Shown: piece after piece, positions 1 to 64,000 of the stretch
Position numbering within the stretch: the stretch's first letter is position 1
Layout of the letters: every line of letters begins with the position of its first letter
From: Anaeropeptidivorans aminofermentans
GTDB taxonomy: Bacteria; Bacillota; Clostridia; Lachnospirales; UBA5962
NCBI RefSeq assembly: GCF_940670685.1
Contig: NZ_OW711693.1
Span: forward strand, 1,984,001-2,048,000
Direction of reading: 5' to 3'
Length of the DNA: 64,000 nt
Translations under genes and position numbers: made by a program
The notes under the pieces: generated by a model
What the model saw: only the letters and a program-made list of their open reading frames with translations
The model's database searches: none
Told to the model about the DNA's origin: nothing

Positions 1-86
1 TAAGCGGTATTGTACCAATTAAACAGAAATATAGAGCTGCTTTATATTTTGAAAAAGGAGTATTTTATGGGCCTCAACACTTTTAA
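1..86 (+). CDS. C-terminal tail of an unidentified upstream CDS (partial)
   Basis: From base 3 a frame stays open for 27 codons (starting S-G-I-V-P-I-K-Q) and stops at TAA 84-86. The beginning lies outside the window. I do not recognise the family. An alternative is a 36-codon ORF from ATG 67 behind an AAAAGGAG site, but its composition is lysine- and asparagine-rich and unconvincing. About 215 bases of AT-rich DNA with no visible gene follow before the next start. Confidence 0.3.
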   Translation, partial: SGIVPIKQKYRAALYFEKGVFYGPQHF

Positions 87-303
87 TAGAAAATATTGCA
101 AAAAATATAATTCAATGAAAAATAATTGTCATTTTATAATAAAATTTTATATAAGCATCTATAGGCAAGGAATATAATTCTATATATTGGTTCTATTCCC
201 CTATGAAACAAAGGCAAATCTTGCTAAGAACTGGCCATTATGTTATATTTATGGATATTCAATAAAATTATTTCATTAATAAATGAGGACAGGGAGTGCA
301 AAA

Positions 304-1335
304 TTGTTTCCCCAGATTAATATATCAAAGAAGTCATCTGTTTCTATAACAAATCAAATTTACGATCAAATACTGAAAATGATTATACACGGAAGGCTTG
401 AGCCGGGGGAAAAGCTCCCTCCGGAACGTGATTTAGCCTTAAATTTAGGTATCTCCAGAGGAACCGTCAGAAGGGCCTATGAAAAGCTTGAACAATCAGG
501 TGCCATAATCACCCGCAAAGGAAGCGGCAGTTTAGTTCTGAAAAACGGTCATCTCCTTGAAGAAAGCCAAAAAAAAGAAGCAGCTGAAATAATCTCAAAC
601 ACTTTCAGCAGACTTTATGCAATGGGGCTTTCCGAAAAAGAAATATTAAACCTTGTTAATTTAAGAGCCTCCACCCAAAATAATATTCAAAATATCAATA
701 TTATGGTGGTATCAAATAATCATGAGGTTCTTTCCCAGCTTGAAAACCAGTTTTCATATTTGGCCCCCTACCCTCTGGTAAATTTCAGTATGTCTTATTT
801 CACTATAGACAGTGTATCAAGGTTTTCAGAACCTATGCAGACAATGCTGAGATATGATTTAATCATCGCTTCTTCCATCGATTACCCTGCTATGGTTGAA
901 ATGTTTCCAGACCATACCTCAAGAATGATAGAGGCTAATATCTCCCCAAGAACAAGCACCTTAAGATTTCTTGCATCATTACCCAGAGATACTAAAATGA
1001 ATATTATATACAGAACCACCGTTTTTCGGGATATGGTCTACAGGACTTTAAAATACCTTGATTTCAATACCAATAATTTGTATTTTTACTCTGAGTTTGA
1101 TTATAATCCGGTTAATCATGGAGATAATGGCGTAAAGGTGATACTTAATTTCAATGAATCTCCTGTATATGTTGACCCTTCCTTTAAAGAAAGAAATGAG
1201 GCGTTTATAAAAGAAGGCGGCATTATATATCAATTTGAATATCGAATAAACAGAGAAGCCTTGCTTAGAATAGAGGATAGAATTCAGGATCTTCTTCGCC
1301 AGGCCATGTCGGAGCCGCCAATGAAACCATTTTAA
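304..1335 (+). CDS. GntR-family transcriptional regulator with an unusual C-terminal domain
   Basis: The product has about 343 residues. The N-terminal 75 residues form a GntR winged helix: the LEPGEKLPPERDLA segment, the helix-turn-helix ISRGTVRRAYEKLEQ and a wing with RKGSGS. The remaining 260 residues are not an FCD, UTRA or aminotransferase domain that I can recognise. They alternate beta-strand-like hydrophobic stretches (NIMVVSN, DLIIASS, KMNIIYR, VKVILNF) and may be a Rossmann-like or periplasmic-binding-like ligand domain. I place the start at TTG 304 because AGGGAG at 291-296 is well spaced for it. An in-frame ATG at 283 has no comparable site. It lies 16 bases upstream of the toroid-protein gene and is probably co-transcribed with it. 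The ligand is unknown. Confidence 0.8.
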   Translation: MFPQINISKKSSVSITNQIYDQILKMIIHGRLEPGEKLPPERDLALNLGISRGTVRRAYEKLEQSGAIITRKGSGSLVLKNGHLLEESQKKEAAEIISNTFSRLYAMGLSEKEILNLVNLRASTQNNIQNINIMVVSNNHEVLSQLENQFSYLAPYPLVNFSMSYFTIDSVSRFSEPMQTMLRYDLIIASSIDYPAMVEMFPDHTSRMIEANISPRTSTLRFLASLPRDTKMNIIYRTTVFRDMVYRTLKYLDFNTNNLYFYSEFDYNPVNHGDNGVKVILNFNESPVYVDPSFKERNEAFIKEGGIIYQFEYRINREALLRIEDRIQDLLRQAMSEPPMKPF

Positions 1336-1351
1336 TAAAGGGGTACTGTCA

Positions 1352-2272
1352 ATGAAAACTGTTAACTTTGATTCAGCAAAAGCCTGGATATACCGAAATG
1401 CCCGCCCTATAGATTTTGCCAGATGGCAATTTCATTTTGAAAATGGAAATAAGGAAAATATCTTAAATATACTGTCGTCTTATCAAAATAGCGATGGCGG
1501 CTTTGGGCATGCTTTGGAAGCAGATGCATGGAACCCCAACTCCTCCCCTATACAGACATGGGCCGCTATTGAACTTCTTCGGGAAATAGAAATTGAAGAT
1601 AAAAGCCATCCTCTTATTATTGATATATTGAGATATCTTAATAGCGGAAGAGATTTTTCTGATGGAAAATGGTTAAATACCATTGAAACGAATGATAATT
1701 TTCCCCATGCTTTTTGGTGGAATTGGAATCCTGAGAGTAATTATAATCCCACGGCTAATTTTTGCGGCTTTATATTAAAATATGCCGATAAAAACAGCGT
1801 CCTATATTCTAAAGGCAAAGAAATCGCAAAAGACGCCATAACATCTTTTATGGACACAACAGGTGCCGGTGGTCATCTTATTTTATGCCATCTAAGGCTG
1901 ATGCAGGCTTTGACTGAAATGGAAATAGAGGGCTTATATGATTTAGAAGCGTTCCATCATCATCTTTCAAAACATATTAAGCACTTTCCTGAGCATATGG
2001 AATTAGACTGGTGCTGTGACGGAGTGGCCTATGAATTTATAAAATCTTATAAAGACAATCTTCATCTTTTAAATTCTAAAATAGATATTGTAAATGCCCT
2101 ATATAAAAATTTAGCAGATACCCAACAGCCAGATGGGAGCTTTCCTATTCCTTGGCAATGGAATGAATACCCTGAGGAATGGGCAGTAAGCAAAAATTGG
2201 TGGAAGGCCTACGGAATAATAAATAATATGCTGTTTTTAAAAGAATTTGGTTTTATAGTAAATTTCATATAA
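1352..2272 (+). CDS. Prenyltransferase/squalene-cyclase-like alpha/alpha-toroid protein
   Basis: The product has 306 residues and no signal peptide. Two segments look like the QW repeats of the terpenoid-cyclase/prenyltransferase toroid fold: YQNSDGGFG near residue 45 and QQPDGSFPIPWQW near residue 265. It is rich in Trp and His. No DxDD cyclase motif is visible, so the enzymatic role is unknown. The start has an AAAGGGG site 8-15 bases upstream. It follows the GntR gene closely and is probably in one unit with it. The final codons (reading VNFI then TAA) are supplied by the end of a MITE-like repeat that starts at 2254, so the original C-terminus may have been altered by that insertion. Confidence 0.65.
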   Translation: MKTVNFDSAKAWIYRNARPIDFARWQFHFENGNKENILNILSSYQNSDGGFGHALEADAWNPNSSPIQTWAAIELLREIEIEDKSHPLIIDILRYLNSGRDFSDGKWLNTIETNDNFPHAFWWNWNPESNYNPTANFCGFILKYADKNSVLYSKGKEIAKDAITSFMDTTGAGGHLILCHLRLMQALTEMEIEGLYDLEAFHHHLSKHIKHFPEHMELDWCCDGVAYEFIKSYKDNLHLLNSKIDIVNALYKNLADTQQPDGSFPIPWQWNEYPEEWAVSKNWWKAYGIINNMLFLKEFGFIVNFI

Positions 2273-2493
2273 AGAAGTAGCAAAAGCCTATCCCCATCAG
2301 GCCCAAAAACACGGATTTCCTTCGGAAACATAATGAAATTGCCTTTATACCGCAATAGGCCGTAAGGCTTTTAATATATAAATCAAATAAAGGCAGTTTC
2401 ACAAAGGCGATTTACTATATTTCTTTTAAAGCGCATTTTTGAGCCTTCGTGAATATACGGCTTTGCTACTGTTTAACTTTAAATTTACTATAT
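2254..2493. repeat. Family A MITE-like repeat, copy 1, with an internal insertion
   Basis: The ends read TATAGTAAATTTCATATAAA and, inverted, ...TTTAAATTTACTATA. The body matches the copies at 42935, 45299 and 55824 (GAAGTAGCAAAAGCCTAT, ACGGATTTCCTTCGGAAAC, CCTTCGTGAATATACGG). Compared with the 139-bp copy at 55824 it carries about 100 extra bases after GGAAAC. The extra segment includes an element with its own inverted ends (2335-2348 GAAATTGCCTTTAT and 2387-2400 ATAAAGGCAGTTTC). Confidence 0.75.
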
Positions 2494-2504
2494 ATAAAAT
2501 TATA

Positions 2505-2540
2505 AAAAGCCTTACGGTAATTTTCTACCGTAAGGCTTTT
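2505..2540 (+). terminator. Rho-independent terminator
   Basis: AAAAGCCTTACGGTA pairs with TACCGTAAGGCTTTT around a short ATTTTC loop, giving a perfect stem with a U-rich 3' arm. It can serve the GntR/toroid unit. The first IS200 element starts immediately after it. Confidence 0.8.
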
Positions 2541-3272
2541 ATTGTATCTCATACAATAAACCACCTGCTATGCAGGTGGAGGGAAAATGCTTTAGCTTCA
2601 AGAAAAATACCCCCTGTGATAAAATAAAGTGGGTTTGCCAACCACAATTATTAGATCATAGGAGGTGTGTCCGATGGACAAAAATAGTTTATCACATACA
2701 ACCTGGGAATGTAAATATCATCTGGTATTTGCTCCAAAGTATCGAAGACAAATAATTTATGGAAGATTAAAGGCGGATATAGGAAAGATACTTAGAGAAT
2801 TATGTGAAAGAAAAGGCATAGAAATAATAGAAGCAGAATGTTGTAGTGACCATATACACATGTTAGTCAGAATACCACCTAAATATAGTGTATCAGAGAT
2901 AATGGGATATTTGAAAGGAAAGAGTTCTTTAATAATATTCGATAGACATGCAAATTTAAAATATAAATATGGGAATAGACATTTCTGGTGTAGAGGATAT
3001 TATGTTGATACAGTAGGTAAAAATGCGAAAAAAATAGAAGAATACATTAGAAATCAAATACAAGAAGATAAAGTAGCAGATCAAATTTCATTGTTAGAAT
3101 ATATTGACCCGTTTACGGGGGAGCCAGTGAAAGGAAATAAAAAATAAACCGCTTTAGCGGTTATTGGGAAGTAAATGCGGTTGGCAAACCGCTTCGATGC
3201 GTCCTCAGACGCATGCCAGTAAGAGCCCCTTATAGGGGCAGAGCAAACTACCGGCTAAGCCGGTAGTTATGA
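2541..3272 (+). mobile_element. IS200-type insertion sequence, copy 1
   Basis: The left end is fixed by comparison with the copy starting at 63441: identity begins at ATTGTATCTC and runs to the window edge with one silent difference (2817 C, 63717 T). The left end has hairpins TTGTAT/ATACAA and CCACCTGC/GCAGGTGG (2561-2579). The right end has hairpin CTACCGGC/GCCGGTAG (3248-3266). It encodes only tnpA, with no tnpB or accessory gene. The right boundary is estimated from the hairpin plus the usual short tail. Confidence 0.85.
2674..3147 (+). CDS. tnpA: IS200/IS605-family transposase TnpA (Y1 HUH)
   Basis: The product has 157 residues, normal for IS200 TnpA, a Y1 single-strand transposase that cuts and joins the element ends. 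It has the HUH pair in DHIHMLV and the catalytic-Tyr helix YIRNQIQED near the C-terminus, plus the family block FDRHANLKYKYGNRHFW. I chose ATG 2674 because GGAGGTG at 2661-2667 is well placed for it. The in-frame GTG at 2665 lies inside that site. The ribosome site can pair with an upstream segment (about 2607-2620), an arrangement known to repress translation in IS200. The frame is intact. Confidence 0.9.
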   Translation: MDKNSLSHTTWECKYHLVFAPKYRRQIIYGRLKADIGKILRELCERKGIEIIEAECCSDHIHMLVRIPPKYSVSEIMGYLKGKSSLIIFDRHANLKYKYGNRHFWCRGYYVDTVGKNAKKIEEYIRNQIQEDKVADQISLLEYIDPFTGEPVKGNKK

Positions 3273-3274
3273 TT

Positions 3275-4031
3275 TTATGGCTTAAGCCAGTTGAGCTCGC
3301 ATAGCGTGCGAAACAAAAAACTACCCGCTATGCGGGTAGAGGACCAAAAGGTTCTACCACAAGAAACACCTTTCCAATAGAATAGTGAGTGTTCAAGCCA
3401 CTATGCAGAAAGGAAAGGTGTTTCAATGGCAAACCAACATAATAGTTTGTCCCACACAAAGTGGATGTGCAAATATCACATTGTGTTCACTCCAAAGTAT
3501 AGACGTAAAATCATCTTCAATCAATATCGAGAGTCGATTGGGAAAATTCTTCGAGAGTTATGCGGCTACAAAGGCGTAGAACTGATCGAAGGTCACCTGA
3601 TGCCAGATCATGTGCATATGTTAGTGAGCATTCCACCAAAGATCAGCATTTCAAGTTTTATGGGATATCTAAAAGGGAAAAGTGCCCTGATGATTTTCGA
3701 TCGACATGCAAATTTGAAGTACAAGTTTGGGAATCGGCATTTTTGGTCAGTTGGCTATTATGTCAGTACGGTAGGACTGAACGAAGCTACCATCCAGAAA
3801 TACATCAGAGAACAAGAGCAACATGACATTGCTCTAGATAAGCTGAGTGTCAAAGAATATGAAGACCCCTTTAGGGGTTAGCTGGTAATACAAATAGCCC
3901 TTAAGGGCTAAGCAAAAGAGGCAAGGGCATAGGGGCTTGAACTTAAGTGAAAGCCAGCATCTTGAGATGCTGGCCGGTAACAAGGCCTTACAGGCCTAGC
4001 TCAAACCACCCTTTTAAGGGTGGTCATGATT
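3275..4031 (+). mobile_element. IS200-type insertion sequence, copy 2 (second type), in tandem with copy 1
   Basis: Boundaries come from alignment with the inverted copy at 45898-46654: shared sequence begins TTATGGCTTAAGCC and ends GGTCATGATT. The left end carries hairpin CTACCCGC/GCGGGTAG (about 3322-3341). The right end carries CCACCC/GGGTGG (about 4006-4023). It starts within a few bases of the right end of copy 1, so one element landed beside the other. Confidence 0.85.
3426..3881 (+). CDS. tnpA: IS200/IS605-family transposase TnpA, intact copy
   Basis: The product has 151 residues. The HUH motif is at His62-Val-His64 (PDHVHMLV) and the probable catalytic Tyr is Tyr126 in QKYIREQ. The family core FDRHANLKYKFGNRHFW is present. 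AAAGGAAAGG just before the ATG acts as ribosome site. Bases 3364-3375 (AAACACCTTTCC) can pair perfectly with 3412-3423 (GGAAAGGTGTTT) and hide it. The protein is about 60 percent like the copy-1 transposase by eye. A second nearly identical gene at 46114-46503 is broken by a nonsense change. Confidence 0.92.
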   Translation: MANQHNSLSHTKWMCKYHIVFTPKYRRKIIFNQYRESIGKILRELCGYKGVELIEGHLMPDHVHMLVSIPPKISISSFMGYLKGKSALMIFDRHANLKYKFGNRHFWSVGYYVSTVGLNEATIQKYIREQEQHDIALDKLSVKEYEDPFRG

Positions 4032-4045
4032 AATTTTAAATCTTA

Positions 4046-4435
4046 TTAAGCCATGTATTTTTCAAGGAGCTCACAGGCTTTTTCAACAGTTTTCCAGCAT
4101 CTTATGTCTTCTTGCTTATAAACAGGTTTTATTTTCTCACATAAATCTGAAGCAAAAGCTTCCTGAAACTCACCTGTAAAGGACTTTACCTTCTCCATCA
4201 TATCATAAGAGGAATGAGCGTGGCCGTTACTGTATTTAAGGCCTATGGCCGCAGCGCCGCCTGAAAGAGCACCGCATATACTTTCGCAGCCAAGACCGCC
4301 GCCAAATACGCCTATACATTTTATGGCTTCCTTTGTTGCTCCCAGATTATAATAATCATTATAGGCTAAGAATACAGCCTCAGAGCAGTTTTTATCTTTA
4401 TTTATATAATAATCATAAGCTATATCCTTAATCAA
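4046..4435 (-). CDS. C_GCAxxG_C_C family protein (putative redox-type Cys protein)
   Basis: The product has 129 residues and shows the family signature: an N-terminal Cys in KNCSEAVFLAY, the central GGGLGCESICGALSGG block, then single Cys residues in SDLCEKI, DIRCWKT and EKACELL. The conserved Cys spacing suggests metal or disulfide chemistry, but no reaction is established for the family. It is cytoplasmic, with no signal or membrane segment. It lies 24 bases downstream of the amidohydrolase on the same strand and is probably co-transcribed with it. The IS200 copy 2 right end lies directly beyond its stop. Confidence 0.75.
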   Translation of the reverse strand: MIKDIAYDYYINKDKNCSEAVFLAYNDYYNLGATKEAIKCIGVFGGGLGCESICGALSGGAAAIGLKYSNGHAHSSYDMMEKVKSFTGEFQEAFASDLCEKIKPVYKQEDIRCWKTVEKACELLEKYMA

Positions 4436-4459
4436 TTTTCTTCCCCCTATAGCTTATTA

Positions 4460-5623
4460 TTACAATAAATTCTCGTATACTTCTCCGTCAATGATAGTTG
4501 TTTCGCAAAGAGTAAGGTTAGAGAATGGGAAACCGTTAAATATAGCGATATCCGCGTCTTTTCCGGCTTCGATGGAACCTGTTCTTCTGTCGATTCCGAG
4601 AAGCTTTGCAGGGCGTATTGTAACAGCTTCAAAAGCAGCTTCTTCAGATAAGCCTCTTGCGATACAAAGACCAACATGCATAGGAAGATATTTTGTACCT
4701 GAGGAAGTATCTTCTGTTAAGCAGAAATTAATGCCCGCTTTCTCCATAATTCCGGGAGTTTCAAGCTTGCAGCCCCAAATTTCCATTTTGGCAGGTCCCA
4801 TTGTTAAAGGTCCAACAACTGCCGTAACATTATTTTCTTTAAGGAAATCGAGTATTTTATAGCCTTCTGTACAATGCTCAATAGCAAAATCAAGATTGAA
4901 TTCCTTTGCTATACGAATAGCAGTAACGATATCATCTGCTCTGTGAGAATGGATACGAACTTTCATTTCACCTCTGATAGCAGGCACAAGCGCTTCTAAT
5001 TTAAAATCAGGCTTCGGTGCTTTTGAAGGATCTGACTGAGCCTCTAAAAGCTGGTCTGAATATACCTTTGCGTTATAAAGAGTTTCTCTTAAAACAGCAC
5101 CGATACCCATACGAGTCATAGGCATTTTCTTTTCAGAACCGTAAACTCTTCTTGGGTTTTCGCCGAGAGCCATTTTCATATGCTCTGAACCGGGGATTAT
5201 TAAATCATATACTGTTGAGCCTTCTTTAAGCTTAAAGCTGATACCTGTTCCGCCGATAACGTTTGCTGAACCGGGGCCTGTATAGCAAGTTGTAAAGCCT
5301 GCTTTTCTTGAATGCTCAATGGCCATGTCATGGGGATTTAAAGCGTCTAAACCTCTTATATGAGCAGTAACGGGGTTACTCATTTCGTTTCCATCGTACA
5401 CTGCCGGAAGCGTGTTAGGCTCATTAAAAGTAGATATATGTGTATGGGCATCAATAAAGCCAGGTGTTACCCATTTGCCGGCAGCATCAATAACCTTGGC
5501 GTCGGAAGGTATTTCAATATCTTTACCCACACCGATGATCTTGCTTCCGTCAATAAGTACAGTTCCATTTTCAATAATGCCATTCGTTACAGTAACAATT
5601 TTACCGCCTTTAATAGCTATCAT
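4460..5623 (-). CDS. Amidohydrolase-superfamily metal-dependent hydrolase (imidazolonepropionase-like)
   Basis: The product has 387 residues. An N-terminal beta-sandwich strand precedes the metal motif PGFIDAHTH (His60 and His62). Further ligands expected in this TIM-barrel superfamily are visible: His in RIHSHRADD, His in AIEHCTEG and Asp in LTEDTSSG. The C-terminal IRPAKLLGIDRRTGSIEAGKDADIAI block closes the sandwich. The substrate is unclear. Imidazolonepropionase, dipeptidase and other cyclic-amide hydrolases share this layout, and no hut genes are nearby. An AAGGAGATGA site precedes the ATG. Confidence 0.8.
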   Translation of the reverse strand: MIAIKGGKIVTVTNGIIENGTVLIDGSKIIGVGKDIEIPSDAKVIDAAGKWVTPGFIDAHTHISTFNEPNTLPAVYDGNEMSNPVTAHIRGLDALNPHDMAIEHSRKAGFTTCYTGPGSANVIGGTGISFKLKEGSTVYDLIIPGSEHMKMALGENPRRVYGSEKKMPMTRMGIGAVLRETLYNAKVYSDQLLEAQSDPSKAPKPDFKLEALVPAIRGEMKVRIHSHRADDIVTAIRIAKEFNLDFAIEHCTEGYKILDFLKENNVTAVVGPLTMGPAKMEIWGCKLETPGIMEKAGINFCLTEDTSSGTKYLPMHVGLCIARGLSEEAAFEAVTIRPAKLLGIDRRTGSIEAGKDADIAIFNGFPFSNLTLCETTIIDGEVYENLL

Positions 5624-5800
5624 TTAGTCATCTCCTTATTTTTATTTTAATTACATTATATAGAAGGTAGTATGGAAAAAGCAACGTATATTTGAAATTT
5701 TTACCTATAAACTTTAAATCCATTGCCTTTATAAGTTCAAATTGATACAATAAAAAATATTTTACAGCGTTTATATAATATAAAGCTTAGGGGTGAATAT

Positions 5801-6283
5801 ATGGTACACGTCATAATGATGTGCGGCCTATGTGGTTCGGGAAAAACCACCTATGCCTTGGAAAAAGAAAAAGAAGGATACATACGCCTATCCATTGATG
5901 AAGAGATGTGGAAAGTTTATGGAAAACGCGGTGTAGATTACCCCGCAGATAAATATGATGAATTATCTAAACAAATAGAATTGCAACTGCAAGAAGAACT
6001 GGTTTGTCTTATTAAATCCGGGCAAAATGTGATTTTAGATTTCAGCTTTTGGAATAAAGAAAACAGAAATAAATACAAAAAATTAATTGAGGAATTGGAA
6101 GGTACGGTAGATTTGGTCTATTTAAAAGCTGATATAGAAGTATTGCGTAAAAGATTGCAAATACGAAATCAATCTATTCATGTGAACTCTCCTTATGAAA
6201 TAACAGACGATATATTAGAACGCTATTATAATGGATTTCAAGAGCCTTTAGGTGAAGGAGAAATAATTATCATTCAAAAATGA
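5801..6283 (+). CDS. P-loop kinase-like ATPase (AAA_33/zeta-toxin-like fold)
   Basis: The product has 160 residues. A Walker A motif, GLCGSGKTT, lies at residues 8-16, followed by the LSIDEEMW segment and a Walker B-like VILDFSFWN near residue 80, then a lid with KRLQIRNQ. This is the layout of small nucleotide- or sugar-kinase-like P-loop proteins. The substrate is unknown. No antitoxin-like partner is adjacent, so a toxin role is not supported. The gene stands alone, with TTAGGGGTGA as ribosome site and a terminator at 6357. Confidence 0.75.
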   Translation: MVHVIMMCGLCGSGKTTYALEKEKEGYIRLSIDEEMWKVYGKRGVDYPADKYDELSKQIELQLQEELVCLIKSGQNVILDFSFWNKENRNKYKKLIEELEGTVDLVYLKADIEVLRKRLQIRNQSIHVNSPYEITDDILERYYNGFQEPLGEGEIIIIQK

Positions 6284-6356
6284 TGTATCGCTATGTATTA
6301 TTCTTTATTATTTTATTTGCGTTGCATTTTCCATAGGGTAATAGTATAATGTAAGT

Positions 6357-6380
6357 AAAACCAAGCTTTGCTTGGTTTTA
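6357..6380 (+). terminator. Rho-independent terminator
   Basis: AAAACCAAGC pairs with GCTTGGTTTT around TTT. It ends the kinase-like gene. A second hairpin (GAATACATTT/AAATGTATTC, about 6385-6414) follows before ispF. Confidence 0.7.
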
Positions 6381-6463
6381 TCTATGAATACATTTTCCTG
6401 CGGAAATGTATTCGCAAAATTTATATTTTATAATATAATAACTATTATTATGGAGGATTTCTA

Positions 6464-6943
6464 TTGAGTTTCAGAATAGGATTCGGATACGATGTTCACA
6501 GGCTTCAAAAAGGAAGAAAACTTATTATAGGCGGCGTAGAAATTGCCCATGAATACGGCCTTTTAGGCCATTCCGATGCAGATGTGCTCACTCATGCAGT
6601 CATGGATGCTCTTTTAGGCGCAGCCGGAAAAGGCGATATCGGTACGCACTTTCCTGATACCGACGAAAAATATAAAGATGTTTCAAGCATAAAGCTTCTT
6701 TGTGAGGTCAAGAATATAATAGAAGACGAAGGCTATAAAATATCAAATATTGACGCTGTTATTGTAGCTCAGGAGCCAAAGATATCTCCCTATAAAGAAA
6801 AAATAGCTGCAGAGCTTTCAAAAGCTCTTGCTATTGATAAATCTCAGATCAATATTAAAGCAACTACGGAAGAAAAACTGGGCTTTACCGGTGACGGAAG
6901 CGGAATGAGTGCAAAGGCCGTAGCGCTAATAGAAAAAATTTAA
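6464..6943 (+). CDS. ispF: 2-C-methyl-D-erythritol 2,4-cyclodiphosphate synthase
   Basis: The product has 159 residues, the full family length. IspF makes MEcPP in the non-mevalonate isoprenoid pathway as a zinc-dependent trimer. The signature FGYDVHRL supplies Asp and His metal ligands, GHSDADVLTHAVMDA gives further ligands, and the C-terminal TTEEKLGFTGDGSGMSAKAV block is present. The start is TTG at 6464 behind TGGAGGA. It stands before the T-box and cysS, a common clostridial order. ispD is not in the window. Confidence 0.95.
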   Translation: MSFRIGFGYDVHRLQKGRKLIIGGVEIAHEYGLLGHSDADVLTHAVMDALLGAAGKGDIGTHFPDTDEKYKDVSSIKLLCEVKNIIEDEGYKISNIDAVIVAQEPKISPYKEKIAAELSKALAIDKSQINIKATTEEKLGFTGDGSGMSAKAVALIEKI

Positions 6944-6964
6944 TAATAAAAGGCTTTGAAGGAA

Positions 6965-7218
6965 AGAGTAATTATAGGATTTTTCCCAGAGAGGGGCTAG
7001 AAAGACAATATCAAAAGACATTGTTATGCTGAAATAGCCCTGTGAATGAATATAACGAAGTGCATTCCTGAGCCCGGAAGGTGAATTTCGCTTTTAAGAT
7101 CGTAGCTTTCCGCGGGTATGACCGTTATATCTTTAGAGTAAGGTAATTTACTGGATTACCTTAAAATAAAAGTGGAACCGCGATAATCTTCGTCTTTTAA
7201 AGCCGAGGATTTTTTATT
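6965..7218 (+). promoter_or_regulatory. T-box riboswitch controlling cysS
   Basis: The conserved T-box AAAAGTGGAACCGCG is at 7168-7182. It is followed by the terminator AATCTTCG/CGAGGATT with a T tract (7185-7218). Upstream are a Stem I-like region with AGAGAGGGGCTA (about 6990) pairing with TAGCCCT (about 7035) and a specifier-like region in which TGC (Cys) is at 7061-7063. Uncharged tRNA-Cys would stabilise the antiterminator. The exact specifier loop was judged by eye. Cys specificity is supported by the downstream gene. Confidence 0.88.
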
Positions 7219-7238
7219 GTAAAGAAGGAGCTGATAGA

Positions 7239-8642
7239 ATGAAGCTGTATAATACTATGAAAAGGCAAAAAGAAGAATTTGTACCCATTGAAGACGGGAA
7301 AGTTAAAATGTACGTATGCGGCCCTACGGTTTATGATTATATTCATATCGGAAATGCAAGGCCTTACGTTGTATTCGATACTTTAAGAAGGTATCTTGAA
7401 TTCAGAGGATATGACGTTAACTACGTTCAAAATTTTACGGATATTGATGACAAAATAATAAGAAAAGCCAATGAAGAAGGCGTAACCTTCGACGTAATAG
7501 CAGACAGGTATATAAAAGAAGCTTTAAAAGATGCAGAGGGCCTGAATGTTAAAAAGCCTACCGTTGCCCCCAGAGTGACCGAAGAAATTGACGGCATCAT
7601 CTCTATGATTTCCTATCTTATAGAAAAAGGTTATGCCTATGAGAAAAACGGAAGCGTATATTTTGATACGGAAAACGATGAGGATTACGGAAAGCTTTCA
7701 AAGCGTGACCTGGATCAGCTTGAATCCGGCGTAAGAATAGACGTAGATGAGGAAAAGAAAAGCCCTATGGACTTTATTCTTTGGAAGCCTAAAAAAGAAG
7801 GAGAGCCTTATTGGGATTCTCCATGGTCCAAAGGAAGACCCGGCTGGCATATTGAATGCTCTGTTATGGCGAAGAAATATCTCGGCGATACCCTTGATAT
7901 CCATGCCGGCGGAGAGGATTTAATCTTCCCCCACCATGAAAATGAAATTGCCCAAAGCGAGGCCGCTAACGGCAAAGACTTTGTACGCTATTGGCTCCAT
8001 AACGGCTTTATTAAAGTGGATAATAAAAAAATGTCCAAATCCGAGGGAAATTTCTTTACCTTAAGGGAAATCTCCGAGCAGTTCCCTTATGACGTTGTTC
8101 GTTTTTATTTATTGTCAAGCCACTACAGAAGCCCTATTAATTTCAGCCGTGAACTTATGCTTTCGGCAGAAAGCAGCTTAGGAAGGATAAAGACTTGCCT
8201 TTCAAATTTAAAATTTGCTTTCGAAAATGCCAGAACTAAAGAACTTACGGAAGAAGAAAACACCCTTTTAAAAGAGTGCGAAGAATTCAAAAAATCTTTC
8301 ATAGAAAGTATGGACGACGACCTTAATACTGCCGATGCCATTGCTTCCATATTTGATTTTGTAAGGTTTGCAAATACAAATATCAACGAAAATAGTTCTG
8401 CAGAATTTTCTCAAAAAATATATGAAAAAATTAAGGAATTATGTGATATACTGGGTATAGAAACAGAAGTAAAAAGTGAAGAAGTAGATACTGAAAAAAT
8501 TGAACAGCTTATTGCCGAAAGAAGCGAAGCAAAAAAAGCAAAAGACTTTGCAAGAGCCGATGCAATCAGAAATGAGCTTTTAGATATGGGTATCGTCATT
8601 GAAGATACGAGACAAGGAGTCAGGTGGTATAAAGAAAGCTAA
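7239..8642 (+). CDS. cysS: Cysteinyl-tRNA synthetase
   Basis: The product has 467 residues, the usual length. It charges tRNA-Cys in the cytoplasm. The class I HIGH motif appears as IHIGNARP near residue 35 and KMSKS as KKMSKSEGN near residue 268. Zinc-ligand candidates are visible: Cys in YVCGPTVYDY, Cys in HIECSVMAKK and His in FPHHENE. AAAGAAGGAG sits just before ATG 7239. Expression is governed by the T-box upstream. The stop codon overlaps the mrnC start by one base (TAATG), indicating translational coupling. Confidence 0.97.
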   Translation: MKLYNTMKRQKEEFVPIEDGKVKMYVCGPTVYDYIHIGNARPYVVFDTLRRYLEFRGYDVNYVQNFTDIDDKIIRKANEEGVTFDVIADRYIKEALKDAEGLNVKKPTVAPRVTEEIDGIISMISYLIEKGYAYEKNGSVYFDTENDEDYGKLSKRDLDQLESGVRIDVDEEKKSPMDFILWKPKKEGEPYWDSPWSKGRPGWHIECSVMAKKYLGDTLDIHAGGEDLIFPHHENEIAQSEAANGKDFVRYWLHNGFIKVDNKKMSKSEGNFFTLREISEQFPYDVVRFYLLSSHYRSPINFSRELMLSAESSLGRIKTCLSNLKFAFENARTKELTEEENTLLKECEEFKKSFIESMDDDLNTADAIASIFDFVRFANTNINENSSAEFSQKIYEKIKELCDILGIETEVKSEEVDTEKIEQLIAERSEAKKAKDFARADAIRNELLDMGIVIEDTRQGVRWYKES

Positions 8643-9127
8643 TGGATAAAGAAAAAATAGAAAATTATCTTGATTTAATAGACAAATCTGCTTACACCCC
8701 CTCCGATATCAGCATGATGCCGGCGCTGAACCTTGCCTATATCGGAGATTGTGTATTCGAACTGCTTGTAAGAAGCAAAATAATATCGGAAAACAAATCA
8801 GCAGTAAATATTTTGCATAAAAGATCGTCAAGCTTTGCGAGAGCCGGCGCCCAGTCGGAAATGTATTACAATATTATTGACTTTTTAAAAGAAGATGAGC
8901 TTTCGGTTTTAAAAAGAGGCAGAAACGCAAAAAGCCAGACTAAGGCAAAAAACGCCACCGTTTCGGAATACCGTCATGCCACAGGCCTTGAAGCGCTTTT
9001 CGGCTATTTATTTTTAAAAGGAGATAATAAAAGAATAATAGAATTGTTTGAAATATGTACAAATAAGAGGGAGAAAAACAGTGGAGAAAAAGAGGAATAT
9101 GCCCATAAAGAAAACGGCAGACAATAA
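8642..9127 (+). CDS. mrnC: Mini-ribonuclease III
   Basis: The product has 161 residues. It is an RNase III catalytic domain without a dsRNA-binding domain; the family matures 23S rRNA. Characteristic segments are MMPALNLAYIGDCVFELLVR near residue 25 and TGLEALFGYLFLKGD near residue 115, which carry the acidic metal ligands. It sits between cysS and rlmB, as in many Firmicutes. The C-terminal 25 residues are charged and overlap the rlmB start region. Confidence 0.92.
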   Translation: MDKEKIENYLDLIDKSAYTPSDISMMPALNLAYIGDCVFELLVRSKIISENKSAVNILHKRSSSFARAGAQSEMYYNIIDFLKEDELSVLKRGRNAKSQTKAKNATVSEYRHATGLEALFGYLFLKGDNKRIIELFEICTNKREKNSGEKEEYAHKENGRQ

Positions 9128-9953
9128 AAGCCCGAGGTTTAAAAAAGATAATACGTCCGACAGAAGGCCCGGTAGGTTTTCAGAAAGACCCAGGAGAGAC
9201 TTTGTTGACGAATTAAATGAAGGCCTTATCCTTGAAGGAAGAAATGCCGTATTAGAAGCTGTAAACAGCGGAAGAACAATAGATAAGATTCTTGTTAAAA
9301 ACGGCCCTGTGGAAGGAAGCATTAACGTCATCGTAGCAAAGGCCAAAGAAAAAGGCATTGTTATCGGAGAGGTTTCTAAAACAAGGCTTGACGAATTAAG
9401 CCAGTCCGGAAATCATCAGGGAATCATCGCCATGTGCCCTGCCCACGAATATGTTGAGGTTTCAGATATTTTAAAAATTGCAAGAGATAAAAATGAAGAC
9501 CCGTTTATCATTATTCTTGACGGCATCACAGACCCTCATAATTTAGGTGCCATTATGAGAACTGCAGACTGCTGCGGTGCCCACGGAATCATTATCCCCA
9601 AAAGAAGAACAGCCCTGCTCACAGGTATCGTGAGTAAAACTTCTGCCGGAGCCATCGAATATGTTCCTGTTGCAAAGGTAACGAATTTGGCTCAGGTCAT
9701 TGAGGATTTAAAAAAGGAAGGGCTTTGGATAGCAAGCGGCCATACCCATGGCAAACCATATTTTAAATCTGATTTAAAAGGTCCTATTGCCCTCGTTATA
9801 GGCAGTGAAGGTGAAGGCATCTCTAAAATAATTGAAAAAAAGAGTGATTTCCTGCTTAAAATTCCTATGTATGGAGAAATATCTTCCCTTAATGCATCGG
9901 TTGCCGCCGGACTTTTAATGTATGAAGTAGTTAGGCAGAGAAAATTCATATAG
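9081..9953 (+). CDS. rlmB: 23S rRNA (guanosine-2'-O-)-methyltransferase RlmB (TrmH/SpoU family)
   Basis: The product has about 290 residues. SPOUT methyltransferase motifs are clear: DGITDPHNLGAIMRTADCCG (motif 1), IALVIGSEGEGIS (motif 2) and IPMYGEISSLNASVAAG (motif 3), which form the knotted SAM site. A substrate-binding domain with LEGRNAVLEA precedes them. I favour GTG 9081 as start because AGAGGGAG at 9066-9073 is well spaced. The frame is open upstream to an ATG at 9048 without a ribosome site. The N-terminal 40 residues are basic and low complexity. It overlaps mrnC by 47 bases. Confidence 0.93.
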   Translation: MEKKRNMPIKKTADNKSPRFKKDNTSDRRPGRFSERPRRDFVDELNEGLILEGRNAVLEAVNSGRTIDKILVKNGPVEGSINVIVAKAKEKGIVIGEVSKTRLDELSQSGNHQGIIAMCPAHEYVEVSDILKIARDKNEDPFIIILDGITDPHNLGAIMRTADCCGAHGIIIPKRRTALLTGIVSKTSAGAIEYVPVAKVTNLAQVIEDLKKEGLWIASGHTHGKPYFKSDLKGPIALVIGSEGEGISKIIEKKSDFLLKIPMYGEISSLNASVAAGLLMYEVVRQRKFI

Positions 9954-9954
9954 A

Positions 9955-10509
9955 ATGGCTATAGGCAGAAAAGAGGAATATTTACTTGTTGACGGCTATA
10001 ATATTATATTCGCGTGGGAAGAGCTGAGCCTTTTAGCCGAATACAGTCTTGAAGATGCACGCTTAAGACTTTTGGATATATTAAGCGATTATAAAGGATT
10101 CAGCGGGATAAATATTATAACCGTATTTGATGCTCATAAGGTTAAGGAAAATGTAGGCGCTGAGGAAGTATACAACGGTAACATTACCGTTGTATACACC
10201 AAAGAGCTTGAAACTGCCGACCAATATATAGAGCGCATGACAAATCTCCTCTCCAAAGATAATATTGTCAGAGTCGCAACCAGTGACAGTCTTGAACAAA
10301 TAATCATTATGGGAAGAGGCGCTCAGAGAATTTCTGCAAGGGATTTGCTCTATGAAATAAGGAGCGCGAAAAACAAACAAAAAACTCAATATATAGATAA
10401 AAAGCCTATAAAAAGAAATATGCTTTTCGACAATCTTGATCCTAAGATGAAAATACAGCTTGAAAAAATGCGTATGCAAAAGGGTGATAAACTTGACGGA
10501 ACCCTATGA
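9955..10509 (+). CDS. yacP: NYN-domain RNA-binding/nuclease-like protein (YacP/Rae1 family)
   Basis: The product has 184 residues. The N-terminal PIN-like NYN motif LLVDGYNIIFAW is near residue 10, with acidic residues in ITVFDAHKVKEN, TADQYIERM and VRVATSDSLEQ. These match the ribosome-associated endonuclease Rae1 (YacP) family. It begins one base after the rlmB stop. A weakly helical basic tail ends in the start region of sigH. The order rlmB-yacP-sigH is the standard Firmicutes order. Confidence 0.9.
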   Translation: MAIGRKEEYLLVDGYNIIFAWEELSLLAEYSLEDARLRLLDILSDYKGFSGINIITVFDAHKVKENVGAEEVYNGNITVVYTKELETADQYIERMTNLLSKDNIVRVATSDSLEQIIIMGRGAQRISARDLLYEIRSAKNKQKTQYIDKKPIKRNMLFDNLDPKMKIQLEKMRMQKGDKLDGTL

Positions 10510-11131
10510 GAACCTAAGCGATAAAGAATTAATCCACTTAATAAGAAATGATGACAAATCTGCTCAGGAATACATAATAAGCAGGTATAAAAGCCTTGTA
10601 AAAATCGTTGCCAGAGCATATTTTATTCTAGGCGGCGACAAAGACGACATTATTCAAGAAGGTATGATCGGTCTTTTTAAGGCTGTAAATGAATATAACG
10701 AAAGCAAAAAAACGGATTTTTCAAGCTTTGCAAGTCTTTGCATAAACCGTCAGATTATAAACGCCATAGAAAAAGCAGGACGTAAAAAACACCTTCCCTT
10801 AAATAATTATTTATCCTTTGATAAGGATATTTCAGGCCGCAATACTTTTTCTTTTATAGAATCTTTAGGAAGCTTCCAAAGCCCTGAGGAAATGTTTATA
10901 GATAAAGAAAATTTACGTCTTATAGAAGATTTTATAAAAGCCTCTCTTTCAAAATTTGAATATCAGGTTTTTTCCTTTTTTATAATAGGAAGAAGCCAGA
11001 AAGAAATTGCAGAAGCCCTTTCTAAAAATGAAAAATCTATAGATAATGCTATTCAAAGAATACGCAAAAAGCTTTTTAAAATGTTTGAGGAAAAAAGCTT
11101 GACTAAAGGTAATTTATATGCTAAAATCTAA
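10493..11131 (+). CDS. sigH: RNA polymerase sigma-H factor (early sporulation)
   Basis: The product has about 212 residues. Sigma region 2 is DDIIQEGMIGLFKAVNEYN, with the aromatic-rich TDFSSFASLCINRQI melting segment. Region 4 carries the HTH in GRSQKEIAEALSKNEKSIDNAIQRIRKK. I place the start at TTG 10493 behind AGGGTGAT. An in-frame ATG at 10460 has no site and would add 11 residues. It overlaps yacP by 17 bases. SigH drives the switch to sporulation, which fits the spoIIIA operon nearby. The usual downstream rpmG-secE-nusG are absent; a tRNA follows instead. Confidence 0.92.
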   Translation: MTEPYENLSDKELIHLIRNDDKSAQEYIISRYKSLVKIVARAYFILGGDKDDIIQEGMIGLFKAVNEYNESKKTDFSSFASLCINRQIINAIEKAGRKKHLPLNNYLSFDKDISGRNTFSFIESLGSFQSPEEMFIDKENLRLIEDFIKASLSKFEYQVFSFFIIGRSQKEIAEALSKNEKSIDNAIQRIRKKLFKMFEEKSLTKGNLYAKI

Positions 11132-11221
11132 CATGTTTTCCAGGTGATATATTTGCTTTTGCATTCATGATTTGAGCTAGTTCTTCGTACATTATATTAT
11201 AATGAGGCAAAGCAATATTAT

Positions 11222-11295
11222 GCTGATATAGCTCAGTAGGTAGAGCGCTACCTTGGTAAGGTAGAGGCCCACGGGTTCGATCCCCGTTATCAGCT
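11222..11295 (+). tRNA. tRNA-Thr (anticodon GGT)
   Basis: Acceptor arms GCTGATA (11222-11228) and TATCAGC (11288-11294) pair fully, with discriminator T. The anticodon stem CTACC/GGTAG encloses TTGGTAA, giving anticodon GGT. The T loop is GGTTCGATCC. CCA is not encoded. A -10-like TATTATAAT sits about 25 bases upstream. Confidence 0.97.
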
Positions 11296-11298
11296 TAT

Positions 11299-11342
11299 TG
11301 AAATTCCTATGTTTTCATTTTTGAGAATGTGGGGATTTTTTT
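11299..11342 (+). terminator. Terminator behind tRNA-Thr
   Basis: AAATTCCTATGTTTTC pairs with GAGAATGTGGGGATTT using several G-U pairs, followed by a T tract. It ends about 45 bases after the tRNA. From here to 11663 I see no convincing gene. Confidence 0.6.
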
Positions 11343-11663
11343 ATTTGTTCTTACAGTTAACATCTTAAAACCAAGAAATCTGGAAGGTAGAATCATTAAT
11401 CCAAATTTGAAAATTGACCCTGTAAGTACATTAAGGTGTTTTGTAATACGAAACAAAAATATAGGAGAATGCGAAGTTTATTTACATTGGATAAACACTA
11501 ATCTTCATAGTTATTGGAGAATCACCTCATACATCGCAAATATAAATATATCAATAAACAAAACCCTTGCATAAGTTACTTATAGGATTGCAAGGATACA
11601 GAATAATTTATGGTAATTGGCTATTTGCTGCACTCGTTGGTAAACAGAGGGGAACTAATCCAT

Positions 11664-12170
11664 ATGAATTACAATGAACAAATACGAATGTTTAAAAAGA
11701 AGATTTCTGTTGGTGTCAAAAAGACATCTGAACTAATTAACATACTTAAAGCAAAAGCTGATATAAAAGAAATCCTCTTAAATGACATACCTGGTTATAC
11801 AAAGAATTCTATCATATATAATGTTAAACATAGTATGCTTAATGAATATTTACAATTAAACCCTAATGAGATGATATTTTTTGCGTTCCTGATGATTAAA
11901 AATCAAAAGAGCGAAAAATATTTTTGTGATAAATATCAATTCGAAAAATTTATTTATGTTGTTTTTGAAGAGCATACCGGCTATGTTTGGTCAAATAATA
12001 ACCGCCTATTTGTCTAGCTTGAACTTGAACGAGGGGTTTCTCAACAGGAATTTTATACAGAAGGGATTTTGTTTCGTTCACTTCTTTCTCATATAGCAAT
12101 CCTCTATTGTGATGATAACAATATTCCGATGACAGTTACAAGTCCAGAGCAAGCGTTTTATAAAGACTAG
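11664..12170 (+). pseudogene. Unrecognised gene interrupted by an in-frame TAG
   Basis: The frame from ATG 11664 (MNYNEQIRMF, behind AGAGGGGA) runs 117 codons to TAG 12015-12017. It then continues in the same frame for another 50 sense codons (starting LELERGVSQQEF) to TAG 12168-12170. The second part has ordinary coding composition, suggesting one ancestral protein of about 168 residues split by a nonsense change. I recognise no domain. It could be a phage- or defence-related remnant, since it sits directly after a tRNA gene, a common integration site. Nothing is visible between 12171 and 12336. Confidence 0.5.
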
Positions 12171-12336
12171 AAATACTTAGGTACTTGGGATTAAGATAAA
12201 CTCTTCCATAAACTACAGTGATGCCATTTCATGTTCAATCAAGTATAGGGCATTTTTCTTATTCCATAGCGTTAAAATAAGTTCACTTACAATCAGCCCT
12301 CCCCTTCCCTTTATGATAAAGATAGCATATCTAAAA

Positions 12337-12363
12337 AGGCTTCCTGCATGATGCAGGAAGCCT
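12337..12363 (-). terminator. Terminator of the aminotransferase gene
   Basis: AGGCTTCCTGCA pairs with TGCAGGAAGCCT around TGA, a perfect 12-bp stem, followed by a T tract on the minus strand. Confidence 0.88.
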
Positions 12364-12370
12364 GAATTAT

Positions 12371-13564
12371 TTAGAAATTATCATTAATAAATTTCTCTAT
12401 TCTGTCCATACCTTTTTTGATATTTTCATGGGATATTGCGTAAGAAAGCCTAATGTTATCAGGGCTTCCGAAATCAGCGCAGGGTATTACAACTACGTTA
12501 TAGTCTTTAACTAAAATAGATGCTGCGTCTGCTGCAGATTTGATTTCAACACCGTTTACTGCTTTTCCATATAAGGCAGAAAGGTCTATGAAAAGGTAAA
12601 ATGCACCTTCGGGCTTCATTACCTTAATATGAGGTATTTTTGAAGCTCTTTCGAAGATATAGTCTCTTCTCTTTTCAAAATCTACTCTCATATCTTCAAC
12701 GCTTTGCTGACAGCCTGTTAAAGCGGCATATCCGGCCTTCTGAGTGATGCTGCAGGCATTTGAGGTCATATGGCTTTGAACATTACCCATGGCCGCTGCA
12801 ATCTCTTTTGGGGCTGCTGCGTAGCCAAGCCTCCAGCCTGTCATGGCGTATCCCTTTGAAAAACCGTTTATAACGATTGTTCTTTTGTATATTTCTTCAT
12901 TGAAGGAAGCGATGCTTACATGTTCAACTGAACTATATACAAGCTTTTCATATATTTCGTCAGAGATTACATATAAATCATGCTTTACGGCAAAATCAGC
13001 TAAAGCCTGTAATTCTTCCCTTGAATAAACAACGCCTGTAGGATTGTTGGGGGAATTTATAATAAAGGCCTTTGTTTTATTGGTAAGATACTTTTCGAGG
13101 TCTTCTGGCGTAACTTTATAGCCTTTTTCCGCGCCTGATGGAACACCGACAGCAACGCCGCCTGCAATATGTACCATTTCAGGATAGCTAAGCCAGTAAG
13201 GAGCAGGGATTAAAACCTCGTCCTCAGGGTCTAATATTGCTATAAAAGCATTTGTAAGAGAATGCTTGGCACCGTTTGAAACTACTATCTGAGATGGTTC
13301 GTAATGAAGGCCATTATCATTTTTAAGCTTATCGCATATGGCCTGCCTAAGTTCAAGGGTACCTGAGGAATCGGTATACCTTGTAAAACCGCTGTTAATG
13401 GCCTCAATAGCCGCCTCTTTAATATGAGCAGGCGTATCAAAATCCGGCTCACCGGCAGTAAACGCTACAACGTCAATACCGTCAGCTTTCATTTTCTTAG
13501 CCGTAGCGGTTATGCTCAAAGTAGAAGAAGCCTTAACCTGCAAAGCCTTTGTCGAAAGTTTCAT
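12371..13564 (-). CDS. PLP-dependent aminotransferase, aspartate aminotransferase type (class I)
   Basis: The product has 397 residues. It is a fold-type I aminotransferase. The N-terminal FTAGEPDFDTPAHIK glycine loop, SNGAKHS (phosphate binding), NSPNNPTG (Asn contacting PLP), SDEIYEKL (Asp-Tyr) and FSKGYAMTGWRLG (the PLP Lys) are all visible. These indicate the aspartate/tyrosine/aromatic subgroup I-gamma. The exact substrate cannot be told. It is a single-gene unit with a strong terminator, and a ribosome site AGGATTGGTGA upstream. Confidence 0.9.
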   Translation of the reverse strand: MKLSTKALQVKASSTLSITATAKKMKADGIDVVAFTAGEPDFDTPAHIKEAAIEAINSGFTRYTDSSGTLELRQAICDKLKNDNGLHYEPSQIVVSNGAKHSLTNAFIAILDPEDEVLIPAPYWLSYPEMVHIAGGVAVGVPSGAEKGYKVTPEDLEKYLTNKTKAFIINSPNNPTGVVYSREELQALADFAVKHDLYVISDEIYEKLVYSSVEHVSIASFNEEIYKRTIVINGFSKGYAMTGWRLGYAAAPKEIAAAMGNVQSHMTSNACSITQKAGYAALTGCQQSVEDMRVDFEKRRDYIFERASKIPHIKVMKPEGAFYLFIDLSALYGKAVNGVEIKSAADAASILVKDYNVVVIPCADFGSPDNIRLSYAISHENIKKGMDRIEKFINDNF

Positions 13565-13692
13565 TTAACAATCACCAATCCTATTCTTAATTATAATTAT
13601 ATTATTAAACATATATCCTCTGGATAATATGTCGCTCTAAAGCCTTTACTATTGTACTTTAAATTAAAGATAAAGCTTTTGAATCCTATTGT

Positions 13693-14634
13693 TTATTTCA
13701 TAATGTCCTTCATTACTCTTAAGAAATTAAGGGAGAATATCTTCTCCGTGGTGTTTTTGCCGAATTCTTTTAAGCATCTTTCATATAATGTGTCCATATT
13801 GGAAACGTCTTTTATTTCAAAATCAGGGTTTTTATGAGGTCCTATTCCGTCAAGGTCACATCCTAAGCCTACATGGTCTTCACCTGCCAGTTTAAGCATT
13901 GCTTCTAAATGCCTTATTAAATCATCCATTGAAGCATATCCGCCTTCTCTTAAGAAAGCGTCACATAAATTAAGGCCTGCAACTCCGCCCTTTTCTCCAA
14001 GGGCTTTAAGCTGCTCATCAGTAAGATTTCTCGGATGCTTGCAAACTGTATAGGAATTTGAATGGGAAGCAATAAACGGTTTTGTGCTTAATTCACAGAT
14101 ATCCCAAAAGCCTTTTTGAGAAAGGTGGGAAACGTCTGCGATAATGCCAAGGTCATTCATAATTTTTAAAAATTCTTTACCCGTATCTGTAAGGCCTTCT
14201 TTTACTTCTGCCATGCTGGAGCAGCCAAGCTCGTTATTATTATTCCATGTTAAATTAATAGAGCGAACGCCCTTTTCATAGGCTTCATAAAGCTTATCGG
14301 TGCTTCCTCTTAAAACCTCGGCACCCTCTATGGCAAGAACGGAAGATATCTTTTTATCTTTATTATTTTTTTCTATATCGGAAAATACTTTGACAGGGGC
14401 TATATATTCAGAATATTTATTCAAATTATCTAAATAAAAATTCAAATTATCCAGATACCAATGGTAACTGTCGAAAACTTTTGTGTTGGCAAGGCAGATA
14501 GCAAAAAACTGCAGTGAGTTATTAAATTTTTGAAGTTTTTTAATGCTTATTTGAATATCATTATCGTATATATCAGCATTTAGATCCTTAGCTTTTACAA
14601 ATGTATCGGCATGAGCATCAACTAAATAAAACAT
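13693..14634 (-). CDS. Membrane dipeptidase family protein (peptidase M19)
   Basis: The product has about 313 residues. Zinc-site motifs of renal-dipeptidase-like enzymes are visible: VDAHADT (HxD) at the start, the bridging Glu in AIEGAEVL near residue 105, His in DVSHLS, His in IASHSNSY and Asp in LGCDLDGIG. I choose ATG 14634 because GGGTGA lies just before it. An in-frame ATG at 14646 lacks a site. No signal peptide is visible, so it is likely cytoplasmic. It probably cleaves dipeptides, including D-amino-acid ones. Confidence 0.88.
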   Translation of the reverse strand: MFYLVDAHADTFVKAKDLNADIYDNDIQISIKKLQKFNNSLQFFAICLANTKVFDSYHWYLDNLNFYLDNLNKYSEYIAPVKVFSDIEKNNKDKKISSVLAIEGAEVLRGSTDKLYEAYEKGVRSINLTWNNNNELGCSSMAEVKEGLTDTGKEFLKIMNDLGIIADVSHLSQKGFWDICELSTKPFIASHSNSYTVCKHPRNLTDEQLKALGEKGGVAGLNLCDAFLREGGYASMDDLIRHLEAMLKLAGEDHVGLGCDLDGIGPHKNPDFEIKDVSNMDTLYERCLKEFGKNTTEKIFSLNFLRVMKDIMK

Positions 14635-14772
14635 TCTATCACCCATTCTTTTTTATTTAATTATATACTACGGGAAGAAATTAAACAAATATAAAATGTA
14701 TATAAAAATGAAAAATGACAAAAATATATAATGCCATATGTTTATGGTACTATGTTTAAGGAGATGATTTAA

Positions 14773-14925
14773 TTGGCAGACCAGGAAATCAAATGCAGGG
14801 TTGAAACATGTAGGTATCACAACAAAGAAAACATGTGTACCCTTAGAGACATTGTTGTGGGGAAGCAGAACAATAGTCCTAATTCAAAATCCGACACTGA
14901 ATGCGCAAGCTTTGAAGTAGAGTAA
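14773..14925 (+). CDS. DUF1540-type Cys-rich small protein
   Basis: The product has 50 residues starting at TTG 14773 behind a strong AAGGAGATGAT (14758-14768). The pattern IKCRVETCRYHNKENMC followed by ECASF has four Cys residues spaced as in DUF1540 small proteins, which are common in spore-forming Firmicutes and suspected metal binders. The function is unknown. A long hairpin terminator follows. Confidence 0.72.
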   Translation: MADQEIKCRVETCRYHNKENMCTLRDIVVGKQNNSPNSKSDTECASFEVE

Positions 14926-14947
14926 GAATCACTACTAGATAGCAGTA

Positions 14948-15028
14948 AAAAACCGCCCTTATATATAATCCTATGCAAAAGCCTATATAGGCTTTTGTTT
15001 GAAGATTTTCTATAAGGCGGTTTCTTTT
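14948..15028 (+). terminator. Long hairpin terminator
   Basis: AAACCGCC..TTAT (14950) pairs with ATAAGGCGGTTT (15012-15023), with an inner hairpin AAAAGCCTATATAGGCTTTT in the loop and a T-rich end. It can end the DUF1540 gene. Confidence 0.6.
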
Positions 15029-15154
15029 TATTAAAATATTCCATAAAATGAAATTTAAATTGCCTTGCAGCCTAACCCATCATACTCTAAATTTATAAAA
15101 CAATTTTTAAACCTATCTGCATATTCTTTACGTTTTTGCCTTTTCAGCATAAAT

Positions 15155-15177
15155 AAAAAGGCGGATACCGCCTTTTT
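15155..15177. terminator. Bidirectional terminator hairpin
   Basis: AAAAAGGCGG and CCGCCTTTTT pair around ATA. It has A and T tracts on both sides, so it could act downstream of spoIIIAH or of the DUF1540 gene. Confidence 0.7.
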
Positions 15178-15199
15178 GATTTGTATTAGCCTTAATATG

Positions 15200-15330
15200 T
15201 ATAGTAAAATAATTTAATTACATTAATAAAAACCGTATATTTTGAATGGCTTAATATAAACGTTTCTGTTATATTTAAGCCGTTTATGAAAAATAGGTTT
15301 TTGTCACTACCTTAAGGCTATTTTGCTGTA
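15200..15330. repeat. Family A MITE-like repeat, copy 2
   Basis: It starts TATAGTAAAATAATTT. It contains the GGCTTAATATAAACG..TATATTTAAGCC stem and AAATAGGTTTTTGTCACTACC, then ends in GCTATTTTGCTGTA. It shares the body with the copies at 43935 and 48775. It overlaps the last codons of spoIIIAH, whose stop lies inside it. Confidence 0.6.
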
Positions 15331-16049
15331 TTATTGTTTTTCATTGGGCTTATTCTTATATTTTCAACTTCTATACCGGTTTTTCTCTTGATAATGTCTT
15401 CAATCTGAGCGATTTCAGAATCTGTAAGGTTTTCTTTGTTTACAACTACGTCAACCGTATTATCGTCTATCCTTACGAATACTTCTTTGAAACCTTTGGC
15501 TTCTATCATCGCTTCTGCTGCGGATTCCTTCTCTATTTTCTGCTGAATTGTGAGCATTTCATCTGCTACTTCAGCTTTTTTAGCCTGCTCAAGGTTTTCA
15601 TTATTGATAAGGTCCATGAGAAGCTCTCTTTGTTTGCTTCTGGATTGCTCCCTATCAAGCTTCGCCTGAACAAAATAGGAAGAATCTGTTGAGGAATTTA
15701 CGAAAAGGGCTTCGCCTGGCTTCGGCTCTGTATTTTCAGTAGCTGCCTGAGATCCGTCTGGGGTTCCTTGAGTATTTGAAAGCTCAGGAGTAAGGGCAAT
15801 GCTTGGATTATCTTTAATAACATTGTCGTTAGTAAGATTCGCCATATTTACAGTCTGATTATCCTGAGAATTTACATAAACGCTGTTGTTGGAAGTATCC
15901 GGTACGAGAGCGGAAATATTCCCCTCTTCGCTGTAAACAAAGCCTTCCGAAGGCTCAAACTTCTTATCTGTATAGTTTAAATAGCCCGCAACGGCAATCA
16001 TTACGATTAAGGCTGTAATTATAACTTGATTTCTTTTAACTACGAACAT
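15318..16049 (-). CDS. spoIIIAH: Stage III sporulation protein AH
   Basis: The product has 243 residues, somewhat longer than the B. subtilis protein. It has one N-terminal membrane segment (residues 9-25, VIITALIVMIAVAGYL), a low-complexity linker of about 80 residues, then the YscJ/FliF-like ring-building domain (VADEMLTIQQKIEKE .. VEVRI-like strands .. DIIKRKTGIEVENIRISP). It forms a ring in the mother-cell-derived membrane that binds forespore SpoIIQ. It is last in the operon, 12 bases after spoIIIAG. Its 3' end overlaps a MITE-like repeat. Confidence 0.93.
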   Translation of the reverse strand: MFVVKRNQVIITALIVMIAVAGYLNYTDKKFEPSEGFVYSEEGNISALVPDTSNNSVYVNSQDNQTVNMANLTNDNVIKDNPSIALTPELSNTQGTPDGSQAATENTEPKPGEALFVNSSTDSSYFVQAKLDREQSRSKQRELLMDLINNENLEQAKKAEVADEMLTIQQKIEKESAAEAMIEAKGFKEVFVRIDDNTVDVVVNKENLTDSEIAQIEDIIKRKTGIEVENIRISPMKNNNTAK

Positions 16050-16061
16050 TTTAAGTCCTCC

Positions 16062-16655
16062 TTATTTTTCTGTTTTCATTTTTAAAACCTGAACTTTATG
16101 CGGTTCGACGCCTAGTACGGTTACAGCTGTATTGATGAGCGCCTGTTTTACTAAAACATTTCCTCCCCCCTCCGAAACTATTACAACGCCTTCTGCTTTA
16201 GGTTCGATTTCCTTTAGAACTAAAGGCTGCTGTCCTCCTCCTGAGCTTTGGAGTATAATCTTTTTTCTATCTTCGGACTTTTCAGTTTGAGCCCTACTAC
16301 CTCCCTGTGAATCAGTTTCTTCCGTAGCCGACTCATTTGTAGAGGTATCTTCAGCCAAGACAATCTCCTTGCCATAGCTTAAGGTAATCATAACTTTCAC
16401 CTTCCCCACTCCCTCGACCTCGGAAAGCAGGTTTTCAAGCCGCCTTTCTATGTCTCTTTCATAACCTTCGGAAAAAGCGTCGGCATAACCGGAATTTTCA
16501 TATGTATTCTCCGAAGTATCCTGTATTTGCTTCTTATCATCTTTAAACAGAGCCGATGAAACAATAAGTAGAATGATTCCCAAAGCTCCAATTAAAATAA
16601 TATTCTGCTTAACAGGCTTATCTTTATTTTTAAAAAGCTTTCTAAAAAAATCCAT
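16062..16655 (-). CDS. spoIIIAG: Stage III sporulation protein AG
   Basis: The product has 197 residues. It has one membrane helix (residues 18-38), then a ring-building domain with RRLENLLSEVEGVGKVKVMITLS and a Ser/Thr/Glu/Gln-rich insertion. It ends in the family block KAEGVVIVSEGGGNVLVKQALINTAVTVLGVEPHKVQVLKM, split here by a GGG loop. It forms the large ring of the SpoIIIA-SpoIIQ channel. A 154-base gap with a mini-repeat separates it from spoIIIAF, unlike the tight spacing elsewhere in the operon. Confidence 0.94.
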   Translation of the reverse strand: MDFFRKLFKNKDKPVKQNIILIGALGIILLIVSSALFKDDKKQIQDTSENTYENSGYADAFSEGYERDIERRLENLLSEVEGVGKVKVMITLSYGKEIVLAEDTSTNESATEETDSQGGSRAQTEKSEDRKKIILQSSGGGQQPLVLKEIEPKAEGVVIVSEGGGNVLVKQALINTAVTVLGVEPHKVQVLKMKTEK

Positions 16656-16757
16656 ATGTTCATCCCCTTAGTTTTCTCCGGTGTTTGGTGGTCTGCTTTT
16701 GAAAAGGCCTTGAAAAATCAATTCAATTTACCTGATTTTCCTGCTTAAATTATTACT

Positions 16758-16804
16758 TATAGTAAAATAGATTTTTGTTACTGCCTTAAGGCTATTTCAC
16801 TATA
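16758..16804. repeat. Short family A derivative inside the spoIIIA operon, copy 3
   Basis: This 47-bp element has inverted ends TATAGTAAAATA and TATTTCACTATA. Its core TTTTTGTTACTGCCTTAAGGCTA matches the copies at 15289 and 45505. It lies between spoIIIAF and spoIIIAG and starts 6 bases beyond the spoIIIAF stop. Confidence 0.6.
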
Positions 16805-16809
16805 TTGCC

Positions 16810-17433
16810 TTATTCTTTGCTTACTATAATATGTATATTATCAACGGACAAATTATAGAAGCTTAAAATATAATTTTTTATACTTTTTATTTCTTCCTCT
16901 TCTTCGATTGCTGAAAAATCAGACGACTTAAAATTGTTTAAAGAAAGCCCCGGCTTTATTTCTATTTTTTCGATTTTTATAAGCTTTTCCTTCTTTTCCT
17001 TTTCTTTTAAAGGAGAGAGAGCCATATAAATATCTTCTATTTCTCCAAAGCTATCTTCCGACCTACTAATTTCTATGTTATAATCTCTTATTTCATAACC
17101 TTCATTTCTTACAATTGTTTCAAGCTGGCCGTAAATGCTCTCTTTATATACATCAAGGACAAGAACAAGCTCTTCCTCTTTATAAAACCCGCTTTCTTTC
17201 GCCATCATGGATTTATTGATAGAAAGCTCCATGCTTTTCATAATGTCTTCAGCCTTTAAATTTCTTTTGGAAAAAAGCTCAAGTATAGGCCCCGTTATCA
17301 CGATGATTATGATGATTCCTATGATTAAATTAATATATTTTTTATATTTTTCCTCCGGAAGAATCATTCCGGTAAAACTTACAAATATCAGCATCATGGC
17401 AATATTATTTATATAATCAATGAATTGACCCAT
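16810..17433 (-). CDS. spoIIIAF: Stage III sporulation protein AF
   Basis: The product has 207 residues. Two N-terminal membrane helices (residues 7-24 and 34-52) precede a soluble domain with the family-type ILDVYKESIYGQLETIV and ending NLSVDNIHIIV. It is a component of the SpoIIIA complex in the mother-cell membrane around the forespore. It is 10 bases from spoIIIAE. The middle of the protein is charged and variable, as is usual for AF. Confidence 0.9.
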   Translation of the reverse strand: MGQFIDYINNIAMMLIFVSFTGMILPEEKYKKYINLIIGIIIIIVITGPILELFSKRNLKAEDIMKSMELSINKSMMAKESGFYKEEELVLVLDVYKESIYGQLETIVRNEGYEIRDYNIEISRSEDSFGEIEDIYMALSPLKEKEKKEKLIKIEKIEIKPGLSLNNFKSSDFSAIEEEEEIKSIKNYILSFYNLSVDNIHIIVSKE

Positions 17434-17443
17434 ATTGAACCTC

Positions 17444-18568
17444 CTAGAACGAAAGCACGATCATTACGGAAAAAACAAACATCAGGGCAACGATAAACGC
17501 CGAGGAAAGCATGAGAGCCGCATAGCTTCCCATGGTATTGATGCACTCAACGATTCTTTTATCGCAGATAGGCTGTATTACGGCGGCAGTAAGCTTATAA
17601 ATGACGATAAATACCCCTATTTTAATTACATAAGTAGCCATAAGCCCTATAAAAGCAATTAAAACCGCCGCAGATACCCCTGATTTGCAGGCATTGGCCC
17701 AGAACATTACAATATCCACCGCACCGGTCAATGTCTCCCCTACTACCGGAACTGCGTTTACAGCGGTTTTTGCTGTTTTTGCGGCAATATTATTCAATAC
17801 GGGAACACTTATTCTTTGAATGGAAAGGATAAACATAAAGCCCATGGTTGCAAGCTTTAAAAGCCATGAAATAATATCCTTCATTAGTTTTGAAAAGTTT
17901 GTAAGCATTTCATTTTCTGTAAGATAATTGATGATATTTACAGAGGCAATTACCATAATAAGAGGCATAATGACACTTTTAATTAATGTAATTATGAGAT
18001 TTGCCGAGAAAAACATAAGTGAATTAAATACATACCCTCCGCTTACATTGCCGCTCATGATAATTAGACTAACCATAAGGGGAACAGCCGCTTGAATAAA
18101 AGCGGATATTTGTACAACAAAATCCTCAAATATACCATAGGCTATTTTAAAAGACGAAAAAAGCACCATGACAAGTGCTATATATGTAATATAAAATCCC
18201 ATTTCCCCGACGGATTTATTTTTAAAAGAAAAAGTAAGATTTTTTAAAAGGGCTGAAAGAATGCCTATTAAAATAAGCTCTTTCAAAATATCCATATTTT
18301 CAAAAAACTCGCTGAAAGCAAGCTCTCCTGCCTTTTTTACTATGGCCCCGAAAGAAATATCCAGCTCTCCTGCTATGGCCTCTTTAACAAGGCTATCAAA
18401 ATCAGGTTTAAATGTCGCCGAGGATTTTTGTATCGTGCTTTTCACCTGGGAAAAATCCAACGCATCAAGCTGGCGGCCAAGGATTTCTTTATCGTCATAG
18501 GCATAGGCATCTATATGGATAAATGCAATCAATATTAAAGATAAAATTATAATCTTTTTCATAGGCAA
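17444..18568 (-). CDS. spoIIIAE: Stage III sporulation protein AE
   Basis: The product has 374 residues, starting with a signal-like helix (KKIIILSLILIAFIHI). It has about seven further membrane segments from residue 95 onward (for example ILIGILSALLKNL, MVLFSSFKIAYGIF, VPLMVSLIIMSG, VIMPLIMVIASV). The conserved LATMGFMFILSIQ and VVGETLTGAVDIV stretches match AE. It is a polytopic part of the SpoIIIA channel. It lies 20 bases after spoIIIAD. Confidence 0.93.
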   Translation of the reverse strand: MPMKKIIILSLILIAFIHIDAYAYDDKEILGRQLDALDFSQVKSTIQKSSATFKPDFDSLVKEAIAGELDISFGAIVKKAGELAFSEFFENMDILKELILIGILSALLKNLTFSFKNKSVGEMGFYITYIALVMVLFSSFKIAYGIFEDFVVQISAFIQAAVPLMVSLIIMSGNVSGGYVFNSLMFFSANLIITLIKSVIMPLIMVIASVNIINYLTENEMLTNFSKLMKDIISWLLKLATMGFMFILSIQRISVPVLNNIAAKTAKTAVNAVPVVGETLTGAVDIVMFWANACKSGVSAAVLIAFIGLMATYVIKIGVFIVIYKLTAAVIQPICDKRIVECINTMGSYAALMLSSAFIVALMFVFSVMIVLSF

Positions 18569-18588
18569 CCTCTTTAGCAGAAAGTTAA

Positions 18589-18990
18589 TTACATAATTAA
18601 ATCCAAAAGCGTAAGTATAATCGGTGCACTTAGAACCATAATAAGTACCTTAGCTGCCAAATCTATTTTAGACGCAATAGCACTTTCTCCTGCGTCTGTG
18701 CATATTTGGGAGGCAAATTCCGCAATATAGGCGATACCTATAATTTTTAATATTACAGGTACAAAACCCGTTCCTCCTGATATATTGGAAGATATTTTCT
18801 CCAATAGTTCAAACACGGCGGAAATTTTAGGTATTACCATGAAAAATATCAGTACCGATGCAGCTATTGAAATTACAAGTGCAATTTCCGGAGTCTGCTT
18901 TTTTATTGTAATAGAAAGCATTGCGCCTATGATGCCAATTGCCGCAACCTGGATAATATCCACAAAATATCCCCCCTTCAGAAAATCCAT
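18589..18990 (-). CDS. spoIIIAD: Stage III sporulation protein AD
   Basis: The product has 133 residues with about four membrane helices (IIQVAAIGIIGAMLSI, LVISIAASVLIFFMV and two more). The family blocks IIGIAYIAEFASQICTDAGESAIASKIDLAAKVLI and APIILTLLDLI are both present. It is a membrane component of the SpoIIIA complex. It lies 2 bases from spoIIIAC. Confidence 0.94.
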   Translation of the reverse strand: MDFLKGGYFVDIIQVAAIGIIGAMLSITIKKQTPEIALVISIAASVLIFFMVIPKISAVFELLEKISSNISGGTGFVPVILKIIGIAYIAEFASQICTDAGESAIASKIDLAAKVLIMVLSAPIILTLLDLIM

Positions 18991-18992
18991 AT

Positions 18993-19187
18993 TTACAATT
19001 TAAAAAGGGTCTGTATTGTCTGAAAAAGCTCGCTTATGTACTGTACCACCCAGAAAAGAACGATGACGAGGCCGGCAAGCGTTGTCATGGTGGCCTGTTC
19101 GCTTCTTCCTACGCTGTTTAAAACCTGATTTAAAACAGCTACTAATATTCCTACTGCCGCTATTTGAAAAACAACACCTATCTCCAT
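18993..19187 (-). CDS. spoIIIAC: Stage III sporulation protein AC
   Basis: The product has 64 residues, the usual size. Two membrane helices (IAAVGILVAVLNQVL and LAGLVIVLFWVVQYI) flank the conserved GRSEQATMTT loop. It is a small partner of AD and AE in the complex. It lies 10 bases after spoIIIAB. Confidence 0.95.
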   Translation of the reverse strand: MEIGVVFQIAAVGILVAVLNQVLNSVGRSEQATMTTLAGLVIVLFWVVQYISELFQTIQTLFKL

Positions 19188-19197
19188 AAAAGACCTC

Positions 19198-19719
19198 CTA
19201 AGCTAATACAATACATATGATGAGTCCTGAAAGTATGCCTAAGCTCCCATAAAGCTTTTTGCTTTTCTGAGAAGCTTCGCTGAGGTATTCCGTTTTTTCG
19301 TCAATATATTCTATCGTAAGCATGATATTATTAATCTGCATATTTTTATCAAGATAACCTAAAGTTCTGCCAAAGGACTTAAAGCTTTCAATATCTTCAT
19401 TTTCAAAATAAAGGAAACCCTTGCTTTCTGTTATTGCTTTCAGCCATATTTCATAGATGCCTGATTTTTTACTCTTCTCAGCTTCTTCATAAAAGGCTTT
19501 AAATATTTTTCCTACGTCTCCATCTATCTTTTGGGAAATATTATTCATTGCTTCGGGTAACGGCGTTAAAGAATATTCTATTTCAGACTTTAAAATATTT
19601 AAGGCCTTTTTCATTTCCAAAAGATCCTTAATTCTAAAAATATCCTTGCCTGCATAATAAAAGCCCATAAATGTAGTGGCCAGCATAACAAAAACGATAC
19701 CTGCAATTTTTATTATCAT
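19198..19719 (-). CDS. spoIIIAB: Stage III sporulation protein AB
   Basis: The product has 173 residues. N-terminal helix IKIAGIVFVMLATTFMGFYYAG and C-terminal helix LYGSLGILSGLIICIVLA flank a helical domain with ALNILKSEIEYSLTPLPEAM, the type II secretion GspF-like region of AB proteins. Its start overlaps the spoIIIAA stop by four bases (ATGA), indicating translational coupling. Confidence 0.94.
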   Translation of the reverse strand: MIIKIAGIVFVMLATTFMGFYYAGKDIFRIKDLLEMKKALNILKSEIEYSLTPLPEAMNNISQKIDGDVGKIFKAFYEEAEKSKKSGIYEIWLKAITESKGFLYFENEDIESFKSFGRTLGYLDKNMQINNIMLTIEYIDEKTEYLSEASQKSKKLYGSLGILSGLIICIVLA

Positions 19720-20672
19720 ATATTCACCCGCCTTAAATCCGGGCCGTATACGGCCTCGATATGTCCCGGACCGTTTTTATATCCCAAAAGAATATATCTT
19801 TCAAATATTCTTCTTTTTATAAGCTCCGCCATATCCGGCTTTTCCATCACATCTTCAATTGAGTTTCCATGAATTGTAGATATAATTTTAACGCCGGCGT
19901 TCACAATGCTTTCTATGGCTTTGACGTCATCTTTGCTCCCTATTTCGTCTACGATAATTACCTTAGGAGCCATGCTCCGTAAAAACATCATCATTCCCAC
20001 AGCCTTAGGGCAGCCGTCCAGAACGTCCGTTCTCATCCCTATATCATTTTGAGCAACCCCCATATAACATCCGGCTATTTCGGAACGCTCATCTACAATG
20101 CATGTATTAACCCCTTTAAACATGCCTTCCACTCCGTTTGAAAGCTGCCTTGCAATATCTCTTAAAAGGGTCGTCTTTCCGCAGCCGGGGGGTGAGATTA
20201 TCAAAGTATGCTTTATATTGGGAAGAGTAATTTCTTCTATTATTTTGTCGGAGCAGCCTATGATTTCATGGCTTAGCCTTATATTTAATCCGCTGACATA
20301 AGAAATGGTTTTGACTAAACCGCCTTCTGATACGGTTTTTCCGCTTATTCCTACTCTATGGCCTCCGGGAAGGGTTATATATCCGTTTTTAAGCTCGTCC
20401 CCTATGGAATAAAGGGAAAAATTACTCATGAGCTCAAGGGTCTTTTTTATATCTTCTATGCTTGTCCTATAGGCTTTATTCATGTCCAATGTAAGCCCCT
20501 TTTCTTTTGATAGATAATATTCCTTTGTTTTTATTTTAACTATGAGGGGCTTCTTTGCTCTTAAGCGAAGCTCTTCTACTTCTTTTATATAAGCGTTTTC
20601 AACCCTTTCAAAAAGAGAAGATATGCTTTCCGAAAGATATTCTATTAAAACTTCTTTTTTCATAGGTATCAC
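19716..20672 (-). CDS. spoIIIAA: Stage III sporulation protein AA (AAA+ ATPase)
   Basis: The product has 318 residues. It is the ATPase of the SpoIIIA complex. Walker A is SPPGCGKTTLLRDIAR near residue 160 and Walker B is APKVIIVDEIGSKDDVKAI near residue 235. GGHRVGISGK precedes these, as expected. It is the first gene of the eight-gene operon, so the promoter should lie in 20673-20790. The family operon is transcribed by SigE in the mother cell. A MITE-like repeat starts about 115 bases upstream of the ATG. Confidence 0.96.
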   Translation of the reverse strand: MIPMKKEVLIEYLSESISSLFERVENAYIKEVEELRLRAKKPLIVKIKTKEYYLSKEKGLTLDMNKAYRTSIEDIKKTLELMSNFSLYSIGDELKNGYITLPGGHRVGISGKTVSEGGLVKTISYVSGLNIRLSHEIIGCSDKIIEEITLPNIKHTLIISPPGCGKTTLLRDIARQLSNGVEGMFKGVNTCIVDERSEIAGCYMGVAQNDIGMRTDVLDGCPKAVGMMMFLRSMAPKVIIVDEIGSKDDVKAIESIVNAGVKIISTIHGNSIEDVMEKPDMAELIKRRIFERYILLGYKNGPGHIEAVYGPDLRRVNI

Positions 20673-20788
20673 TCCTAAAATGAAGAAATAAATATAGTAT
20701 TAAATATCTTAAATAGTTAAAATACGATTTATAAGATTTATAAATTGAAGTATTTTTTAGCAAAGGATAGAACCCTGCATAACGAACT

Positions 20789-20893
20789 GTACTCGAATTA
20801 AAGTAAAATAGTTGCGTTGTAAATTTGCTTTCCTTGATTTTATGCCTTCTTGGAGCCCGTTACTGACTCCGGAAGAAAAGCAAATTTACTATA
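20789..20893. repeat. Family B MITE-like repeat, copy 1
   Basis: It runs from TACTCGAATTAAAGTAAAATAG to AAGCAAATTTACTATA. It is the same sequence, by eye, as 58309-58405 and, inverted, 45622-45728. It lies between spoIIIAA and the murA 3' fragment. The rest of 20673-21020 is AT-rich with no gene. Confidence 0.75.
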
Positions 20894-20991
20894 TATTATC
20901 AAAGTAACACTTTATTTTGCGGTAAATAAACCTTTGAAATATATCTATTCCAGCATGTCCATAAATATTACTATTGTTTTTATACTAAAAA

Positions 20992-21014
20992 AAGAAGCCT
21001 TATTAAGGCTTCTT
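20992..21014 (-). terminator. Terminator behind the murA 3' fragment
   Basis: AAGAAGCCTT pairs with AAGGCTTCTT around ATT. On the minus strand the T tract follows. It would be the natural terminator of reassembled murA. Confidence 0.8.
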
Positions 21015-21020
21015 CTCAGA

Positions 21021-21404
21021 TCACAAATCGCTTGTTTTAGGTTTGCTGCCAATAAGCTTAATATCGGCTCCTAAGTGCTGTAAATCTTTTTCTATGCATT
21101 CATATCCTCTTTCAACAAATTCCGAATGGGTAACGATGGTCTTTCCTGTAGCCACCAATCCGGCTAGAATTAAAGCGGCTCCCCCCCTCAGGTCTTTCGA
21201 TGTGACGGCAGTTCCGTTTAGTCTGCTTACACCTTTTACAACAGAGGTCATTCCGTCAGGAAGAAGAACAATATTTGCACCCATGCGTATCAGTTCAATA
21301 ATATGCTTGTTTCTTGATTCAAAAACCGTTTCTTCAACAATACTCGTTCCATCGGATATGGCAAGCATAGTCATAAACTGTGCCTGCATATCTGTTGGAA
21401 ATCC
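21021..21404 (-). pseudogene. murA: murA 3' part, separated from its 5' part by the intervening element
   Basis: The frame opens at the junction core and reads ..GFPTDMQAQFMTMLAISDG.., then the rest of the MurA C-terminal domain (ETVFESRNKHIIELIRMGA, SRLNGTAVTSKDLRGGAALILAGLVATG). The conserved FPTDMQAQ holds the catalytic Asp (Asp305 in E. cloacae numbering). About 127 codons are present. On their own they cannot make an enzyme and have no start signal. Joined to the end of the 5' part at the shared core, the frame continues without loss to about 427 residues in total. The gene is thus interrupted rather than eroded. Confidence 0.93.
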
Positions 21405-21422
21405 TGAATGAAATAAAGGTAA
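21385..21422 (+). other. Attachment-site junction, murA 3' side (attR-like)
   Basis: The core GGAAATCC at 21397-21404 is shared with 31729-31736. On the left is murA sequence. On the right are 10 bases and then AAAGGTAA (21415-21422), the element arm whose inverted partner TTACCTTT is at 31711-31718. Confidence 0.85.
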
Positions 21423-21441
21423 TAATAGAAACTAACAAAAT

Positions 21442-21467
21442 AAAAAGTCCTCTAGCCGGGGCTTTTT
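21442..21467. terminator. Terminator between the element edge and the CAAX protease gene
   Basis: AAAAAGTCC pairs with GGGGCTTTTT with one G-U pair. Flanking A and T runs extend the stem on both sides. It shields murA from minus-strand transcription coming out of the element. Confidence 0.7.
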
Positions 21468-21489
21468 AATTTTGTTTCGGTTTCTGATG

Positions 21490-22383
21490 CTATAGCGAAT
21501 CAGCTTTTTTCCCATCGCTTTTTTTCAGTAAAAGAAAAGCGATAGCTATTACAGTACTATATCCAACGATTGCAGGCAAAGAAGCCTCAATGCCAAATGC
21601 ACCGCCTGTCAACAATTTGGATTCAGATGTTAATTTGTAAGTGAATATTGCTGATGACGGTTCGATACTTATTTCTAATATCCTGCCAATTATAATAAGG
21701 TTCCATATACCATGCACGATAGCACTTGCCCATATTGAGTTGCTTTGAATTGCTATCAGAGAGAACATAATGCCTACAGCAGTGCCCGCGATTACCAGAA
21801 TAAGAATATCAGTAATATTGGGACTATTCATATTAAAAATGTGCAGCAATCCAAACAATACCGACGGAACAACGACTGCAATAGTTTTCCCCCATCTGAT
21901 TTCCAGTACATGCATTATCAATCCGCGAAACACCAATTCTTCTGTTATTCCAGCAACTAGGCATGAGCTGAAAACGGCACGCAGCATAATCCTAATATTT
22001 TTTGACATCTCAAAATTAGATGCAGAGAAAGTTCCGGGAGTCATAAAAACAAAAAATCCTGATACTACAAGAGGAAGTATGAAAGCGCATACACTCCACA
22101 TCATGATGCTTTTAGGTTTGCATATACGAAAATCCCCCAAAGGCAGTTTCAAAACTTTACTGATATACAGACATACAAGCAGTGAAAGTACGGTTATCTC
22201 TAACACTGGCCTAATCACTGCTAATAAAATTGAAGCTTCTAGTTTTGTTATGGCATAAAACAAGTCAACAGGCAGTGATGCTAAAAGATTTCCGATAAAT
22301 AGAATAATAACTCCCATCACCACATGAAAGATTGCCTTCATCCCATGCTTGTCGTGCTGTATATCCGATAAAGCCTTTATCAT
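21490..22383 (-). CDS. CPBP (CAAX/Abi) family intramembrane metalloprotease
   Basis: The product has 297 residues and about eight membrane segments. The family motifs are EELVFRG (catalytic Glu pair) near residue 145, FGLLH near residue 177 and HGIWN near residue 225. Bacterial members process peptides or bacteriocins or act in immunity; the substrate here is unknown. No bacteriocin gene is adjacent. It is the first gene inside the element at the murA 3' side. From 22384 to 22640 I see no gene. Confidence 0.88.
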   Translation of the reverse strand: MIKALSDIQHDKHGMKAIFHVVMGVIILFIGNLLASLPVDLFYAITKLEASILLAVIRPVLEITVLSLLVCLYISKVLKLPLGDFRICKPKSIMMWSVCAFILPLVVSGFFVFMTPGTFSASNFEMSKNIRIMLRAVFSSCLVAGITEELVFRGLIMHVLEIRWGKTIAVVVPSVLFGLLHIFNMNSPNITDILILVIAGTAVGIMFSLIAIQSNSIWASAIVHGIWNLIIIGRILEISIEPSSAIFTYKLTSESKLLTGGAFGIEASLPAIVGYSTVIAIAFLLLKKSDGKKADSL

Positions 22384-22640
22384 TGAAAAAATGCCCCTTC
22401 CATATATTTAATTCATCTGATTCACCGCTTAACTTGAATAAATTATAGCAAAAAATACAGCAATATACCACTAAGATCATGACATTTGTTTTTGCCACCT
22501 TTTCAGGGTTTATTTTATCTATGAATAAATAGAATAGTTAAATAATATGCAAGAAATTAATCCCGTTATTTATTACTTTAGTTGTATAAAAGCAATATTT
22601 GTTATAATATACTGATTTTATATTATAGCGAACAAATTCC

Positions 22641-23001
22641 ATGTTAGGAGTGGGAAATATCATAAACAATCCGCTTTTAATCAGACCTTTAAAGGTTTTA
22701 GAAAAGGAAATTGGGAGTATCGGCAGAAATATTTTGACTTTGAGGAAACAAAGGTTAATGGAAGCTGTGGCCTTTATAATTACCACAATTTTGGTGAATG
22801 GCTTAACCTTATCCGTTCCATTGAAAAAGATAAACTAGTAAATAACCTTCACACAAGCACATTTTTTCTATACGTAAAGAAGACAGCAAAATTATAGGTA
22901 GTATAAAACTTCATCATTTTTTAATACCGGATTTAGAAAATCATGGCGGACATATAGCTTATGGAATACGTCCATCAGAAAGAAAAAAGAGGATTTGTTG
23001 A
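22641..23001 (+). pseudogene. GNAT-family acetyltransferase, frameshifted and truncated
   Basis: Three frames together read like a GNAT protein: LLIRPLKVLEKE, then WEYRQKYFDFEETKVNGSCG..FGEWLNLIRSIEKDK..LHTSTFF, then SIRKEDSKIIGSIKLHHFLIP..GGHIAYGIRPSERKKR. Shifts occur near 22710 and in the T run near 22868, where one T appears lost. The acetyl-CoA loop RPSERKK is followed by a stop, so the C-terminal third is missing. It is not functional. Confidence 0.75.
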
Positions 23002-23011
23002 GGTGATGCAT

Positions 23012-23497
23012 TTGTTTAGATTACTAAAAGAGAATAAAATGAAAATAGTTTTATTGCTGATATTATTAGATGTTATCCTTATCTTCTGTTTATTTGTTAA
23101 AACAAATATAGAAGCAGTCATGACTGCTTCTATCGTTGAAACTTCCAATACAAGAGAAAAGTATAATCAGCTGTTAGTAAATACATATTTAACTAAGATT
23201 GAAGAGGCATCAAACGATTTTTATGATGAATATTATACTACTTCACCAATCATAAACTATTATAGTGTTTTTGTGAAAGACATTACTTCTAATAATACTA
23301 CCTACTATGTTACTTTCATATCAGAACCCTATCTTGGACCACATGACACTATTGGAATTGATGAAATTACTTTCTCGGCAGATTATCTTGGAAATGTGAA
23401 ACCAGAAAAATTTAATCACATTATAAGTTATAAATTACCTGATAATCTTAAAGAACTTGAAAAAAAGAGAGTTCCCGGAAAATATTCTGAAGATTGA
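23012..23497 (+). CDS. Small membrane-anchored protein of unknown function
   Basis: The product has about 161 residues from TTG 23012, chosen because GAGGTGAT at 23000-23007 fits it. ATG 23006 abuts that site, and ATG 23042 lacks one. A single membrane helix (KIVLLLILLDVILIFCLFV) near residue 15 is followed by an extracellular domain rich in Tyr, Thr and Asn. It resembles DUF3888-like anchored proteins in layout, but I am not certain of the family. It starts where the GNAT pseudogene ends, so the two may once have been separate cargo genes. Confidence 0.5.
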   Translation: MFRLLKENKMKIVLLLILLDVILIFCLFVKTNIEAVMTASIVETSNTREKYNQLLVNTYLTKIEEASNDFYDEYYTTSPIINYYSVFVKDITSNNTTYYVTFISEPYLGPHDTIGIDEITFSADYLGNVKPEKFNHIISYKLPDNLKELEKKRVPGKYSED

Positions 23498-23525
23498 TTG
23501 AACCTAAATCATTTAATTATAACTA

Positions 23526-23691
23526 CTAGGCAGTGTCTGAAAACAGTCAAACCGACGGATATTTTGCAAGAAAATGTGAATTCGAAGAGAAAAGCGCAGA
23601 AATAGCAGGGCTATTTCGAGTATTTTCGATGAAGAAGTCACGTTTTTATGGCAGAATAGACTAGGTTTTGGACTTTTCAGACACGCCCTAG
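23526..23691. repeat. MITE-like element inside the murA element
   Basis: Imperfect inverted ends are CTAGGCAGTGTCTGAAAAC (23526) and GACTTTTCAGACACGCCCTAG (to 23691). The interior has no ORF. Sequences with GTGTCTGAAAA ends recur in clostridial genomes, as far as I know. From 23692 to 24165 only small hairpins are seen: GCAATCC/GGATTGC near 23740 and AAAGATGC/GCATCTTT near 23852. Confidence 0.6.
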
Positions 23692-24165
23692 CAATTTCTC
23701 GCCCCTGAACTTTCACGAGATTATCAAATACCGCCATAAAAGAGCAATCCTAACTTGGATTGCCCTTTCCTTTATCATTTAAAGTGTCAATAGCCTTAAT
23801 AATACCGCCGGCATCTATAAATATTTTCGTGGATTGGCTCCTTTCACAATAAAAAAGATGCTTTAAGCATCTTTATAGAATAGACCTTCTGGATATTCAT
23901 CTTTAAAATTCAATATTAATTAGTAAAGTCACAAAATATAATCATACGATAAGATATAAATCAATAATATGTAATGATATAGAATTATCGTTCTTACCTC
24001 TACTAAAATCTTCTTAAGTGCTGCTATACACCTTTCATAGTTTAGGCATAACTTCACACCTTGCTTTATCAAATTGATATATCTAAAGAATGTCAATTAT
24101 CTAAATCATATTAAACAGACTGTACCAAAAAGGTATAGCTGTACTATAAATGAAAGGGTGATATT

Positions 24166-24645
24166 ATGGCTGATATACTGAAGACATTCTATATTCTTGG
24201 TAGAGCTTACGGGTTTTTACATCAGCTCATGCCTGATAAGTTAGGCGTTGGACAAAAAATAGACCTGGCTTGCGTGTCTCCAACTGTATCATTTGCCACA
24301 TCGACAGCTGCTGCCCACAAAAATAGGATAATGCTCGAAGACATTTCTTATATATATAGCATAATATTAAACGATGTAGATGTAGAATTAATGGAGGAAT
24401 TACCTAACAACCCTAATTTAGAAGAACAGGGTCAATGGATGTCGGGATTCTACTCCGGAGGACAATTACATGCCCTCAGGGGAGGAAGGCTATTAGCTCA
24501 AGAACGTAATAGAAAAAATCTTACACAGGAACAATTAGCGGCGCGGTTGGGTATCAGTGCTTTACAGTTAAACATTTGGGAAAACAATTTTCGTTCTGTA
24601 CCTGTGAATTTTTATCAAAAGATATACGAAACACTATTTATCTAA
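24166..24645 (+). CDS. Protein with C-terminal XRE-type helix-turn-helix
   Basis: The product has 159 residues. Residues 105-155 carry an XRE-like HTH: GRLLAQERNRKNLTQEQLAARLGISALQLNIWENN. The first 100 residues are unfamiliar and include the Gly/Ser-rich WMSGFYSGGQLHA linker. GAAAGGGTGA precedes the ATG. It may regulate element genes or the recombinase, but nothing in the sequence proves this. Confidence 0.65.
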   Translation: MADILKTFYILGRAYGFLHQLMPDKLGVGQKIDLACVSPTVSFATSTAAAHKNRIMLEDISYIYSIILNDVDVELMEELPNNPNLEEQGQWMSGFYSGGQLHALRGGRLLAQERNRKNLTQEQLAARLGISALQLNIWENNFRSVPVNFYQKIYETLFI

Positions 24646-24685
24646 ATCTTAGCAGCGTAAATTGCTTGCAGGTATAAAAAACTAG

Positions 24686-24723
24686 AATAATCCGCTAATC
24701 TTTATGATCGGGGCGGATTATTT
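24686..24723 (+). terminator. Terminator behind the HTH gene
   Basis: AATAATCCGC pairs with GCGGATTATT, followed by TCTTTTTG. From 24724 to 25110 no convincing gene is visible. Confidence 0.65.
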
Positions 24724-25114
24724 CTTTTTGTTTGCTAAATGTACATATAAATCCCAATATCACTGCGGTTCTAATGTATATCAATGCTTTTAACCAATAT
24801 CGAGATTCATTACACGGAGAAAATATAAAATCAAAAGAGCCGAAAATATCTATCATAATAAACCTTATGTATATTGCATACATAATTTTGTCATAAACAT
24901 TCTGCTTTGAATTTTACTGAGTTCTAAGCAACAAACAAAATTATATCATGAAATGAAATATATTAATAATTCATTTATCATTATTACCCTCCAAAATAAT
25001 TGGTTAATATAAATATATACTTATAGAATTTGCTTTTACTGAAACATGGCGAGTAAATCCCAATGGGAAAGTTCTGCTTCTACCTGAACGTAGTGAAGGC
25101 GAGGTTTGCTGTTT

Positions 25115-25166
25115 TAAGCCCCTTATAGGGGCGGATTCTTCAAACCACCCGCTATGCGGGTGGTAC
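25115..25166. mobile_element. Right-end remnant of an IS200/IS605-type element
   Basis: Hairpins AAGCCCC/GGGGC (25116-25132) and ACCACCCGC/GCGGGTGGT (25144-25164) match the pattern of the IS200 right ends at 3222-3268 and 49972-49991. No transposase remains. Confidence 0.5.
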
Positions 25167-25167
25167 T

Positions 25168-25427
25168 GATTTTACCACCAACTTCTTCAATCAAGTCATT
25201 CAAAGGCTTATTCAAATCACTATTTACTGCTTTCTTAATTTCTGCCCAGCTCATGAAACCACTTCCTCTTTTATACTTCCATCTGCTTCAAACATGGTGT
25301 TTACTGTACTCTGGCTTTTAACGGTTTTCCCGTCATCTTGATATACCGTGACTGTCACAGAAATACTTCCGCCTTCATTAAAAATCGTTATGTTCCCGTT
25401 TTCCAGAAACTCCGTTATTTTATCAAC
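25168..25427 (-). pseudogene. Two small phage tail-region genes, remnants
   Basis: On the minus strand, VDKITEFLENGNITIFNEGG..VKSQSTVNTMFEADGS stops at TGA 25251-25253. That stop overlaps ATG 25254 of a second frame (MSWAEIKKAVNSDLNKPLN..), which runs into the IS remnant at 25166 and is cut off. Such pairs of small overlapping genes occur near tail-fibre genes of Firmicutes siphophages; this assignment is by resemblance. Confidence 0.45.
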
Positions 25428-25810
25428 CTAACTTAAAGCTACCAAATTATCAAAATCATAAGCTTGAAGCATTGCAATATCCGTCTTATCAGAACCAAAC
25501 CAGTAATCAAAGTATCTTTCCTGCTATTAAGCTCTGTCTCAAATTCTTCCTCCTGTGCCTGAAGTTGGTTTTCAAAGCTTGCTTCGTAGAAATCCATCTT
25601 TTCAAAGAATTTATCTGTGAAATCCCGAAACATACCCTCCGTCTCTGCCGTTATAAAGAAATTCAGCAGCCCATATACAGAAGAGTTAAGTCTTTTGTCC
25701 ATTATGTCTGCCGGCCTTATGTCCGTGGCTCCGGCTGAAAGCCCTACCTGTACAAGGGATACGTAGATATTATTATTTCTTGTGAGCTGTGGGGCTGTAG
25801 GGCTTAAGGA
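25428..25810 (-). pseudogene. Phage tail protein remnant, frameshifted
   Basis: The frame NNNIYVSLVQVGLSAG..DIRPADIMDKRLNSSVYGLLNFF..FENQLQAQEEEFETELN shifts near 25510 and continues as ERYFDYWFGSDKTDIAMLQAYDF..LVALS before a stop. One lost or gained base explains it. It resembles siphophage tail/baseplate proteins in composition and position. The bases from 25811 to 25984 contain no clear gene. Confidence 0.5.
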
Positions 25811-25984
25811 GGGGGGTTCCGGTTATCACGGCAGGCATAACCTTTCTCACGGCTCATCTGAAGTGAACTAGTCTTTGATTTGATAAACATTTAATTCAGG
25901 AAACAACCTACGCGTAGTTTGTCCATAAACTATAGTATGCTACTAAGAATGTCTGCATAAATTTACACCTGATGGAGGTGAAAA

Positions 25985-26539
25985 ATGAGTAATTGTAACA
26001 ATAACTGCCAGAAATATTGTTGCCGCTGTAATCAATCTCCGTGCTGCTGCCCCGGCCCTAAAGGCGCTAGGGGTCCTATCGGTCCCGTTGGTCCCAGAGG
26101 CGATACAGGTCCTGCAAACGGTCTCAATGCCTATGGAGGTGCATTTTATTCTAATGTAGATACAATACTACATCTTCCTGATCATAACGATAAGCCCCTG
26201 CCTCTCAACAGTGCCATGACTGCAGCGTTAAATGTAGTAAATAGCCCCGTGGACAGCCTTACAGTTAAGGTTGCTGGGGATTATGAGATTTACTATTATT
26301 TTTCAGCTACAATAGATGTAACCGCTTTTGTTAACTTCTCAGTAACAGTAAACGGCAGTCCTCTTTCAAGTACATTCCAAGTTTTACTTCCTGAAAAAAA
26401 TCTTATTACAGGCACTGTCATTGTTTCTTTAAATGCAAATGATGTTATCAGCACTAATATATTTGGATTTACATTTATTAATATAAAGTTGTCTCCATAT
26501 GTCAGTACAATATTAACAGTAAAAAAGTTGAACGCATAA
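25985..26539 (+). CDS. Collagen-like spore-surface (BclA/exosporium-type) protein
   Basis: The product has 184 residues. A Cys-rich head (CNNNCQKYCCRCNQSPCCC) leads into seven Gly-X-Y triplets (GPKGARGPIGPVGPRGDTGPA), then a 130-residue beta-rich C-terminal domain like the BclA/C1q-type heads (AGDYEIYYYFSATID, VNFSVTVNGSPL, VSLNANDVISTNIFG). Proteins of this layout coat spores in Bacillus and Clostridia. TGATGGAGGTG gives a strong ribosome site. Its reading frame is intact although the genes around it are decayed, which suggests selection. A terminator follows. Confidence 0.8.
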   Translation: MSNCNNNCQKYCCRCNQSPCCCPGPKGARGPIGPVGPRGDTGPANGLNAYGGAFYSNVDTILHLPDHNDKPLPLNSAMTAALNVVNSPVDSLTVKVAGDYEIYYYFSATIDVTAFVNFSVTVNGSPLSSTFQVLLPEKNLITGTVIVSLNANDVISTNIFGFTFINIKLSPYVSTILTVKKLNA

Positions 26540-26547
26540 CATAGTTT

Positions 26548-26606
26548 AAGGAATAGCCCCTAATTTATCTACCATAAGGAATAGATAGAGGAACTATTCC
26601 TTTTAT
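26548..26606 (+). terminator. Terminator behind the collagen-like gene
   Basis: AAGGAATAG pairs with CTATTCCTT, with an inner CTATC/GATAG stem and a T tract. Confidence 0.75.
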
Positions 26607-26639
26607 ATGTTCTGCATTACCGTCTTTAGAAATACCTTA

Positions 26640-27580
26640 CTGCTTTCTCTAAAGCCTTTTTACTTTCTCTTGCCACTTTAGCAGGGCTTGCCGTAGGCGT
26701 GCTTACGCTTTTGTAAAGCTGTACATTATTATTAGTAGTATATGTTTGCAATTTGTGCGCCTGCTACAGATGGGAATAACTATCGGTGGAAGACATTATA
26801 TCGGCTATCATCTCATTAAAAGCATTTCGCCCTGCCGCTGCACCTGCAAACTCGGATACATGCTCTTTAAGCTTATCCTATTATATTTGTAGTACTTTAA
26901 TTCATCAACTTTCCGATTTCAGTGTTATTAGTTGTCGTATCATCTTTTTTCTGCTTCAGGAAAGCGGCATACTCCTTTTTTACGTCGCTAAAGTTTGCTT
27001 AAGGTCGTCAATGGATTTTTTATTATTTTTCTTTAAAGTGCTTAATTCTTCCTCTGGTTTTTTGGTGTAGCCTTAAGAGCTTCCTTGTGCATAGCAATTG
27101 TCACAGCTCTTTTTTCCTGCAAAGCCTCTTTTTGCTGGGAAAGATGTTTTTAGCTAAGTCTATTTTTTCTCTTTAGCTTTCCTTCTCGTATTCGAGAGAT
27201 TCTTTACACTTTTCGTTTTCCGTAGTGAGATTGTCGATTCCCTTTTGCATCTCATATTTATTGCTGTCGTCGGTTTCAAATTTCAAGATCTCTTTCAAAC
27301 GATTTATTTTGTCTTGATAATCTTCGCCAGCTTCTTAACGCTCTTCAGCTTTCAAAAGGGCGCTATGGTCTTTATTTTATCCTCATAGACAGCGATTTCA
27401 GCATTTGCCGCAGCTTCTGTCGCCTTTATTTCTTCGTCATAGCGTTTTTTGACCTCATCAATCAGGCCTTTGATGCGCTCTTTTTCGGCAGAAATGACTT
27501 CTTTGATTTTCTCTTTCTGAAGAGCAATAATTCGTTTCACTTTATCCTTTGACGCCGCAGAGCCTTTAGCCTAATAAATT
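26640..27580 (-). pseudogene. Phage tail tape-measure-like gene, heavily decayed
   Basis: On the minus strand, fragments in changing frames give coiled-coil sequence: VKRIIALQKEKIKEVISAEK..KRYDEEIKATEAAANAEIAVYEDK (27352-27540), then INRLKEILKFETDDSNKYEMQ..IDNLTTENEKCKESLEYEKE. Further stops and shifts follow down to about 26640. The length, heptad pattern and neighbours suit a tape-measure protein. It is clearly non-functional. Confidence 0.5.
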
Positions 27581-27822
27581 TGGAGTAATTCCCATATCTT
27601 TTAACATCTTATTAATTTCATCCTTCGTAATTACGCTTCCTCCCAATTCGAAATATCTTTATTATTAACTTTTACTTATTTTTCCTGTTTTGAATAAATT
27701 GGTAATTTTCTAAAGTTGCAATAAAGCTGTCCACAAACTGTAACCCTCTCTTATTTTCTCAATATACTATTAAAAGAAGCATAATGCTTCATCTAAAATA
27801 ATAGAGGAAGTGAAAAGAGAAT

Positions 27823-28212
27823 ATGGTATATAAAAACATTGAAAATACAGTATCCTTTACAAGCGCCGCCGGCGTATACTTAGGAAACGATGAAGTGTTG
27901 GTTGCATTGGAATCCACTGAATATACATTTGAAAAAACAGCAGATCCAGAAATATGGTCGGGAGAAGGTCAGCTTTCTTATACAATTACTCTTACAAACG
28001 TCTCAGGAGATGATTTAACAGATATTACTGTTACCGATGTTCTGCCTAGTGACGTTACATTTCTCCCTGCGACTGTTGAAATTAATGGAGCAACTAGCAC
28101 TAATTTTGACGATTCCGGTTTACCGACCGTTGAATTTGGTACAGTAACTCCGTTAAGCGTAACAAGCTTAGAGCCACTCGTAATTACCTTTCAAGTTGAA
28201 AAAACCCCATAA
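27823..28212 (+). CDS. DUF11-type surface repeat protein
   Basis: The product has 129 residues. Residues 45-125 match one DUF11-type repeat (YTITLTNVSGDDLTDITVTDVLPSDVTFLPATVEING), an immunoglobulin-like fold normally found in tandem in surface proteins. No signal peptide or sorting motif is present, which would suit a spore-coat or mother-cell product. AGGAAGTGAAAAG precedes the ATG. Its end overlaps the next frame by 17 bases. Confidence 0.6.
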   Translation: MVYKNIENTVSFTSAAGVYLGNDEVLVALESTEYTFEKTADPEIWSGEGQLSYTITLTNVSGDDLTDITVTDVLPSDVTFLPATVEINGATSTNFDDSGLPTVEFGTVTPLSVTSLEPLVITFQVEKTP

Positions 28213-28618
28213 TAATTGGGAAGTACTTTTGAACAAAGCCTATGCATGGAGTACAGAAAAGGGAATGTTTTTTTCTAACACATCTGTTGTTTACCGCAAG
28301 CGTTATCCAAAACCTCCGCCTGTACCGAAAAAACCGTTCTATTTTATTCGTGTGCGGATAGATTGTAATTGCCGGTGGCATTACTATCTTTGCTGTGTAT
28401 GCCCAAAGACCCGCAAAAAGATTTGCTGGGAATATGACCATACCAAGTACATGAAGAAAATTTACTGCAATTGCTGTTATCACCCCATGATTTATGAAAT
28501 CAGAACTTGTCGCGACCGTGACGGGATGTATTATGCCTGTCTCTTTGCTGTTTGCCCAAACTGTAGAAACGAAAAACTTATTCAAACCTACTTCATTGAA
28601 ATGAGACAATGGAAATAA
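28196..28618 (+). CDS. Cys-rich protein of unknown function
   Basis: The frame gives up to 140 residues, with about 14 Cys in its last 90 (CNCRWHYYLCCVCPKTRKKICW, YCNCCYHPM, CRDRDG, CPNC), compatible with zinc-ribbon-like knuckles or disulfide cross-linking as in coat proteins. The start is unsure: TTG 28196 overlaps the previous gene and has no clear ribosome site, so coupling is possible. The PKPPPVPKKP stretch is a proline linker. It pairs with the DUF11-type gene and has a terminator behind it. Confidence 0.5.
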   Translation: MKKPHNNWEVLLNKAYAWSTEKGMFFSNTSVVYRKRYPKPPPVPKKPFYFIRVRIDCNCRWHYYLCCVCPKTRKKICWEYDHTKYMKKIYCNCCYHPMIYEIRTCRDRDGMYYACLFAVCPNCRNEKLIQTYFIEMRQWK

Positions 28619-28622
28619 GCTG

Positions 28623-28645
28623 GGAAGCCGTATATCACGGCTTCC
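28623..28645 (+). terminator. Terminator behind the Cys-rich gene
   Basis: GGAAGCCGT and ACGGCTTCC pair perfectly around ATATC, followed by TTCTTTATTT. Confidence 0.8.
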
Positions 28646-28689
28646 TTCTTTATTTAGGTGTTATAAAAATAAAATTAAGTTATCTCGTT

Positions 28690-29276
28690 CAGCTTTAATT
28701 TTTTCTTTCATAGCCGATCTCCTTTATCTCAATAATTACCCTAAGATTTTTAGAATCTATATCAGAAATATCTGTAAAACCAACGACGTCGTGCCAGCCA
28801 TCATTTTTTTACTTACCAGAAGTAACAAGGGCATCCTGAATAAATTTTTTAACAAAGTCTATGCTATCCTTATTCCTTTATGATTAGGCTCTATCCATGG
28901 GTAAATTTATGTGCAGGTAATTTGATTTTGCCTTTAAACTGATTTTTAGCCGGCGTAATTATACTGCCTCAGTATATTTTTTAAGCTTATTGCCTATCAT
29001 ATCTGCTGCCCCTATTTTTGTATGTATATTCATTCAGCCCCGGCAAAGAACCGAGAATCCTTAATGTATGGGCCATGCTTATTCCTTTTCTGCCACTTCT
29101 TTAATCAAAAATGCTATCTTATCTAAGTCATCTAAATAAAATACCCCGTTAAATCCACTGGCGTATAGATGCCTGTTTAAAACGCCTCTACATATATCCT
29201 CGCTTGCAAAGTTAAGCCTTTTAATCTTTTCAGAGTTAATTATAAATATCTCTTGGCCCTCCTTGATGTTGGGCAA
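28690..29276 (-). pseudogene. Decayed phage-region genes
   Basis: The clearest piece is 29079-29276 (from TTG 29276, IKEGQEIFIINSEKIKRLNFASEDICRGVLN..FYLDDLDKIAFLIKEVAEKE). The same frame stays open further upstream, so its true start is lost. Downstream to 28690 only short broken frames are seen. It lies in the same orientation as the other tail remnants. Confidence 0.35.
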
Positions 29277-29443
29277 AAGAATAAGTCGCCAGCCCTTCCA
29301 GCTGGTCAGCCCCTATCCCAGGTTTACTTGTCCATCAAAACCTGTCTTACAAAAGTACTTTTATCTATCGGGTCCATGACAACTCCTTTCTCCAGGCTTG
29401 TCCATAATATAAGGCCACATTTAATTTATGGCCTGCTGGATAT

Positions 29444-29767
29444 TTATAATGTGCTTCGGGCCTCCTGTGAGCGCCGGAGCATATCCAAGTTAGAGACTAT
29501 ATATTCTTCGATTTTTTTAAGGTCATCGGGATTAGTGGTTTCTTTTTGCCATTTATATAAGCATTTAAGCTGTGCGTTGACAACTTCATCAAACCTATCA
29601 GTGCCAATGATAGCTACGCCCATCTGTTCGGCAATAATATCAAGCTTTTCTTTGCTGAAATGAATCTTTTCGGGATATTCTTGCTCTCCAGTGACGTTTT
29701 CAAGGGTTTCTCTATTCACACCGCAGAATTTAACTTTAATATCTAACTTGCCACATTTTACAATCAC
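29444..29767 (-). CDS. Small phage-type protein (possibly tail-assembly region), unrecognised
   Basis: The product has 107 residues from GTG 29767, preceded by GAAAGGTGGTGAGG. It is acidic and helical, with EKLDIIAEQMGVAIIGTDRFDEVVNAQLKCL. The frame looks intact. Position beside tail remnants suggests a tail-assembly protein, but I do not recognise the family. Confidence 0.4.
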   Translation of the reverse strand: MIVKCGKLDIKVKFCGVNRETLENVTGEQEYPEKIHFSKEKLDIIAEQMGVAIIGTDRFDEVVNAQLKCLYKWQKETTNPDDLKKIEEYIVSNLDMLRRSQEARSTL

Positions 29768-30143
29768 GGCCTCACCACCTTTCCAATTATTATATGTTTA
29801 TCAAAATATGTCCTATTACGTTTAAAGTTGTCACCGCTTGGTTTCTTGGCCTTTTGGCCCTGTTGTTTGAGTGCGAGAACATTCAGCTATTGAAAATGGC
29901 GAAATAGATCTATTTGATCTTAACAGTGAATCATATTGTAAGAAGTTCCATATAGCCTAAAATAATAAAAAAATTGAGTTTATATCCTTAACTCTTAAAT
30001 ATGAAGGCATAGTTGTAAATGAAGATGATAATTTAAGAACGGTCGGCAGAGTAATGTTATGAATTATATAAACCTTCCCTCTTTTCTTCTGAGGTCATAA
30101 ATTAAAATACCTTTGCGTAGAGCGCAGGCTCTGAGAAGCAACT

Positions 30144-30175
30144 GTCGTCTCTCTAAGAGGGACGTGGATTGAAAT
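30144..30175 (+). CRISPR. Single CRISPR-like repeat resembling type I-C, no array
   Basis: This 32-base unit begins GTCGTCTCTCTAAGAGGG and ends ACGTGGATTGAAAT. The inner palindrome CGTCTCTCT/AAGAGGGACG and the 3' tail GTGGATTGAAAT are hallmarks of type I-C repeats. No second copy follows within 150 bases and no cas gene is in the window. A GC-richer stretch (GCGTAGAGCGCAGGCTCTGAG, about 30116-30136) precedes it. From 29768 to 30143 I see no gene. Confidence 0.55.
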
Positions 30176-30318
30176 TCGCTTTTTTATTGCCCAAAAGCTA
30201 TTATGCCTGACGCCCATCTGAGAAAGATAAATCGAAACAAAAAAATAATTAAACTAACAATCATAAAAGAATATAAAAACCTAGCCGGAATAAATATATA
30301 AGGGGGTGATTAAGACAG

Positions 30319-31704
30319 ATGATAGACTGCGCCTTATATGTACGTAACAGCACCGATAAGCAAGAGCACTCCGCAGAAAATCAAAAAGAGGTATTAACGG
30401 AGTATGCTAAAAAGAATAAATATAATATTGTAAAAACCTATGCCGACGAAGGCATTTCCGGCACAAGGGCAGAAAAACGGCCTAATTTTATGCAGATGAT
30501 TGAGGATAGCGCTTCCGGCTTATTTAGTGCTGTGTTGATTTTTGACAGCAGCCGTTTTGCTAGAAATCTGCAAGAAAGCCTTGTATATAAATCCATTTTA
30601 AAAAATAACAATGTAAAATTAGTTTCTATTACAGAACCAAATCTTGATGATGAATCTGCCCTGCTCACCGACGCCCTTCTTGGAGCCATGAATGAAATGT
30701 TTTCTATTAAGCTTTCAAAAAACGTAATCAGGGGTATGGAATATATGGCCCAAAACGGGGAATTTCCTGTTCCGCCGCCATATGGATATGTAAAAATAAA
30801 TGGTGTAATGACCGTTGTCGAAAAGGAAGCAAAGCTTGTTAGAAAGATTTATGAAATGTACCTTGAAAGGCCCGTATATCATGCTGTCACCGTTGCTATT
30901 AATGAGGAAGGATATACCACTCGTAAAGGGTATAAATGGGCTTCAAGAGATATAAAACGTATTGTAACGAATCCTGCTTACATCGGCTATATCCGATATA
31001 GGGGCAAAGATTATAAAGGTACGCATGAGCCTATTATTACAGAGGAGTTGTATGACAAAGTGCAGAAGATAATAAAAAATATGCCAAAAAGGCAAATGCG
31101 CCCGGCAAACACAGTAAAACACTGGCTGTCTGGGCTGCTTAAGTGCAGTAAATGCGGGGCTACCCTCGTTTGCATAACGCCTAAAAAAGGCGGCCCCTTT
31201 TTCCGTTGTCATTCTCAGGCCGTCGGTAAATGCGATGTTTCAAACTTTACCCCTGTACATATGGCCGAACGAATAATCATTTCAGCTCTTCAAGAATTAT
31301 CTGCGTCCAGTAACATCAATATGGAGTATTTAAACTACACCCTAAAGGCGGCCAATGCAGATAAGAAAACGTCCCTTGAAGAAGCTCTTAAAAAACTGGA
31401 AGCAAGACTTGAACGCCATAAAGAAGCCTACGCCCTCGGCGTGGACACCATAGAAGAATATAAGGCAAATAAAGAAATATGCGATAAAGACATACAGACT
31501 GTAAAATTAAATTTAGCATCCCTTAAGATTGATGACATTGAGGGAAAGCTTGCTGCATTACAAAAAAATTCCGCTGAATTTTTACAAAGCTTAAAAAATG
31601 ACGGATTATCCATAGAGGCTAAAAACATAGCCGCAAAAGCAATTATAAGCAAAATCGAAATAGACCGGAAAACCAATGAATTTAGGATTTTTTATTTTTT
31701 ATAA
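30319..31704 (+). CDS. Large serine recombinase (site-specific integrase/excisionase)
   Basis: The product has 461 residues. Domains in order are: the resolvase catalytic domain (residues 1-150; nucleophile Ser11 in YVRNSTDKQ, then EGISGTRAEKRPNFMQM and FDSSRFARN), the Recombinase domain (about 160-265; PPPYGYVKING, NEEGYTTRKGYKWASRDIKRIVTNPAYIGYI), a zinc ribbon (CSKCG .. FFRCHSQAVGKCD) and a coiled coil (about 345-440). GGGGGTGA precedes the ATG. Its stop lies 25 bases from the junction core, the usual place for the enzyme acting on that site. All catalytic residues that I can check are present. Confidence 0.96.
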   Translation: MIDCALYVRNSTDKQEHSAENQKEVLTEYAKKNKYNIVKTYADEGISGTRAEKRPNFMQMIEDSASGLFSAVLIFDSSRFARNLQESLVYKSILKNNNVKLVSITEPNLDDESALLTDALLGAMNEMFSIKLSKNVIRGMEYMAQNGEFPVPPPYGYVKINGVMTVVEKEAKLVRKIYEMYLERPVYHAVTVAINEEGYTTRKGYKWASRDIKRIVTNPAYIGYIRYRGKDYKGTHEPIITEELYDKVQKIIKNMPKRQMRPANTVKHWLSGLLKCSKCGATLVCITPKKGGPFFRCHSQAVGKCDVSNFTPVHMAERIIISALQELSASSNINMEYLNYTLKAANADKKTSLEEALKKLEARLERHKEAYALGVDTIEEYKANKEICDKDIQTVKLNLASLKIDDIEGKLAALQKNSAEFLQSLKNDGLSIEAKNIAAKAIISKIEIDRKTNEFRIFYFL

Positions 31705-32636
31705 ATATACTTACCTTTCCAGCATTCCGGAAATCCCGGATGGGGATGGGTCCTCAGCCTTTCTAGGGCTTTAAGTCTTTCCGGGGCATCAAGATATATT
31801 ATATTTTTTTCTATTGTAATATCGCAGCCGGCTTCAATAAGCTTCGAGGTAATTGGGTAAAGATGTTGGGGAACAACGTTATTAAGGAGTATATTGCCCT
31901 TTGTTATTGCCGCTGCTACGAGATAGGTTCCGGCTACAATCCTGTCAGGCATTACAGTATATTCAACCTCATGAAGGTTTTTAACACCCTTGATTATAAT
32001 ATTATCCGTTCCCGCTCCGCTGATATTTGCCCCCATTGCATTTAAGAAGTTTTGCATATCGGCTATTTCAGGCTCTTTGGCGGCATTGCCTATAATAGTC
32101 GTTCCTTCTGCCAAGGCTGCCGTAAGCATAATATTTTCAGTCGCCCCTACACTTGGAAAATCAAGGTCTATACGCGCACCTTTTAACTTCGTAGCTTTAC
32201 ATACGATAAAGCCGTTTTCTTCTATGATTTCCGCTCCAAGCTGACGTATTCCCTTTAAATGCAGGTCAATGGGTCTCGCTCCAAGCTCGCACCCTCCCGG
32301 ATAAGAAATTCTAACGTTTTTGAACCTGCCAAGAATTCCTCCTAAAAATATTATGGAAGATCTCATTTCTCTTACAGGTTCTACAGGTACTTCCCAGTTT
32401 CCTGCATTTCTTGAATCAACAATAATCGTGTTTTTGTCTACTTTTACTTCGCAGCCTATAGCTTTTAAAATATTAATTGCCACATAAGTATCTGATATTC
32501 TCGGGCAATTGTGTATCACACTAATATTCCCGTTAAGTACTGCTGCTGCCAAAATCGGCAAAATAGCATTTTTCCCCCCGGCAATACTTATTTCTCCGCT
32601 GATTTTATTGCCGCCATAAATATGGTACTCACCCAA
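31692..32636 (-). pseudogene. murA: murA 5' part, truncated by the intervening element
   Basis: The family enzyme, UDP-N-acetylglucosamine 1-carboxyvinyltransferase, starts peptidoglycan precursor synthesis. The start is TTG 32636 behind GGAGGT. The N-terminal GGNKISGEISIAGGKNA, catalytic Cys116 in PGGCELGARPIDLH and the rest run normally to THPHPGFP (residue 303). Then 11 foreign residues from the element lead to a stop. The lost part holds the catalytic Asp, so this 314-residue product should be inactive. Excision at the core would restore about 427 residues, matching the family length. Whether another murA copy exists elsewhere cannot be seen here. Confidence 0.94.
31711..31745 (+). other. 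Attachment-site junction, murA 5' side (attL-like)
   Basis: Element arm TTACCTTT (31711-31718), 10 bases, core GGAAATCC (31729-31736), then murA. The mirrored arm with the same 10-base spacing is at the other junction. Confidence 0.85.
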
Positions 32637-32738
32637 AATTGCCACCTCCAAATAAAGCATGCTTATATTAATAAATAAGCTAAATAAAAGCGGCATCTTA
32701 ACCCCCTCATGTTAATATGCCTCTCCTTCACCATGTTT

Positions 32739-32770
32739 TATATTATGCTGTAATTATTTGAACTGTGACA
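32739..32770 (-). promoter_or_regulatory. Possible mother-cell sigma-factor promoter of murA (weak)
   Basis: On the minus strand CATAATATA (32739-32747) fits the SigK-type -10 pattern CATAnnnTA. CAC at 32765-32767 could serve as the -35 AC, 17 bases away. It lies about 100 bases before the murA start. Short AT-rich matches arise by chance, so this is only a lead. Confidence 0.2.
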
Positions 32771-33023
32771 GTAATAAACAACTTGTCTCACATCATATAT
32801 ATAGATTAGGATTGTATTTGAACACTTTTTTAGGTTTGCCTCCAAATATCCAATTATTTTCAAAAAAATCCCGCGCTAATCCTGTTCTAAAGGCCTCTGT
32901 AAGCCCACCTCCAAATAAAATTTACATAAAAGCAATACCATTTGATTTCCCTCATAGGCTTTGCCTAAATCAAAGGAGAATATTGTTTTTATTGGCAAGA
33001 AAAGCCTTTAGAGCATTGGATAC

Positions 33024-33053
33024 GCCCCTGCCTTTTAAGACAGGGGCTTTTTA
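33024..33053. terminator. Hairpin terminator in the murA-chemoreceptor gap
   Basis: GCCCCTG pairs with CAGGGGC around CCTTTTAAGA, followed by a T tract. It reads on the plus strand. The rest of 32700-33188 has no supported gene. Confidence 0.65.
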
Positions 33054-33188
33054 TGTGTTTCTTATGAATTCAAAAACCTCCAACAATTTTATAAATGGCT
33101 TTTAATATAATGACTATTAAGGGAACGTTCATCCGAAAACACTTTTTCAGGTGAACTAAGTATATATAATATTTTCTGGAGGTTTGTT

Positions 33189-35105
33189 ATGAAAATTAAA
33201 TATAAAATTATATTAGGCTTTGTCTTAGTCTTTATACTAAGTTCATTAATAAACGCATATTCCATAATTTCTTTAAATAATTTAAAGAATATTAAGGAAT
33301 TAAGCGATAATCATCATAAAGCCTATCTTGAAGTCAATCAGGCTATTGCAAATCATCAAGTATGGAAATTAAGCCTTAAAATATCCGTTTTGTCCGGTAA
33401 AGATTTTCCCTATGATACGAATATAGAAAACAGTCCTTTAAAGAGCATATTTAAAGGAGATATGGAAGTATTTAAAACAGAAAGCGAGGATAATATAATA
33501 AAAGAGCTTGAAGCCTCCAATATAAATATGTATCTGACAGCCGCGGAGGTTCTTTCAGCGCTTCAAAAAGGCAATTCCAGTAAGGCTCTTTCCCTTTTTG
33601 AAGAAGGCATAACGCCGGAATATGAGAAAATACTTGAAGGCCTGCAAACCATAGAAAAGGAAGCCAAGGTTAAACTAGATACATATTTAAGTGATATTGA
33701 CGGAACCATCAATAATAAGCTTAAAATCACCATAGTCTCCATAAGCCTGCAAATAGCAGTGCTGACCTTTGCCATATATTACATTACAAAATCCATAACC
33801 GACCCCCTTGAAGAGCTTTATAAAGCAACCACAGATATTTCCAAAGGCAATTTTGATATTGAGCTTCAATATAAAAGCAATGATGAAATCGGTCACGTTT
33901 TTCAAGGCTTTAAAAACTTAAATGAAGTATTTAAAAACATGTCCCGCGATATTCAGACTTTAATCACGAATCACAAGGAAGGCCATATCGACGCCAGAAC
34001 CGATTCCAGTGCATATGAAGGGCAATGGAAAATAATAATAGACGAAATTAATCTGCTTCTTCTTACATTAAGCGAGCCTATTTCCGAAGCCCTTAATGTT
34101 TTAGAGGATATGTCCGTAGGAAATCTTAGTTCAACTGTACAGGGAGATTACAAAGGAAAGTTTAACGACATAAAAGTAGCTGTTAATAAAACCTCTGCAA
34201 ATATTACGTCTTACATAAAAGAAATAAGCTCCGTTTTAGAAAAAATGTCAAACGGAGATTTGTCCGTTGAGATAACGAGAAATTATGTTGGGGATTTTTC
34301 TCTCATTAAAGAATCTATAAATAAAATTATCTACTCTATGAGACAGATTTCAGGAGAAATAAAAAGAGCGTCTCTGCAGCTCTTAGACGGAGCCGAAAGC
34401 ATCTCCCAAAGCAGCATCGCCTTGGCAGACGGAACGGCAAAGCAGGCAAACTCTATAAATGAAATAAGCATCTCCATAGAAGCCGTAAATAAGCAGGCTT
34501 TAAATAATGCAAAGCAAGCCCTTAGCGCCAAAAATATAGCTGAAAATTCCATGAAAGGCGCAATCGTAAGCAATGAAGAAATGCAGAATCTAAAAAAAGC
34601 CATGAAGGACATTGAAGATGCGTCAAGCAATATTTCTAAGGTAATCGAAGTCATTGAAAGCATATCCTTCCAAATCAATATCCTTGCCTTAAACGCCGCC
34701 GTAGAAGCAGCAAGGGCCGGTGTGCACGGAAAAGGCTTTGCCGTCGTTGCCGAGGAAGTTCGAAGCCTCGCAGGCAGAAGCCAGAAGGCCACCCATGATA
34801 CTTCCGTGTTTATAAATACTTCCGCTGAAAAAGTAAAGCATGGTATAGAAATATCCAACGAAACCATAAATTCTCTTAAAAATATCCTTGAAGACGTGAA
34901 AAACGTTTCGGATATCGTATCTGAAATCGCTGACTTTTCACAAATTCAGGCAGACTCTATTTCAAGCATAACATCTGAAATAGGCCACATTTCAGATGTT
35001 ATACAAAATAATTCGGCCCAATCCCAGCAGACGGCCGCCGCTGCGGAAGAGCTTAACAGCCAGGCTGAAATATTAAATACAACTACGTCATTTTTTAAAT
35101 CATAG
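33189..35105 (+). CDS. Methyl-accepting chemotaxis protein
   Basis: The product has 638 residues. It is a membrane receptor signalling to CheA/CheW. Helix 1 (residues 7-28) and helix 2 (about 178-197) bracket a four-helix-bundle sensor domain. A HAMP follows ([22 protein letters not shown]), then two more HAMP-like units ([19 protein letters not shown] and [17 protein letters not shown]). The signalling tip is [46 protein letters not shown] precedes the ATG. There are no che genes nearby and the ligand is unknown. Poly-HAMP architecture suggests a long cytoplasmic stalk. Confidence 0.93.
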
Positions 35106-35236
35106 AACAAAATATAAATTTGCTTTGCAAATAGGGATTTTTTTATAGAAATCCTGGCCCGCTGCTTTCTAAGTTCACAGAGTATCTTTGAACCCCGTGC
35201 CTGTTTTCTAAGGCCTACCCTTTTGTATTAATAAAT

Positions 35237-35275
35237 AAGCTCAGGCCCGCCGGATAAAAAGGCAGTCCTGAGCTT
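35237..35275. terminator. Shared terminator of the chemoreceptor and HPr genes
   Basis: AAGCTCAGG and CCTGAGCTT pair around a 21-base loop between converging genes. The bases from 35106 to 35236 hold a degenerate stretch (TTCACAGAGTATCTTTGAA) similar to 48923-48945. Confidence 0.6.
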
Positions 35276-35316
35276 TATAGTCTTATTCTGTCTATATGGA
35301 AACCATATATAAAATA

Positions 35317-35577
35317 TTAATCGGTAAAGGATTCTATAAGTTCCTTTATGGCATTGGCCGCTTCAACTTCATCGCTTCCTTCGGCTTCTAAGGTTACAAC
35401 GCTTCCTGATTTAATTCCGGCGGCTAACACACTTATGATGCTTTTTATATCAGCTTGTTTTCCATTGTAGTGGATAATGAGCTTACTGGAAAACTTCTGG
35501 GCTTTCCCTACAAGCTGAGCGGCCGGGCGTGCATGAAGCCCTGTTGCATTATTAACGGATATCTCTACACTATACAT
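35317..35577 (-). CDS. HPr-type phosphocarrier protein
   Basis: The product has 86 residues, the usual size. The phospho-His motif is GLHARPAAQLV with His15, and the regulatory Ser region is ADIKSIISVLAAGI, with Ser at the expected position 46. HPr passes phosphate in sugar PTS and, when Ser-phosphorylated, acts with CcpA. It could be ptsH or a Crh-like paralogue. His15 favours a true HPr. There is no ptsI nearby. AGGAGGA precedes the ATG. Confidence 0.92.
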   Translation of the reverse strand: MYSVEISVNNATGLHARPAAQLVGKAQKFSSKLIIHYNGKQADIKSIISVLAAGIKSGSVVTLEAEGSDEVEAANAIKELIESFTD

Positions 35578-35960
35578 ATTAATCCTCCTATCAACCGGTT
35601 AAGAAGCAAGCCTTTTGGATTAAATATTTGGCACTGCACCGGCAATTTTTTATTATAAATATACATGAATCTATACTTTATCATGTTTCATATGAAATAT
35701 ACCATAAAAGTTTATGATATGGCAATAAGAAACACCTAATATCTTTAAAAGGATTTCCCTATAAATAATATTTATGCAATCCTTGCTTTATCATATGCCT
35801 AGAAATATTTTTATATTTATTTATTAAGAATATTCGTTTTTTGCCTTTATGAAGCTTTCTCATTGACAAGGTTCAATATATAAACTAAAATTATATAGGC
35901 TATTTGCTTTATTGCTTTTAAAGAGTTTGAAAGCAATCATTTCCTTTGAAAATTTAATAG

Positions 35961-36178
35961 AAATTTTAAGGTTCAAATGTGTAATAAAATTTATATATTT
36001 GATTAAAATGGAACGGGGTTCAAAGCCCCACGAACTGGTCACTGTGAAGCCCTTTATAGGGATAAGTCAGATACATGCCTTAAAGTTTTTAAACTGCTGT
36101 TGCCAGTACAACAGACAGCAGGATTTAGGCATTTTTGTGCCTGTTCCTGCTGTGTAAATTTACAGCAGGTTTTTTTAT
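35961..36178 (+). promoter_or_regulatory. Cobalamin riboswitch with attenuator
   Basis: The P1 arms AAATTTTAAGG (35961) and CCTTAAAGTTT (36079) pair. The core shows GGAAC, GGGGTTCAAAGCCCC, the B12-box-like GGTCACTGTGAAGCCC and GGGATAAGTCAGATACATGCC, in the cobalamin riboswitch order. Behind it CTGCTGTTG (36092), ACAGACAGCAGG (36110), CCTGCTGT (36146) and ACAGCAGGTTTTTTT (36162) can form competing hairpins, the last being a terminator. The next gene starts 40 bases on. The bases from 35578 to 35960 show no gene. Confidence 0.78.
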
Positions 36179-36218
36179 TTCTCATTATTAAGTCAAATTT
36201 TATGAAAAGAGGAAGAAA

Positions 36219-37094
36219 ATGAATACTGAGAAAAAACTTATAACTGCCGAGACTTTAAAAAACTTTTTAACAATCAATCTGGGGATATTTATTTTGGCAA
36301 TCGGAATACATGTATTTAAAAATCCGAATAAGTTTGCCTTAGGCGGAATCAGCGGCCTGTCTATCATAGCAAGCTACTTTTTTCCGAATCAGCCTATAGG
36401 AATCATTATGATGTTTATCAATGTATTTGTGCTTCTAATGTCCTTTCTGTTTTTAGGGAAAGAAGCAACAGTTAAATCCGTTTACGGCTCCATAGCCCTT
36501 TCATTTTTTGTATGGATTATGGAAATAGCCATGCCCATAGAAAGCCCTATGACGAATCAGAAGCTTCTGGAGCTTTTATACGGCGTGTTTCTCCCGGGCA
36601 TAGGAACGGCTATCGTATTCTTTTCAGGTGCCACAACCGGGGGAACCGATATCATCGCTAAAATTATACATAAATACTTTAAAATAAGAATAAGTCTAAG
36701 TCTTCTGATATCCGATATTTTTATAGCACTTACGGCAGGGCTTTTATTCGGTATGGAAGCCTGCCTCTTTTCCATACTTGGTGTATGCCTGAAATCCTTT
36801 GTTCTTGATACCTTCCTTGAAAGCTTGCAGGTATTTAAAATCATGACTATAATCTCAACCAAGTCTGAAGAAATAAAAGAATTCATACTTATCGAGCTTC
36901 ATAGAGGTGCGACAACCCATGAAGCACGAGGCGCATTTGGCGATAAGACTAAAAAGGAAGTTATTACTACAGTTTTAAATAGATGGCAGGCAGCAAAGCT
37001 AAGAGATTATATTCATAAAATTGACCCTCAGGCATTTATTACCATAACAAATTCCTATCAGATTATCGGAAGGGGATTTAATCTTTCAAATTAA
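36219..37094 (+). CDS. YitT-family membrane protein (DUF161/DUF2179)
   Basis: The product has 291 residues. About five or six membrane helices cover residues 15-200 (NLGIFILAIGIHVFK, GISGLSIIASYFF, GIIMMFINVFVLLMSFLF and others) with the family motif GATTGGTDIIAKII. The C-terminal 85 residues are the soluble DUF2179 domain (KSEEIKEFILIELHRGATTHEARGAF, DPQAFITITNSYQIIGRGF). The transported substrate of YitT proteins is not established. The cobalamin riboswitch directly upstream suggests B12-responsive expression. AAGAGGAAG precedes the ATG. Confidence 0.9.
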   Translation: MNTEKKLITAETLKNFLTINLGIFILAIGIHVFKNPNKFALGGISGLSIIASYFFPNQPIGIIMMFINVFVLLMSFLFLGKEATVKSVYGSIALSFFVWIMEIAMPIESPMTNQKLLELLYGVFLPGIGTAIVFFSGATTGGTDIIAKIIHKYFKIRISLSLLISDIFIALTAGLLFGMEACLFSILGVCLKSFVLDTFLESLQVFKIMTIISTKSEEIKEFILIELHRGATTHEARGAFGDKTKKEVITTVLNRWQAAKLRDYIHKIDPQAFITITNSYQIIGRGFNLSN

Positions 37095-37224
37095 TTAATA
37101 ACAAAAAAGGCTGCGGATATGCTCTAGCCTCAAAAAAGTTCTATTGAATTATTTTTATAGTCAATTTATTGCTATATACAAAGCAATAAATTTGTCTGTA
37201 TGGGTATAGGGAAGCATCACATCA

Positions 37225-37293
37225 GGAGAATGCATAATAGCAGCCAGTGAGTGCTGTTATGGTAAGTGTGGCTGCTATTTGTGCAAATCCTCC
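37225..37293. other. Long imperfect hairpin in an intergenic gap
   Basis: GGAGAATGCATAATAGCAGCC pairs with GGCTGCTATTTGTGCAAATC-CTCC, with small bulges and an inner loop. It lacks an immediate T tract, so it is not a clear terminator. It may be a structured RNA or the remains of an inverted-repeat element. Nothing else is seen from 37095 to 37417. Confidence 0.4.
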
Positions 37294-37417
37294 AGTATGC
37301 TTATACTATGTGTTTATGGCAAAAATATGTAAGCAGCCCAGTGGTATTGATTATGTTTTAATAACAATATCGGTAAAATGTCCATCGAGCCCGCATTTAC
37401 AGAAATATCATGACGTT

Positions 37418-37846
37418 CTATAACAATCCAAAATGGGCGCTCTCAAAAATTGATTTCATTTGACATAAGCAAAAAGGGTGTCCGGCGGGGTCAAACATAA
37501 CCCTCCAATCATCGGAAAATTGCTCGGCTGCCACTGTTGCTCCGCAATGGACTGCATGTTGAACTGCTTTTTCCAAATCATTAACGGCGAAATCCATATG
37601 CGCCATTTGCTGTTGAGCTCCAGGCTCTTCCGGCCACACAGGCGGTTTATACTCAGGATTCCGTTGAAACAATATACAAGGATACGTCCCCTGATGCGTT
37701 CCCGGAGCACCTACGCATGCCCATTCTTCATCATGAAACGGTATTTCCCACTTGAGTAACGCCCCATAGAATTTTGCTAATTCATGAGGGTCCTTGCAAT
37801 CCACCGTAAACGAGTACATTTTGATTTTGAATTCATCATCTATCAC
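37418..37846 (-). CDS. VOC (glyoxalase/bleomycin-resistance) family protein
   Basis: The product has 142 residues. The opening MYSFTVDCKDPHELAKFYGALLKW and the closing DDWRVMFDPAGHPFCLCQ are the paired beta-alpha-beta-beta-beta modules of VOC proteins. MAHMDFAVNDLEKAVQHAVHCGA starts the second module. Candidate metal ligands are His in MAHMDF and the Glu/His region at the end. The substrate is unknown. TTGGAGGTG precedes the ATG. It is a single-gene unit. Confidence 0.85.
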   Translation of the reverse strand: MIDDEFKIKMYSFTVDCKDPHELAKFYGALLKWEIPFHDEEWACVGAPGTHQGTYPCILFQRNPEYKPPVWPEEPGAQQQMAHMDFAVNDLEKAVQHAVHCGATVAAEQFSDDWRVMFDPAGHPFCLCQMKSIFESAHFGLL

Positions 37847-38065
37847 ACTAACACCTCCAAATATAAATACGATACAATAATCTTACCATATTCTTTTTAT
37901 GAAACAAAGCAAACATTATGATTTACTTCACAAGTTTCTTACCTTATATATTTCACTTTATTATGGTGAAATAATAAAAGCCTAGTAGATATACAGTTTT
38001 ATTACATCTACCTTTAAATTTGCTATACGCTGCTCTAACTTATTTCAGCAATATCCATCACGTAA

Positions 38066-38093
38066 AAAAGGCTGGGGAAATCCCCAGCCTTTG
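38066..38093 (-). terminator. Terminator of the transcarboxylase-like operon
   Basis: AAAGGCTGGGG pairs with CCCCAGCCTTT around AAAT. The T tract is on the minus strand. Confidence 0.88.
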
Positions 38094-38105
38094 ATTGATA
38101 TTTTT

Positions 38106-39515
38106 TTAAACCGGATAAACTTTATTTTCCTTATCCATTAACTCAGGATCGATTTTATACTTTTGAGCCTGCCTGAATTTAAAGAAATCCACGGCAACCT
38201 TAGGGAAAAGCGCATAGCTTAATACGTCTTCGTCCTGTTCCTTATATTCTTTCATTTCTTCTTCAAATTTCTTAAGGCCCGGTTCAAGCATATCAGAAGG
38301 CTTCTTATCCGTAGGAATTTCGTCTCCTATAATAAGCTTGCGTATTTCATCCTTTATGGGCACAGGTGTTTTTCCGTATAATCCTCTTACGATATCCTTG
38401 GTTTCATTTGTAACTACTTTATATCTTTGGCCTGAAATTACGTTCATAACTGCCTGTGTACCTACAATTTGGCTTGTAGGCGTAACAAGGGGAGGATAGC
38501 CTAAATCGGCCCGAACCCTCGGTATTTCAGCTAAAACCTCATTGTATTTATCCTCTGCCTTCATGTCTTTCAGCTGAGAAACAAGGTTTGAAAGCATTCC
38601 CCCGGGAACCTGATATAAAAGCGTGTTAATGTCAACGGTAAGCACCTTTGTGCTTAAAAGGCCGCTTGCAAGAGCCTTTTCACGGATTGGCGCAAAGAAG
38701 CTTGTGATTTCGTTTAAGCTTTCAGGCTTAATGCCCGTGTCGTAAGGCGTATCCTTAAGGGCCGCAACCATAACTTCCGTCGCAGGCTGGCTTGTTCCAA
38801 GAGCAAAGGGAGACATAGCCGTATCAATAATATCCGCCCCTGCTTCTATGGCCTTCATATAAGACATAGAGGCAACGCCGCTTGTATAGTGGCTGTGTAT
38901 TTCAATGGGAAGGTCCGTAATTTCTCTAATGCCTTTTACCATTTCATAAGCAGCCTTAGGCAGTATAAGGCCTGCCATATCCTTTATACAGATAGAGTCC
39001 GCACCCATATCCACAAGCTGTCTTGCAAGGTTCATATAATACTCGTGGGTATGAACATCACTTAAAGTATAGCTTATGCAAAGCTGGGCATGGCTGTTTA
39101 CTTTTTTAACTGCTTTAACGGAGGATTCAAGGTTTCTCACATCGTTTAAAGCATCGAATATTCTTAATATATCAATTCCGTTTTCAACGGATTTATATAC
39201 GAATTCTTCAACCACATCGTCCGGGTATGCTTTATAGCCAAGGATATTCTGGCCTCTGAAAAGCATTTGAAGCTTTGAATTTTTACATATTTTACGAAAA
39301 GTCCGAAGTCTTTCCCATGGGTCTTCCTTCAAAAATCTCAAGCAGGAGTCGAAGGTTGCCCCGCCCCATACTTCAAGGGCATAAAGGCCTATATTATCCA
39401 TTTTTTCTATGATAGGATACATATCATCCATAGACATTCTGGTAGCAATCAAAGACTGCTGCCCGTCTCTTAAAGTCGTATCCATTATTTTAACCGGTCT
39501 TTTTATATCGCTCAT
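38106..39515 (-). CDS. Oxaloacetate decarboxylase alpha / transcarboxylase 5S-type carboxyltransferase
   Basis: The product has 469 residues. It is an HMGL-like TIM barrel with DTTLRDGQQSLIATRM at residue 12, the catalytic Lys in DSICIKDMAGLI near residue 180, and metal His residues in EIHSHYTSG. The conserved C-terminal PYC/OADA domain (QVPGGMLSNLVSQL, PLVTPTSQIVGTQAVMNV) follows. It lacks a fused biotin domain, which is encoded separately upstream. It moves CO2 between biotin and pyruvate/oxaloacetate. It is last in a four-gene operon. Confidence 0.92.
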   Translation of the reverse strand: MSDIKRPVKIMDTTLRDGQQSLIATRMSMDDMYPIIEKMDNIGLYALEVWGGATFDSCLRFLKEDPWERLRTFRKICKNSKLQMLFRGQNILGYKAYPDDVVEEFVYKSVENGIDILRIFDALNDVRNLESSVKAVKKVNSHAQLCISYTLSDVHTHEYYMNLARQLVDMGADSICIKDMAGLILPKAAYEMVKGIREITDLPIEIHSHYTSGVASMSYMKAIEAGADIIDTAMSPFALGTSQPATEVMVAALKDTPYDTGIKPESLNEITSFFAPIREKALASGLLSTKVLTVDINTLLYQVPGGMLSNLVSQLKDMKAEDKYNEVLAEIPRVRADLGYPPLVTPTSQIVGTQAVMNVISGQRYKVVTNETKDIVRGLYGKTPVPIKDEIRKLIIGDEIPTDKKPSDMLEPGLKKFEEEMKEYKEQDEDVLSYALFPKVAVDFFKFRQAQKYKIDPELMDKENKVYPV

Positions 39516-39549
39516 TATTTTCCTCCTATTTCAATGGGAAATAAACGCA

Positions 39550-39939
39550 CTAATTCAATGTAATTATAACATCGCCTGTGGTCACGGAAGTGCCTGGAGT
39601 AACATCGATAGATGCAACTACGCCTGCCATAGGAGCAACGATTTCATTTTCCATTTTCATGGCTTCAAGTATGGCTATAACCTGATGCTCAGATACACTG
39701 TCCCCTACCTTAACCTTAAGGCTTAATATGGTTCCCGGCATAGGAGCCTCAACCTTATTTGCGCCTTTGCTTCCTGAAGATACAGGTGCCGGAGCCTCCG
39801 CTTTGGATGCAGCAGGCGCTGCCTGTACAGGAGCCGCCGCAGGAATAGAAACATGGGGAACCGCCTGTCCGTTTACTTCTTCTATCGTAACATTATATTC
39901 ATTTCCGTTCACATTTACCTTATAGCTCTTCATTATCAT
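39550..39939 (-). CDS. Biotin carrier protein (biotin/lipoyl attachment domain)
   Basis: The product has 129 residues. After an N-terminal strand region (KSYKVNVNGNEYNVTIEEVNG) and an Ala/Pro-rich flexible linker (residues 30-60), the biotin domain reads EAPMPGTILSLKVKVGDSVSEHQVIAILEAMKMENEI, with the biotinylated Lys in EAMKMEN. It corresponds to the 1.3S subunit or the decarboxylase biotin protein. It lies 34 bases upstream of the 5S-type gene. The linker length suggests swinging between two carboxyltransferases. Confidence 0.95.
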   Translation of the reverse strand: MIMKSYKVNVNGNEYNVTIEEVNGQAVPHVSIPAAAPVQAAPAASKAEAPAPVSSGSKGANKVEAPMPGTILSLKVKVGDSVSEHQVIAILEAMKMENEIVAPMAGVVASIDVTPGTSVTTGDVIITLN

Positions 39940-39957
39940 TAATCCTCCGTATCCAAA

Positions 39958-40305
39958 TTAAAGTTTTTTATGGGATTCGTATCTTGCAGTCCTTGCCCAA
40001 TTGCTTTCTCTTCTTCTATGGCGTTCGAGAACAGGTGCTACTGCGGAGCCAAGAAGCGTAAAATTATCCCTTTGCTTATCTTCTTCATAGCAATGAAGGG
40101 CAACTGCGATAGCAGCAGCGATTTCGTTTTCCGTATCAGAAATTACAGCGGCTGTATTTAAAGGCGCGGGGGCGTTTACAGTTACAGCCGGCTCCTTTTT
40201 TGAAGGAGAAGACACAGCTTCTTCCTTTTTTCTTTTGTTTAAAAAGTATATTACAACGATGGCCGCAAATGCAGCAATAACATAATAAATCGTATTATCA
40301 CCCAT
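39958..40305 (-). CDS. OadG-like small membrane subunit
   Basis: The product has 115 residues. One N-terminal membrane helix (TIYYVIAAFAAIVVIYFLN) is followed by charged and Ala/Pro-rich sequence and a short conserved-looking end (ENEIAAAIAVALHCYEEDK..SNWARTARYESHKKL), the layout of decarboxylase gamma subunits. In Na+ pumps it tethers alpha and beta. No beta pump gene is present in this operon, so its role here is an open question. Confidence 0.75.
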   Translation of the reverse strand: MGDNTIYYVIAAFAAIVVIYFLNKRKKEEAVSSPSKKEPAVTVNAPAPLNTAAVISDTENEIAAAIAVALHCYEEDKQRDNFTLLGSAVAPVLERHRRRESNWARTARYESHKKL

Positions 40306-40316
40306 ATTTTCAACTC

Positions 40317-41657
40317 CTAGAATACTATACTGCCGTGCTTTTTAGGATGCTTAAACACTCTTTTTGTAAATAAGATTTCAACAGCAGCAATGATTTTTCT
40401 TCTGGTTTCTGAAGGCTCGATAATATCGTCAATAAAGCCCTTTTTCAAAGCGTCTGCCAAAAGATTCGGAGAATCAGAAAAAACCTTTTCGGCGGAAGCA
40501 GGGTCAAAAAGGGAAATATTTGAATTCTCCCAGGCATATAAAATATCTGCACCGGAATACTTTGAATTCATTACCATATAAGGGCTTCCTGCACCGTTAT
40601 TCACAATGATATTAATTTTAGGAACGGAAGAATTGGAAAAAGCGTATATCAGGCTTGCGCTGTCAGAAATTACGCTAAGCTCGTCTGAAAAACTTTCTCC
40701 ATAAGCAGTAACATTTGTTAAAGTAACAATCGGGATATTAAAGGCATCGCAAAATGATATGAATTTTACGGCCTTCTTAATAGCAGCAGAGCTTAAAGGG
40801 CCGTTATTGGCGATTATGCCTGTGCTGAAGCCGTCAAAGCGGGAAAATCCTGTTATGATTTCTTTGGCATAGCCTTTCTTTATTTCAAGAAAATCACGGT
40901 TATCAGATATGGTTTCAATAATCTTATAAATATCATCGGGAGAAATGGCATTAAGCTCATTATCCTGCCTGAATGCATCATCATTTCCTACGATTATAGG
41001 AGTGTCTTCTAAATTGTTTCCAGGTAAATAACTTAACATCGCCTTAACGCTGTTAATGCACTCTGCTTCGCTTTCCCCTGAGAAATCAGCAACGCCTGTG
41101 TTATCATAATGATATTTTCCGCTGAAAAGCACGCCTTCTTTAAACTGCTTTACTTCTTTAAAAGAATTGGGGCTTCTCATAAAGATTTTAGCGTCATTTT
41201 TAACCGATACATAATCGCTTAAGCCGCATGTAATAGAAGCAGTACCCATGCAGTCGCCTAAAACGATGCTTATCTGTGGAATAACACCGCTTGCATCAGA
41301 CATTATTTTATAGATAATACCGTAAGCTTCAAGGGTCTCCACTGCATTTTCAAGCTCCATTCCGTTGGAGTCAAGAAGCCCTACTACAGGGGCGCCCATC
41401 GTGAGGGCAAGTCTATATATATTCTCAAGCTTCTTTGCCTGAGTTAAGCTAACAGAACCATATTGGCAATATACATAAACTATTCTTCCGTCGATTGTTC
41501 CGCTGCCTGTAAGGATATTTGAGCCTTCGGCATACACTCCTATTTCCGAGAAGCTGTCGTTATCCACAAGCTGAAAAAGTCTCGATAAGGCTTTAGCGCG
41601 GCTTTTATCGTCGCTGAGCTGGGATTTTAAATCTTTGATTGTGTTAAGATTGCCCAT
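40317..41657 (-). CDS. Carboxyltransferase subunit (MmdA / transcarboxylase 12S / PccB-like)
   Basis: The product has 446 residues, about 60-70 shorter than usual because the N-terminal helical region is reduced. The crotonase-like halves are visible: VYVYCQYGSVSLTQAKKLENIYRLALTMGAPVVGLLDSNG and the second-half FISFCDAFNIPIVTLTNVTAYGESF. The family oxyanion GG/GA positions look partly altered (DCMGTASITCGLSDY). It probably takes carboxylate from biotin to an acyl-CoA or the reverse. It is the first gene, followed by OadG-like, biotin and 5S-type genes within 11-34 bases. The LysR gene is divergent. Confidence 0.85.
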   Translation of the reverse strand: MGNLNTIKDLKSQLSDDKSRAKALSRLFQLVDNDSFSEIGVYAEGSNILTGSGTIDGRIVYVYCQYGSVSLTQAKKLENIYRLALTMGAPVVGLLDSNGMELENAVETLEAYGIIYKIMSDASGVIPQISIVLGDCMGTASITCGLSDYVSVKNDAKIFMRSPNSFKEVKQFKEGVLFSGKYHYDNTGVADFSGESEAECINSVKAMLSYLPGNNLEDTPIIVGNDDAFRQDNELNAISPDDIYKIIETISDNRDFLEIKKGYAKEIITGFSRFDGFSTGIIANNGPLSSAAIKKAVKFISFCDAFNIPIVTLTNVTAYGESFSDELSVISDSASLIYAFSNSSVPKINIIVNNGAGSPYMVMNSKYSGADILYAWENSNISLFDPASAEKVFSDSPNLLADALKKGFIDDIIEPSETRRKIIAAVEILFTKRVFKHPKKHGSIVF

Positions 41658-41871
41658 AGTATTCCTCCAATATTCTCTCTTGCTAAATTATTGTGCATAT
41701 TATTCGGTAAATAACATGCAAATTATAGTTTTTATATGAAATAAACTATTAATTTCAGTTGTCAGTTTATAAATTTTATTGTACTATTATAAATATAATA
41801 ATTCTAATATTATTTTCTATATATAATATATAAGCATTAGATTATAACTTTTTATATTCGGAGGTCTAAAA

Positions 41872-42789
41872 ATGGATTTTAAGCAGTTTGAATACGTGCT
41901 GATGGTAGCCGAGGAGAAAAACTTTTCCAAAGCCGCTAAAAAACTATATATTTCCCAACCTTCCCTAAGCCAGTTTATAGGAAGAGTAGAGGCAAATTTA
42001 GGGGTCACCCTTTTTAACCGCAACTCAAATCCTTTAAGCCTTACATATGAGGGGCAATTATACGTTGAAACGGCAAAAAAAATTATGCTTCTCTCAAACG
42101 AAATGACAAGAGCCTTTGATGACGTAAAAAATCTGAAGCAGGGAAGCATTAACATAGGCATAACCCCTTCAAAGGCAAATCACCCTCTTCCAATGATTCT
42201 TCCCGTTTATAAGAAGCAATATCCTAATATAAAAATATTTATAACAGAAGCATCCTCTCCGGAGCTTGAACAGATGATCATAAACGGAAGCGTTGATATA
42301 TCTATAATGAACCTCCCCATTGCGTCGGATCAAATAGCCTATGAGCCCATTGTTGATGAAAGAATATTTATTGCCGCCCCTCCGAATCAAAATATACTTC
42401 CTGAAAAACAATTTGAAACCATAGATATCCATACATTGAAGGACGAGCTTTTCATTCTCCTGCATCCCGGCATGAGGCTGAGGCAAATTACGGATAAGCT
42501 TTTTAACGAGGCCGGAATAAAGCCCAATATTCTCCTTGAAACAAAAAGCATAGATACATCCATACGTATAACCGCTGCGGGCCTTGGCTACACCTTTGCG
42601 CCCGAATCCACAGCGCTTTATTCAGGGCTCGAAAACCTACCAAAATATTATGTAGTGGCAGATCCGCCTCTTAAATGGACCCTTGCCATAGCTTACAAGG
42701 CAGATTCTTATATCTCAAAAGCGGCTCAGGCCTTTTCGGAAGTGGTTAAAAATGTATATAAAGAAGTATACCCTTCTTTAAAGTGTTAA
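41872..42789 (+). CDS. LysR-family transcriptional regulator
   Basis: The product has 305 residues. The N-terminal winged helix is FEYVLMVAEEKNFSKAAKKLYISQPSLSQFIGRVEANLGVTLFNR, followed by a long linker helix and a periplasmic-binding-like effector domain (SINIGITPSKANHPL, ELEQMIINGSVDISIMN, AAGLGYTFAPES). It is divergent from the carboxyltransferase operon with a 214-base AT-rich gap, the typical layout for a LysR protein controlling its neighbour. The effector is unknown. TCGGAGG precedes the ATG. Confidence 0.93.
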   Translation: MDFKQFEYVLMVAEEKNFSKAAKKLYISQPSLSQFIGRVEANLGVTLFNRNSNPLSLTYEGQLYVETAKKIMLLSNEMTRAFDDVKNLKQGSINIGITPSKANHPLPMILPVYKKQYPNIKIFITEASSPELEQMIINGSVDISIMNLPIASDQIAYEPIVDERIFIAAPPNQNILPEKQFETIDIHTLKDELFILLHPGMRLRQITDKLFNEAGIKPNILLETKSIDTSIRITAAGLGYTFAPESTALYSGLENLPKYYVVADPPLKWTLAIAYKADSYISKAAQAFSEVVKNVYKEVYPSLKC

Positions 42790-42841
42790 ATAAATAACAG
42801 CCAAAACCCTTGCATCTTTATATTTAATGAAATAAATATAT

Positions 42842-42891
42842 AAAAGACGATTTAAGCGCCTGAAAATAAAAGGAGCAAAATCGTCTTTTTA
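42842..42891 (+). terminator. Terminator of the LysR gene
   Basis: AAAAGACGATTT pairs with AAAATCGTCTTTTT around a 24-base loop. Confidence 0.7.
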
Positions 42892-42934
42892 AATGCCTCA
42901 TATTATTTTCTTAACCGGCCCGATACGTGATATT

Positions 42935-43072
42935 ATATTAAATTTCTTATAAAGAAGTAACAAAGACCTATGCACTATAAACTTAAAAACATGGATTTCC
43001 TTTGGAAACGGTATATTTTTGACTCTATGTAAATATACGGTTTTGTTACTGTTTTACTTTAAATTGACTGTA
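42935..43072. repeat. Family A MITE-like repeat, copy 4
   Basis: Ends are TATTAAATTTCTTATAAAGAAGTAAC and GTTACTGTTTTACTTTAAATTGACTGTA. The interior is ATGGATTTCCTTTGGAAACGGTATATTTTTGA. About 138 bp, the standard length. It lies between the LysR gene and rluB, which converge. Confidence 0.8.
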
Positions 43073-43112
43073 ATCATACTTTATTATCTGCCGTTTATGC
43101 CTTATGCGCAGA

Positions 43113-43823
43113 TTAAATCCGTTTAAGGTATCCGATTTCCTTTTGTGAAAGGGATCTGTATTCCCCTTCCTTTATATTAGAAAGAACTATTTCTCCTATG
43201 GCAGTCCTTTTAAGCTCTATCACAAAATGCCCTATGGCTTCACACATTCTTCTTACCTGCCGATTTTTGCCTTCTCTTATCTTTATTTCCAAAACAGCAT
43301 TTGGCCCTTTTGTTTCAATTATTTTCACCTTCGCGGGGGCTGTAGTAAATTCCTCAAGCTTGATGCCTTTTTTTAGCTTATCAAGCTTATCATTGGAAGG
43401 AATGCCTCTTACCAAAGCCACATAAGTCTTTTCGACATTATGTTTAGGATGCGTAAGTTTATATGTAAGCTCACCGTCATTTGTAATAATTAAGAGCCCG
43501 CTGGTATCATAATCAAGCCTTCCCACGGGGAAAAGCCTGTTTTCTGTATCTATCAGTTCCAGGATGCTTTTTCTTCCGAATTGGTCCTTTACAGTAGTAA
43601 TATAACCCTTGGGTTTATGAAGGAGCAGATACTCAAGCTCTTCCGATTTTTTTACTTCCTTATTATTAAATAATACGACATCCTTACTTTCATCAATTTT
43701 AAGTCCAAGCTCCGTAACGGTAGCTCCGTTTACTTTAACTTTCCCTTCTTTTATAAGCTCCTCGGCCTTGCGCCTTGAAGCAATACCGCTGTCGGCTAAA
43801 AATTTTTGAAGCCTTATAAGCAT
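43113..43823 (-). CDS. rluB: Pseudouridine synthase of the RsuA/RluB family
   Basis: The product has 236 residues. The N-terminal S4 RNA-binding domain is LIRLQKFLADSGIASRRKAEELIKEGKV. The catalytic domain follows, with Asp in FPVGRLDYDTSGLLIITNDGEL, LTHPKHNVEKTYVA and REGKNRQVRRMCEAIGH. It converts a uridine in 23S rRNA helix 90 (RluB) or in 16S (RsuA). The choice of RluB rests on the neighbourhood with scpA, scpB and a D,D-carboxypeptidase, as in Bacillus. AGGAGGA precedes the ATG. Confidence 0.9.
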   Translation of the reverse strand: MLIRLQKFLADSGIASRRKAEELIKEGKVKVNGATVTELGLKIDESKDVVLFNNKEVKKSEELEYLLLHKPKGYITTVKDQFGRKSILELIDTENRLFPVGRLDYDTSGLLIITNDGELTYKLTHPKHNVEKTYVALVRGIPSNDKLDKLKKGIKLEEFTTAPAKVKIIETKGPNAVLEIKIREGKNRQVRRMCEAIGHFVIELKRTAIGEIVLSNIKEGEYRSLSQKEIGYLKRI

Positions 43824-43858
43824 ATTTATCCTCCTGAATGAAATAAGCCAAGAATCAG

Positions 43859-43902
43859 TTTAAAGAAGTAACAAAAGGATATCCTTTTGTTACTTCTTAT
43901 TA
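43859..43902. repeat. Minimal family A palindrome, copy 5
   Basis: AAAGAAGTAACAAAAGGAT and ATCCTTTTGTTACTTCTT form an almost perfect 19-bp inverted repeat. It is equivalent to the outer stem of family A with the middle deleted. It lies 36 bases upstream of rluB. Confidence 0.6.
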
Positions 43903-43934
43903 TAATAAAAAGTCACGAACTTAGAAAGTGACGA

Positions 43935-44064
43935 TTATGGTAAATTTCAAATTAAACAGTAATAAAAATCGTATGTTTTGAATGGCTTAACATAGGGGTT
44001 TTATATGTTTAAGCCGTTTATGAAAAATAGATTTTTATTACATCCTTGGGTGAAATTTACTATA
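43935..44064. repeat. Family A MITE-like repeat, copy 6
   Basis: Ends are TATGGTAAATTTCAAATTAAAC and GGGTGAAATTTACTATA. The middle GGCTTAACATAGG..TATGTTTAAGCC is shared with 15200 and 48775. About 130 bp. It ends 37 bases beyond the carboxypeptidase stop. Confidence 0.8.
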
Positions 44065-44100
44065 GATTGCAAAACAGTCCAAATTCCATCGTAAGATTAA

Positions 44101-45261
44101 TTATACATCCTCTGGCGTTAACTCGCTTCCGGCCATATTAAGCCAGTTGGTTATAATCTTTTTAATTGATGTTTCAAAGTCATGCCTTTCTGCTGATTCA
44201 GTGGTTTTAATATCAATCTGTTTAATCAGTTCATTGCCAAGATATATATTAGCATAACCTAAAACCTCATCTTTAGCAACAGGGGCTTCAATTGTCAAAG
44301 GAATATCAATGTCTATGTGAATTGCATTCTTTTCTTCCTCTGTAATAGGAATTGTAAAGTCCTCTGTAATATAAAGGCCGATGTCTTCTTTTCTTGACCT
44401 TGTTACATTTACTTTATCAGAAATAACCCCTTCCTTTATAATATTCTCATAATGATATTTTTCAAATCCATAACTTAATATTCTTTTGGTATCAATCCAT
44501 TTCTGTTCTTTCCCCTGGGTGCCCCAGCCGCTGGCAAGAACGACGGAAATCAGCTGCATATCCCCTCTTTTGGCTGAACCTACGAAGCAATGGCCGGCTT
44601 TTCCTGTAAATCCCGTTTTTACTCCGTTGGCTCCCTGGAATTCATTCAGCAGCCTATTTTTATTATACAAATCATATGACCGCAAATTGCTTTTCGCCGT
44701 ATACGAAGATGTGTTTATTATTTCATTAAATTTTTCGTTTTTAAGAGCATAACTTGTAATCAAAGCCAAGTCATAGGCTGTCGAATGGTGGTCCCCTGCG
44801 TCAAGGCCGTTTGGGGTTTCAAAGACCGTATCCTTTGCGCCAAGGCTTTTTGCCTTTTCAGTCATTTGATTGCAAAAGGACGCTACGTCTCCTGAAATAT
44901 GCTCGGCTATGGCAACTGCCGAATCGTTATAAGATTGAAGCATAAGCGCATAAAGCAAATCCCTTAAAGTAATTTCTTCACCGGCAGATAAATGCATTTT
45001 AACCTCCGGTGCTAAAGCGGCCTTTTTCGAAACGGTAACTTTGTCGTCAAGGTTTCCGTTTTCCAAGGCTACTATTGCAGTCATTATTTTAGTGGTTGAA
45101 GCCATGGCCAAAGGCGCTTTGGAATTTTTCTCCCATAATACCCTTCCCGTTTCAAAATCCATTAATATTGCTCCATGGGCGGATACTTTTATTTCTTCTT
45201 CCGCAAATGCAGTAAGCGGCAGAAGGATTGCCAATATAAAAGAAAAAATTATTTTTTTCAT
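44101..45261 (-). CDS. D-alanyl-D-alanine carboxypeptidase (DacF/DacB type, S11)
   Basis: The product has 386 residues. It has a signal peptide (MKKIIFSFILAILLPLTAFA). The active site is SxxK in PLAMASTTKIMTAIVAL, SxN in LQSYNDSAVAIAEHI and KTG in ANGVKTGFTGKAGH. The C-terminal beta domain of about 110 residues is typical of low-molecular-weight PBPs. It trims stem peptides. Family members next to scpAB/rluB in Firmicutes act in the spore cortex (DacB) or the forespore (DacF), so a sporulation role is likely. The exact symbol is left open. Confidence 0.93.
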   Translation of the reverse strand: MKKIIFSFILAILLPLTAFAEEEIKVSAHGAILMDFETGRVLWEKNSKAPLAMASTTKIMTAIVALENGNLDDKVTVSKKAALAPEVKMHLSAGEEITLRDLLYALMLQSYNDSAVAIAEHISGDVASFCNQMTEKAKSLGAKDTVFETPNGLDAGDHHSTAYDLALITSYALKNEKFNEIINTSSYTAKSNLRSYDLYNKNRLLNEFQGANGVKTGFTGKAGHCFVGSAKRGDMQLISVVLASGWGTQGKEQKWIDTKRILSYGFEKYHYENIIKEGVISDKVNVTRSRKEDIGLYITEDFTIPITEEEKNAIHIDIDIPLTIEAPVAKDEVLGYANIYLGNELIKQIDIKTTESAERHDFETSIKKIITNWLNMAGSELTPEDV

Positions 45262-45298
45262 AAAATCCCCTCAAATCTTTTTATTAATAAGCATCTTT

Positions 45299-45436
45299 TA
45301 TAGTGAATTCAAAGTGAAACAGTAACAAAACCGTATATTCACGCAAACTCAAAATATACTGTTTCCGAAGAAAATCTATATTTTTGAGTCTATAGTAAAT
45401 AGTTTCTTGTTACTTCTTTATGAGAAACTTACTATA
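45299..45436. repeat. Family A MITE-like repeat, copy 7
   Basis: Ends are TATAGTGAATTCAAAGTGAAAC and GAGAAACTTACTATA. The body shares GTATATTCACG, CTGTTTCCGAAGAAAATC and TTGTTACTTCTTTATG with 55824. 138 bp. Confidence 0.8.
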
Positions 45437-45504
45437 TAAATAAAAATAAATTCCTATATATTCTTAGCGGTATTGAATTCAAATATGCAAATAAAGCAAA
45501 ACAA

Positions 45505-45580
45505 CTTTAAGGCAGTAACAAAAACCTATTTTCATAAGCGGCTTAAATATATAAAGACGCTATATTTAGGCCATTCATAG
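45505..45580. repeat. Partial family A repeat, copy 8
   Basis: TTTAAGGCAGTAACAAAAACCTATTTT.. with the stem GCGGCTTAAATATATAAAG/..TATATTTAGGCC. It matches half of the copy at 15200. Confidence 0.55.
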
Positions 45581-45621
45581 TCAACAAACTTGAAAAGAAG
45601 ATTTCCGACTATAAAAGAATG

Positions 45622-45728
45622 TATAGTAAATTTGCTTTTCTTCCGCAGTGAGGAACGGGCTCCAAGAAGTCATAAAATCAAGGAAAAGCAAGTTTACAAC
45701 CCTACTGTTTTACTTTCATTCGAGTATA
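45622..45728. repeat. Family B MITE-like repeat, copy 2
   Basis: TATAGTAAATTTGCTTTTC .. GGAACGGGCTCCAAGAAGTC .. CATTCGAGTATA. It is the inverse of the copies at 20789 and 58309. Between 45729 and 45897 nothing further is recognised. Confidence 0.78.
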
Positions 45729-45897
45729 AATCTGAAACACTTTTAAAGTAACTGTAAGTTCGAGGAAAAAAACAGAAATGTTGGATGCTCTTTGAGTGTT
45801 TTTAATGAAAAAATTACTTTTTCAGGCGAAATAAACTAAGATTTGGCGTTTCAAAACATGCTGTACTGTTATTAACTTTTTTCACTATAATAAACAA

Positions 45898-46654
45898 AAT
45901 CATGACCACCCTTAAAAGGGTGGTTTGAGCTAGGCCTGTAAGGCCTTGTTACCGGCCAGCATCTCAAGATGCTAGCTTTCACTTAAGTTCAAGCCCCTAT
46001 GCCCTTGCCTCTTTTGCTTAGCCCTTAAGGGCTATTTGTATTACCAGCTAACCCCTAAAGGGGTCTTCATATTCTTTGACACTCAGCTTATCTAGAGCAA
46101 TGTCATGTTGCTCTTATTCTCTGATGTATTTCTGGATGGTAGCTTCGTTCAGTCCTACCGTACTGACATAATAGCCAACTGACCAAAAATGCCGATTCCC
46201 AAACTTGTACTTCAAATTTGCATGTCGATCGAAAATCATCAGGGCACTTTTCCCTTTTAGATATCCCATAAAACTTGAAATGCTGATCTTTGGTGGAATG
46301 CTCACTAACATATGCACATGATCTGGCATCAGGTGACCTTCGATCAGTTCTACGCCTTTGTAGCCGCATAACTCTCGAAGAATTTTCCCAATCGACTCTC
46401 GATATTGATTGAAGATGATTTTACGTCTATACTTTGGAGTGAACACAATGTGATATTTGCACATCCACTTTGTGTGGGACAAACTATTATGTTGGTTTGC
46501 CATTGAAACACCTTTCCTTTCTGCATAGTGGCTTGAACACTCACTATTCTATTGGAAAGGTGTTTCTTGTGGTAGAACCTTTTGGTCCTCTACCCGCATA
46601 GCGGGTAGTTTTTTGTTTCGCACGCTATGCGAGCTCAACTGGCTTAAGCCATAA
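45898..46654 (-). mobile_element. IS200-type insertion sequence, copy 3 (same type as copy 2)
   Basis: It is the reverse complement of 3275-4031 over the full 757 bp, with very few differences seen: a C-to-T change making a stop in tnpA and GCCAGC to GCTAGC in the right end. It sits directly behind the scpB terminator. Confidence 0.88.
46114..46503 (-). pseudogene. tnpA: TnpA transposase truncated by a nonsense mutation
   Basis: It is identical to the 151-residue transposase at 3426 up to residue 129 (KYIRE). Then codon 130 CAA has become TAA, removing the last 22 residues. HUH (His62/His64) and Tyr126 remain, but the C-terminal helix that carries the Tyr is cut right after it, so activity is doubtful. 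The coding sequence beyond the stop is otherwise intact, so the change is recent. Confidence 0.88.
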
Positions 46655-46658
46655 TAAA

Positions 46659-46683
46659 AAAGCCATGGTTAACCATAGCTTTA
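46659..46683 (-). terminator. Terminator of the scpAB operon
   Basis: AAAGCCATGGTTA pairs with AACCATAGCTTT, with the minus-strand T tract (positions 46655-46660) touching the IS200 boundary at 46654. Confidence 0.75.
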
Positions 46684-46694
46684 TATTTGACATA

Positions 46695-47228
46695 TTAATT
46701 TTCTTCTTCGTTATTTTCTATTATGGGAAGCTCTCTGATATCTTTATAGCCGAAATGTTTTAAAAATTCATTTGAGGTTCCGAAAAGAATAGGCTTTCCG
46801 GGACTGTCTTTTCTTCCCAATTCCTCAATAAGCCCGTATTCCATAAGCTTATTGACGGCATGCTCAGCGCTGACGCCTCTGATATCCTCTATTTCCGATT
46901 TTGTTACAGGCTGTCTGTAGGCAATGATTGCCAAAGTTTCCAAAAGGGACTGAGTCAAGGTTTTTTTAGAGGATAAATTCAGGGCTTTTGTTATATACTC
47001 ATAATATTCGCTGTTGGTACACATTTGATAGGAGTTATTAATTTCTATAATTTGTATGCCTCTTTTTTCATTATGGTATTTATCTGAAAGACCCTTTATT
47101 ATTCTTGCGGCGGTTTTTTCGTCAATTTCAAGGCTTTGAGAAATCCTCGTAAGACTCATCTCAGAACCGCAGGCAAATAAGATAGCTTCTATACAGGATT
47201 CTATTTTTGCTATATTCAAATCAATCAC
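46695..47228 (-). CDS. scpB: Segregation and condensation protein B
   Basis: The product has 177 residues. Two winged helices are recognisable by IEAILFACGSEMSLTRISQSLEI at the start and SLLETLAIIAYRQPVTKSEIEDIRGVSAEHAVNKLMEYGLIEELGRKDSPGKPILFGTS, the family signature. ScpB dimers bind ScpA in the SMC condensin. It lies 52 bases after scpA. Confidence 0.95.
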   Translation of the reverse strand: MIDLNIAKIESCIEAILFACGSEMSLTRISQSLEIDEKTAARIIKGLSDKYHNEKRGIQIIEINNSYQMCTNSEYYEYITKALNLSSKKTLTQSLLETLAIIAYRQPVTKSEIEDIRGVSAEHAVNKLMEYGLIEELGRKDSPGKPILFGTSNEFLKHFGYKDIRELPIIENNEEEN

Positions 47229-47280
47229 CTTTTAAAATATAGAGAATGTATTAAACCGAAACCGGACATAATTTTTATAT

Positions 47281-48021
47281 TTAGTAAACCGATATAAATA
47301 TTTTATCAAATGTTTTATCTTGATTTACCTTCACTTCTTTTTGTTTTATAAGCTCCAAAAGAGCCAAAAAAGTAACCACAACTTCCATTTTTTCCGTATC
47401 GTCTTGAAATATTTCTTTGAACTCAAATTTCTTCTTTTTATGGAGCATATTTTGAATTGCCTGTATTTTTTCTTCTATAGTAAAGCTATCTCTTTTTATG
47501 GAACCGAAGGAGCTTCTTATTTTATCTACCTTAAGCTCTTTTCTGTTTAAAACGTCTTCAAAGATACGATATAGGGTGTCCATACTGACACCGCTAAGTA
47601 TTTCTTCAGTGTCTATGCTCTTAAGGTCCATGAGATTTTTTATTTCTTCATCGGTTTCTTTGAAAATCAAATTGCCTTCGGATAAAAATCTATTTTTTAA
47701 TACTTCGGAAATTTCCTTAAACCGCTTATATTCTAAAAGCTTTTTAACAAGCTCTTCCCTTGGGTCTGTTTCTTCGTCCTCTTCTGCTTTTAAAGAAGGA
47801 AGCAGCAGCTTTGATTTTATTTCCAGAAGGCTTGAAGCCATAACAAGAAAACTGCTCATGGAATCCATATCGTAGGGGAATTTTTGAATATAGTCAATAT
47901 ATTGATCCGCAAGCTCTGCTATGGGAATATCATATATGTCAATTTCATTTTTCTCAATAAGGTGATATAAAAGCTCCATAGGGCCTTCAAACACTTCAAG
48001 CTTTACATTAATTTCCTTCAA
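47281..48021 (-). CDS. scpA: Segregation and condensation protein A (kleisin)
   Basis: The product has 246 residues. The N-terminal VKLEVFEGPMELLYHLIEKNEIDIYDIPIAELADQYIDYI binds the SMC neck. A charged middle follows, and the C-terminal winged helix (VVVTFLALLELIKQKEVKVNQ) binds the SMC head. It is the kleisin linking SMC and ScpB for chromosome segregation. It lies 11 bases after the M50-like gene. Confidence 0.95.
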   Translation of the reverse strand: MKEINVKLEVFEGPMELLYHLIEKNEIDIYDIPIAELADQYIDYIQKFPYDMDSMSSFLVMASSLLEIKSKLLLPSLKAEEDEETDPREELVKKLLEYKRFKEISEVLKNRFLSEGNLIFKETDEEIKNLMDLKSIDTEEILSGVSMDTLYRIFEDVLNRKELKVDKIRSSFGSIKRDSFTIEEKIQAIQNMLHKKKKFEFKEIFQDDTEKMEVVVTFLALLELIKQKEVKVNQDKTFDKIFISVY

Positions 48022-48032
48022 AGGAACCCTCC

Positions 48033-48623
48033 TTAAAAGCCAAAGCTTAAAAGAATTTTACATACAGGGTCAATAACAGCAGGGACTATCCCCCAGAGAA
48101 TCAGCATGATTAAAAGCATTTGATATATTTTTTCATTGTTTGCCATTCTTATGGCCTTGTCGGGGCTTCTTAAAACGGCAAATACCTTAGCTCCGTCAAG
48201 GGGATAAACAGGTATAATATTGAAAAGGGCATTTCTTATATTTAACACTGCAAAAGTATAGAGTATTGTATATAAAGTATTATCTTTTATAATGCCTAAA
48301 AAGAAACCTATCAGCATTCCTATAAAGAGGTTTATTAATGAAGGAATCGTATAAGTCAAAAGAGTGCCTTTTTTTCTGTCTTTATAATATATAGAAGCCG
48401 TTTCAACAGGGTTTCCCCAGCCAAAACCCCAAACAGTCATAATAATAAGGCCGATAGGTTCTATATGCTTAAGGGGATTGAGCGTAAGCCTCCCGTCTCT
48501 TTTCGGAAGGGGGTCCCCAAGTTTAGCGCTGATAAATGCTTTGCTTGCTTCGTGTATGGTAAATACAAGAATTCCGCATAAAAGATATAATAAAAGAATG
48601 AATAAATTAAAGCCGTATAACAT
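48033..48623 (-). CDS. Site-2-protease-like (M50) membrane protein with altered zinc motif
   Basis: The product has 196 residues with about five membrane helices. Strong M50 subfamily blocks are present: GDPLPKRDGRLTLNPLKHIEPIGLI, WGFGWGNPVE and NIIPVYPLDGAKVF (the third ligand Asp). The expected HExxH appears as FTIHEASKAF: the first His and Glu are kept but the second His is Lys. The DNA reads clearly through this point. The protein may therefore be a non-catalytic homologue. It is the first gene of the scpA-scpB unit. Confidence 0.85.
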   Translation of the reverse strand: MLYGFNLFILLLYLLCGILVFTIHEASKAFISAKLGDPLPKRDGRLTLNPLKHIEPIGLIIMTVWGFGWGNPVETASIYYKDRKKGTLLTYTIPSLINLFIGMLIGFFLGIIKDNTLYTILYTFAVLNIRNALFNIIPVYPLDGAKVFAVLRSPDKAIRMANNEKIYQMLLIMLILWGIVPAVIDPVCKILLSFGF

Positions 48624-48774
48624 TGAAATCCTCCGTCCCTATAGTCTTTAACAAGATTAAAGCTTGGCTTATTATAATATATACTATTTTCCTTTCTTTT
48701 ACAATCAGTACATATAAATATACGGCAAAAAATCATAAACGGATTATAGGATTTAAGAAAATAAAATATAACTT

Positions 48775-48904
48775 TATAGTAAATTTCACAGAAGGAAGCA
48801 GTAAAAATCTATTTTTTATAAACGGCTTAAACATATAGAATCGCTATGTTTAAGCCATTCAAAATATATGATTTTTATTACTGTTTCATTTGAAATTTAC
48901 GATA
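48775..48904. repeat. Family A MITE-like repeat, copy 9
   Basis: Ends are TATAGTAAATTTCACAGAAG and TTTGAAATTTACGATA. The stem GGCTTAAACATATAG/..CTATGTTTAAGCC is shared with 43935. 130 bp. Confidence 0.8.
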
Positions 48905-49020
48905 CACCGCAAATCCGAACCACCGCTTCTTAAATTCACAGAATATCTTGCCATCATATCTGTCCAAATTGGATTCAAATACTATTTACGGCGTTTTAAT
49001 CTTACGGTATTTTGTGGAGC

Positions 49021-49128
49021 AAAGATTCTTATTGCTTTTTTTCCGTAGTAAGAAACAGTCTCCAAGAAGGCATAAAATTAAGGAAAAGAAAATTTACAAC
49101 CTTATTATTTTACATTCATTCGTGTATA
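49021..49128. repeat. Family B MITE-like repeat, copy 3 (degenerate)
   Basis: TTGCTTTTTTCCGTAGTAAG .. CAGTCTCCAAGAAGGCATAAAA .. CATTCGTGTATA resembles 45622-45728 with many changes. Between 48905 and 49020 a stretch like 35170-35200 is seen (TTCACAGAATATCTTG). Confidence 0.6.
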
Positions 49129-49213
49129 TTCTATGCCCTCTAAAGCCAAAGACTTACAGCGGAATAAAAGCAAATTGATTAGAGGCTTTTTAAACGCCCC
49201 TGCTATAATAATA

Positions 49214-49251
49214 AAAGGCTCTTAAAGGTGCAAGCCTTATAAAGAGCCTTT
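49214..49251 (+). terminator. Terminator-type hairpin before IS200 copy 4
   Basis: AAAGGCTCTT pairs with AAGAGCCTTT around an 18-base loop. The sequence ATTG follows immediately, as at copies 1 and 5. Confidence 0.7.
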
Positions 49252-49998
49252 ATTGTTTGTTAAAGGAAAACCACGGGCTAGGCCCGTGGTTCAAAAGAGG
49301 CGGAAGCCGATGAGTAGAAAAAAAGAACTCCTTCATTTAAAATAAGTGCAGGTTTGCCGACCGCACAAGAAAAATGAAGGAGTGCATTCAAGAATGAATG
49401 ACGTAAACAGTTTAGCCCATACAAAATGGAATTGCAAGTATCACATAGTGTTTGCACCCAAATATCGTAGGCAGGTAATCTATGGAAAGATAAAAGCAGA
49501 TGTAGGAGAAATCTTAAGGAAACTGTGCAGTCACAAAGGAGTAGAGATACATGAAGCAAATGCGTGTCCAGATCATATACACATGCTGGTCAGTATACCG
49601 CCTAAGTTAAGTGTATCCAGTTTCATGGGATATCTCAAAGGAAAAAGTTCACTGATGATCTTCGACCGACATGCAAGTATGAAGTATAAGTATGGAAACA
49701 GACAGTTCTGGTGCAAGGGATATTACGTAGATACAGTGGGCCACAACAAAAAAGTAATAGCAGAGTATATTCGTAATCAACTGCAAGATGACATAGCAGG
49801 GGACCAAATGACGCTTAAAGAATATGTTGACCCGTTTACGGGTGACAAGAATGCCAAGGCATAAATAAGGCCGCCCCTTTAGGGGCAGCCTGAGAAAAAT
49901 ATGCGGTTGGCAAATCCTTCAATGAGCCTTTAGGCTCTGCCAGTATCATACCCTTACAGGGTTTGTTCATGCCACCCGTTGTCACGGGTGGTCATGAC
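49252..49998 (+). mobile_element. IS200-type insertion sequence, copy 4 (third type)
   Basis: Left hairpin AACCACGGGC/GCCCGTGGTT (49269-49292) and right hairpin CCACCCGT/ACGGGTGG (49972-49991) followed by TCATGAC. Only tnpA is present. The borders are estimated, since no second copy is in the window. Confidence 0.75.
49394..49864 (+). CDS. tnpA: IS200/IS605-family transposase TnpA
   Basis: The product has 156 residues from ATG 49394. HUH is in PDHIHMLVSIPP, and the Tyr helix is AEYIRNQLQDD. The FDRHASMKYKYGNRQFW core is present. GAAGGAG at 49376-49382 is the ribosome site. It lies inside ATGAAGGAGT (49374-49383), which pairs perfectly with ACTCCTTCAT (49327-49336), so translation is likely repressed. 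An upstream in-frame ATG at 49346 lies in that stem and is not preferred. It is closest to the copy-1 transposase. Confidence 0.92.
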   Translation: MNDVNSLAHTKWNCKYHIVFAPKYRRQVIYGKIKADVGEILRKLCSHKGVEIHEANACPDHIHMLVSIPPKLSVSSFMGYLKGKSSLMIFDRHASMKYKYGNRQFWCKGYYVDTVGHNKKVIAEYIRNQLQDDIAGDQMTLKEYVDPFTGDKNAKA

Positions 49999-50018
49999 TA
50001 TCTAAATAATTTATATAT

Positions 50019-51329
50019 TTACAGCTTTCCCCAAACTTTAAGATACTCTTCTTTTGTCATAAGGGGTTTGAAATTTGCCTTTACCTCAATGGCTTTTTCA
50101 GCCTCTCCGTAGAGCAGGTCTATAGCCGTCATAGCAAGGCATTTGGCGGCGCCAATATAAGCCAGTTCTTTATCGCTTATTTCATAATTTGAGCTGTGGC
50201 CTACGCCTGTTATGCCAAATATTCTCGACTGCATTGTAGGCATAATATAAGATACGTCTCCTGCGTCTGTAGAGCCTGACATATGGGCCCCTTCGTATTC
50301 AACCTTATCTTTTCCGAAAAGGTCTATCATGTTTTCATACATTATATCCATCAGGTCATAATTTAAGTTCATAGGCAAATATCCCGGAAGGTCTGTAATT
50401 ACGGTTTCGGCCCCTACTGCGTCTCCGCCGGCTTTAAATGCCCTTGAAACCTTCTTGTCGGCGTCTATAATGGCTTCCATGTTAGCGCCTCTTATATAAG
50501 TCTCTATTCTTACATCTGCAGGAACGACATTAACCAAATCCCCGCCCTTTGTGATAATCGGGTGTACCCTGATGCTGTCTTTATCCTGAAATGTTTCTCT
50601 TTGCATATGTACTGCCGTAAGGCCTAAGGTTGCGGCATTTAAGGCATTTATACCAAGGTGGGGCGCACCGCCTGAATGAGCTTCCTTCCCTATATATCTG
50701 ATAAGCTTGCCCATGAAGCCATTGTTACCGGCGTTGGGTATTCCGCATAATCCTCTTGCATCATTAGGGGTTGAGTGCTGCATAATCATCATATCGATAT
50801 CGTCCATTGCGCCGAGCTTGATAAATTCCTGCTTTCCTCCGAGGAAATGAATTTTCCCCTGCTTTTTAAGCTCATTTCTATACTCTATTTCAACATATTC
50901 TTCCGCAGGAACTGCCATAAGAACAATATCTCCTGAAAGCTCCTCCATAATTCCTGTGTTCTGGAAAGCGTAAGCAACACCCATAAGAGCTGCAATCATG
51001 CAATTATGCCCGCAGGAATGAGCGGCCCCTGTAATTTTGTCGGCGCATCTATGTTCTGGGGCGACAACGGCATCAAGCTCTCCCATTACGGCAAGCCTGG
51101 CATTTGATTTTTTGCCCTTCAAAGGAGCAACGATACCTGTAATTGCTACTTCGCTTTCATATTTAAGACCGATTTCATCCATCGCTTTTTTAACCTTTTC
51201 GGCGGTCTTAAACTCTTTATAGCCTAGTTCCGGTTCTGCAAAAATAGAATCTCCAATTTCGATAACTTTTTCTCGATTTTTGTCGATTGCCTCACATGCC
51301 ATTCTTTTTAATTCTTCTCTTGATGCCAT
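50019..51329 (-). CDS. M20 family amidohydrolase (AbgB-like)
   Basis: The product has 436 residues. It has the M20D layout: IFAEPELGYKEFKTAEKV, AVMGELDAVV, the metal Cys/His in GAAHSCGHNCMIAALMG, Glu residues in AVPAEEYVEI, and His in RIFGITGVGHSSNYEI. The dimerisation domain (KEAHSGGAPHLGINALNAA) is in the middle. Such enzymes cleave aminobenzoyl-glutamate, N-acyl amino acids or similar amides. The true substrate is unknown. There is no transporter next to it. AAGGGGGAT precedes the ATG. Confidence 0.9.
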   Translation of the reverse strand: MASREELKRMACEAIDKNREKVIEIGDSIFAEPELGYKEFKTAEKVKKAMDEIGLKYESEVAITGIVAPLKGKKSNARLAVMGELDAVVAPEHRCADKITGAAHSCGHNCMIAALMGVAYAFQNTGIMEELSGDIVLMAVPAEEYVEIEYRNELKKQGKIHFLGGKQEFIKLGAMDDIDMMIMQHSTPNDARGLCGIPNAGNNGFMGKLIRYIGKEAHSGGAPHLGINALNAATLGLTAVHMQRETFQDKDSIRVHPIITKGGDLVNVVPADVRIETYIRGANMEAIIDADKKVSRAFKAGGDAVGAETVITDLPGYLPMNLNYDLMDIMYENMIDLFGKDKVEYEGAHMSGSTDAGDVSYIMPTMQSRIFGITGVGHSSNYEISDKELAYIGAAKCLAMTAIDLLYGEAEKAIEVKANFKPLMTKEEYLKVWGKL

Positions 51330-51599
51330 AATATCCCCCTTTTTAATATAATAGATTTTCCAGCTGCCGACTTACCATTATTTTACTTTTTTTGAGTATA
51401 TCATAATGCAGTATATAGTGTCAATGAACCCAAGGCCAAGCTTATATGAAATATTTTATATAAAAACCCCTCACTTCTTTGTGTAATTTTGGTATTAATA
51501 TAATACTTATATAATCAAAATGAATTATTGGATATACGAATATATATTTGATATGGTATACTATATTTACTTATGAAAATATAAATTTGGAGGAAGAAC

Positions 51600-52616
51600 A
51601 TGTATAATGAAGATTTGATAAGCATAAGGGCAAATAATCTTTTTTTGTCCTCAAAGTCAAATAATTATACCGAATTATCCAGAGATTTATGTGGTCTTCA
51701 AGCCCAGTTTTTTAATAATGTGCTGTATTCTATTTTGATTCGCTGTAACAATAGCCATGAAAACTGGGACAATCATCTAATCAAAACATGGACATTAAGA
51801 GGCACATTGCACGCAATCCCTTTTGAGGACCTGCCCCTTTACCTAGCCCTATATCCCGACAGGTCCTATTTCAACCGATATAATTTTAACAGTGAATTCA
51901 TGCATAATACTACTGAAAAAATATTAATCCACATAAAAAACGGGAATACTTCAAGAACAGAACTGAAAGAAATATTTAAAAATGAGCCTGAATATAAAGA
52001 CCATTTGGACATGCTGTTTTCCGGCTGGGGCGGTATATTGAAATGCCTTGCTGAAAAAGGCGATATTGTCTTTAATAAAGTATCCGATTCTAAATTCAGG
52101 GCAATTTCAATAGATGAAGCGCTTCCTCAAAGACAGGAGGCCCTTTTGGAGCTTTTAAAACGCTATTTTAAATCCTATGGGCCCGCTACCGTAAATGATG
52201 CATCTTACTTTTTTGGATTAACCATGAAAGAATTAAATGAAATTATTGAAAAAATAGACGGATTATCCTTTGCTATGCTTAACAATAAAAAGCACTATTA
52301 TTTTGAAAAGGCCAGCATTCCTCAAAAAATAGAAGAGCCTATTTTTCTTACAGGTTTTGACCCTATCCTATTAGGGTATAAGGATAAATCTTTCATTATT
52401 GATGAGGAGGATATACGAAAAATCATAACCCTTACAGGAATCATAAAGCCTGCTATCTTATTTAAAGGAAAGATTATAGCCACATGGGGCATAAAAAATT
52501 CCGCCATGATCATATATCCCTTTAAATCTCTGTCAAAAAAGCTAAAAAATAAGATTGCAAAAGCCGGTATGATTCATTTTAAAAATGTGATAAAAAAAAT
52601 AGAATTTTCTCTTTAG
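51600..52616 (+). CDS. AlkZ-like (HTH_42) winged-helix DNA glycosylase family protein
   Basis: The product has 338 residues. The N-terminal segment LSRDLCGLQAQFF contains Q34-A-Q36, matching the catalytic QxQ motif of AlkZ-type glycosylases. LIKTWTLRGTLHAIPFEDLPLY follows, the most conserved family block. Three winged-helix-like units are expected. The C-terminal IFLTGFDPILLGYKDKS and KGKIIATWGIKN also fit. AlkZ relatives unhook interstrand cross-links or remove alkylated bases, often for self-resistance. It is a single gene with no biosynthetic cluster nearby. TTGGAGGAAG precedes the ATG. Confidence 0.82.
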   Translation: MYNEDLISIRANNLFLSSKSNNYTELSRDLCGLQAQFFNNVLYSILIRCNNSHENWDNHLIKTWTLRGTLHAIPFEDLPLYLALYPDRSYFNRYNFNSEFMHNTTEKILIHIKNGNTSRTELKEIFKNEPEYKDHLDMLFSGWGGILKCLAEKGDIVFNKVSDSKFRAISIDEALPQRQEALLELLKRYFKSYGPATVNDASYFFGLTMKELNEIIEKIDGLSFAMLNNKKHYYFEKASIPQKIEEPIFLTGFDPILLGYKDKSFIIDEEDIRKIITLTGIIKPAILFKGKIIATWGIKNSAMIIYPFKSLSKKLKNKIAKAGMIHFKNVIKKIEFSL

Positions 52617-52888
52617 TTATAAGGATTATTACGGCTAACAAACTTAAATATAAGGTCCTTAGCCATAAGAGGGCGCATACTTAGTATAAATTAACTTTAT
52701 CTTAACAATTTAAAATAAGCTTTTAAACTAAAAATCCATCTGCTATAATTGTATGGGATTATGGTGTATGAACTTAATCAATAAATGGACTCACAAAACA
52801 GAGCTTTTCATTATATAAGCTTTGTTTTAATATTATAGTTCAATTTACTACATCAATGCTTTTCTTTCCTTTATTTAGGAGGTAAATA

Positions 52889-55735
52889 ATGAATTATTCA
52901 AAAGAAAATAACGCAAAACAAAGAAAAAATGCAGGCTCTAAAAAGAAAAAGGTCCGGAATAAGGCCGTTGTTGTAATATTTAGAATTTTGCTCTCTATCG
53001 CTATCATCGGCTGCTTTGCCGTAGCCGGAATAGCTTTTGGAGCTTATATGGGAATCATAGAAAACGCCCCTAAACTTGATGAATACTATATGGTTCAATC
53101 CAAAAGCTATAACTCTATCGTATACGACCAAAACGGCGAGGAGATCGATTATTTCAAAGGTGAAGAAAACAGAGAGTATGTATCTCTTGACCAGATACCT
53201 TTAAACATGAAAAACGCCATTGTGGCCATAGAAGATGAAAGATTTTATTCTCATAACGGCATTGACCTCAGAGGTATGCTGAGGGCGGTTTATACAACTG
53301 TTTTAAAAGATAACCGCCAGGGCGCAAGTACGATTACTCAGCAGGTTATAAAAAACAATATAGCAAAGGTTCAAAGAAATACCCTCGTTACAAAGCTTCA
53401 AGAGCAGTATCTGGCCGTAAAATACGAAGAACAGCTGGAAAAGCAGCTTGGAAGCAAGCAAAAAGCTAAAGATTATATTCTTGAGGATTATTTAAATACC
53501 ATAGCCTTAAACCATGGCCTTAACGGCGTTCAGACTGCCGCACAGTATTATTTCAATAAAGATGTATCAGAGCTTACTTTGTCGGAATGCGCTGTAATAG
53601 CCGCCATTACCCAAAGGCCTACTTATTATACCCCTGCCCTTCACCCTGAAAACAATAAAGAAAGGCAAAGGGTAATTCTTAGAAAAATGAAAGAGCTTGA
53701 ATTTATAACCGAAGCAGAATATCAAGAAGCCCTCAATGACGATGTTTATGCAAGAGTTAGCCAGTATAGAAATTATGCAGACGAAACAAATAACGTCCAC
53801 GATTATTATTCAGACCAGCTTATAGAAGAAATCGTAAACGACCTTGTAGAACAGAAGAACTATTCAAGAGCTTTGGCGCTTCATAAGGTATATAACGGAG
53901 GATTGAAAATATATACGCCTCAAGACAAAAATATGCAGAAGATTTTAACGGATACATTTTTGGACGATTCCTTCTTCCCCGTATCCGACTATGAAATCGA
54001 TGTAACTTATAATATTTCCGTTATGAATACCGTAACAAATACCCAGGAGCATTACGAAGAAACGGCTACAGTAAAAAACAGGGAAGCCGCCGACGCATTC
54101 GTTGAAAGTATAAAAGATAAATACCTTACCTCAAATAAAGAACTTGTGGCTGAAAGGCCTACTTATGTGATACAGCCTCAGGCAGCCATGGTTATCATTG
54201 ACCCTCATAACGGTCATGTTAAGGCTATCGTAGGCGGACGAGGTAAAAAAACAACAAACAGAGGTTTTAACCGTGCTACTCAGGCGAAGCGCCAGCCCGG
54301 TTCCGTATTTAAAGTCCTTGCTTCTTATGCCCCTGCTGTTGACCTTGGCAAAATCGGTGCAGGCTCCGTAATTATGGATGAACCTTTCTATAATGCGAAA
54401 GGGGAAGAATGGCCTAAAAACTGGAACGGCGTATATAAAGGCCCCGTTACGGCAAGAGAAGGAATTTATAACTCTATGAATGTAGCTACCGTTAGAAATA
54501 TGGATAATACCGGTGTAGATGCGTGCTTCGATTATCTCTTAAGATTTGGCTTCACCACTTTGGTTGATGGAGAAGCAAGGGGCGGCAAAGTCTTTACTGA
54601 CAGAGGCCTTGCAACTGCCTTAGGCGGTCTTACAGACGGCGTTACTCAGCTTGAAGTTACGGCAGCTTACGGAACCATTGCAAATAATGGTGTTTATCAA
54701 AAACCTACTTTCTATACAAAAATCCTCGACCATGAAGGCCAGGTTCTTCTTGAATATAAACCGGAAGAAGAAAGAAGAGAAGTATTAAAAAGCACCTCCG
54801 CTTATATTCTTACGGATATGATGAAAGACGTTTTAACCAGAGGAACCGGCGGCAAGGCAAGATTTAAAGAAGTAAAAATGCCCATCGCCGGAAAAACCGG
54901 AACATCCACCAATACGAAGGATCTTACCTTTGTAGGATATACGCCTTATTACGTTGCCGGAATATGGATGGGATGGGATAAAGAAAAGAATATTAATGAA
55001 GACAGAGGCTATCATATGCTTATATGGAGCCATGTAATGGAAGAAATCCATAGAAACCTTGAATACAAAGATTTCGATAAACCAAACGGCATAACGACGG
55101 CTACAATATGCCTTGATTCAGGTAAGCTTGCTGTTCCCGGGCTTTGTGACAGCGATGTAAGGGGAAGCAGAACGGTAACAGATATTTTTGCCGCTGGAAC
55201 CGCACCTACAGAATATTGCGACCTTCACGGCTCAATAGAAATTGACTCCCTTACAGGAAGGCTTTCAGACGCATCTACTCCTAGTGAAAGACGAAAAACC
55301 ATCATAGGTATCGTAAAGCCGGATGCTGAAATAACAAATAACGATTATGAAATCCCTCAGTCCATGATAGACGGAAATAAGGAAACAAGGCTTAATTCCA
55401 ACTATACGGAGGAGGTACCGGAAAGTAATGGAGATTATATCATAGACCCTGAAACAGGCCTTATTATATTCCCCAATGGAGAAGGAACGGAAAATCCTGA
55501 TATAGATAATCCGTCGCCGACTTTCCCTACCTTCCCCACATTCCCGAACTTCAATAATAATAATAATAATAACCAAAACAATAATTCCACGGAAACTCCT
55601 CCGGATATTCCAAGCAATCCTTCAACCGAGCTTCCGGAAGTTCCCGAATATACTGCTCCTCCTCAGAATAATGGTACTGAAAAGCCGCCTGAAAATAATA
55701 ATGAGCAGGATAACACTCTTCCCATAATAGAATAA
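52889..55735 (+). CDS. Bifunctional penicillin-binding protein 1A
   Basis: The product has 948 residues. A basic cytoplasmic tail is followed by a membrane helix (about residues 29-53) and a GT51 glycosyltransferase with the catalytic Glu in VAIEDERFYSHNGIDLRGM and QGASTITQQVIKN. The transpeptidase has SxxK in RQPGSVFKVLASYAPA, SxN in IYNSMNVATV and KTG in AGKTGTSTN. It polymerises and cross-links peptidoglycan outside the membrane. The last 110 residues are Asn/Pro/Glu/Thr-rich, including a run of Asn, and probably act as a wall-spanning tail. AGGAGGTAA is a perfect ribosome site. Confidence 0.95.
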   Translation: MNYSKENNAKQRKNAGSKKKKVRNKAVVVIFRILLSIAIIGCFAVAGIAFGAYMGIIENAPKLDEYYMVQSKSYNSIVYDQNGEEIDYFKGEENREYVSLDQIPLNMKNAIVAIEDERFYSHNGIDLRGMLRAVYTTVLKDNRQGASTITQQVIKNNIAKVQRNTLVTKLQEQYLAVKYEEQLEKQLGSKQKAKDYILEDYLNTIALNHGLNGVQTAAQYYFNKDVSELTLSECAVIAAITQRPTYYTPALHPENNKERQRVILRKMKELEFITEAEYQEALNDDVYARVSQYRNYADETNNVHDYYSDQLIEEIVNDLVEQKNYSRALALHKVYNGGLKIYTPQDKNMQKILTDTFLDDSFFPVSDYEIDVTYNISVMNTVTNTQEHYEETATVKNREAADAFVESIKDKYLTSNKELVAERPTYVIQPQAAMVIIDPHNGHVKAIVGGRGKKTTNRGFNRATQAKRQPGSVFKVLASYAPAVDLGKIGAGSVIMDEPFYNAKGEEWPKNWNGVYKGPVTAREGIYNSMNVATVRNMDNTGVDACFDYLLRFGFTTLVDGEARGGKVFTDRGLATALGGLTDGVTQLEVTAAYGTIANNGVYQKPTFYTKILDHEGQVLLEYKPEEERREVLKSTSAYILTDMMKDVLTRGTGGKARFKEVKMPIAGKTGTSTNTKDLTFVGYTPYYVAGIWMGWDKEKNINEDRGYHMLIWSHVMEEIHRNLEYKDFDKPNGITTATICLDSGKLAVPGLCDSDVRGSRTVTDIFAAGTAPTEYCDLHGSIEIDSLTGRLSDASTPSERRKTIIGIVKPDAEITNNDYEIPQSMIDGNKETRLNSNYTEEVPESNGDYIIDPETGLIIFPNGEGTENPDIDNPSPTFPTFPTFPNFNNNNNNNQNNNSTETPPDIPSNPSTELPEVPEYTAPPQNNGTEKPPENNNEQDNTLPIIE

Positions 55736-55747
55736 ATAATAAATAAA

Positions 55748-55790
55748 AAATAACCCAATCATAAAGGAATAAAAGTGATTGGGTTATTTT
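55748..55790 (+). terminator. Terminator of the PBP1A gene
   Basis: AAATAACCCAATC pairs with GATTGGGTTATTTT around a 17-base loop. Confidence 0.85.
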
Positions 55791-55823
55791 TATATTCAGG
55801 AAGTTTTTATATTAAAGAAGATA

Positions 55824-55962
55824 TATAGTAAATTTAAAGTTAAATAGCAGCAAAGCCGTATATTCACGAAGGCTAAAAAATGTACCGTTTCCGAAGGAAA
55901 TCCGTGTTTTTAAGCCTTAAGGGAATAGGCTTTTGCTACTTCTTTATATGAAATTTACTATA
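55824..55962. repeat. Family A MITE-like repeat, copy 10 (best-preserved copy)
   Basis: 139 bp. Ends are TATAGTAAATTTAAAGTTAAA and TATATGAAATTTACTATA. GCAGCAAAGCCGTATATTCACG and ..AATAGGCTTTTGCTACTTC make the next stem, and CCGTTTCCGAAGGAAATCCG is in the centre. It can fold into one long hairpin. From 55963 to 56163 no gene is seen. Confidence 0.85.
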
Positions 55963-56163
55963 AATCAGAAGATTTCTTTGAAGCGTTACTTTTATATAGG
56001 AGTTTAACAAACAAAATACAAAGTTTAAACTTATCAATTGTATAGACAATTTCATTTTAAACAGTAAGGAAGAATGAATTTTACCAAACCATTCATTCAA
56101 ATAAAATGAAATTGTTTTATTCCTATTTAAATTGAAAATTACCATAAATTTAAATTCATAGAA

Positions 56164-57474
56164 CTATCTATTCTTCTGTAATAAGAATCCCTTTCTTCTT
56201 ATTTGCTTATTTTCATATTGATTTAATATAACCGTAAAAACCGTAAGGCCGTCAGAGCTTTCTGCTAAAATCGTTCCCTTATGCCCTTCAACAATGCTTT
56301 TTGCTATTGAAAGCCCCAGCCCGTAACCGCTTTTTGAACGGGATTTATCGGCCCTGTAAAACCTGTCGAATATATGCTCAATATCTTCCTTTGTCAGCGG
56401 CTCGCCGAAATTTGTTACTTTAAGCTGAATCTTATTAGAATAGCTCTCTTTCAGATTAATAGAAACCGTTCCGTAATCCTTGGAATATTTGACGGCGTTA
56501 TCTGCAAGAATCATTACCAGCCGGCTTAGTTCGCCTTTATCTCCCAAGACAAAAATATCCTCCGATACTTCTTCTATATCTATGGAAATATTTCTTTCAA
56601 ATGCAATAGATTCCATAGACAGTGCAATATTTATCGCTATTTCACTTAAATTAACCTTATCTAAAATCATTCTTTCCTTTGTACTGTCGGATTTTGCAAG
56701 AAACAAAAGATTGTCTACAAGGCCCCGCATTCTTTCCGCCTCATGCATTGTATTATCTACCCATTTAATCTGGTTGTTTATTATATCTCCTTTATTTGAT
56801 TCAAGAATGCCTAAATTTGCTAATATTACCGTCAGAGGCGTTCTGAGTTCATGGGAAGCGTCGGAAACAAACCTCCTCTGCTGCTCCCATGCCTTTTCGG
56901 CAGGAGTAAGGGCAATTTTAGATAAAAATAAGCTAATAAAGAAAAAAACAGCCATAGTAGAAAAAAGAGAGAGGAAGAAGCCTAATATGGCATTGGAAAT
57001 GGCCTTTTGCTCTGCCGAAAGCTCCGTAAAGGCTATTCTAGTTTCACCATTTTCCTTGAATTTTAAAAATTTCATATTATATTCCTTAATAATGCCCTTA
57101 TTGGTTTTCTCGCTCATGGATTTATCGGCAACCTCTTTAAGCATTTCCTCAGACACTTCTATATTGTCCGAATATAAAAGCTCAGGGCTTCCGTCTTTTT
57201 CTATTTCCGCTATAAAAACAGGGAATCTGGAAAAATTGCCGTCATTTCCTATTCTGGTTATAAATATAGGGAACCTATCATAATTTTCCATGGGACGTTT
57301 TGCCGGGTCAAATTCCATAGGCCTTCTGTTTAAGCTCATTTGCAAAACTATTTCACTTTCTCTTTTTGCCTTATTTATATTTGAAACCAAAATAAAAGAA
57401 AATACGGCAAATAGAACCATAAACACAAGTATCATATTGGTTAAAACAAACTTTCTTCTAAGGCTTTTTATCAT
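56164..57474 (-). CDS. Sensor histidine kinase
   Basis: The product has 436 residues. Membrane helices are at about 12-30 and 165-190, with a 130-residue external domain between them. The H-box is RRFVSDASHELRTPLTVILANL (phospho-His in SHELRTP), the N-box is MILADNAVKYSKDYG, and the G-boxes are FDRFYRADKSRSKSGYGLGLSIAKSIVEGHKG. It probably phosphorylates the adjacent OmpR-type regulator, whose gene it overlaps by four bases. The external domain has no known ligand motif. Confidence 0.94.
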   Translation of the reverse strand: MIKSLRRKFVLTNMILVFMVLFAVFSFILVSNINKAKRESEIVLQMSLNRRPMEFDPAKRPMENYDRFPIFITRIGNDGNFSRFPVFIAEIEKDGSPELLYSDNIEVSEEMLKEVADKSMSEKTNKGIIKEYNMKFLKFKENGETRIAFTELSAEQKAISNAILGFFLSLFSTMAVFFFISLFLSKIALTPAEKAWEQQRRFVSDASHELRTPLTVILANLGILESNKGDIINNQIKWVDNTMHEAERMRGLVDNLLFLAKSDSTKERMILDKVNLSEIAINIALSMESIAFERNISIDIEEVSEDIFVLGDKGELSRLVMILADNAVKYSKDYGTVSINLKESYSNKIQLKVTNFGEPLTKEDIEHIFDRFYRADKSRSKSGYGLGLSIAKSIVEGHKGTILAESSDGLTVFTVILNQYENKQIRRKGFLLQKNR

Positions 57475-58145
57475 GCTCCGCCCTCCAGCTTATAGCCTAC
57501 CTTTCTTATGGTTTCAATTCCTGCCTTTGAATTGAGAAAAAAGAACTTTTTTCTGAGAAAAGATATATATGCCTCAACATTATTATCCTCAGCGTCGGAA
57601 TTTTCTCCCCAAACCTTATCTATAAGCACCTCTTTCGGCGTTATGGCATTGGGAGAAGACATGAGTATTTTCATTATTTCAAATTCTTTAAACCCAAGGT
57701 GTACAGATTTTTTGCCGCAGGAAAGCGTATTGGTCAAAAGGCCCAAATGCAGATCCCCATAAATAAGCTCATCTAAAACTACTTCTCCCTGTCTTCTGGA
57801 AAGAGCCCTTATCCTTGCCAAAAGCTCCTCGGTAGAAAAAGGCTTCGTCATATAATCATCTGCACCAAAATCAAGCCCCTGAACCTTATCATAGATTTCG
57901 TCCCGCGCCGTAAGCATCAGTACGGGAGTTGGGTTTTTGCTCAGCCGCATTGTTTTTACTATTTCGTAGCCCGTCATAGACGGAAGCATTATATCAAGTA
58001 TTATTACGTCATAATTTCCGTTCAGAGCATAATGAAGCCCTTCGGCCCCGTCACCTACAATATCGGCTATATATTTTTGCTCCTTCATAATTTGCATGAG
58101 AGCCTCCGCCAGGCGGATTTCATCTTCTACTATAAGTATTTTCAT
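57471..58145 (-). CDS. OmpR-family response regulator
   Basis: The product has 224 residues. Receiver domain: acidic pair in IVEDEIRLAEAL, phospho-Asp in YDVIILDIMLPSMTG (about residue 51), Thr in VLMLTARDE and Lys in YMTKPFSTEELLARI. The C-terminal winged helix (HLGFKEFEIMKILMSSPNAITPKEVLIDKVWGE) binds DNA. It is divergent from the export operon at 58677, which it may control. GGCTGATTATT upstream is a poor ribosome site. Confidence 0.94.
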   Translation of the reverse strand: MKILIVEDEIRLAEALMQIMKEQKYIADIVGDGAEGLHYALNGNYDVIILDIMLPSMTGYEIVKTMRLSKNPTPVLMLTARDEIYDKVQGLDFGADDYMTKPFSTEELLARIRALSRRQGEVVLDELIYGDLHLGLLTNTLSCGKKSVHLGFKEFEIMKILMSSPNAITPKEVLIDKVWGENSDAEDNNVEAYISFLRKKFFFLNSKAGIETIRKVGYKLEGGA

Positions 58146-58308
58146 AATAATCAGCCTTCTGTTTTAATGGATTTTATAAAAAGTATATCAAATTAATATT
58201 TGCCTTTCCATATTTTATAATGAATTAAATATAGAGACCTAAAAAATCCGGTGAAATAAATTAATTGCTCACATCTTTTATTGATGCTATATTTTTCTTA
58301 TACTCGAA

Positions 58309-58405
58309 TTAAAGTAAAACAGCAGCGTTGTAAATTTGCTTTTCCTTGACTTTATGCTTTCTTAGAGCCCGTTACTTACTGAGGAAAAAAAGCAAATTTA
58401 CTATA
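58309..58405. repeat. Family B MITE-like repeat, copy 4
   Basis: TATACTCGAATTAAAGTAAAAC .. AGAGCCCGTTACTTACTGAGG .. AGCAAATTTACTATA, near-identical to 20789-20893. It lies 9 bases from a family A copy. Confidence 0.8.
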
Positions 58406-58414
58406 TAGGTTATT

Positions 58415-58498
58415 TATAGTAAATTTAAGCAGCAGCAAAACTGTATGTGAACGTTTTTTTGCTGCTTCTTTATAAGAGATTTGCTATAAATATATTCT
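58415..58498. repeat. Family A MITE-like repeat, copy 11 (shortened)
   Basis: TATAGTAAATTTAAGCAGCAGCAAAAC pairs with TTTTTGCTGCTTCTTTATAAGAGATTTGCTATA. 84 bp, the middle lost. Confidence 0.7.
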
Positions 58499-58507
58499 AG
58501 CATTTTA

Positions 58508-58551
58508 TCCTTAAAATAGTCTGAAATGTTTTTTTCAGACTATTTTAAGGA
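58508..58551. promoter_or_regulatory. Perfect 18-bp inverted repeat upstream of the export operon
   Basis: TCCTTAAAATAGTCTGAA (58508-58525) and TTCAGACTATTTTAAGGA (58534-58551) are exact complements around an 8-base T-rich loop. It lies 125 bases before the adaptor-gene start. It may be an attenuator, an operator or another palindromic repeat. No second copy was noticed in the window. Confidence 0.5.
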
Positions 58552-58676
58552 TATTGTTTTATAATTCATTAAGAAAAGGAGCTTCGATGCCTTCAAATAT
58601 CTTTCGATGGTGATTTGAAATTCACGGTTATCCCCCATTTGATTTTATTTTTCAAATAAATTTAAGGAGTGTTATA

Positions 58677-60272
58677 ATGCTTAAATCAAAAAAGAAGATA
58701 GCAGTAATAGCGGCAATTGCGGTAATTGCTTCGGGAGTAGGTATATATCACGTTCTGGGTAATTCCGGAAATGAAAATAAGAAAAATACCGTAATATCTC
58801 TTCCGGCAACAGAGCGTGTGGAAAAGGGAAATATTTCGGAATATGTCACCGCTTCCGGAACGGTAAATCCTTCAGTCGTAAACGGTATCTATATCGAAAC
58901 TACCCAAAAAGTATCCAATGTCCTTGTTAATTTGGGAGACAGCGTTAAAATGGGAGATGTTCTTGTGGAGTACGATGTAGACTATTCAAAAAAGGAGCTT
59001 GAAAACAGCCTTGCTTCTCAGAATCTCTCTTTGCAGTCTGCAAATCTTACCTTAAAAAGCCTTACTTCCGAAAAAACGGAAGCCGAGCTTTTACAGCTTT
59101 CCAACAGCATAAGCTCTGCTGAAAAAGCCCTTTTAGATGCTGAAAATAATCTGAAAAGTACAGAAACACAAATAGAAAGTTTAAAAAAACAGCTGGAAGA
59201 AGCCAATAAAAACGTCGAGGACAATAAAAGACTTTTGGACGCAGGGGCAATAAGCCAGGAGACCTACAACACAGACCTTAAAAGCATAGAGGAAATTGAA
59301 AAGAGCATAAAAGACAACGAATCTAATATTGAATCTTTAGAAAAATCTGTTGCTAACGCAGAAAACTCTCTTAAACAGGCAAATCTTAATTATGAAAGCG
59401 CTAAAACACCCTTAAGCGATGAAGCCTCAAAAATAAATTATAATAAACAGCTAAATGAAATAGAAAAAACAAAGCTTTCGATACAAAACATAAAGGATCA
59501 GATTTCAGACCTTATTGAAGCAAGCGTATCCCATGTTGAAGGGACTGTTATTGAGCTTAATGTTGAACAAGGCTCCATAGTAAATAACGAAACAAGCATA
59601 ATGAAAATAGCAGATTTAAATAATCTCATAGTCAATGCCAATGTTTCCGAATACGACGTTCCGCTTTTAAAAATAGGCCAGAAAGTAAGCATCACCACAG
59701 ACGCCATAGCAGACAAAATATACGAAGGCGAAATTACATATATATCTCCCGTCGCAAATGTGACGAATACCTTCAGCGGAAGCGAAACTACCGTAGCCGT
59801 AGAGGTATCCGTTTCAAATCCGGACAGCATGCTTAAACCCGGTTATTCGGTAGATTTGGAAATACTTGTGACAGATGTATCGGAGGTTCCTCTCGTTTCC
59901 TTGAGTGCCGTTCAAAAAGACAATTCCGAAAATAAATATTATGTCTTTACGGTTGACGAAAGCAAAACAATCCATAAAACATATGTGGAAAAAGGCGCTT
60001 ATAACGACATGAACGCACAGATTATATCAGGCCTTTCGGAAGGCGACGAAATAATCACTTCACCCACTGCAAATATGCAGGATAATACCCCTCTTGATCT
60101 ATATGCAACGGAAATAAATGCCGGTTCTCAGCCGTCTTCTAATCAGGAATCAACTTCACCGCTGGAAAGTCTGATTCCCGGAGGAGGAGGCGCACCCTCC
60201 GGTGGCGGCATGCCTTCTGGCGGCGGTGGCGCACCTTCCGGCGGCGGAAACAGGCCAATGGGAAGGCAGTAG
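58677..60272 (+). CDS. Efflux adaptor (HlyD/MacA-type membrane fusion protein)
   Basis: The product has 531 residues. An N-terminal membrane anchor (KIAVIAAIAVIASGVGIYHVL) is followed by a lipoyl-like half (VEKGNISEYVTASGTVNPS .. VLVNLGDSVKMGDVLVEYD). A long coiled coil covers about residues 105-275, then the second lipoyl half and beta-barrel (ASVSHVEGTVIELNVEQGSIV, ITTDAIADKIYEGEITYISPVA). It ends in a Gly/Ser/Pro repeat tail. It would couple the MacB transporter to an outer partner. TTAAGGAGTG precedes the ATG. It is the first gene of the operon. Confidence 0.92.
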   Translation: MLKSKKKIAVIAAIAVIASGVGIYHVLGNSGNENKKNTVISLPATERVEKGNISEYVTASGTVNPSVVNGIYIETTQKVSNVLVNLGDSVKMGDVLVEYDVDYSKKELENSLASQNLSLQSANLTLKSLTSEKTEAELLQLSNSISSAEKALLDAENNLKSTETQIESLKKQLEEANKNVEDNKRLLDAGAISQETYNTDLKSIEEIEKSIKDNESNIESLEKSVANAENSLKQANLNYESAKTPLSDEASKINYNKQLNEIEKTKLSIQNIKDQISDLIEASVSHVEGTVIELNVEQGSIVNNETSIMKIADLNNLIVNANVSEYDVPLLKIGQKVSITTDAIADKIYEGEITYISPVANVTNTFSGSETTVAVEVSVSNPDSMLKPGYSVDLEILVTDVSEVPLVSLSAVQKDNSENKYYVFTVDESKTIHKTYVEKGAYNDMNAQIISGLSEGDEIITSPTANMQDNTPLDLYATEINAGSQPSSNQESTSPLESLIPGGGGAPSGGGMPSGGGGAPSGGGNRPMGRQ

Positions 60273-60285
60273 TTGGGAGGTTCTC

Positions 60286-61002
60286 ATGAATATAATTAAA
60301 ATCACTGACATGGTCAAAATATATTCCCAAGGGGAAATAAATGTAAAAGCATTATCAGGCGTTGACATGGAAATCAGCAAGGGCGAATTCGTGGCTATAA
60401 TGGGGGCCTCCGGCTCGGGAAAGTCCACGGTTATGAACATGCTGGGATGCCTTGATAAGCCTACTTCAGGTCAATATCTCCTGGATGATATTGAAATAAA
60501 TAATTTAAGGGATAATCAGCTTGCAGAAATCCGGAATAAAAAAATAGGCTTTGTTTTTCAGTCCTATAATTTGCTTCCCAAGCTAAACGCTCTGGAAAAC
60601 GTAGAACTTCCCATGATATACGCAAATATTTCCGGCTCAGAAAGGCGAAGGCGTGCCAAAGAAGCTTTGGAAAAAGTAGGCCTTAGCGAAAGACTCCGTC
60701 ATAAGCCCAATGAAATGTCCGGAGGCCAGAAGCAAAGAGTAGCCATAGCAAGAAGCCTTGTCAACAACCCAAGCATCCTTCTTGCCGACGAGCCCACGGG
60801 AAATCTGGATTCAAAATCAACTCTTGAAATCATAGAAATATTTCAGAATTTAAATAAAGCAGGCGCGACGATAGTTATAGTAACCCATGAGCCTGACGTT
60901 GCCATGTATGCAGGCAGAATTATCACCTTTAAAGACGGAAAGATCATATCGGATAAAAAGGCTGAAAATCCTATAATAATCAACCAAGGAGGTTCTCGAT
61001 GA
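60286..61002 (+). CDS. MacB-type ABC transporter ATPase
   Basis: The product has 238 residues. Walker A is GASGSGKSTVMNMLGCLD, the Q-loop is FVFQSYNLLPKLNALENVELP, the signature is MSGGQKQRVAIARSL, Walker B is ILLADEPTGNLDSKS and the switch His is IVTHEPDV. All are standard for the LolD/MacB family. ATG 60286 follows GGGAGG. An earlier in-frame ATG at 60202 lies inside the adaptor gene and is unlikely. It overlaps the permease by four bases. Confidence 0.96.
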   Translation: MNIIKITDMVKIYSQGEINVKALSGVDMEISKGEFVAIMGASGSGKSTVMNMLGCLDKPTSGQYLLDDIEINNLRDNQLAEIRNKKIGFVFQSYNLLPKLNALENVELPMIYANISGSERRRRAKEALEKVGLSERLRHKPNEMSGGQKQRVAIARSLVNNPSILLADEPTGNLDSKSTLEIIEIFQNLNKAGATIVIVTHEPDVAMYAGRIITFKDGKIISDKKAENPIIINQGGSR

Positions 61003-62216
61003 ATTTATTTGAAAGCGTAAAAAGCGCTATATCAAACGTGCTTTCAAACAAAATGCGATCGCTTTTAACTATGCTGGGCATTATCATAGGCGTAGGCTCC
61101 GTAATAATAATAACCTCCATCGGAGAAGGAAGCACTCAGAGCATAAACGCCCAGTTTGACAGCATGGGAACAGGAAATCTCACCGTTACCCTTTCAAGCG
61201 ACGTTCAAATAAGAGACGCCGACCAGCTTACTGTTGCCGACGCCGATTTAATAGAAACCCTTGAGGGTGTTAAATATTCCTCTCCTGTTTTTTCAGTAAG
61301 CAGTATGCAGGTAAAGCTGCAAAACCCCAAGGAGACCAGAACTTCCAATATAACAGGGATAAATGAACAGTATATGAATATCCAGTCCTCTACGCTCTTA
61401 TACGGAAGGTATATAAGTGCAAATGATGTGGATATGGCATCTAAAGTCGTTGTAATAGACAACACCTCAGCCGAAGCCATATTCGGTACGGCAGAAGAAA
61501 GGGTCATCGGAAGCAAAATATCTTTAAAATCATGGCGCGGTACAAATAAATATACGGTTGTAGGAATTATAGAAGATACAAATAAAGAATTCAGCACCAT
61601 GTACGGCGACAATTACCCTATTACCGTTTTAATGCCCATAACCACGGCAATGCGCCTTGCCAACAGAGAATATATAAGCCAGATAGCCGTTACGGGAGAA
61701 GACCCGAATACGCTGGATAGCCTTGCTGCCTTAATAAAAGACTCTTTAAGTTCCGCCCATAATAATCAGGATAAATATTACGTGCAAAATATTGCCGATT
61801 TTATGGATCAGATAACAAGTGTCATGGGAACCGTAACCATTATGATAAGCTCTATCGCCGGCATATCTCTTCTTGTTGGAGGCATAGGGGTTATGAATAT
61901 AATGCTTGTTACGGTTACGGAAAGAACAAGAGAAATCGGCATAAGAAAATCCATAGGAGCAAAAAACAGTGACATACGGATTCAGTTTATTATAGAAGCT
62001 CTTATTATTACAGCCATGGGGGGATTTTTAGGCATACTTGCCGGCTGGGGCGGCGGAATAGCAGTGGGGAAATATATGGATATCAACGCTGTTCTCAATT
62101 CCCAGGCTATACTGATATCTGTATTGATTTCTGCGGTGATAGGAATTGTCTTCGGAGTATATCCTGCCAATAAAGCCGCAATGCTTGATCCTATAGAAGC
62201 TTTAAGATATGAATAA
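60999..62216 (+). CDS. MacB-type ABC transporter permease (FtsX domain)
   Basis: The product has 405 residues. Helix 1 is LLTMLGIIIGVGSVIIITSIG (about 21-41). A 230-residue extracytoplasmic MacB core domain follows, then three helices (MISSIAGISLLVGGIGVMNIMLV, FIIEALIITAMGGFLGILAGWGGG, ILISVLISAVIGIVFGVYPANKAA). The coupling segment VTERTREIGIRKSIGAK is conserved. The family exports peptides, antibiotics or lipoproteins by mechanotransmission. The substrate here is unknown. Confidence 0.95.
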   Translation: MNLFESVKSAISNVLSNKMRSLLTMLGIIIGVGSVIIITSIGEGSTQSINAQFDSMGTGNLTVTLSSDVQIRDADQLTVADADLIETLEGVKYSSPVFSVSSMQVKLQNPKETRTSNITGINEQYMNIQSSTLLYGRYISANDVDMASKVVVIDNTSAEAIFGTAEERVIGSKISLKSWRGTNKYTVVGIIEDTNKEFSTMYGDNYPITVLMPITTAMRLANREYISQIAVTGEDPNTLDSLAALIKDSLSSAHNNQDKYYVQNIADFMDQITSVMGTVTIMISSIAGISLLVGGIGVMNIMLVTVTERTREIGIRKSIGAKNSDIRIQFIIEALIITAMGGFLGILAGWGGGIAVGKYMDINAVLNSQAILISVLISAVIGIVFGVYPANKAAMLDPIEALRYE

Positions 62217-62255
62217 TTATTCTCTCAGAGGAAAAAACTTACGGAGTGATACGAT

Positions 62256-63362
62256 ATGAAAATTATGAGACAACTATTTTTATTGGCTCTTATAGCTGCT
62301 ATGCTTTCGTCAAATTGCCTTGTATTTGCCGAAAGCGCAAGCCCGCTCGAAACCCTTACGATAAAGGATGCGGCAAAAAAAGCCATAGAAAATGATACAA
62401 ATATAAAAAACGCTGAGGAAAGCCTTGAGCTCTACGATGACAAAATGAAAAAAGCTACAGATACTTATCTTTCGGCGACAACTACAGACGCAATACTGAA
62501 TGCAAGCATAAATATGATGAACCTGGACTTAAGCCGTGCTTTAAGCATTAAAAATATTGATTCCCAAAAGGAAAATGTCGAATATAACATACAAAAATAT
62601 TTCAATACAATTATCAATGCGGAAAAAAGCGCTGAACTTTACGAAGAATCCCTTGCAATACAGAAAAAGAAGCTTGATATTTCCAAAGTAAAGCTTGAGC
62701 TTGGCAAAATAAGCCAAAATGATTATGACAAGGAAGCGGCCGCTTACGAACAGAGCCTCATGTCAAAGGAAGCTTATTTAAGCACCATAAACAAGGCCTA
62801 CAGAGACCTTAACAGCTATATGGGAAAGCCCCTTGATACTACATATGAGCTTGTTTTAGAACTTGAATATGAAGTCGTACCCGAAGTAAACCTTACGGCC
62901 TATACTGATACTTTTGTAAATAAAAGCTTATCCGTCCAGCAGGCAAAAGACAGTATGACTGTGGCTGAATATCAGCTTGATAATTATACGGAGCCTTACA
63001 ATACGGTAACAGGGCTTGTCAGCGAATCTTACGGTGAATATGAGCAGCTTCTTTCAAGCTTTAATCAGGCCTCCAGAAGTTATTCCGATACAGTGGAAAA
63101 AGTAAAAAAGAGCGTTATTGATTCTTATAACAGTTTGAGAGAATCCGAAGTTACTATAAAATCAAAGGAAATGGAGCTTGAAGAAGCATATAAACAGCTG
63201 GAAATATTAAAAACAAAGCTTGAGCTTGGCAAAATAACCCAGATTGAATATGACGAGCAGGCTTATGATATAAAAAATAAAGAAGAAAATTTAAGAAAAG
63301 AGAAAAATAATTATGCTCTTTCGGCAATCGCATTCCTAAGCCCTAACCTCCTTGTTTCTTAA
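62256..63362 (+). CDS. TolC-like helical protein
   Basis: The product has 368 residues. A signal peptide (MRQLFLLALIAAMLSSNCLVFA) precedes long coiled-coil helices with the two internally repeated TolC signatures: KKKLDISKVKLELGKISQNDYDK near residue 145 and YKQLEILKTKLELGKITQIEYDE near residue 315. The strand regions that cross an outer membrane in TolC are not obvious. In a single-membrane organism it may form a wall-spanning helical tube or adaptor. It is the fourth gene of the operon, 39 bases after the permease. A strong terminator follows. Confidence 0.82.
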   Translation: MKIMRQLFLLALIAAMLSSNCLVFAESASPLETLTIKDAAKKAIENDTNIKNAEESLELYDDKMKKATDTYLSATTTDAILNASINMMNLDLSRALSIKNIDSQKENVEYNIQKYFNTIINAEKSAELYEESLAIQKKKLDISKVKLELGKISQNDYDKEAAAYEQSLMSKEAYLSTINKAYRDLNSYMGKPLDTTYELVLELEYEVVPEVNLTAYTDTFVNKSLSVQQAKDSMTVAEYQLDNYTEPYNTVTGLVSESYGEYEQLLSSFNQASRSYSDTVEKVKKSVIDSYNSLRESEVTIKSKEMELEEAYKQLEILKTKLELGKITQIEYDEQAYDIKNKEENLRKEKNNYALSAIAFLSPNLLVS

Positions 63363-63393
63363 TAAAAAGCTTATAACAAGCATCTCTACTCCT

Positions 63394-63438
63394 AGAAAGC
63401 ATAAGGCCCGGAAAACTATTCCGGGCCTTATGCTTTCT
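63394..63438 (+). terminator. Terminator of the export operon
   Basis: AGAAAGCATAAGGCCCGG and CCGGGCCTTATGCTTTCT pair perfectly over 18 bp. IS200 copy 5 starts three bases later. Confidence 0.9.
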
Positions 63439-63440
63439 GC

Positions 63441-64000
63441 ATTGTATCTCATACAATAAACCACCTGCTATGCAGGTGGAGGGAAAATGCTTTAGCTTCA
63501 AGAAAAATACCCCCTGTGATAAAATAAAGTGGGTTTGCCAACCACAATTATTAGATCATAGGAGGTGTGTCCGATGGACAAAAATAGTTTATCACATACA
63601 ACCTGGGAATGTAAATATCATCTGGTATTTGCTCCAAAGTATCGAAGACAAATAATTTATGGAAGATTAAAGGCGGATATAGGAAAGATACTTAGAGAAT
63701 TATGTGAAAGAAAAGGTATAGAAATAATAGAAGCAGAATGTTGTAGTGACCATATACACATGTTAGTCAGAATACCACCTAAATATAGTGTATCAGAGAT
63801 AATGGGATATTTGAAAGGAAAGAGTTCTTTAATAATATTCGATAGACATGCAAATTTAAAATATAAATATGGGAATAGACATTTCTGGTGTAGAGGATAT
63901 TATGTTGATACAGTAGGTAAAAATGCGAAAAAAATAGAAGAATACATTAGAAATCAAATACAAGAAGATAAAGTAGCAGATCAAATTTCATTGTTAGAAT
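63441..64000 (+). mobile_element. IS200-type insertion sequence, copy 5 (same type as copy 1), cut by the window edge
   Basis: Identical to 2541-3100 apart from one base (63717 T versus 2817 C). The right end is outside the window. Confidence 0.92.
63574..64000 (+). CDS. tnpA: IS200/IS605-family transposase TnpA (partial at window end)
   Basis: The first 142 codons of the same 157-residue transposase as at 2674, with DHIHMLV and YIRNQIQED present. The one base difference is silent (GGC/GGT, Gly). GGAGGTG and ATG have the same spacing as in copy 1. The frame is intact to the edge. Confidence 0.92.
   Translation, partial: MDKNSLSHTTWECKYHLVFAPKYRRQIIYGRLKADIGKILRELCERKGIEIIEAECCSDHIHMLVRIPPKYSVSEIMGYLKGKSSLIIFDRHANLKYKYGNRHFWCRGYYVDTVGKNAKKIEEYIRNQIQEDKVADQISLLE

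What the first reader, a model, noticed from the sequence alone, without database searches (positions are those of the whole stretch)
21021..32636. murA is split by a 10.3-kb excisable-looking element: a candidate new gene-intervening element in a sporeformer
Seen: the 5' part of murA ends ..THPHPGFP then 11 foreign residues. The 3' part opens GFPTDMQAQ. The two parts are 10.3 kb apart in the same orientation and meet at a shared GGAAATCC. Joining them at the core restores one frame of about 427 residues, the normal MurA length. The catalytic Cys lies in one part and the Asp in the other, so neither part should work alone. Known: skin in sigK and similar elements are removed by large serine recombinases in the mother cell to restore a gene. 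Inference: this is the same strategy applied to a peptidoglycan-precursor gene, next to the spoIIIA operon. The enzyme could be needed for cortex synthesis, with a second murA used in growth.
Basis: partly seen in the sequence, partly recalled or inferred. Interest (0 to 1): 0.93.

Follow-up and report, generated by a model that had tools for sequence, protein, structure and literature searches.

The report
Removable DNA element splitting sporulation murA
In this spore-forming bacterium a third copy of the cell-wall gene murA, which carries a spore-stage type of promoter, is cut in two by a 10.3-kb element that encodes its own DNA recombinase; the element looks built to be cut out precisely during spore formation to restore the gene, and relatives, including one phage, sit in exactly the same spot in other bacteria.

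Summary
murA (minus strand) is split at GGATTTCC into 32636-31729 and 21404-21021. The insert is 10,332 bp, and joining the halves gives one open frame of 427 aa. The genome has two other intact murA genes, so this is a third paralog.

New evidence goes further. (1) The element's ends, joined, make a palindromic attP (16/22 symmetric positions; 2 of 200,000 random pairs as good) centred on the TT that site comparisons also give as the crossover. (2) Four other records (two bacteria in different families, one further bin, one 39-kb phage contig) have a related large serine recombinase (LSR) against the same murA codon; the five LSRs are one clade (100/98). (3) Orthologs of this murA, split or intact, carry a sigmaK-type promoter (21 of 35 upstream regions; 0.35 expected). 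(4) The split gene evolves no faster than intact orthologs.

Best reading: a phage-derived sporulation gene-intervening element of the skin/gin kind, with a new target. Its LSR plus an unidentified directionality factor would excise it in the mother cell, restoring a late mother-cell MurA. Excision, cell-type restriction and enzyme activity are inferred, not shown. A related LSR lineage splits a coat-like gene in 13 or more other bacteria, often with halves far apart.

The parts
31729..32636 (-). 5' part of murA-3 (from TTG start with GGAGGTGG ribosome site; an upstream in-frame ATG lies at 32696); holds the catalytic Cys loop; the reading frame runs on 11 foreign codons to a stop at 31692
21021..21404 (-). 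3' part of murA-3, starting in the core (GFPTDMQAQ...), holds the catalytic Asp; stop at 21021
21397..31728 (.). intervening element, 10,332 bp (one copy of the core included); G+C 36.1% against 36.8% for the window
31707..31758 (-). attL: murA half-site + core GGATTTCC + element arm CGGAATGCTGGAAAGGTAA
21376..21428 (-). attR: element arm TTACCTTTATTTCATTCA + core GGATTTCC + murA half-site; with the attL arm forms a palindromic attP (16/22) centred on TT
30319..31704 (+). large serine recombinase, 461 aa: resolvase catalytic domain, recombinase domain, zinc ribbon; catalytic-motif residues R9, S11, D76, R79, R82 invariant among relatives
32739..32767 (-). sigmaK-type promoter CACAGTTCAAATAATTACAGCATAATATA upstream of murA-3
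25985..26539 (+). cargo: collagen-like exosporium (BclA C-terminal domain) protein, with sigmaK-like AACCTACGCGTAGTTTGTCCATAAACTA at 25905
21490..22383 (-). cargo: CPBP intramembrane protease family protein
24166..24645 (+). cargo: Cro/CI-type helix-turn-helix regulator
27823..28212 (+). cargo: DUF11 repeat protein
29444..29767 (-). small protein with weak local similarity (46% over 24 aa) to a small ORF beside the LSR of the Defluviitaleaceae element; only a lead for a directionality factor

Best explanation
A phage-derived, LSR-encoding gene-intervening element sits in the third murA paralog (murA-3), a gene with a sigmaK-type (late mother-cell) promoter that is probably dispensable for growth because two other murA genes are intact. 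During sporulation the LSR, helped by an unidentified directionality factor, would recombine attL with attR at the TT of GGA-TT-TCC in the mother-cell chromosome. That would release the element as a circle and rebuild a 427-aa MurA that feeds late peptidoglycan synthesis, probably cortex. The forespore chromosome would keep the element, so it is inherited. SHOWN: anatomy, att sites, restored frame, family conservation, promoter consensus, absence of decay. INFERRED: excision, its restriction to the mother cell, directionality factor, enzyme activity, cortex role.
For: Element, core and restored frame. LSR with all domains and invariant catalytic residues. attP symmetry 16/22 centred on TT, far above any other shift, 2 of 200,000 random pairs as good, attB only 7/22; the G001 attP is 15/22 at the same centre. 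The shared bases at the two junctions of window, G001 and L081 intersect in the same TT. Same insertion codon with a related LSR in G001/CAMLLW010000023, Defluviitaleaceae WRAC01000014, bin WQUN01000256 (L081) and phage contig IMGVR_UViG_3300010162_000361; the five LSRs are monophyletic, 100/98. The phage contig carries terminase, portal, protease, capsid and tape-measure genes. Intact orthologs in relatives. murA-3 is a clade apart from murA-1/-2; the window branch (0.23) is no longer than those of intact relatives (0.28, 0.36); dN 0.20 (5') and 0.21 (3') with synonymous sites saturated. SigmaK-type promoter upstream of 21 of 35 sequences tested (33 of the murA-3 group, split genes included, plus own murA-1 and murA-2, which lack it), 0.35 expected; in a control set the only two hits are a murA-3-clade member and one of eight murA-1/-2 genes. 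Sister LSRs split a coat-like gene, and in G398 an uninterrupted coat gene and a contig ending at the LSR-arm core coexist; in G394 three contigs break at the core. In B. anthracis a murA paralog mutant is severely impaired in sporulation (PMC12700454).
Against: No joined murA-3 or circular element was seen for this organism; the genus has a single held genome. No directionality factor identified. No sigmaE/K consensus site upstream of the LSR. Promoter assignment rests on a consensus; orthologs are not independent (eight of the tested genes are from one family). Purifying selection was measured mostly over time before the insertion. The 3' half of the Defluviitaleaceae case is missing from its assembly, and L081's attP is not symmetric.
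Confidence: 0.75

Rival explanations
1. A phage-derived mobile element simply parked in a dispensable extra murA copy; the gene is broken for good and any excision is rare and unrelated to sporulation.
For: Two other intact murA genes make loss tolerable. The element is mostly hypothetical or degraded cargo with no identifiable directionality factor. LSR integrases often target conserved genes. The Defluviitaleaceae case lacks a detectable 3' half.
Against: Both halves stay open and unaccelerated, also in G001 where they lie on different contigs; att half-sites are intact; the target carries a sigmaK-type promoter and sister LSRs hit another spore-type gene, which is the known bias of gene-intervening elements toward mother-cell genes (PMC6957869).
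Confidence: 0.17
2. Reversible phage-type switch (active lysogeny): the element excises and re-integrates in part of the population under stress, not tied to the mother cell.
For: A related element is a complete-looking phage; in the yin element of C. botulinum excised circles occur at all growth stages (PMC10747680).
Against: The window element has no phage structural genes; the sigmaK-type promoter makes a joined gene useful only late in the mother cell.
Confidence: 0.06
3. Assembly artefact or chimeric join.
For: None found.
Against: Single 3.76-Mb contig; exact 8-bp core and palindromic attP; the same arrangement in independent assemblies.
Confidence: 0.01
4. The two parts are made separately and assemble into a two-chain MurA.
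For: Both parts are open and the 3' part has an in-frame ATG at 21389.
Against: The split falls just before the catalytic Asp, no obvious ribosome site or promoter serves the 3' part, and elsewhere the halves are at unrelated loci.
Confidence: 0.01

Closest known systems
gin element in gerE, Bacillus cereus ATCC10987 (PMC5595907)
   Same: non-phage gene-intervening element, LSR, short shared core (9 bp there, 8 bp here), splits a mother-cell gene
   Different: target is gerE; 28.6 kb with three LSR genes and a known directionality factor GirX; excision shown there, not here
skin in sigK of B. subtilis and C. difficile (PMC5025042)
   Same: LSR element in a late mother-cell gene; att half-sites with imperfect inverted repeats around a short core; restores the frame on excision
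   Different: target is a sigma factor; directionality factors known (CD1234, Skr); here sigK is not split
SPbeta in spsM (PMC4191935), yin in yabG (PMC10747680), vfbin in spoVFB, element in spoVR (PMC6957869)
   Same: phage or phage-like LSR elements in sporulation genes; here too a related phage occupies the site
   Different: murA is in none of the lists of targets found in these papers; those recombinases were not compared with this one in sequence
MurA paralogs MurAA, MurAB, MurAC of Firmicutes (PMC9600426)
   Same: a third MurA paralog is known to exist in Firmicutes (MurAC)
   Different: that study found no link between sporulation and paralog number; here the third paralog has a conserved sigmaK-type promoter; identity with MurAC was not tested
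C. difficile phage phi027 next to a CotJC-like gene (PMC11222575)
   Same: phage inserted at a spore-coat catalase gene, like several wider LSR relatives found here
   Different: different target and host

Membership tests
Sporulation gene-intervening element (skin/gin kind) | splits a protein-coding gene so that precise removal restores one frame | tested here: met
   single 447/427-aa frame on joining at GGATTTCC
Sporulation gene-intervening element (skin/gin kind) | encodes its own serine recombinase with matching att half-sites | tested here: met
   LSR; attP symmetry 16/22, 2 of 200,000 random pairs as good
Sporulation gene-intervening element (skin/gin kind) | interrupted gene is expressed in the mother cell / needed only in sporulation | tested here: inconclusive
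   sigmaK-type promoter upstream of window gene and 21 of 35 tested genes, other murA copies intact; no expression data
Sporulation gene-intervening element (skin/gin kind) | excision during sporulation, with circular product | not testable with these tools
   needs cells; only indirect support from the sister coat-gene elements in metagenome assemblies
Sporulation gene-intervening element (skin/gin kind) | directionality factor in the element, sporulation-controlled | tested here: inconclusive
   no family match; weak lead 29444-29767; scan for small ORFs with a strong ribosome site found none
Prophage | phage structural and packaging genes in the element | tested here: not met
   only integrase, HTH and weak collagen-like tail-fibre matches; but met in the related contig G405
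MurA (UDP-GlcNAc enolpyruvyl transferase) | both parts belong to MurA and join to full length with Cys and Asp | tested here: met
MurAC clade of Firmicutes | phylogenetic placement with published MurAC sequences | not tested
   no reference sequences at hand; only that it is a third clade apart from murA-1 and murA-2

The most novel reading that the evidence does not exclude
Some members of this LSR family have become fixed host genes that join gene halves lying at distant chromosomal loci, so that sporulation involves a programmed large-scale chromosome rearrangement in the mother cell rather than removal of a small element. In G001 the LSR lies beside miaB and the murA 3' half beside spo0A on another contig. 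In five MAGs the coat-gene LSR sits next to ung, with the 5' half on a different contig in those where a separate half was found.
Probability: 0.25. Interest if true: 0.88.

Novelty: new member of a known kind. Interest (0 to 1): 0.74.

Why it matters
No paper found names murA, or any peptidoglycan-precursor gene, as a target of developmental gene reconstitution. The family ties a third MurA paralog, whose role in Firmicutes is open, to the late mother cell through a conserved sigmaK-type promoter, and so makes 'what is the extra MurA for' directly testable. It also shows one recombinase lineage specialised for one codon of one spore-stage gene across several families, with a phage member as its likely source, and sister lineages on a coat-like gene and cotJC. 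This suggests that mother-cell genes are a general refuge for LSR elements in Clostridia.

Tried and rejected
A genus-level search held only this genome, so there is no close empty-site relative. A class-wide LSR search (391 genomes) added no further murA-type LSR. SigmaE- and sigmaG-type sites were not enriched upstream of murA-3. The sigmaK motif was not general upstream of the coat-like gene (2 of 18 upstream sequences). The solitary CRISPR repeat was checked for a self-targeting spacer: no match of 13 bases or longer in the window and none beside the LSR. Testing whether the joined coat gene of G398 has the flanks of the two half-loci of relatives failed because gene order is not shared. 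dN/dS could not be given as a ratio because synonymous sites are saturated. Paper searches for murA as an intervening-element target gave nothing. An assembly artefact was considered and rejected.

Full report
WHAT IS THERE. The window is 1984001-2048000 of a single 3.757-Mb contig. On the minus strand murA is cut in two. The 5' part ends ..THPHPGFP and runs into eleven foreign codons; the 3' part resumes GFPTDMQAQ. The two copies of GGATTTCC (21397-21404 and 31729-31736) lie 10,332 bp apart; removing one core plus the insert gives an open frame of 427 aa from the TTG start (447 from the upstream ATG). The genome has two further complete murA genes and an aroA-like gene. In a tree the split gene belongs to a third clade, apart from both of them. 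The adjacent cluster 15318-20672 is spoIIIAA-AH. The sigK-like gene elsewhere in the genome is not split.

THE ELEMENT. It carries one large serine recombinase (30319-31704) converging on the 5' murA part, with catalytic, recombinase and zinc-ribbon domains. Its residues Y7, R9, S11, D76, R79 and R82 are invariant in relatives. The rest is a CPBP protease, an HTH regulator, a BclA-type collagen-like protein, a DUF11 protein and unassigned or decayed sequence; no phage structural gene was matched. Base composition equals that of the host.

ATT SITES. Joining the two ends gives TTATTACCTTTATTTCATTCAGGAT|TTCCGGAATGCTGGAAAGGTAAGTA: 16 of 22 positions are symmetric about the centre of the TT, none of the twelve other shifts tested exceeds 11, and 2 of 200,000 random pairs of window segments do as well; the reconstituted attB has 7. 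This symmetry exists only in the joined product, which argues that the ends are those of a circularising LSR element. Independently, the bases shared by both junctions are GGATTTCC here, TTTCCTA in G001 and CCGGATT in L081: they intersect in the same TT. The G001 attP is 15/22 symmetric at the same centre; the L081 one is not symmetric.

OTHER OCCUPIED SITES. LSR relatives at 44-47% identity abut the same murA codon in G001 (CAMLLW010000023.1, same family; 3' half on another contig beside spo0A, 64% identical and open), in a Defluviitaleaceae MAG (WRAC01000014.1, different family; 3' half not found), in WQUN01000256.1 (LSR 42% identical; both halves on one contig, about 3.1 kb apart, LSR in the opposite orientation) and on IMGVR_UViG_3300010162_000361. 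The last is a 39-kb contig with terminase, portal, maturation protease, major head and tape-measure genes, that is, a temperate phage at the same site. The five LSRs form one clade, 100/98. They have diverged to 42-47% identity with the window's yet keep the same target codon. Elsewhere in the order the orthologous murA is uninterrupted.

IS THE SPLIT GENE ALIVE? The window branch is 0.23 against 0.28 and 0.36 for the nearest intact orthologs. Nonsynonymous distance to the intact G005 gene is 0.20 (5') and 0.21 (3') with synonymous sites saturated. G001 keeps both halves open although they lie on different contigs. This does not prove function, because part of the divergence predates insertion, but shows no decay.

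WHY A SPORE-STAGE GENE. A sigmaK-type site ([AC]AC, 16-19 nt, CATAnnnTA) lies upstream of the window gene and of 21 of 35 sequences tested, against 0.35 expected in shuffles, across at least six families. The 35 are 33 genes of the murA-3 group, split ones included, plus the two other murA genes of this genome, which lack it; sigmaE- and sigmaG-type sites are not enriched. In a control set of nine, one of eight murA-1/-2 genes has a site, and so does the ninth, which belongs to the murA-3 clade. The chance rate in this window is about 2% per 260 bp. A published survey found a third MurA paralog in Firmicutes without a known role and without correlation to sporulation (PMC9600426), and a B. anthracis murAB insertion severely impairs sporulation (PMC12700454).

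SISTER SYSTEM. The nearest other LSRs split a coat-like gene at CRQQ|DCL in 13 or more MAGs. The gene is intact in the window's genome and has a sigmaK-type site there. In G398 the coat gene is uninterrupted while a contig ends at the LSR arm plus core; in G394 three contigs end or begin at the core. That is what an assembler yields when joined and unjoined forms coexist, by recombination or by strain mixture. In five MAGs the LSR sits beside ung, and where a separate 5' half was found it is on another contig, as if the LSR were now a host gene. This is the basis of the novel case, and it needs closed genomes.

MECHANISM. Shown: a site-specific LSR element inserted at one codon of a third murA, with intact sites and intact halves. 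Inferred: the LSR plus an unidentified directionality factor act in the mother cell, join the halves at TT, and allow a sigmaK-type MurA to be made while the spore chromosome keeps the element. Literature precedents are skin, SPbeta/spsM, gin/gerE, vfbin, spoVR and yin/yabG (PMC5025042, PMC4191935, PMC5595907, PMC6957869, PMC10747680). None lists murA. I file it as a new member of that kind in working mode, with the excision criterion untested.

CONFIDENCE. Precise LSR insertion at an attB in murA-3: about 0.97. Programmed, sporulation-linked reconstitution: 0.75.

Noticed in passing
window 30144-30175 (+): A single type I-C-like CRISPR repeat (GTCGTCTCTCTAAGAGGGACGTGGATTGAAAT) lies alone inside the element, 144 bp upstream of the recombinase gene; the genome has a long array at C1:3579842 onward whose repeat differs at 3 positions. 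Possibly a mini-array or a regulatory relic.
   Followed up: partly
L080, L082, L083, L084, L086, L087, L089-L091, L093-L096, L016: Related LSRs split a coat-like gene at CRQQ|DCL in 13 or more Clostridia MAGs, in both orientations; no Pfam or NCBIfam name for the protein.
   Followed up: partly
L160, L167, L174, L176, L015 (3' half); L164, L169 (next to cotJB); L166 (5' half): More distant LSRs abut halves of cotJC (manganese catalase spore coat protein) or cotJB: another recurrent sporulation-gene target.
   Followed up: partly
L129:11435-11752 (IMGVR_UViG_2833105606_000006): An LSR abuts a truncated polysaccharide deacetylase gene, possibly a cortex-modifying enzyme.
   Followed up: no
L088, L092: Two Lachnospiraceae LSRs abut what looks like the 3' part of a substrate-binding protein gene (weak NMT1/SsuA match), so not every target is obviously a spore gene.
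   Followed up: no
L149 (G401:C5:13000-28000): The same MAG that has a split murA-3 also has a split coat-like gene, with its own LSR and a 1960-aa protein inside a 13.5-kb element.
   Followed up: partly
window 3426-3881, 46114-46503, 2665-3147, 49346-49864: Several copies of IS200/IS605-type single-domain transposases; the copy at 46114-46503 is truncated relative to that at 3426-3881.
   Followed up: no
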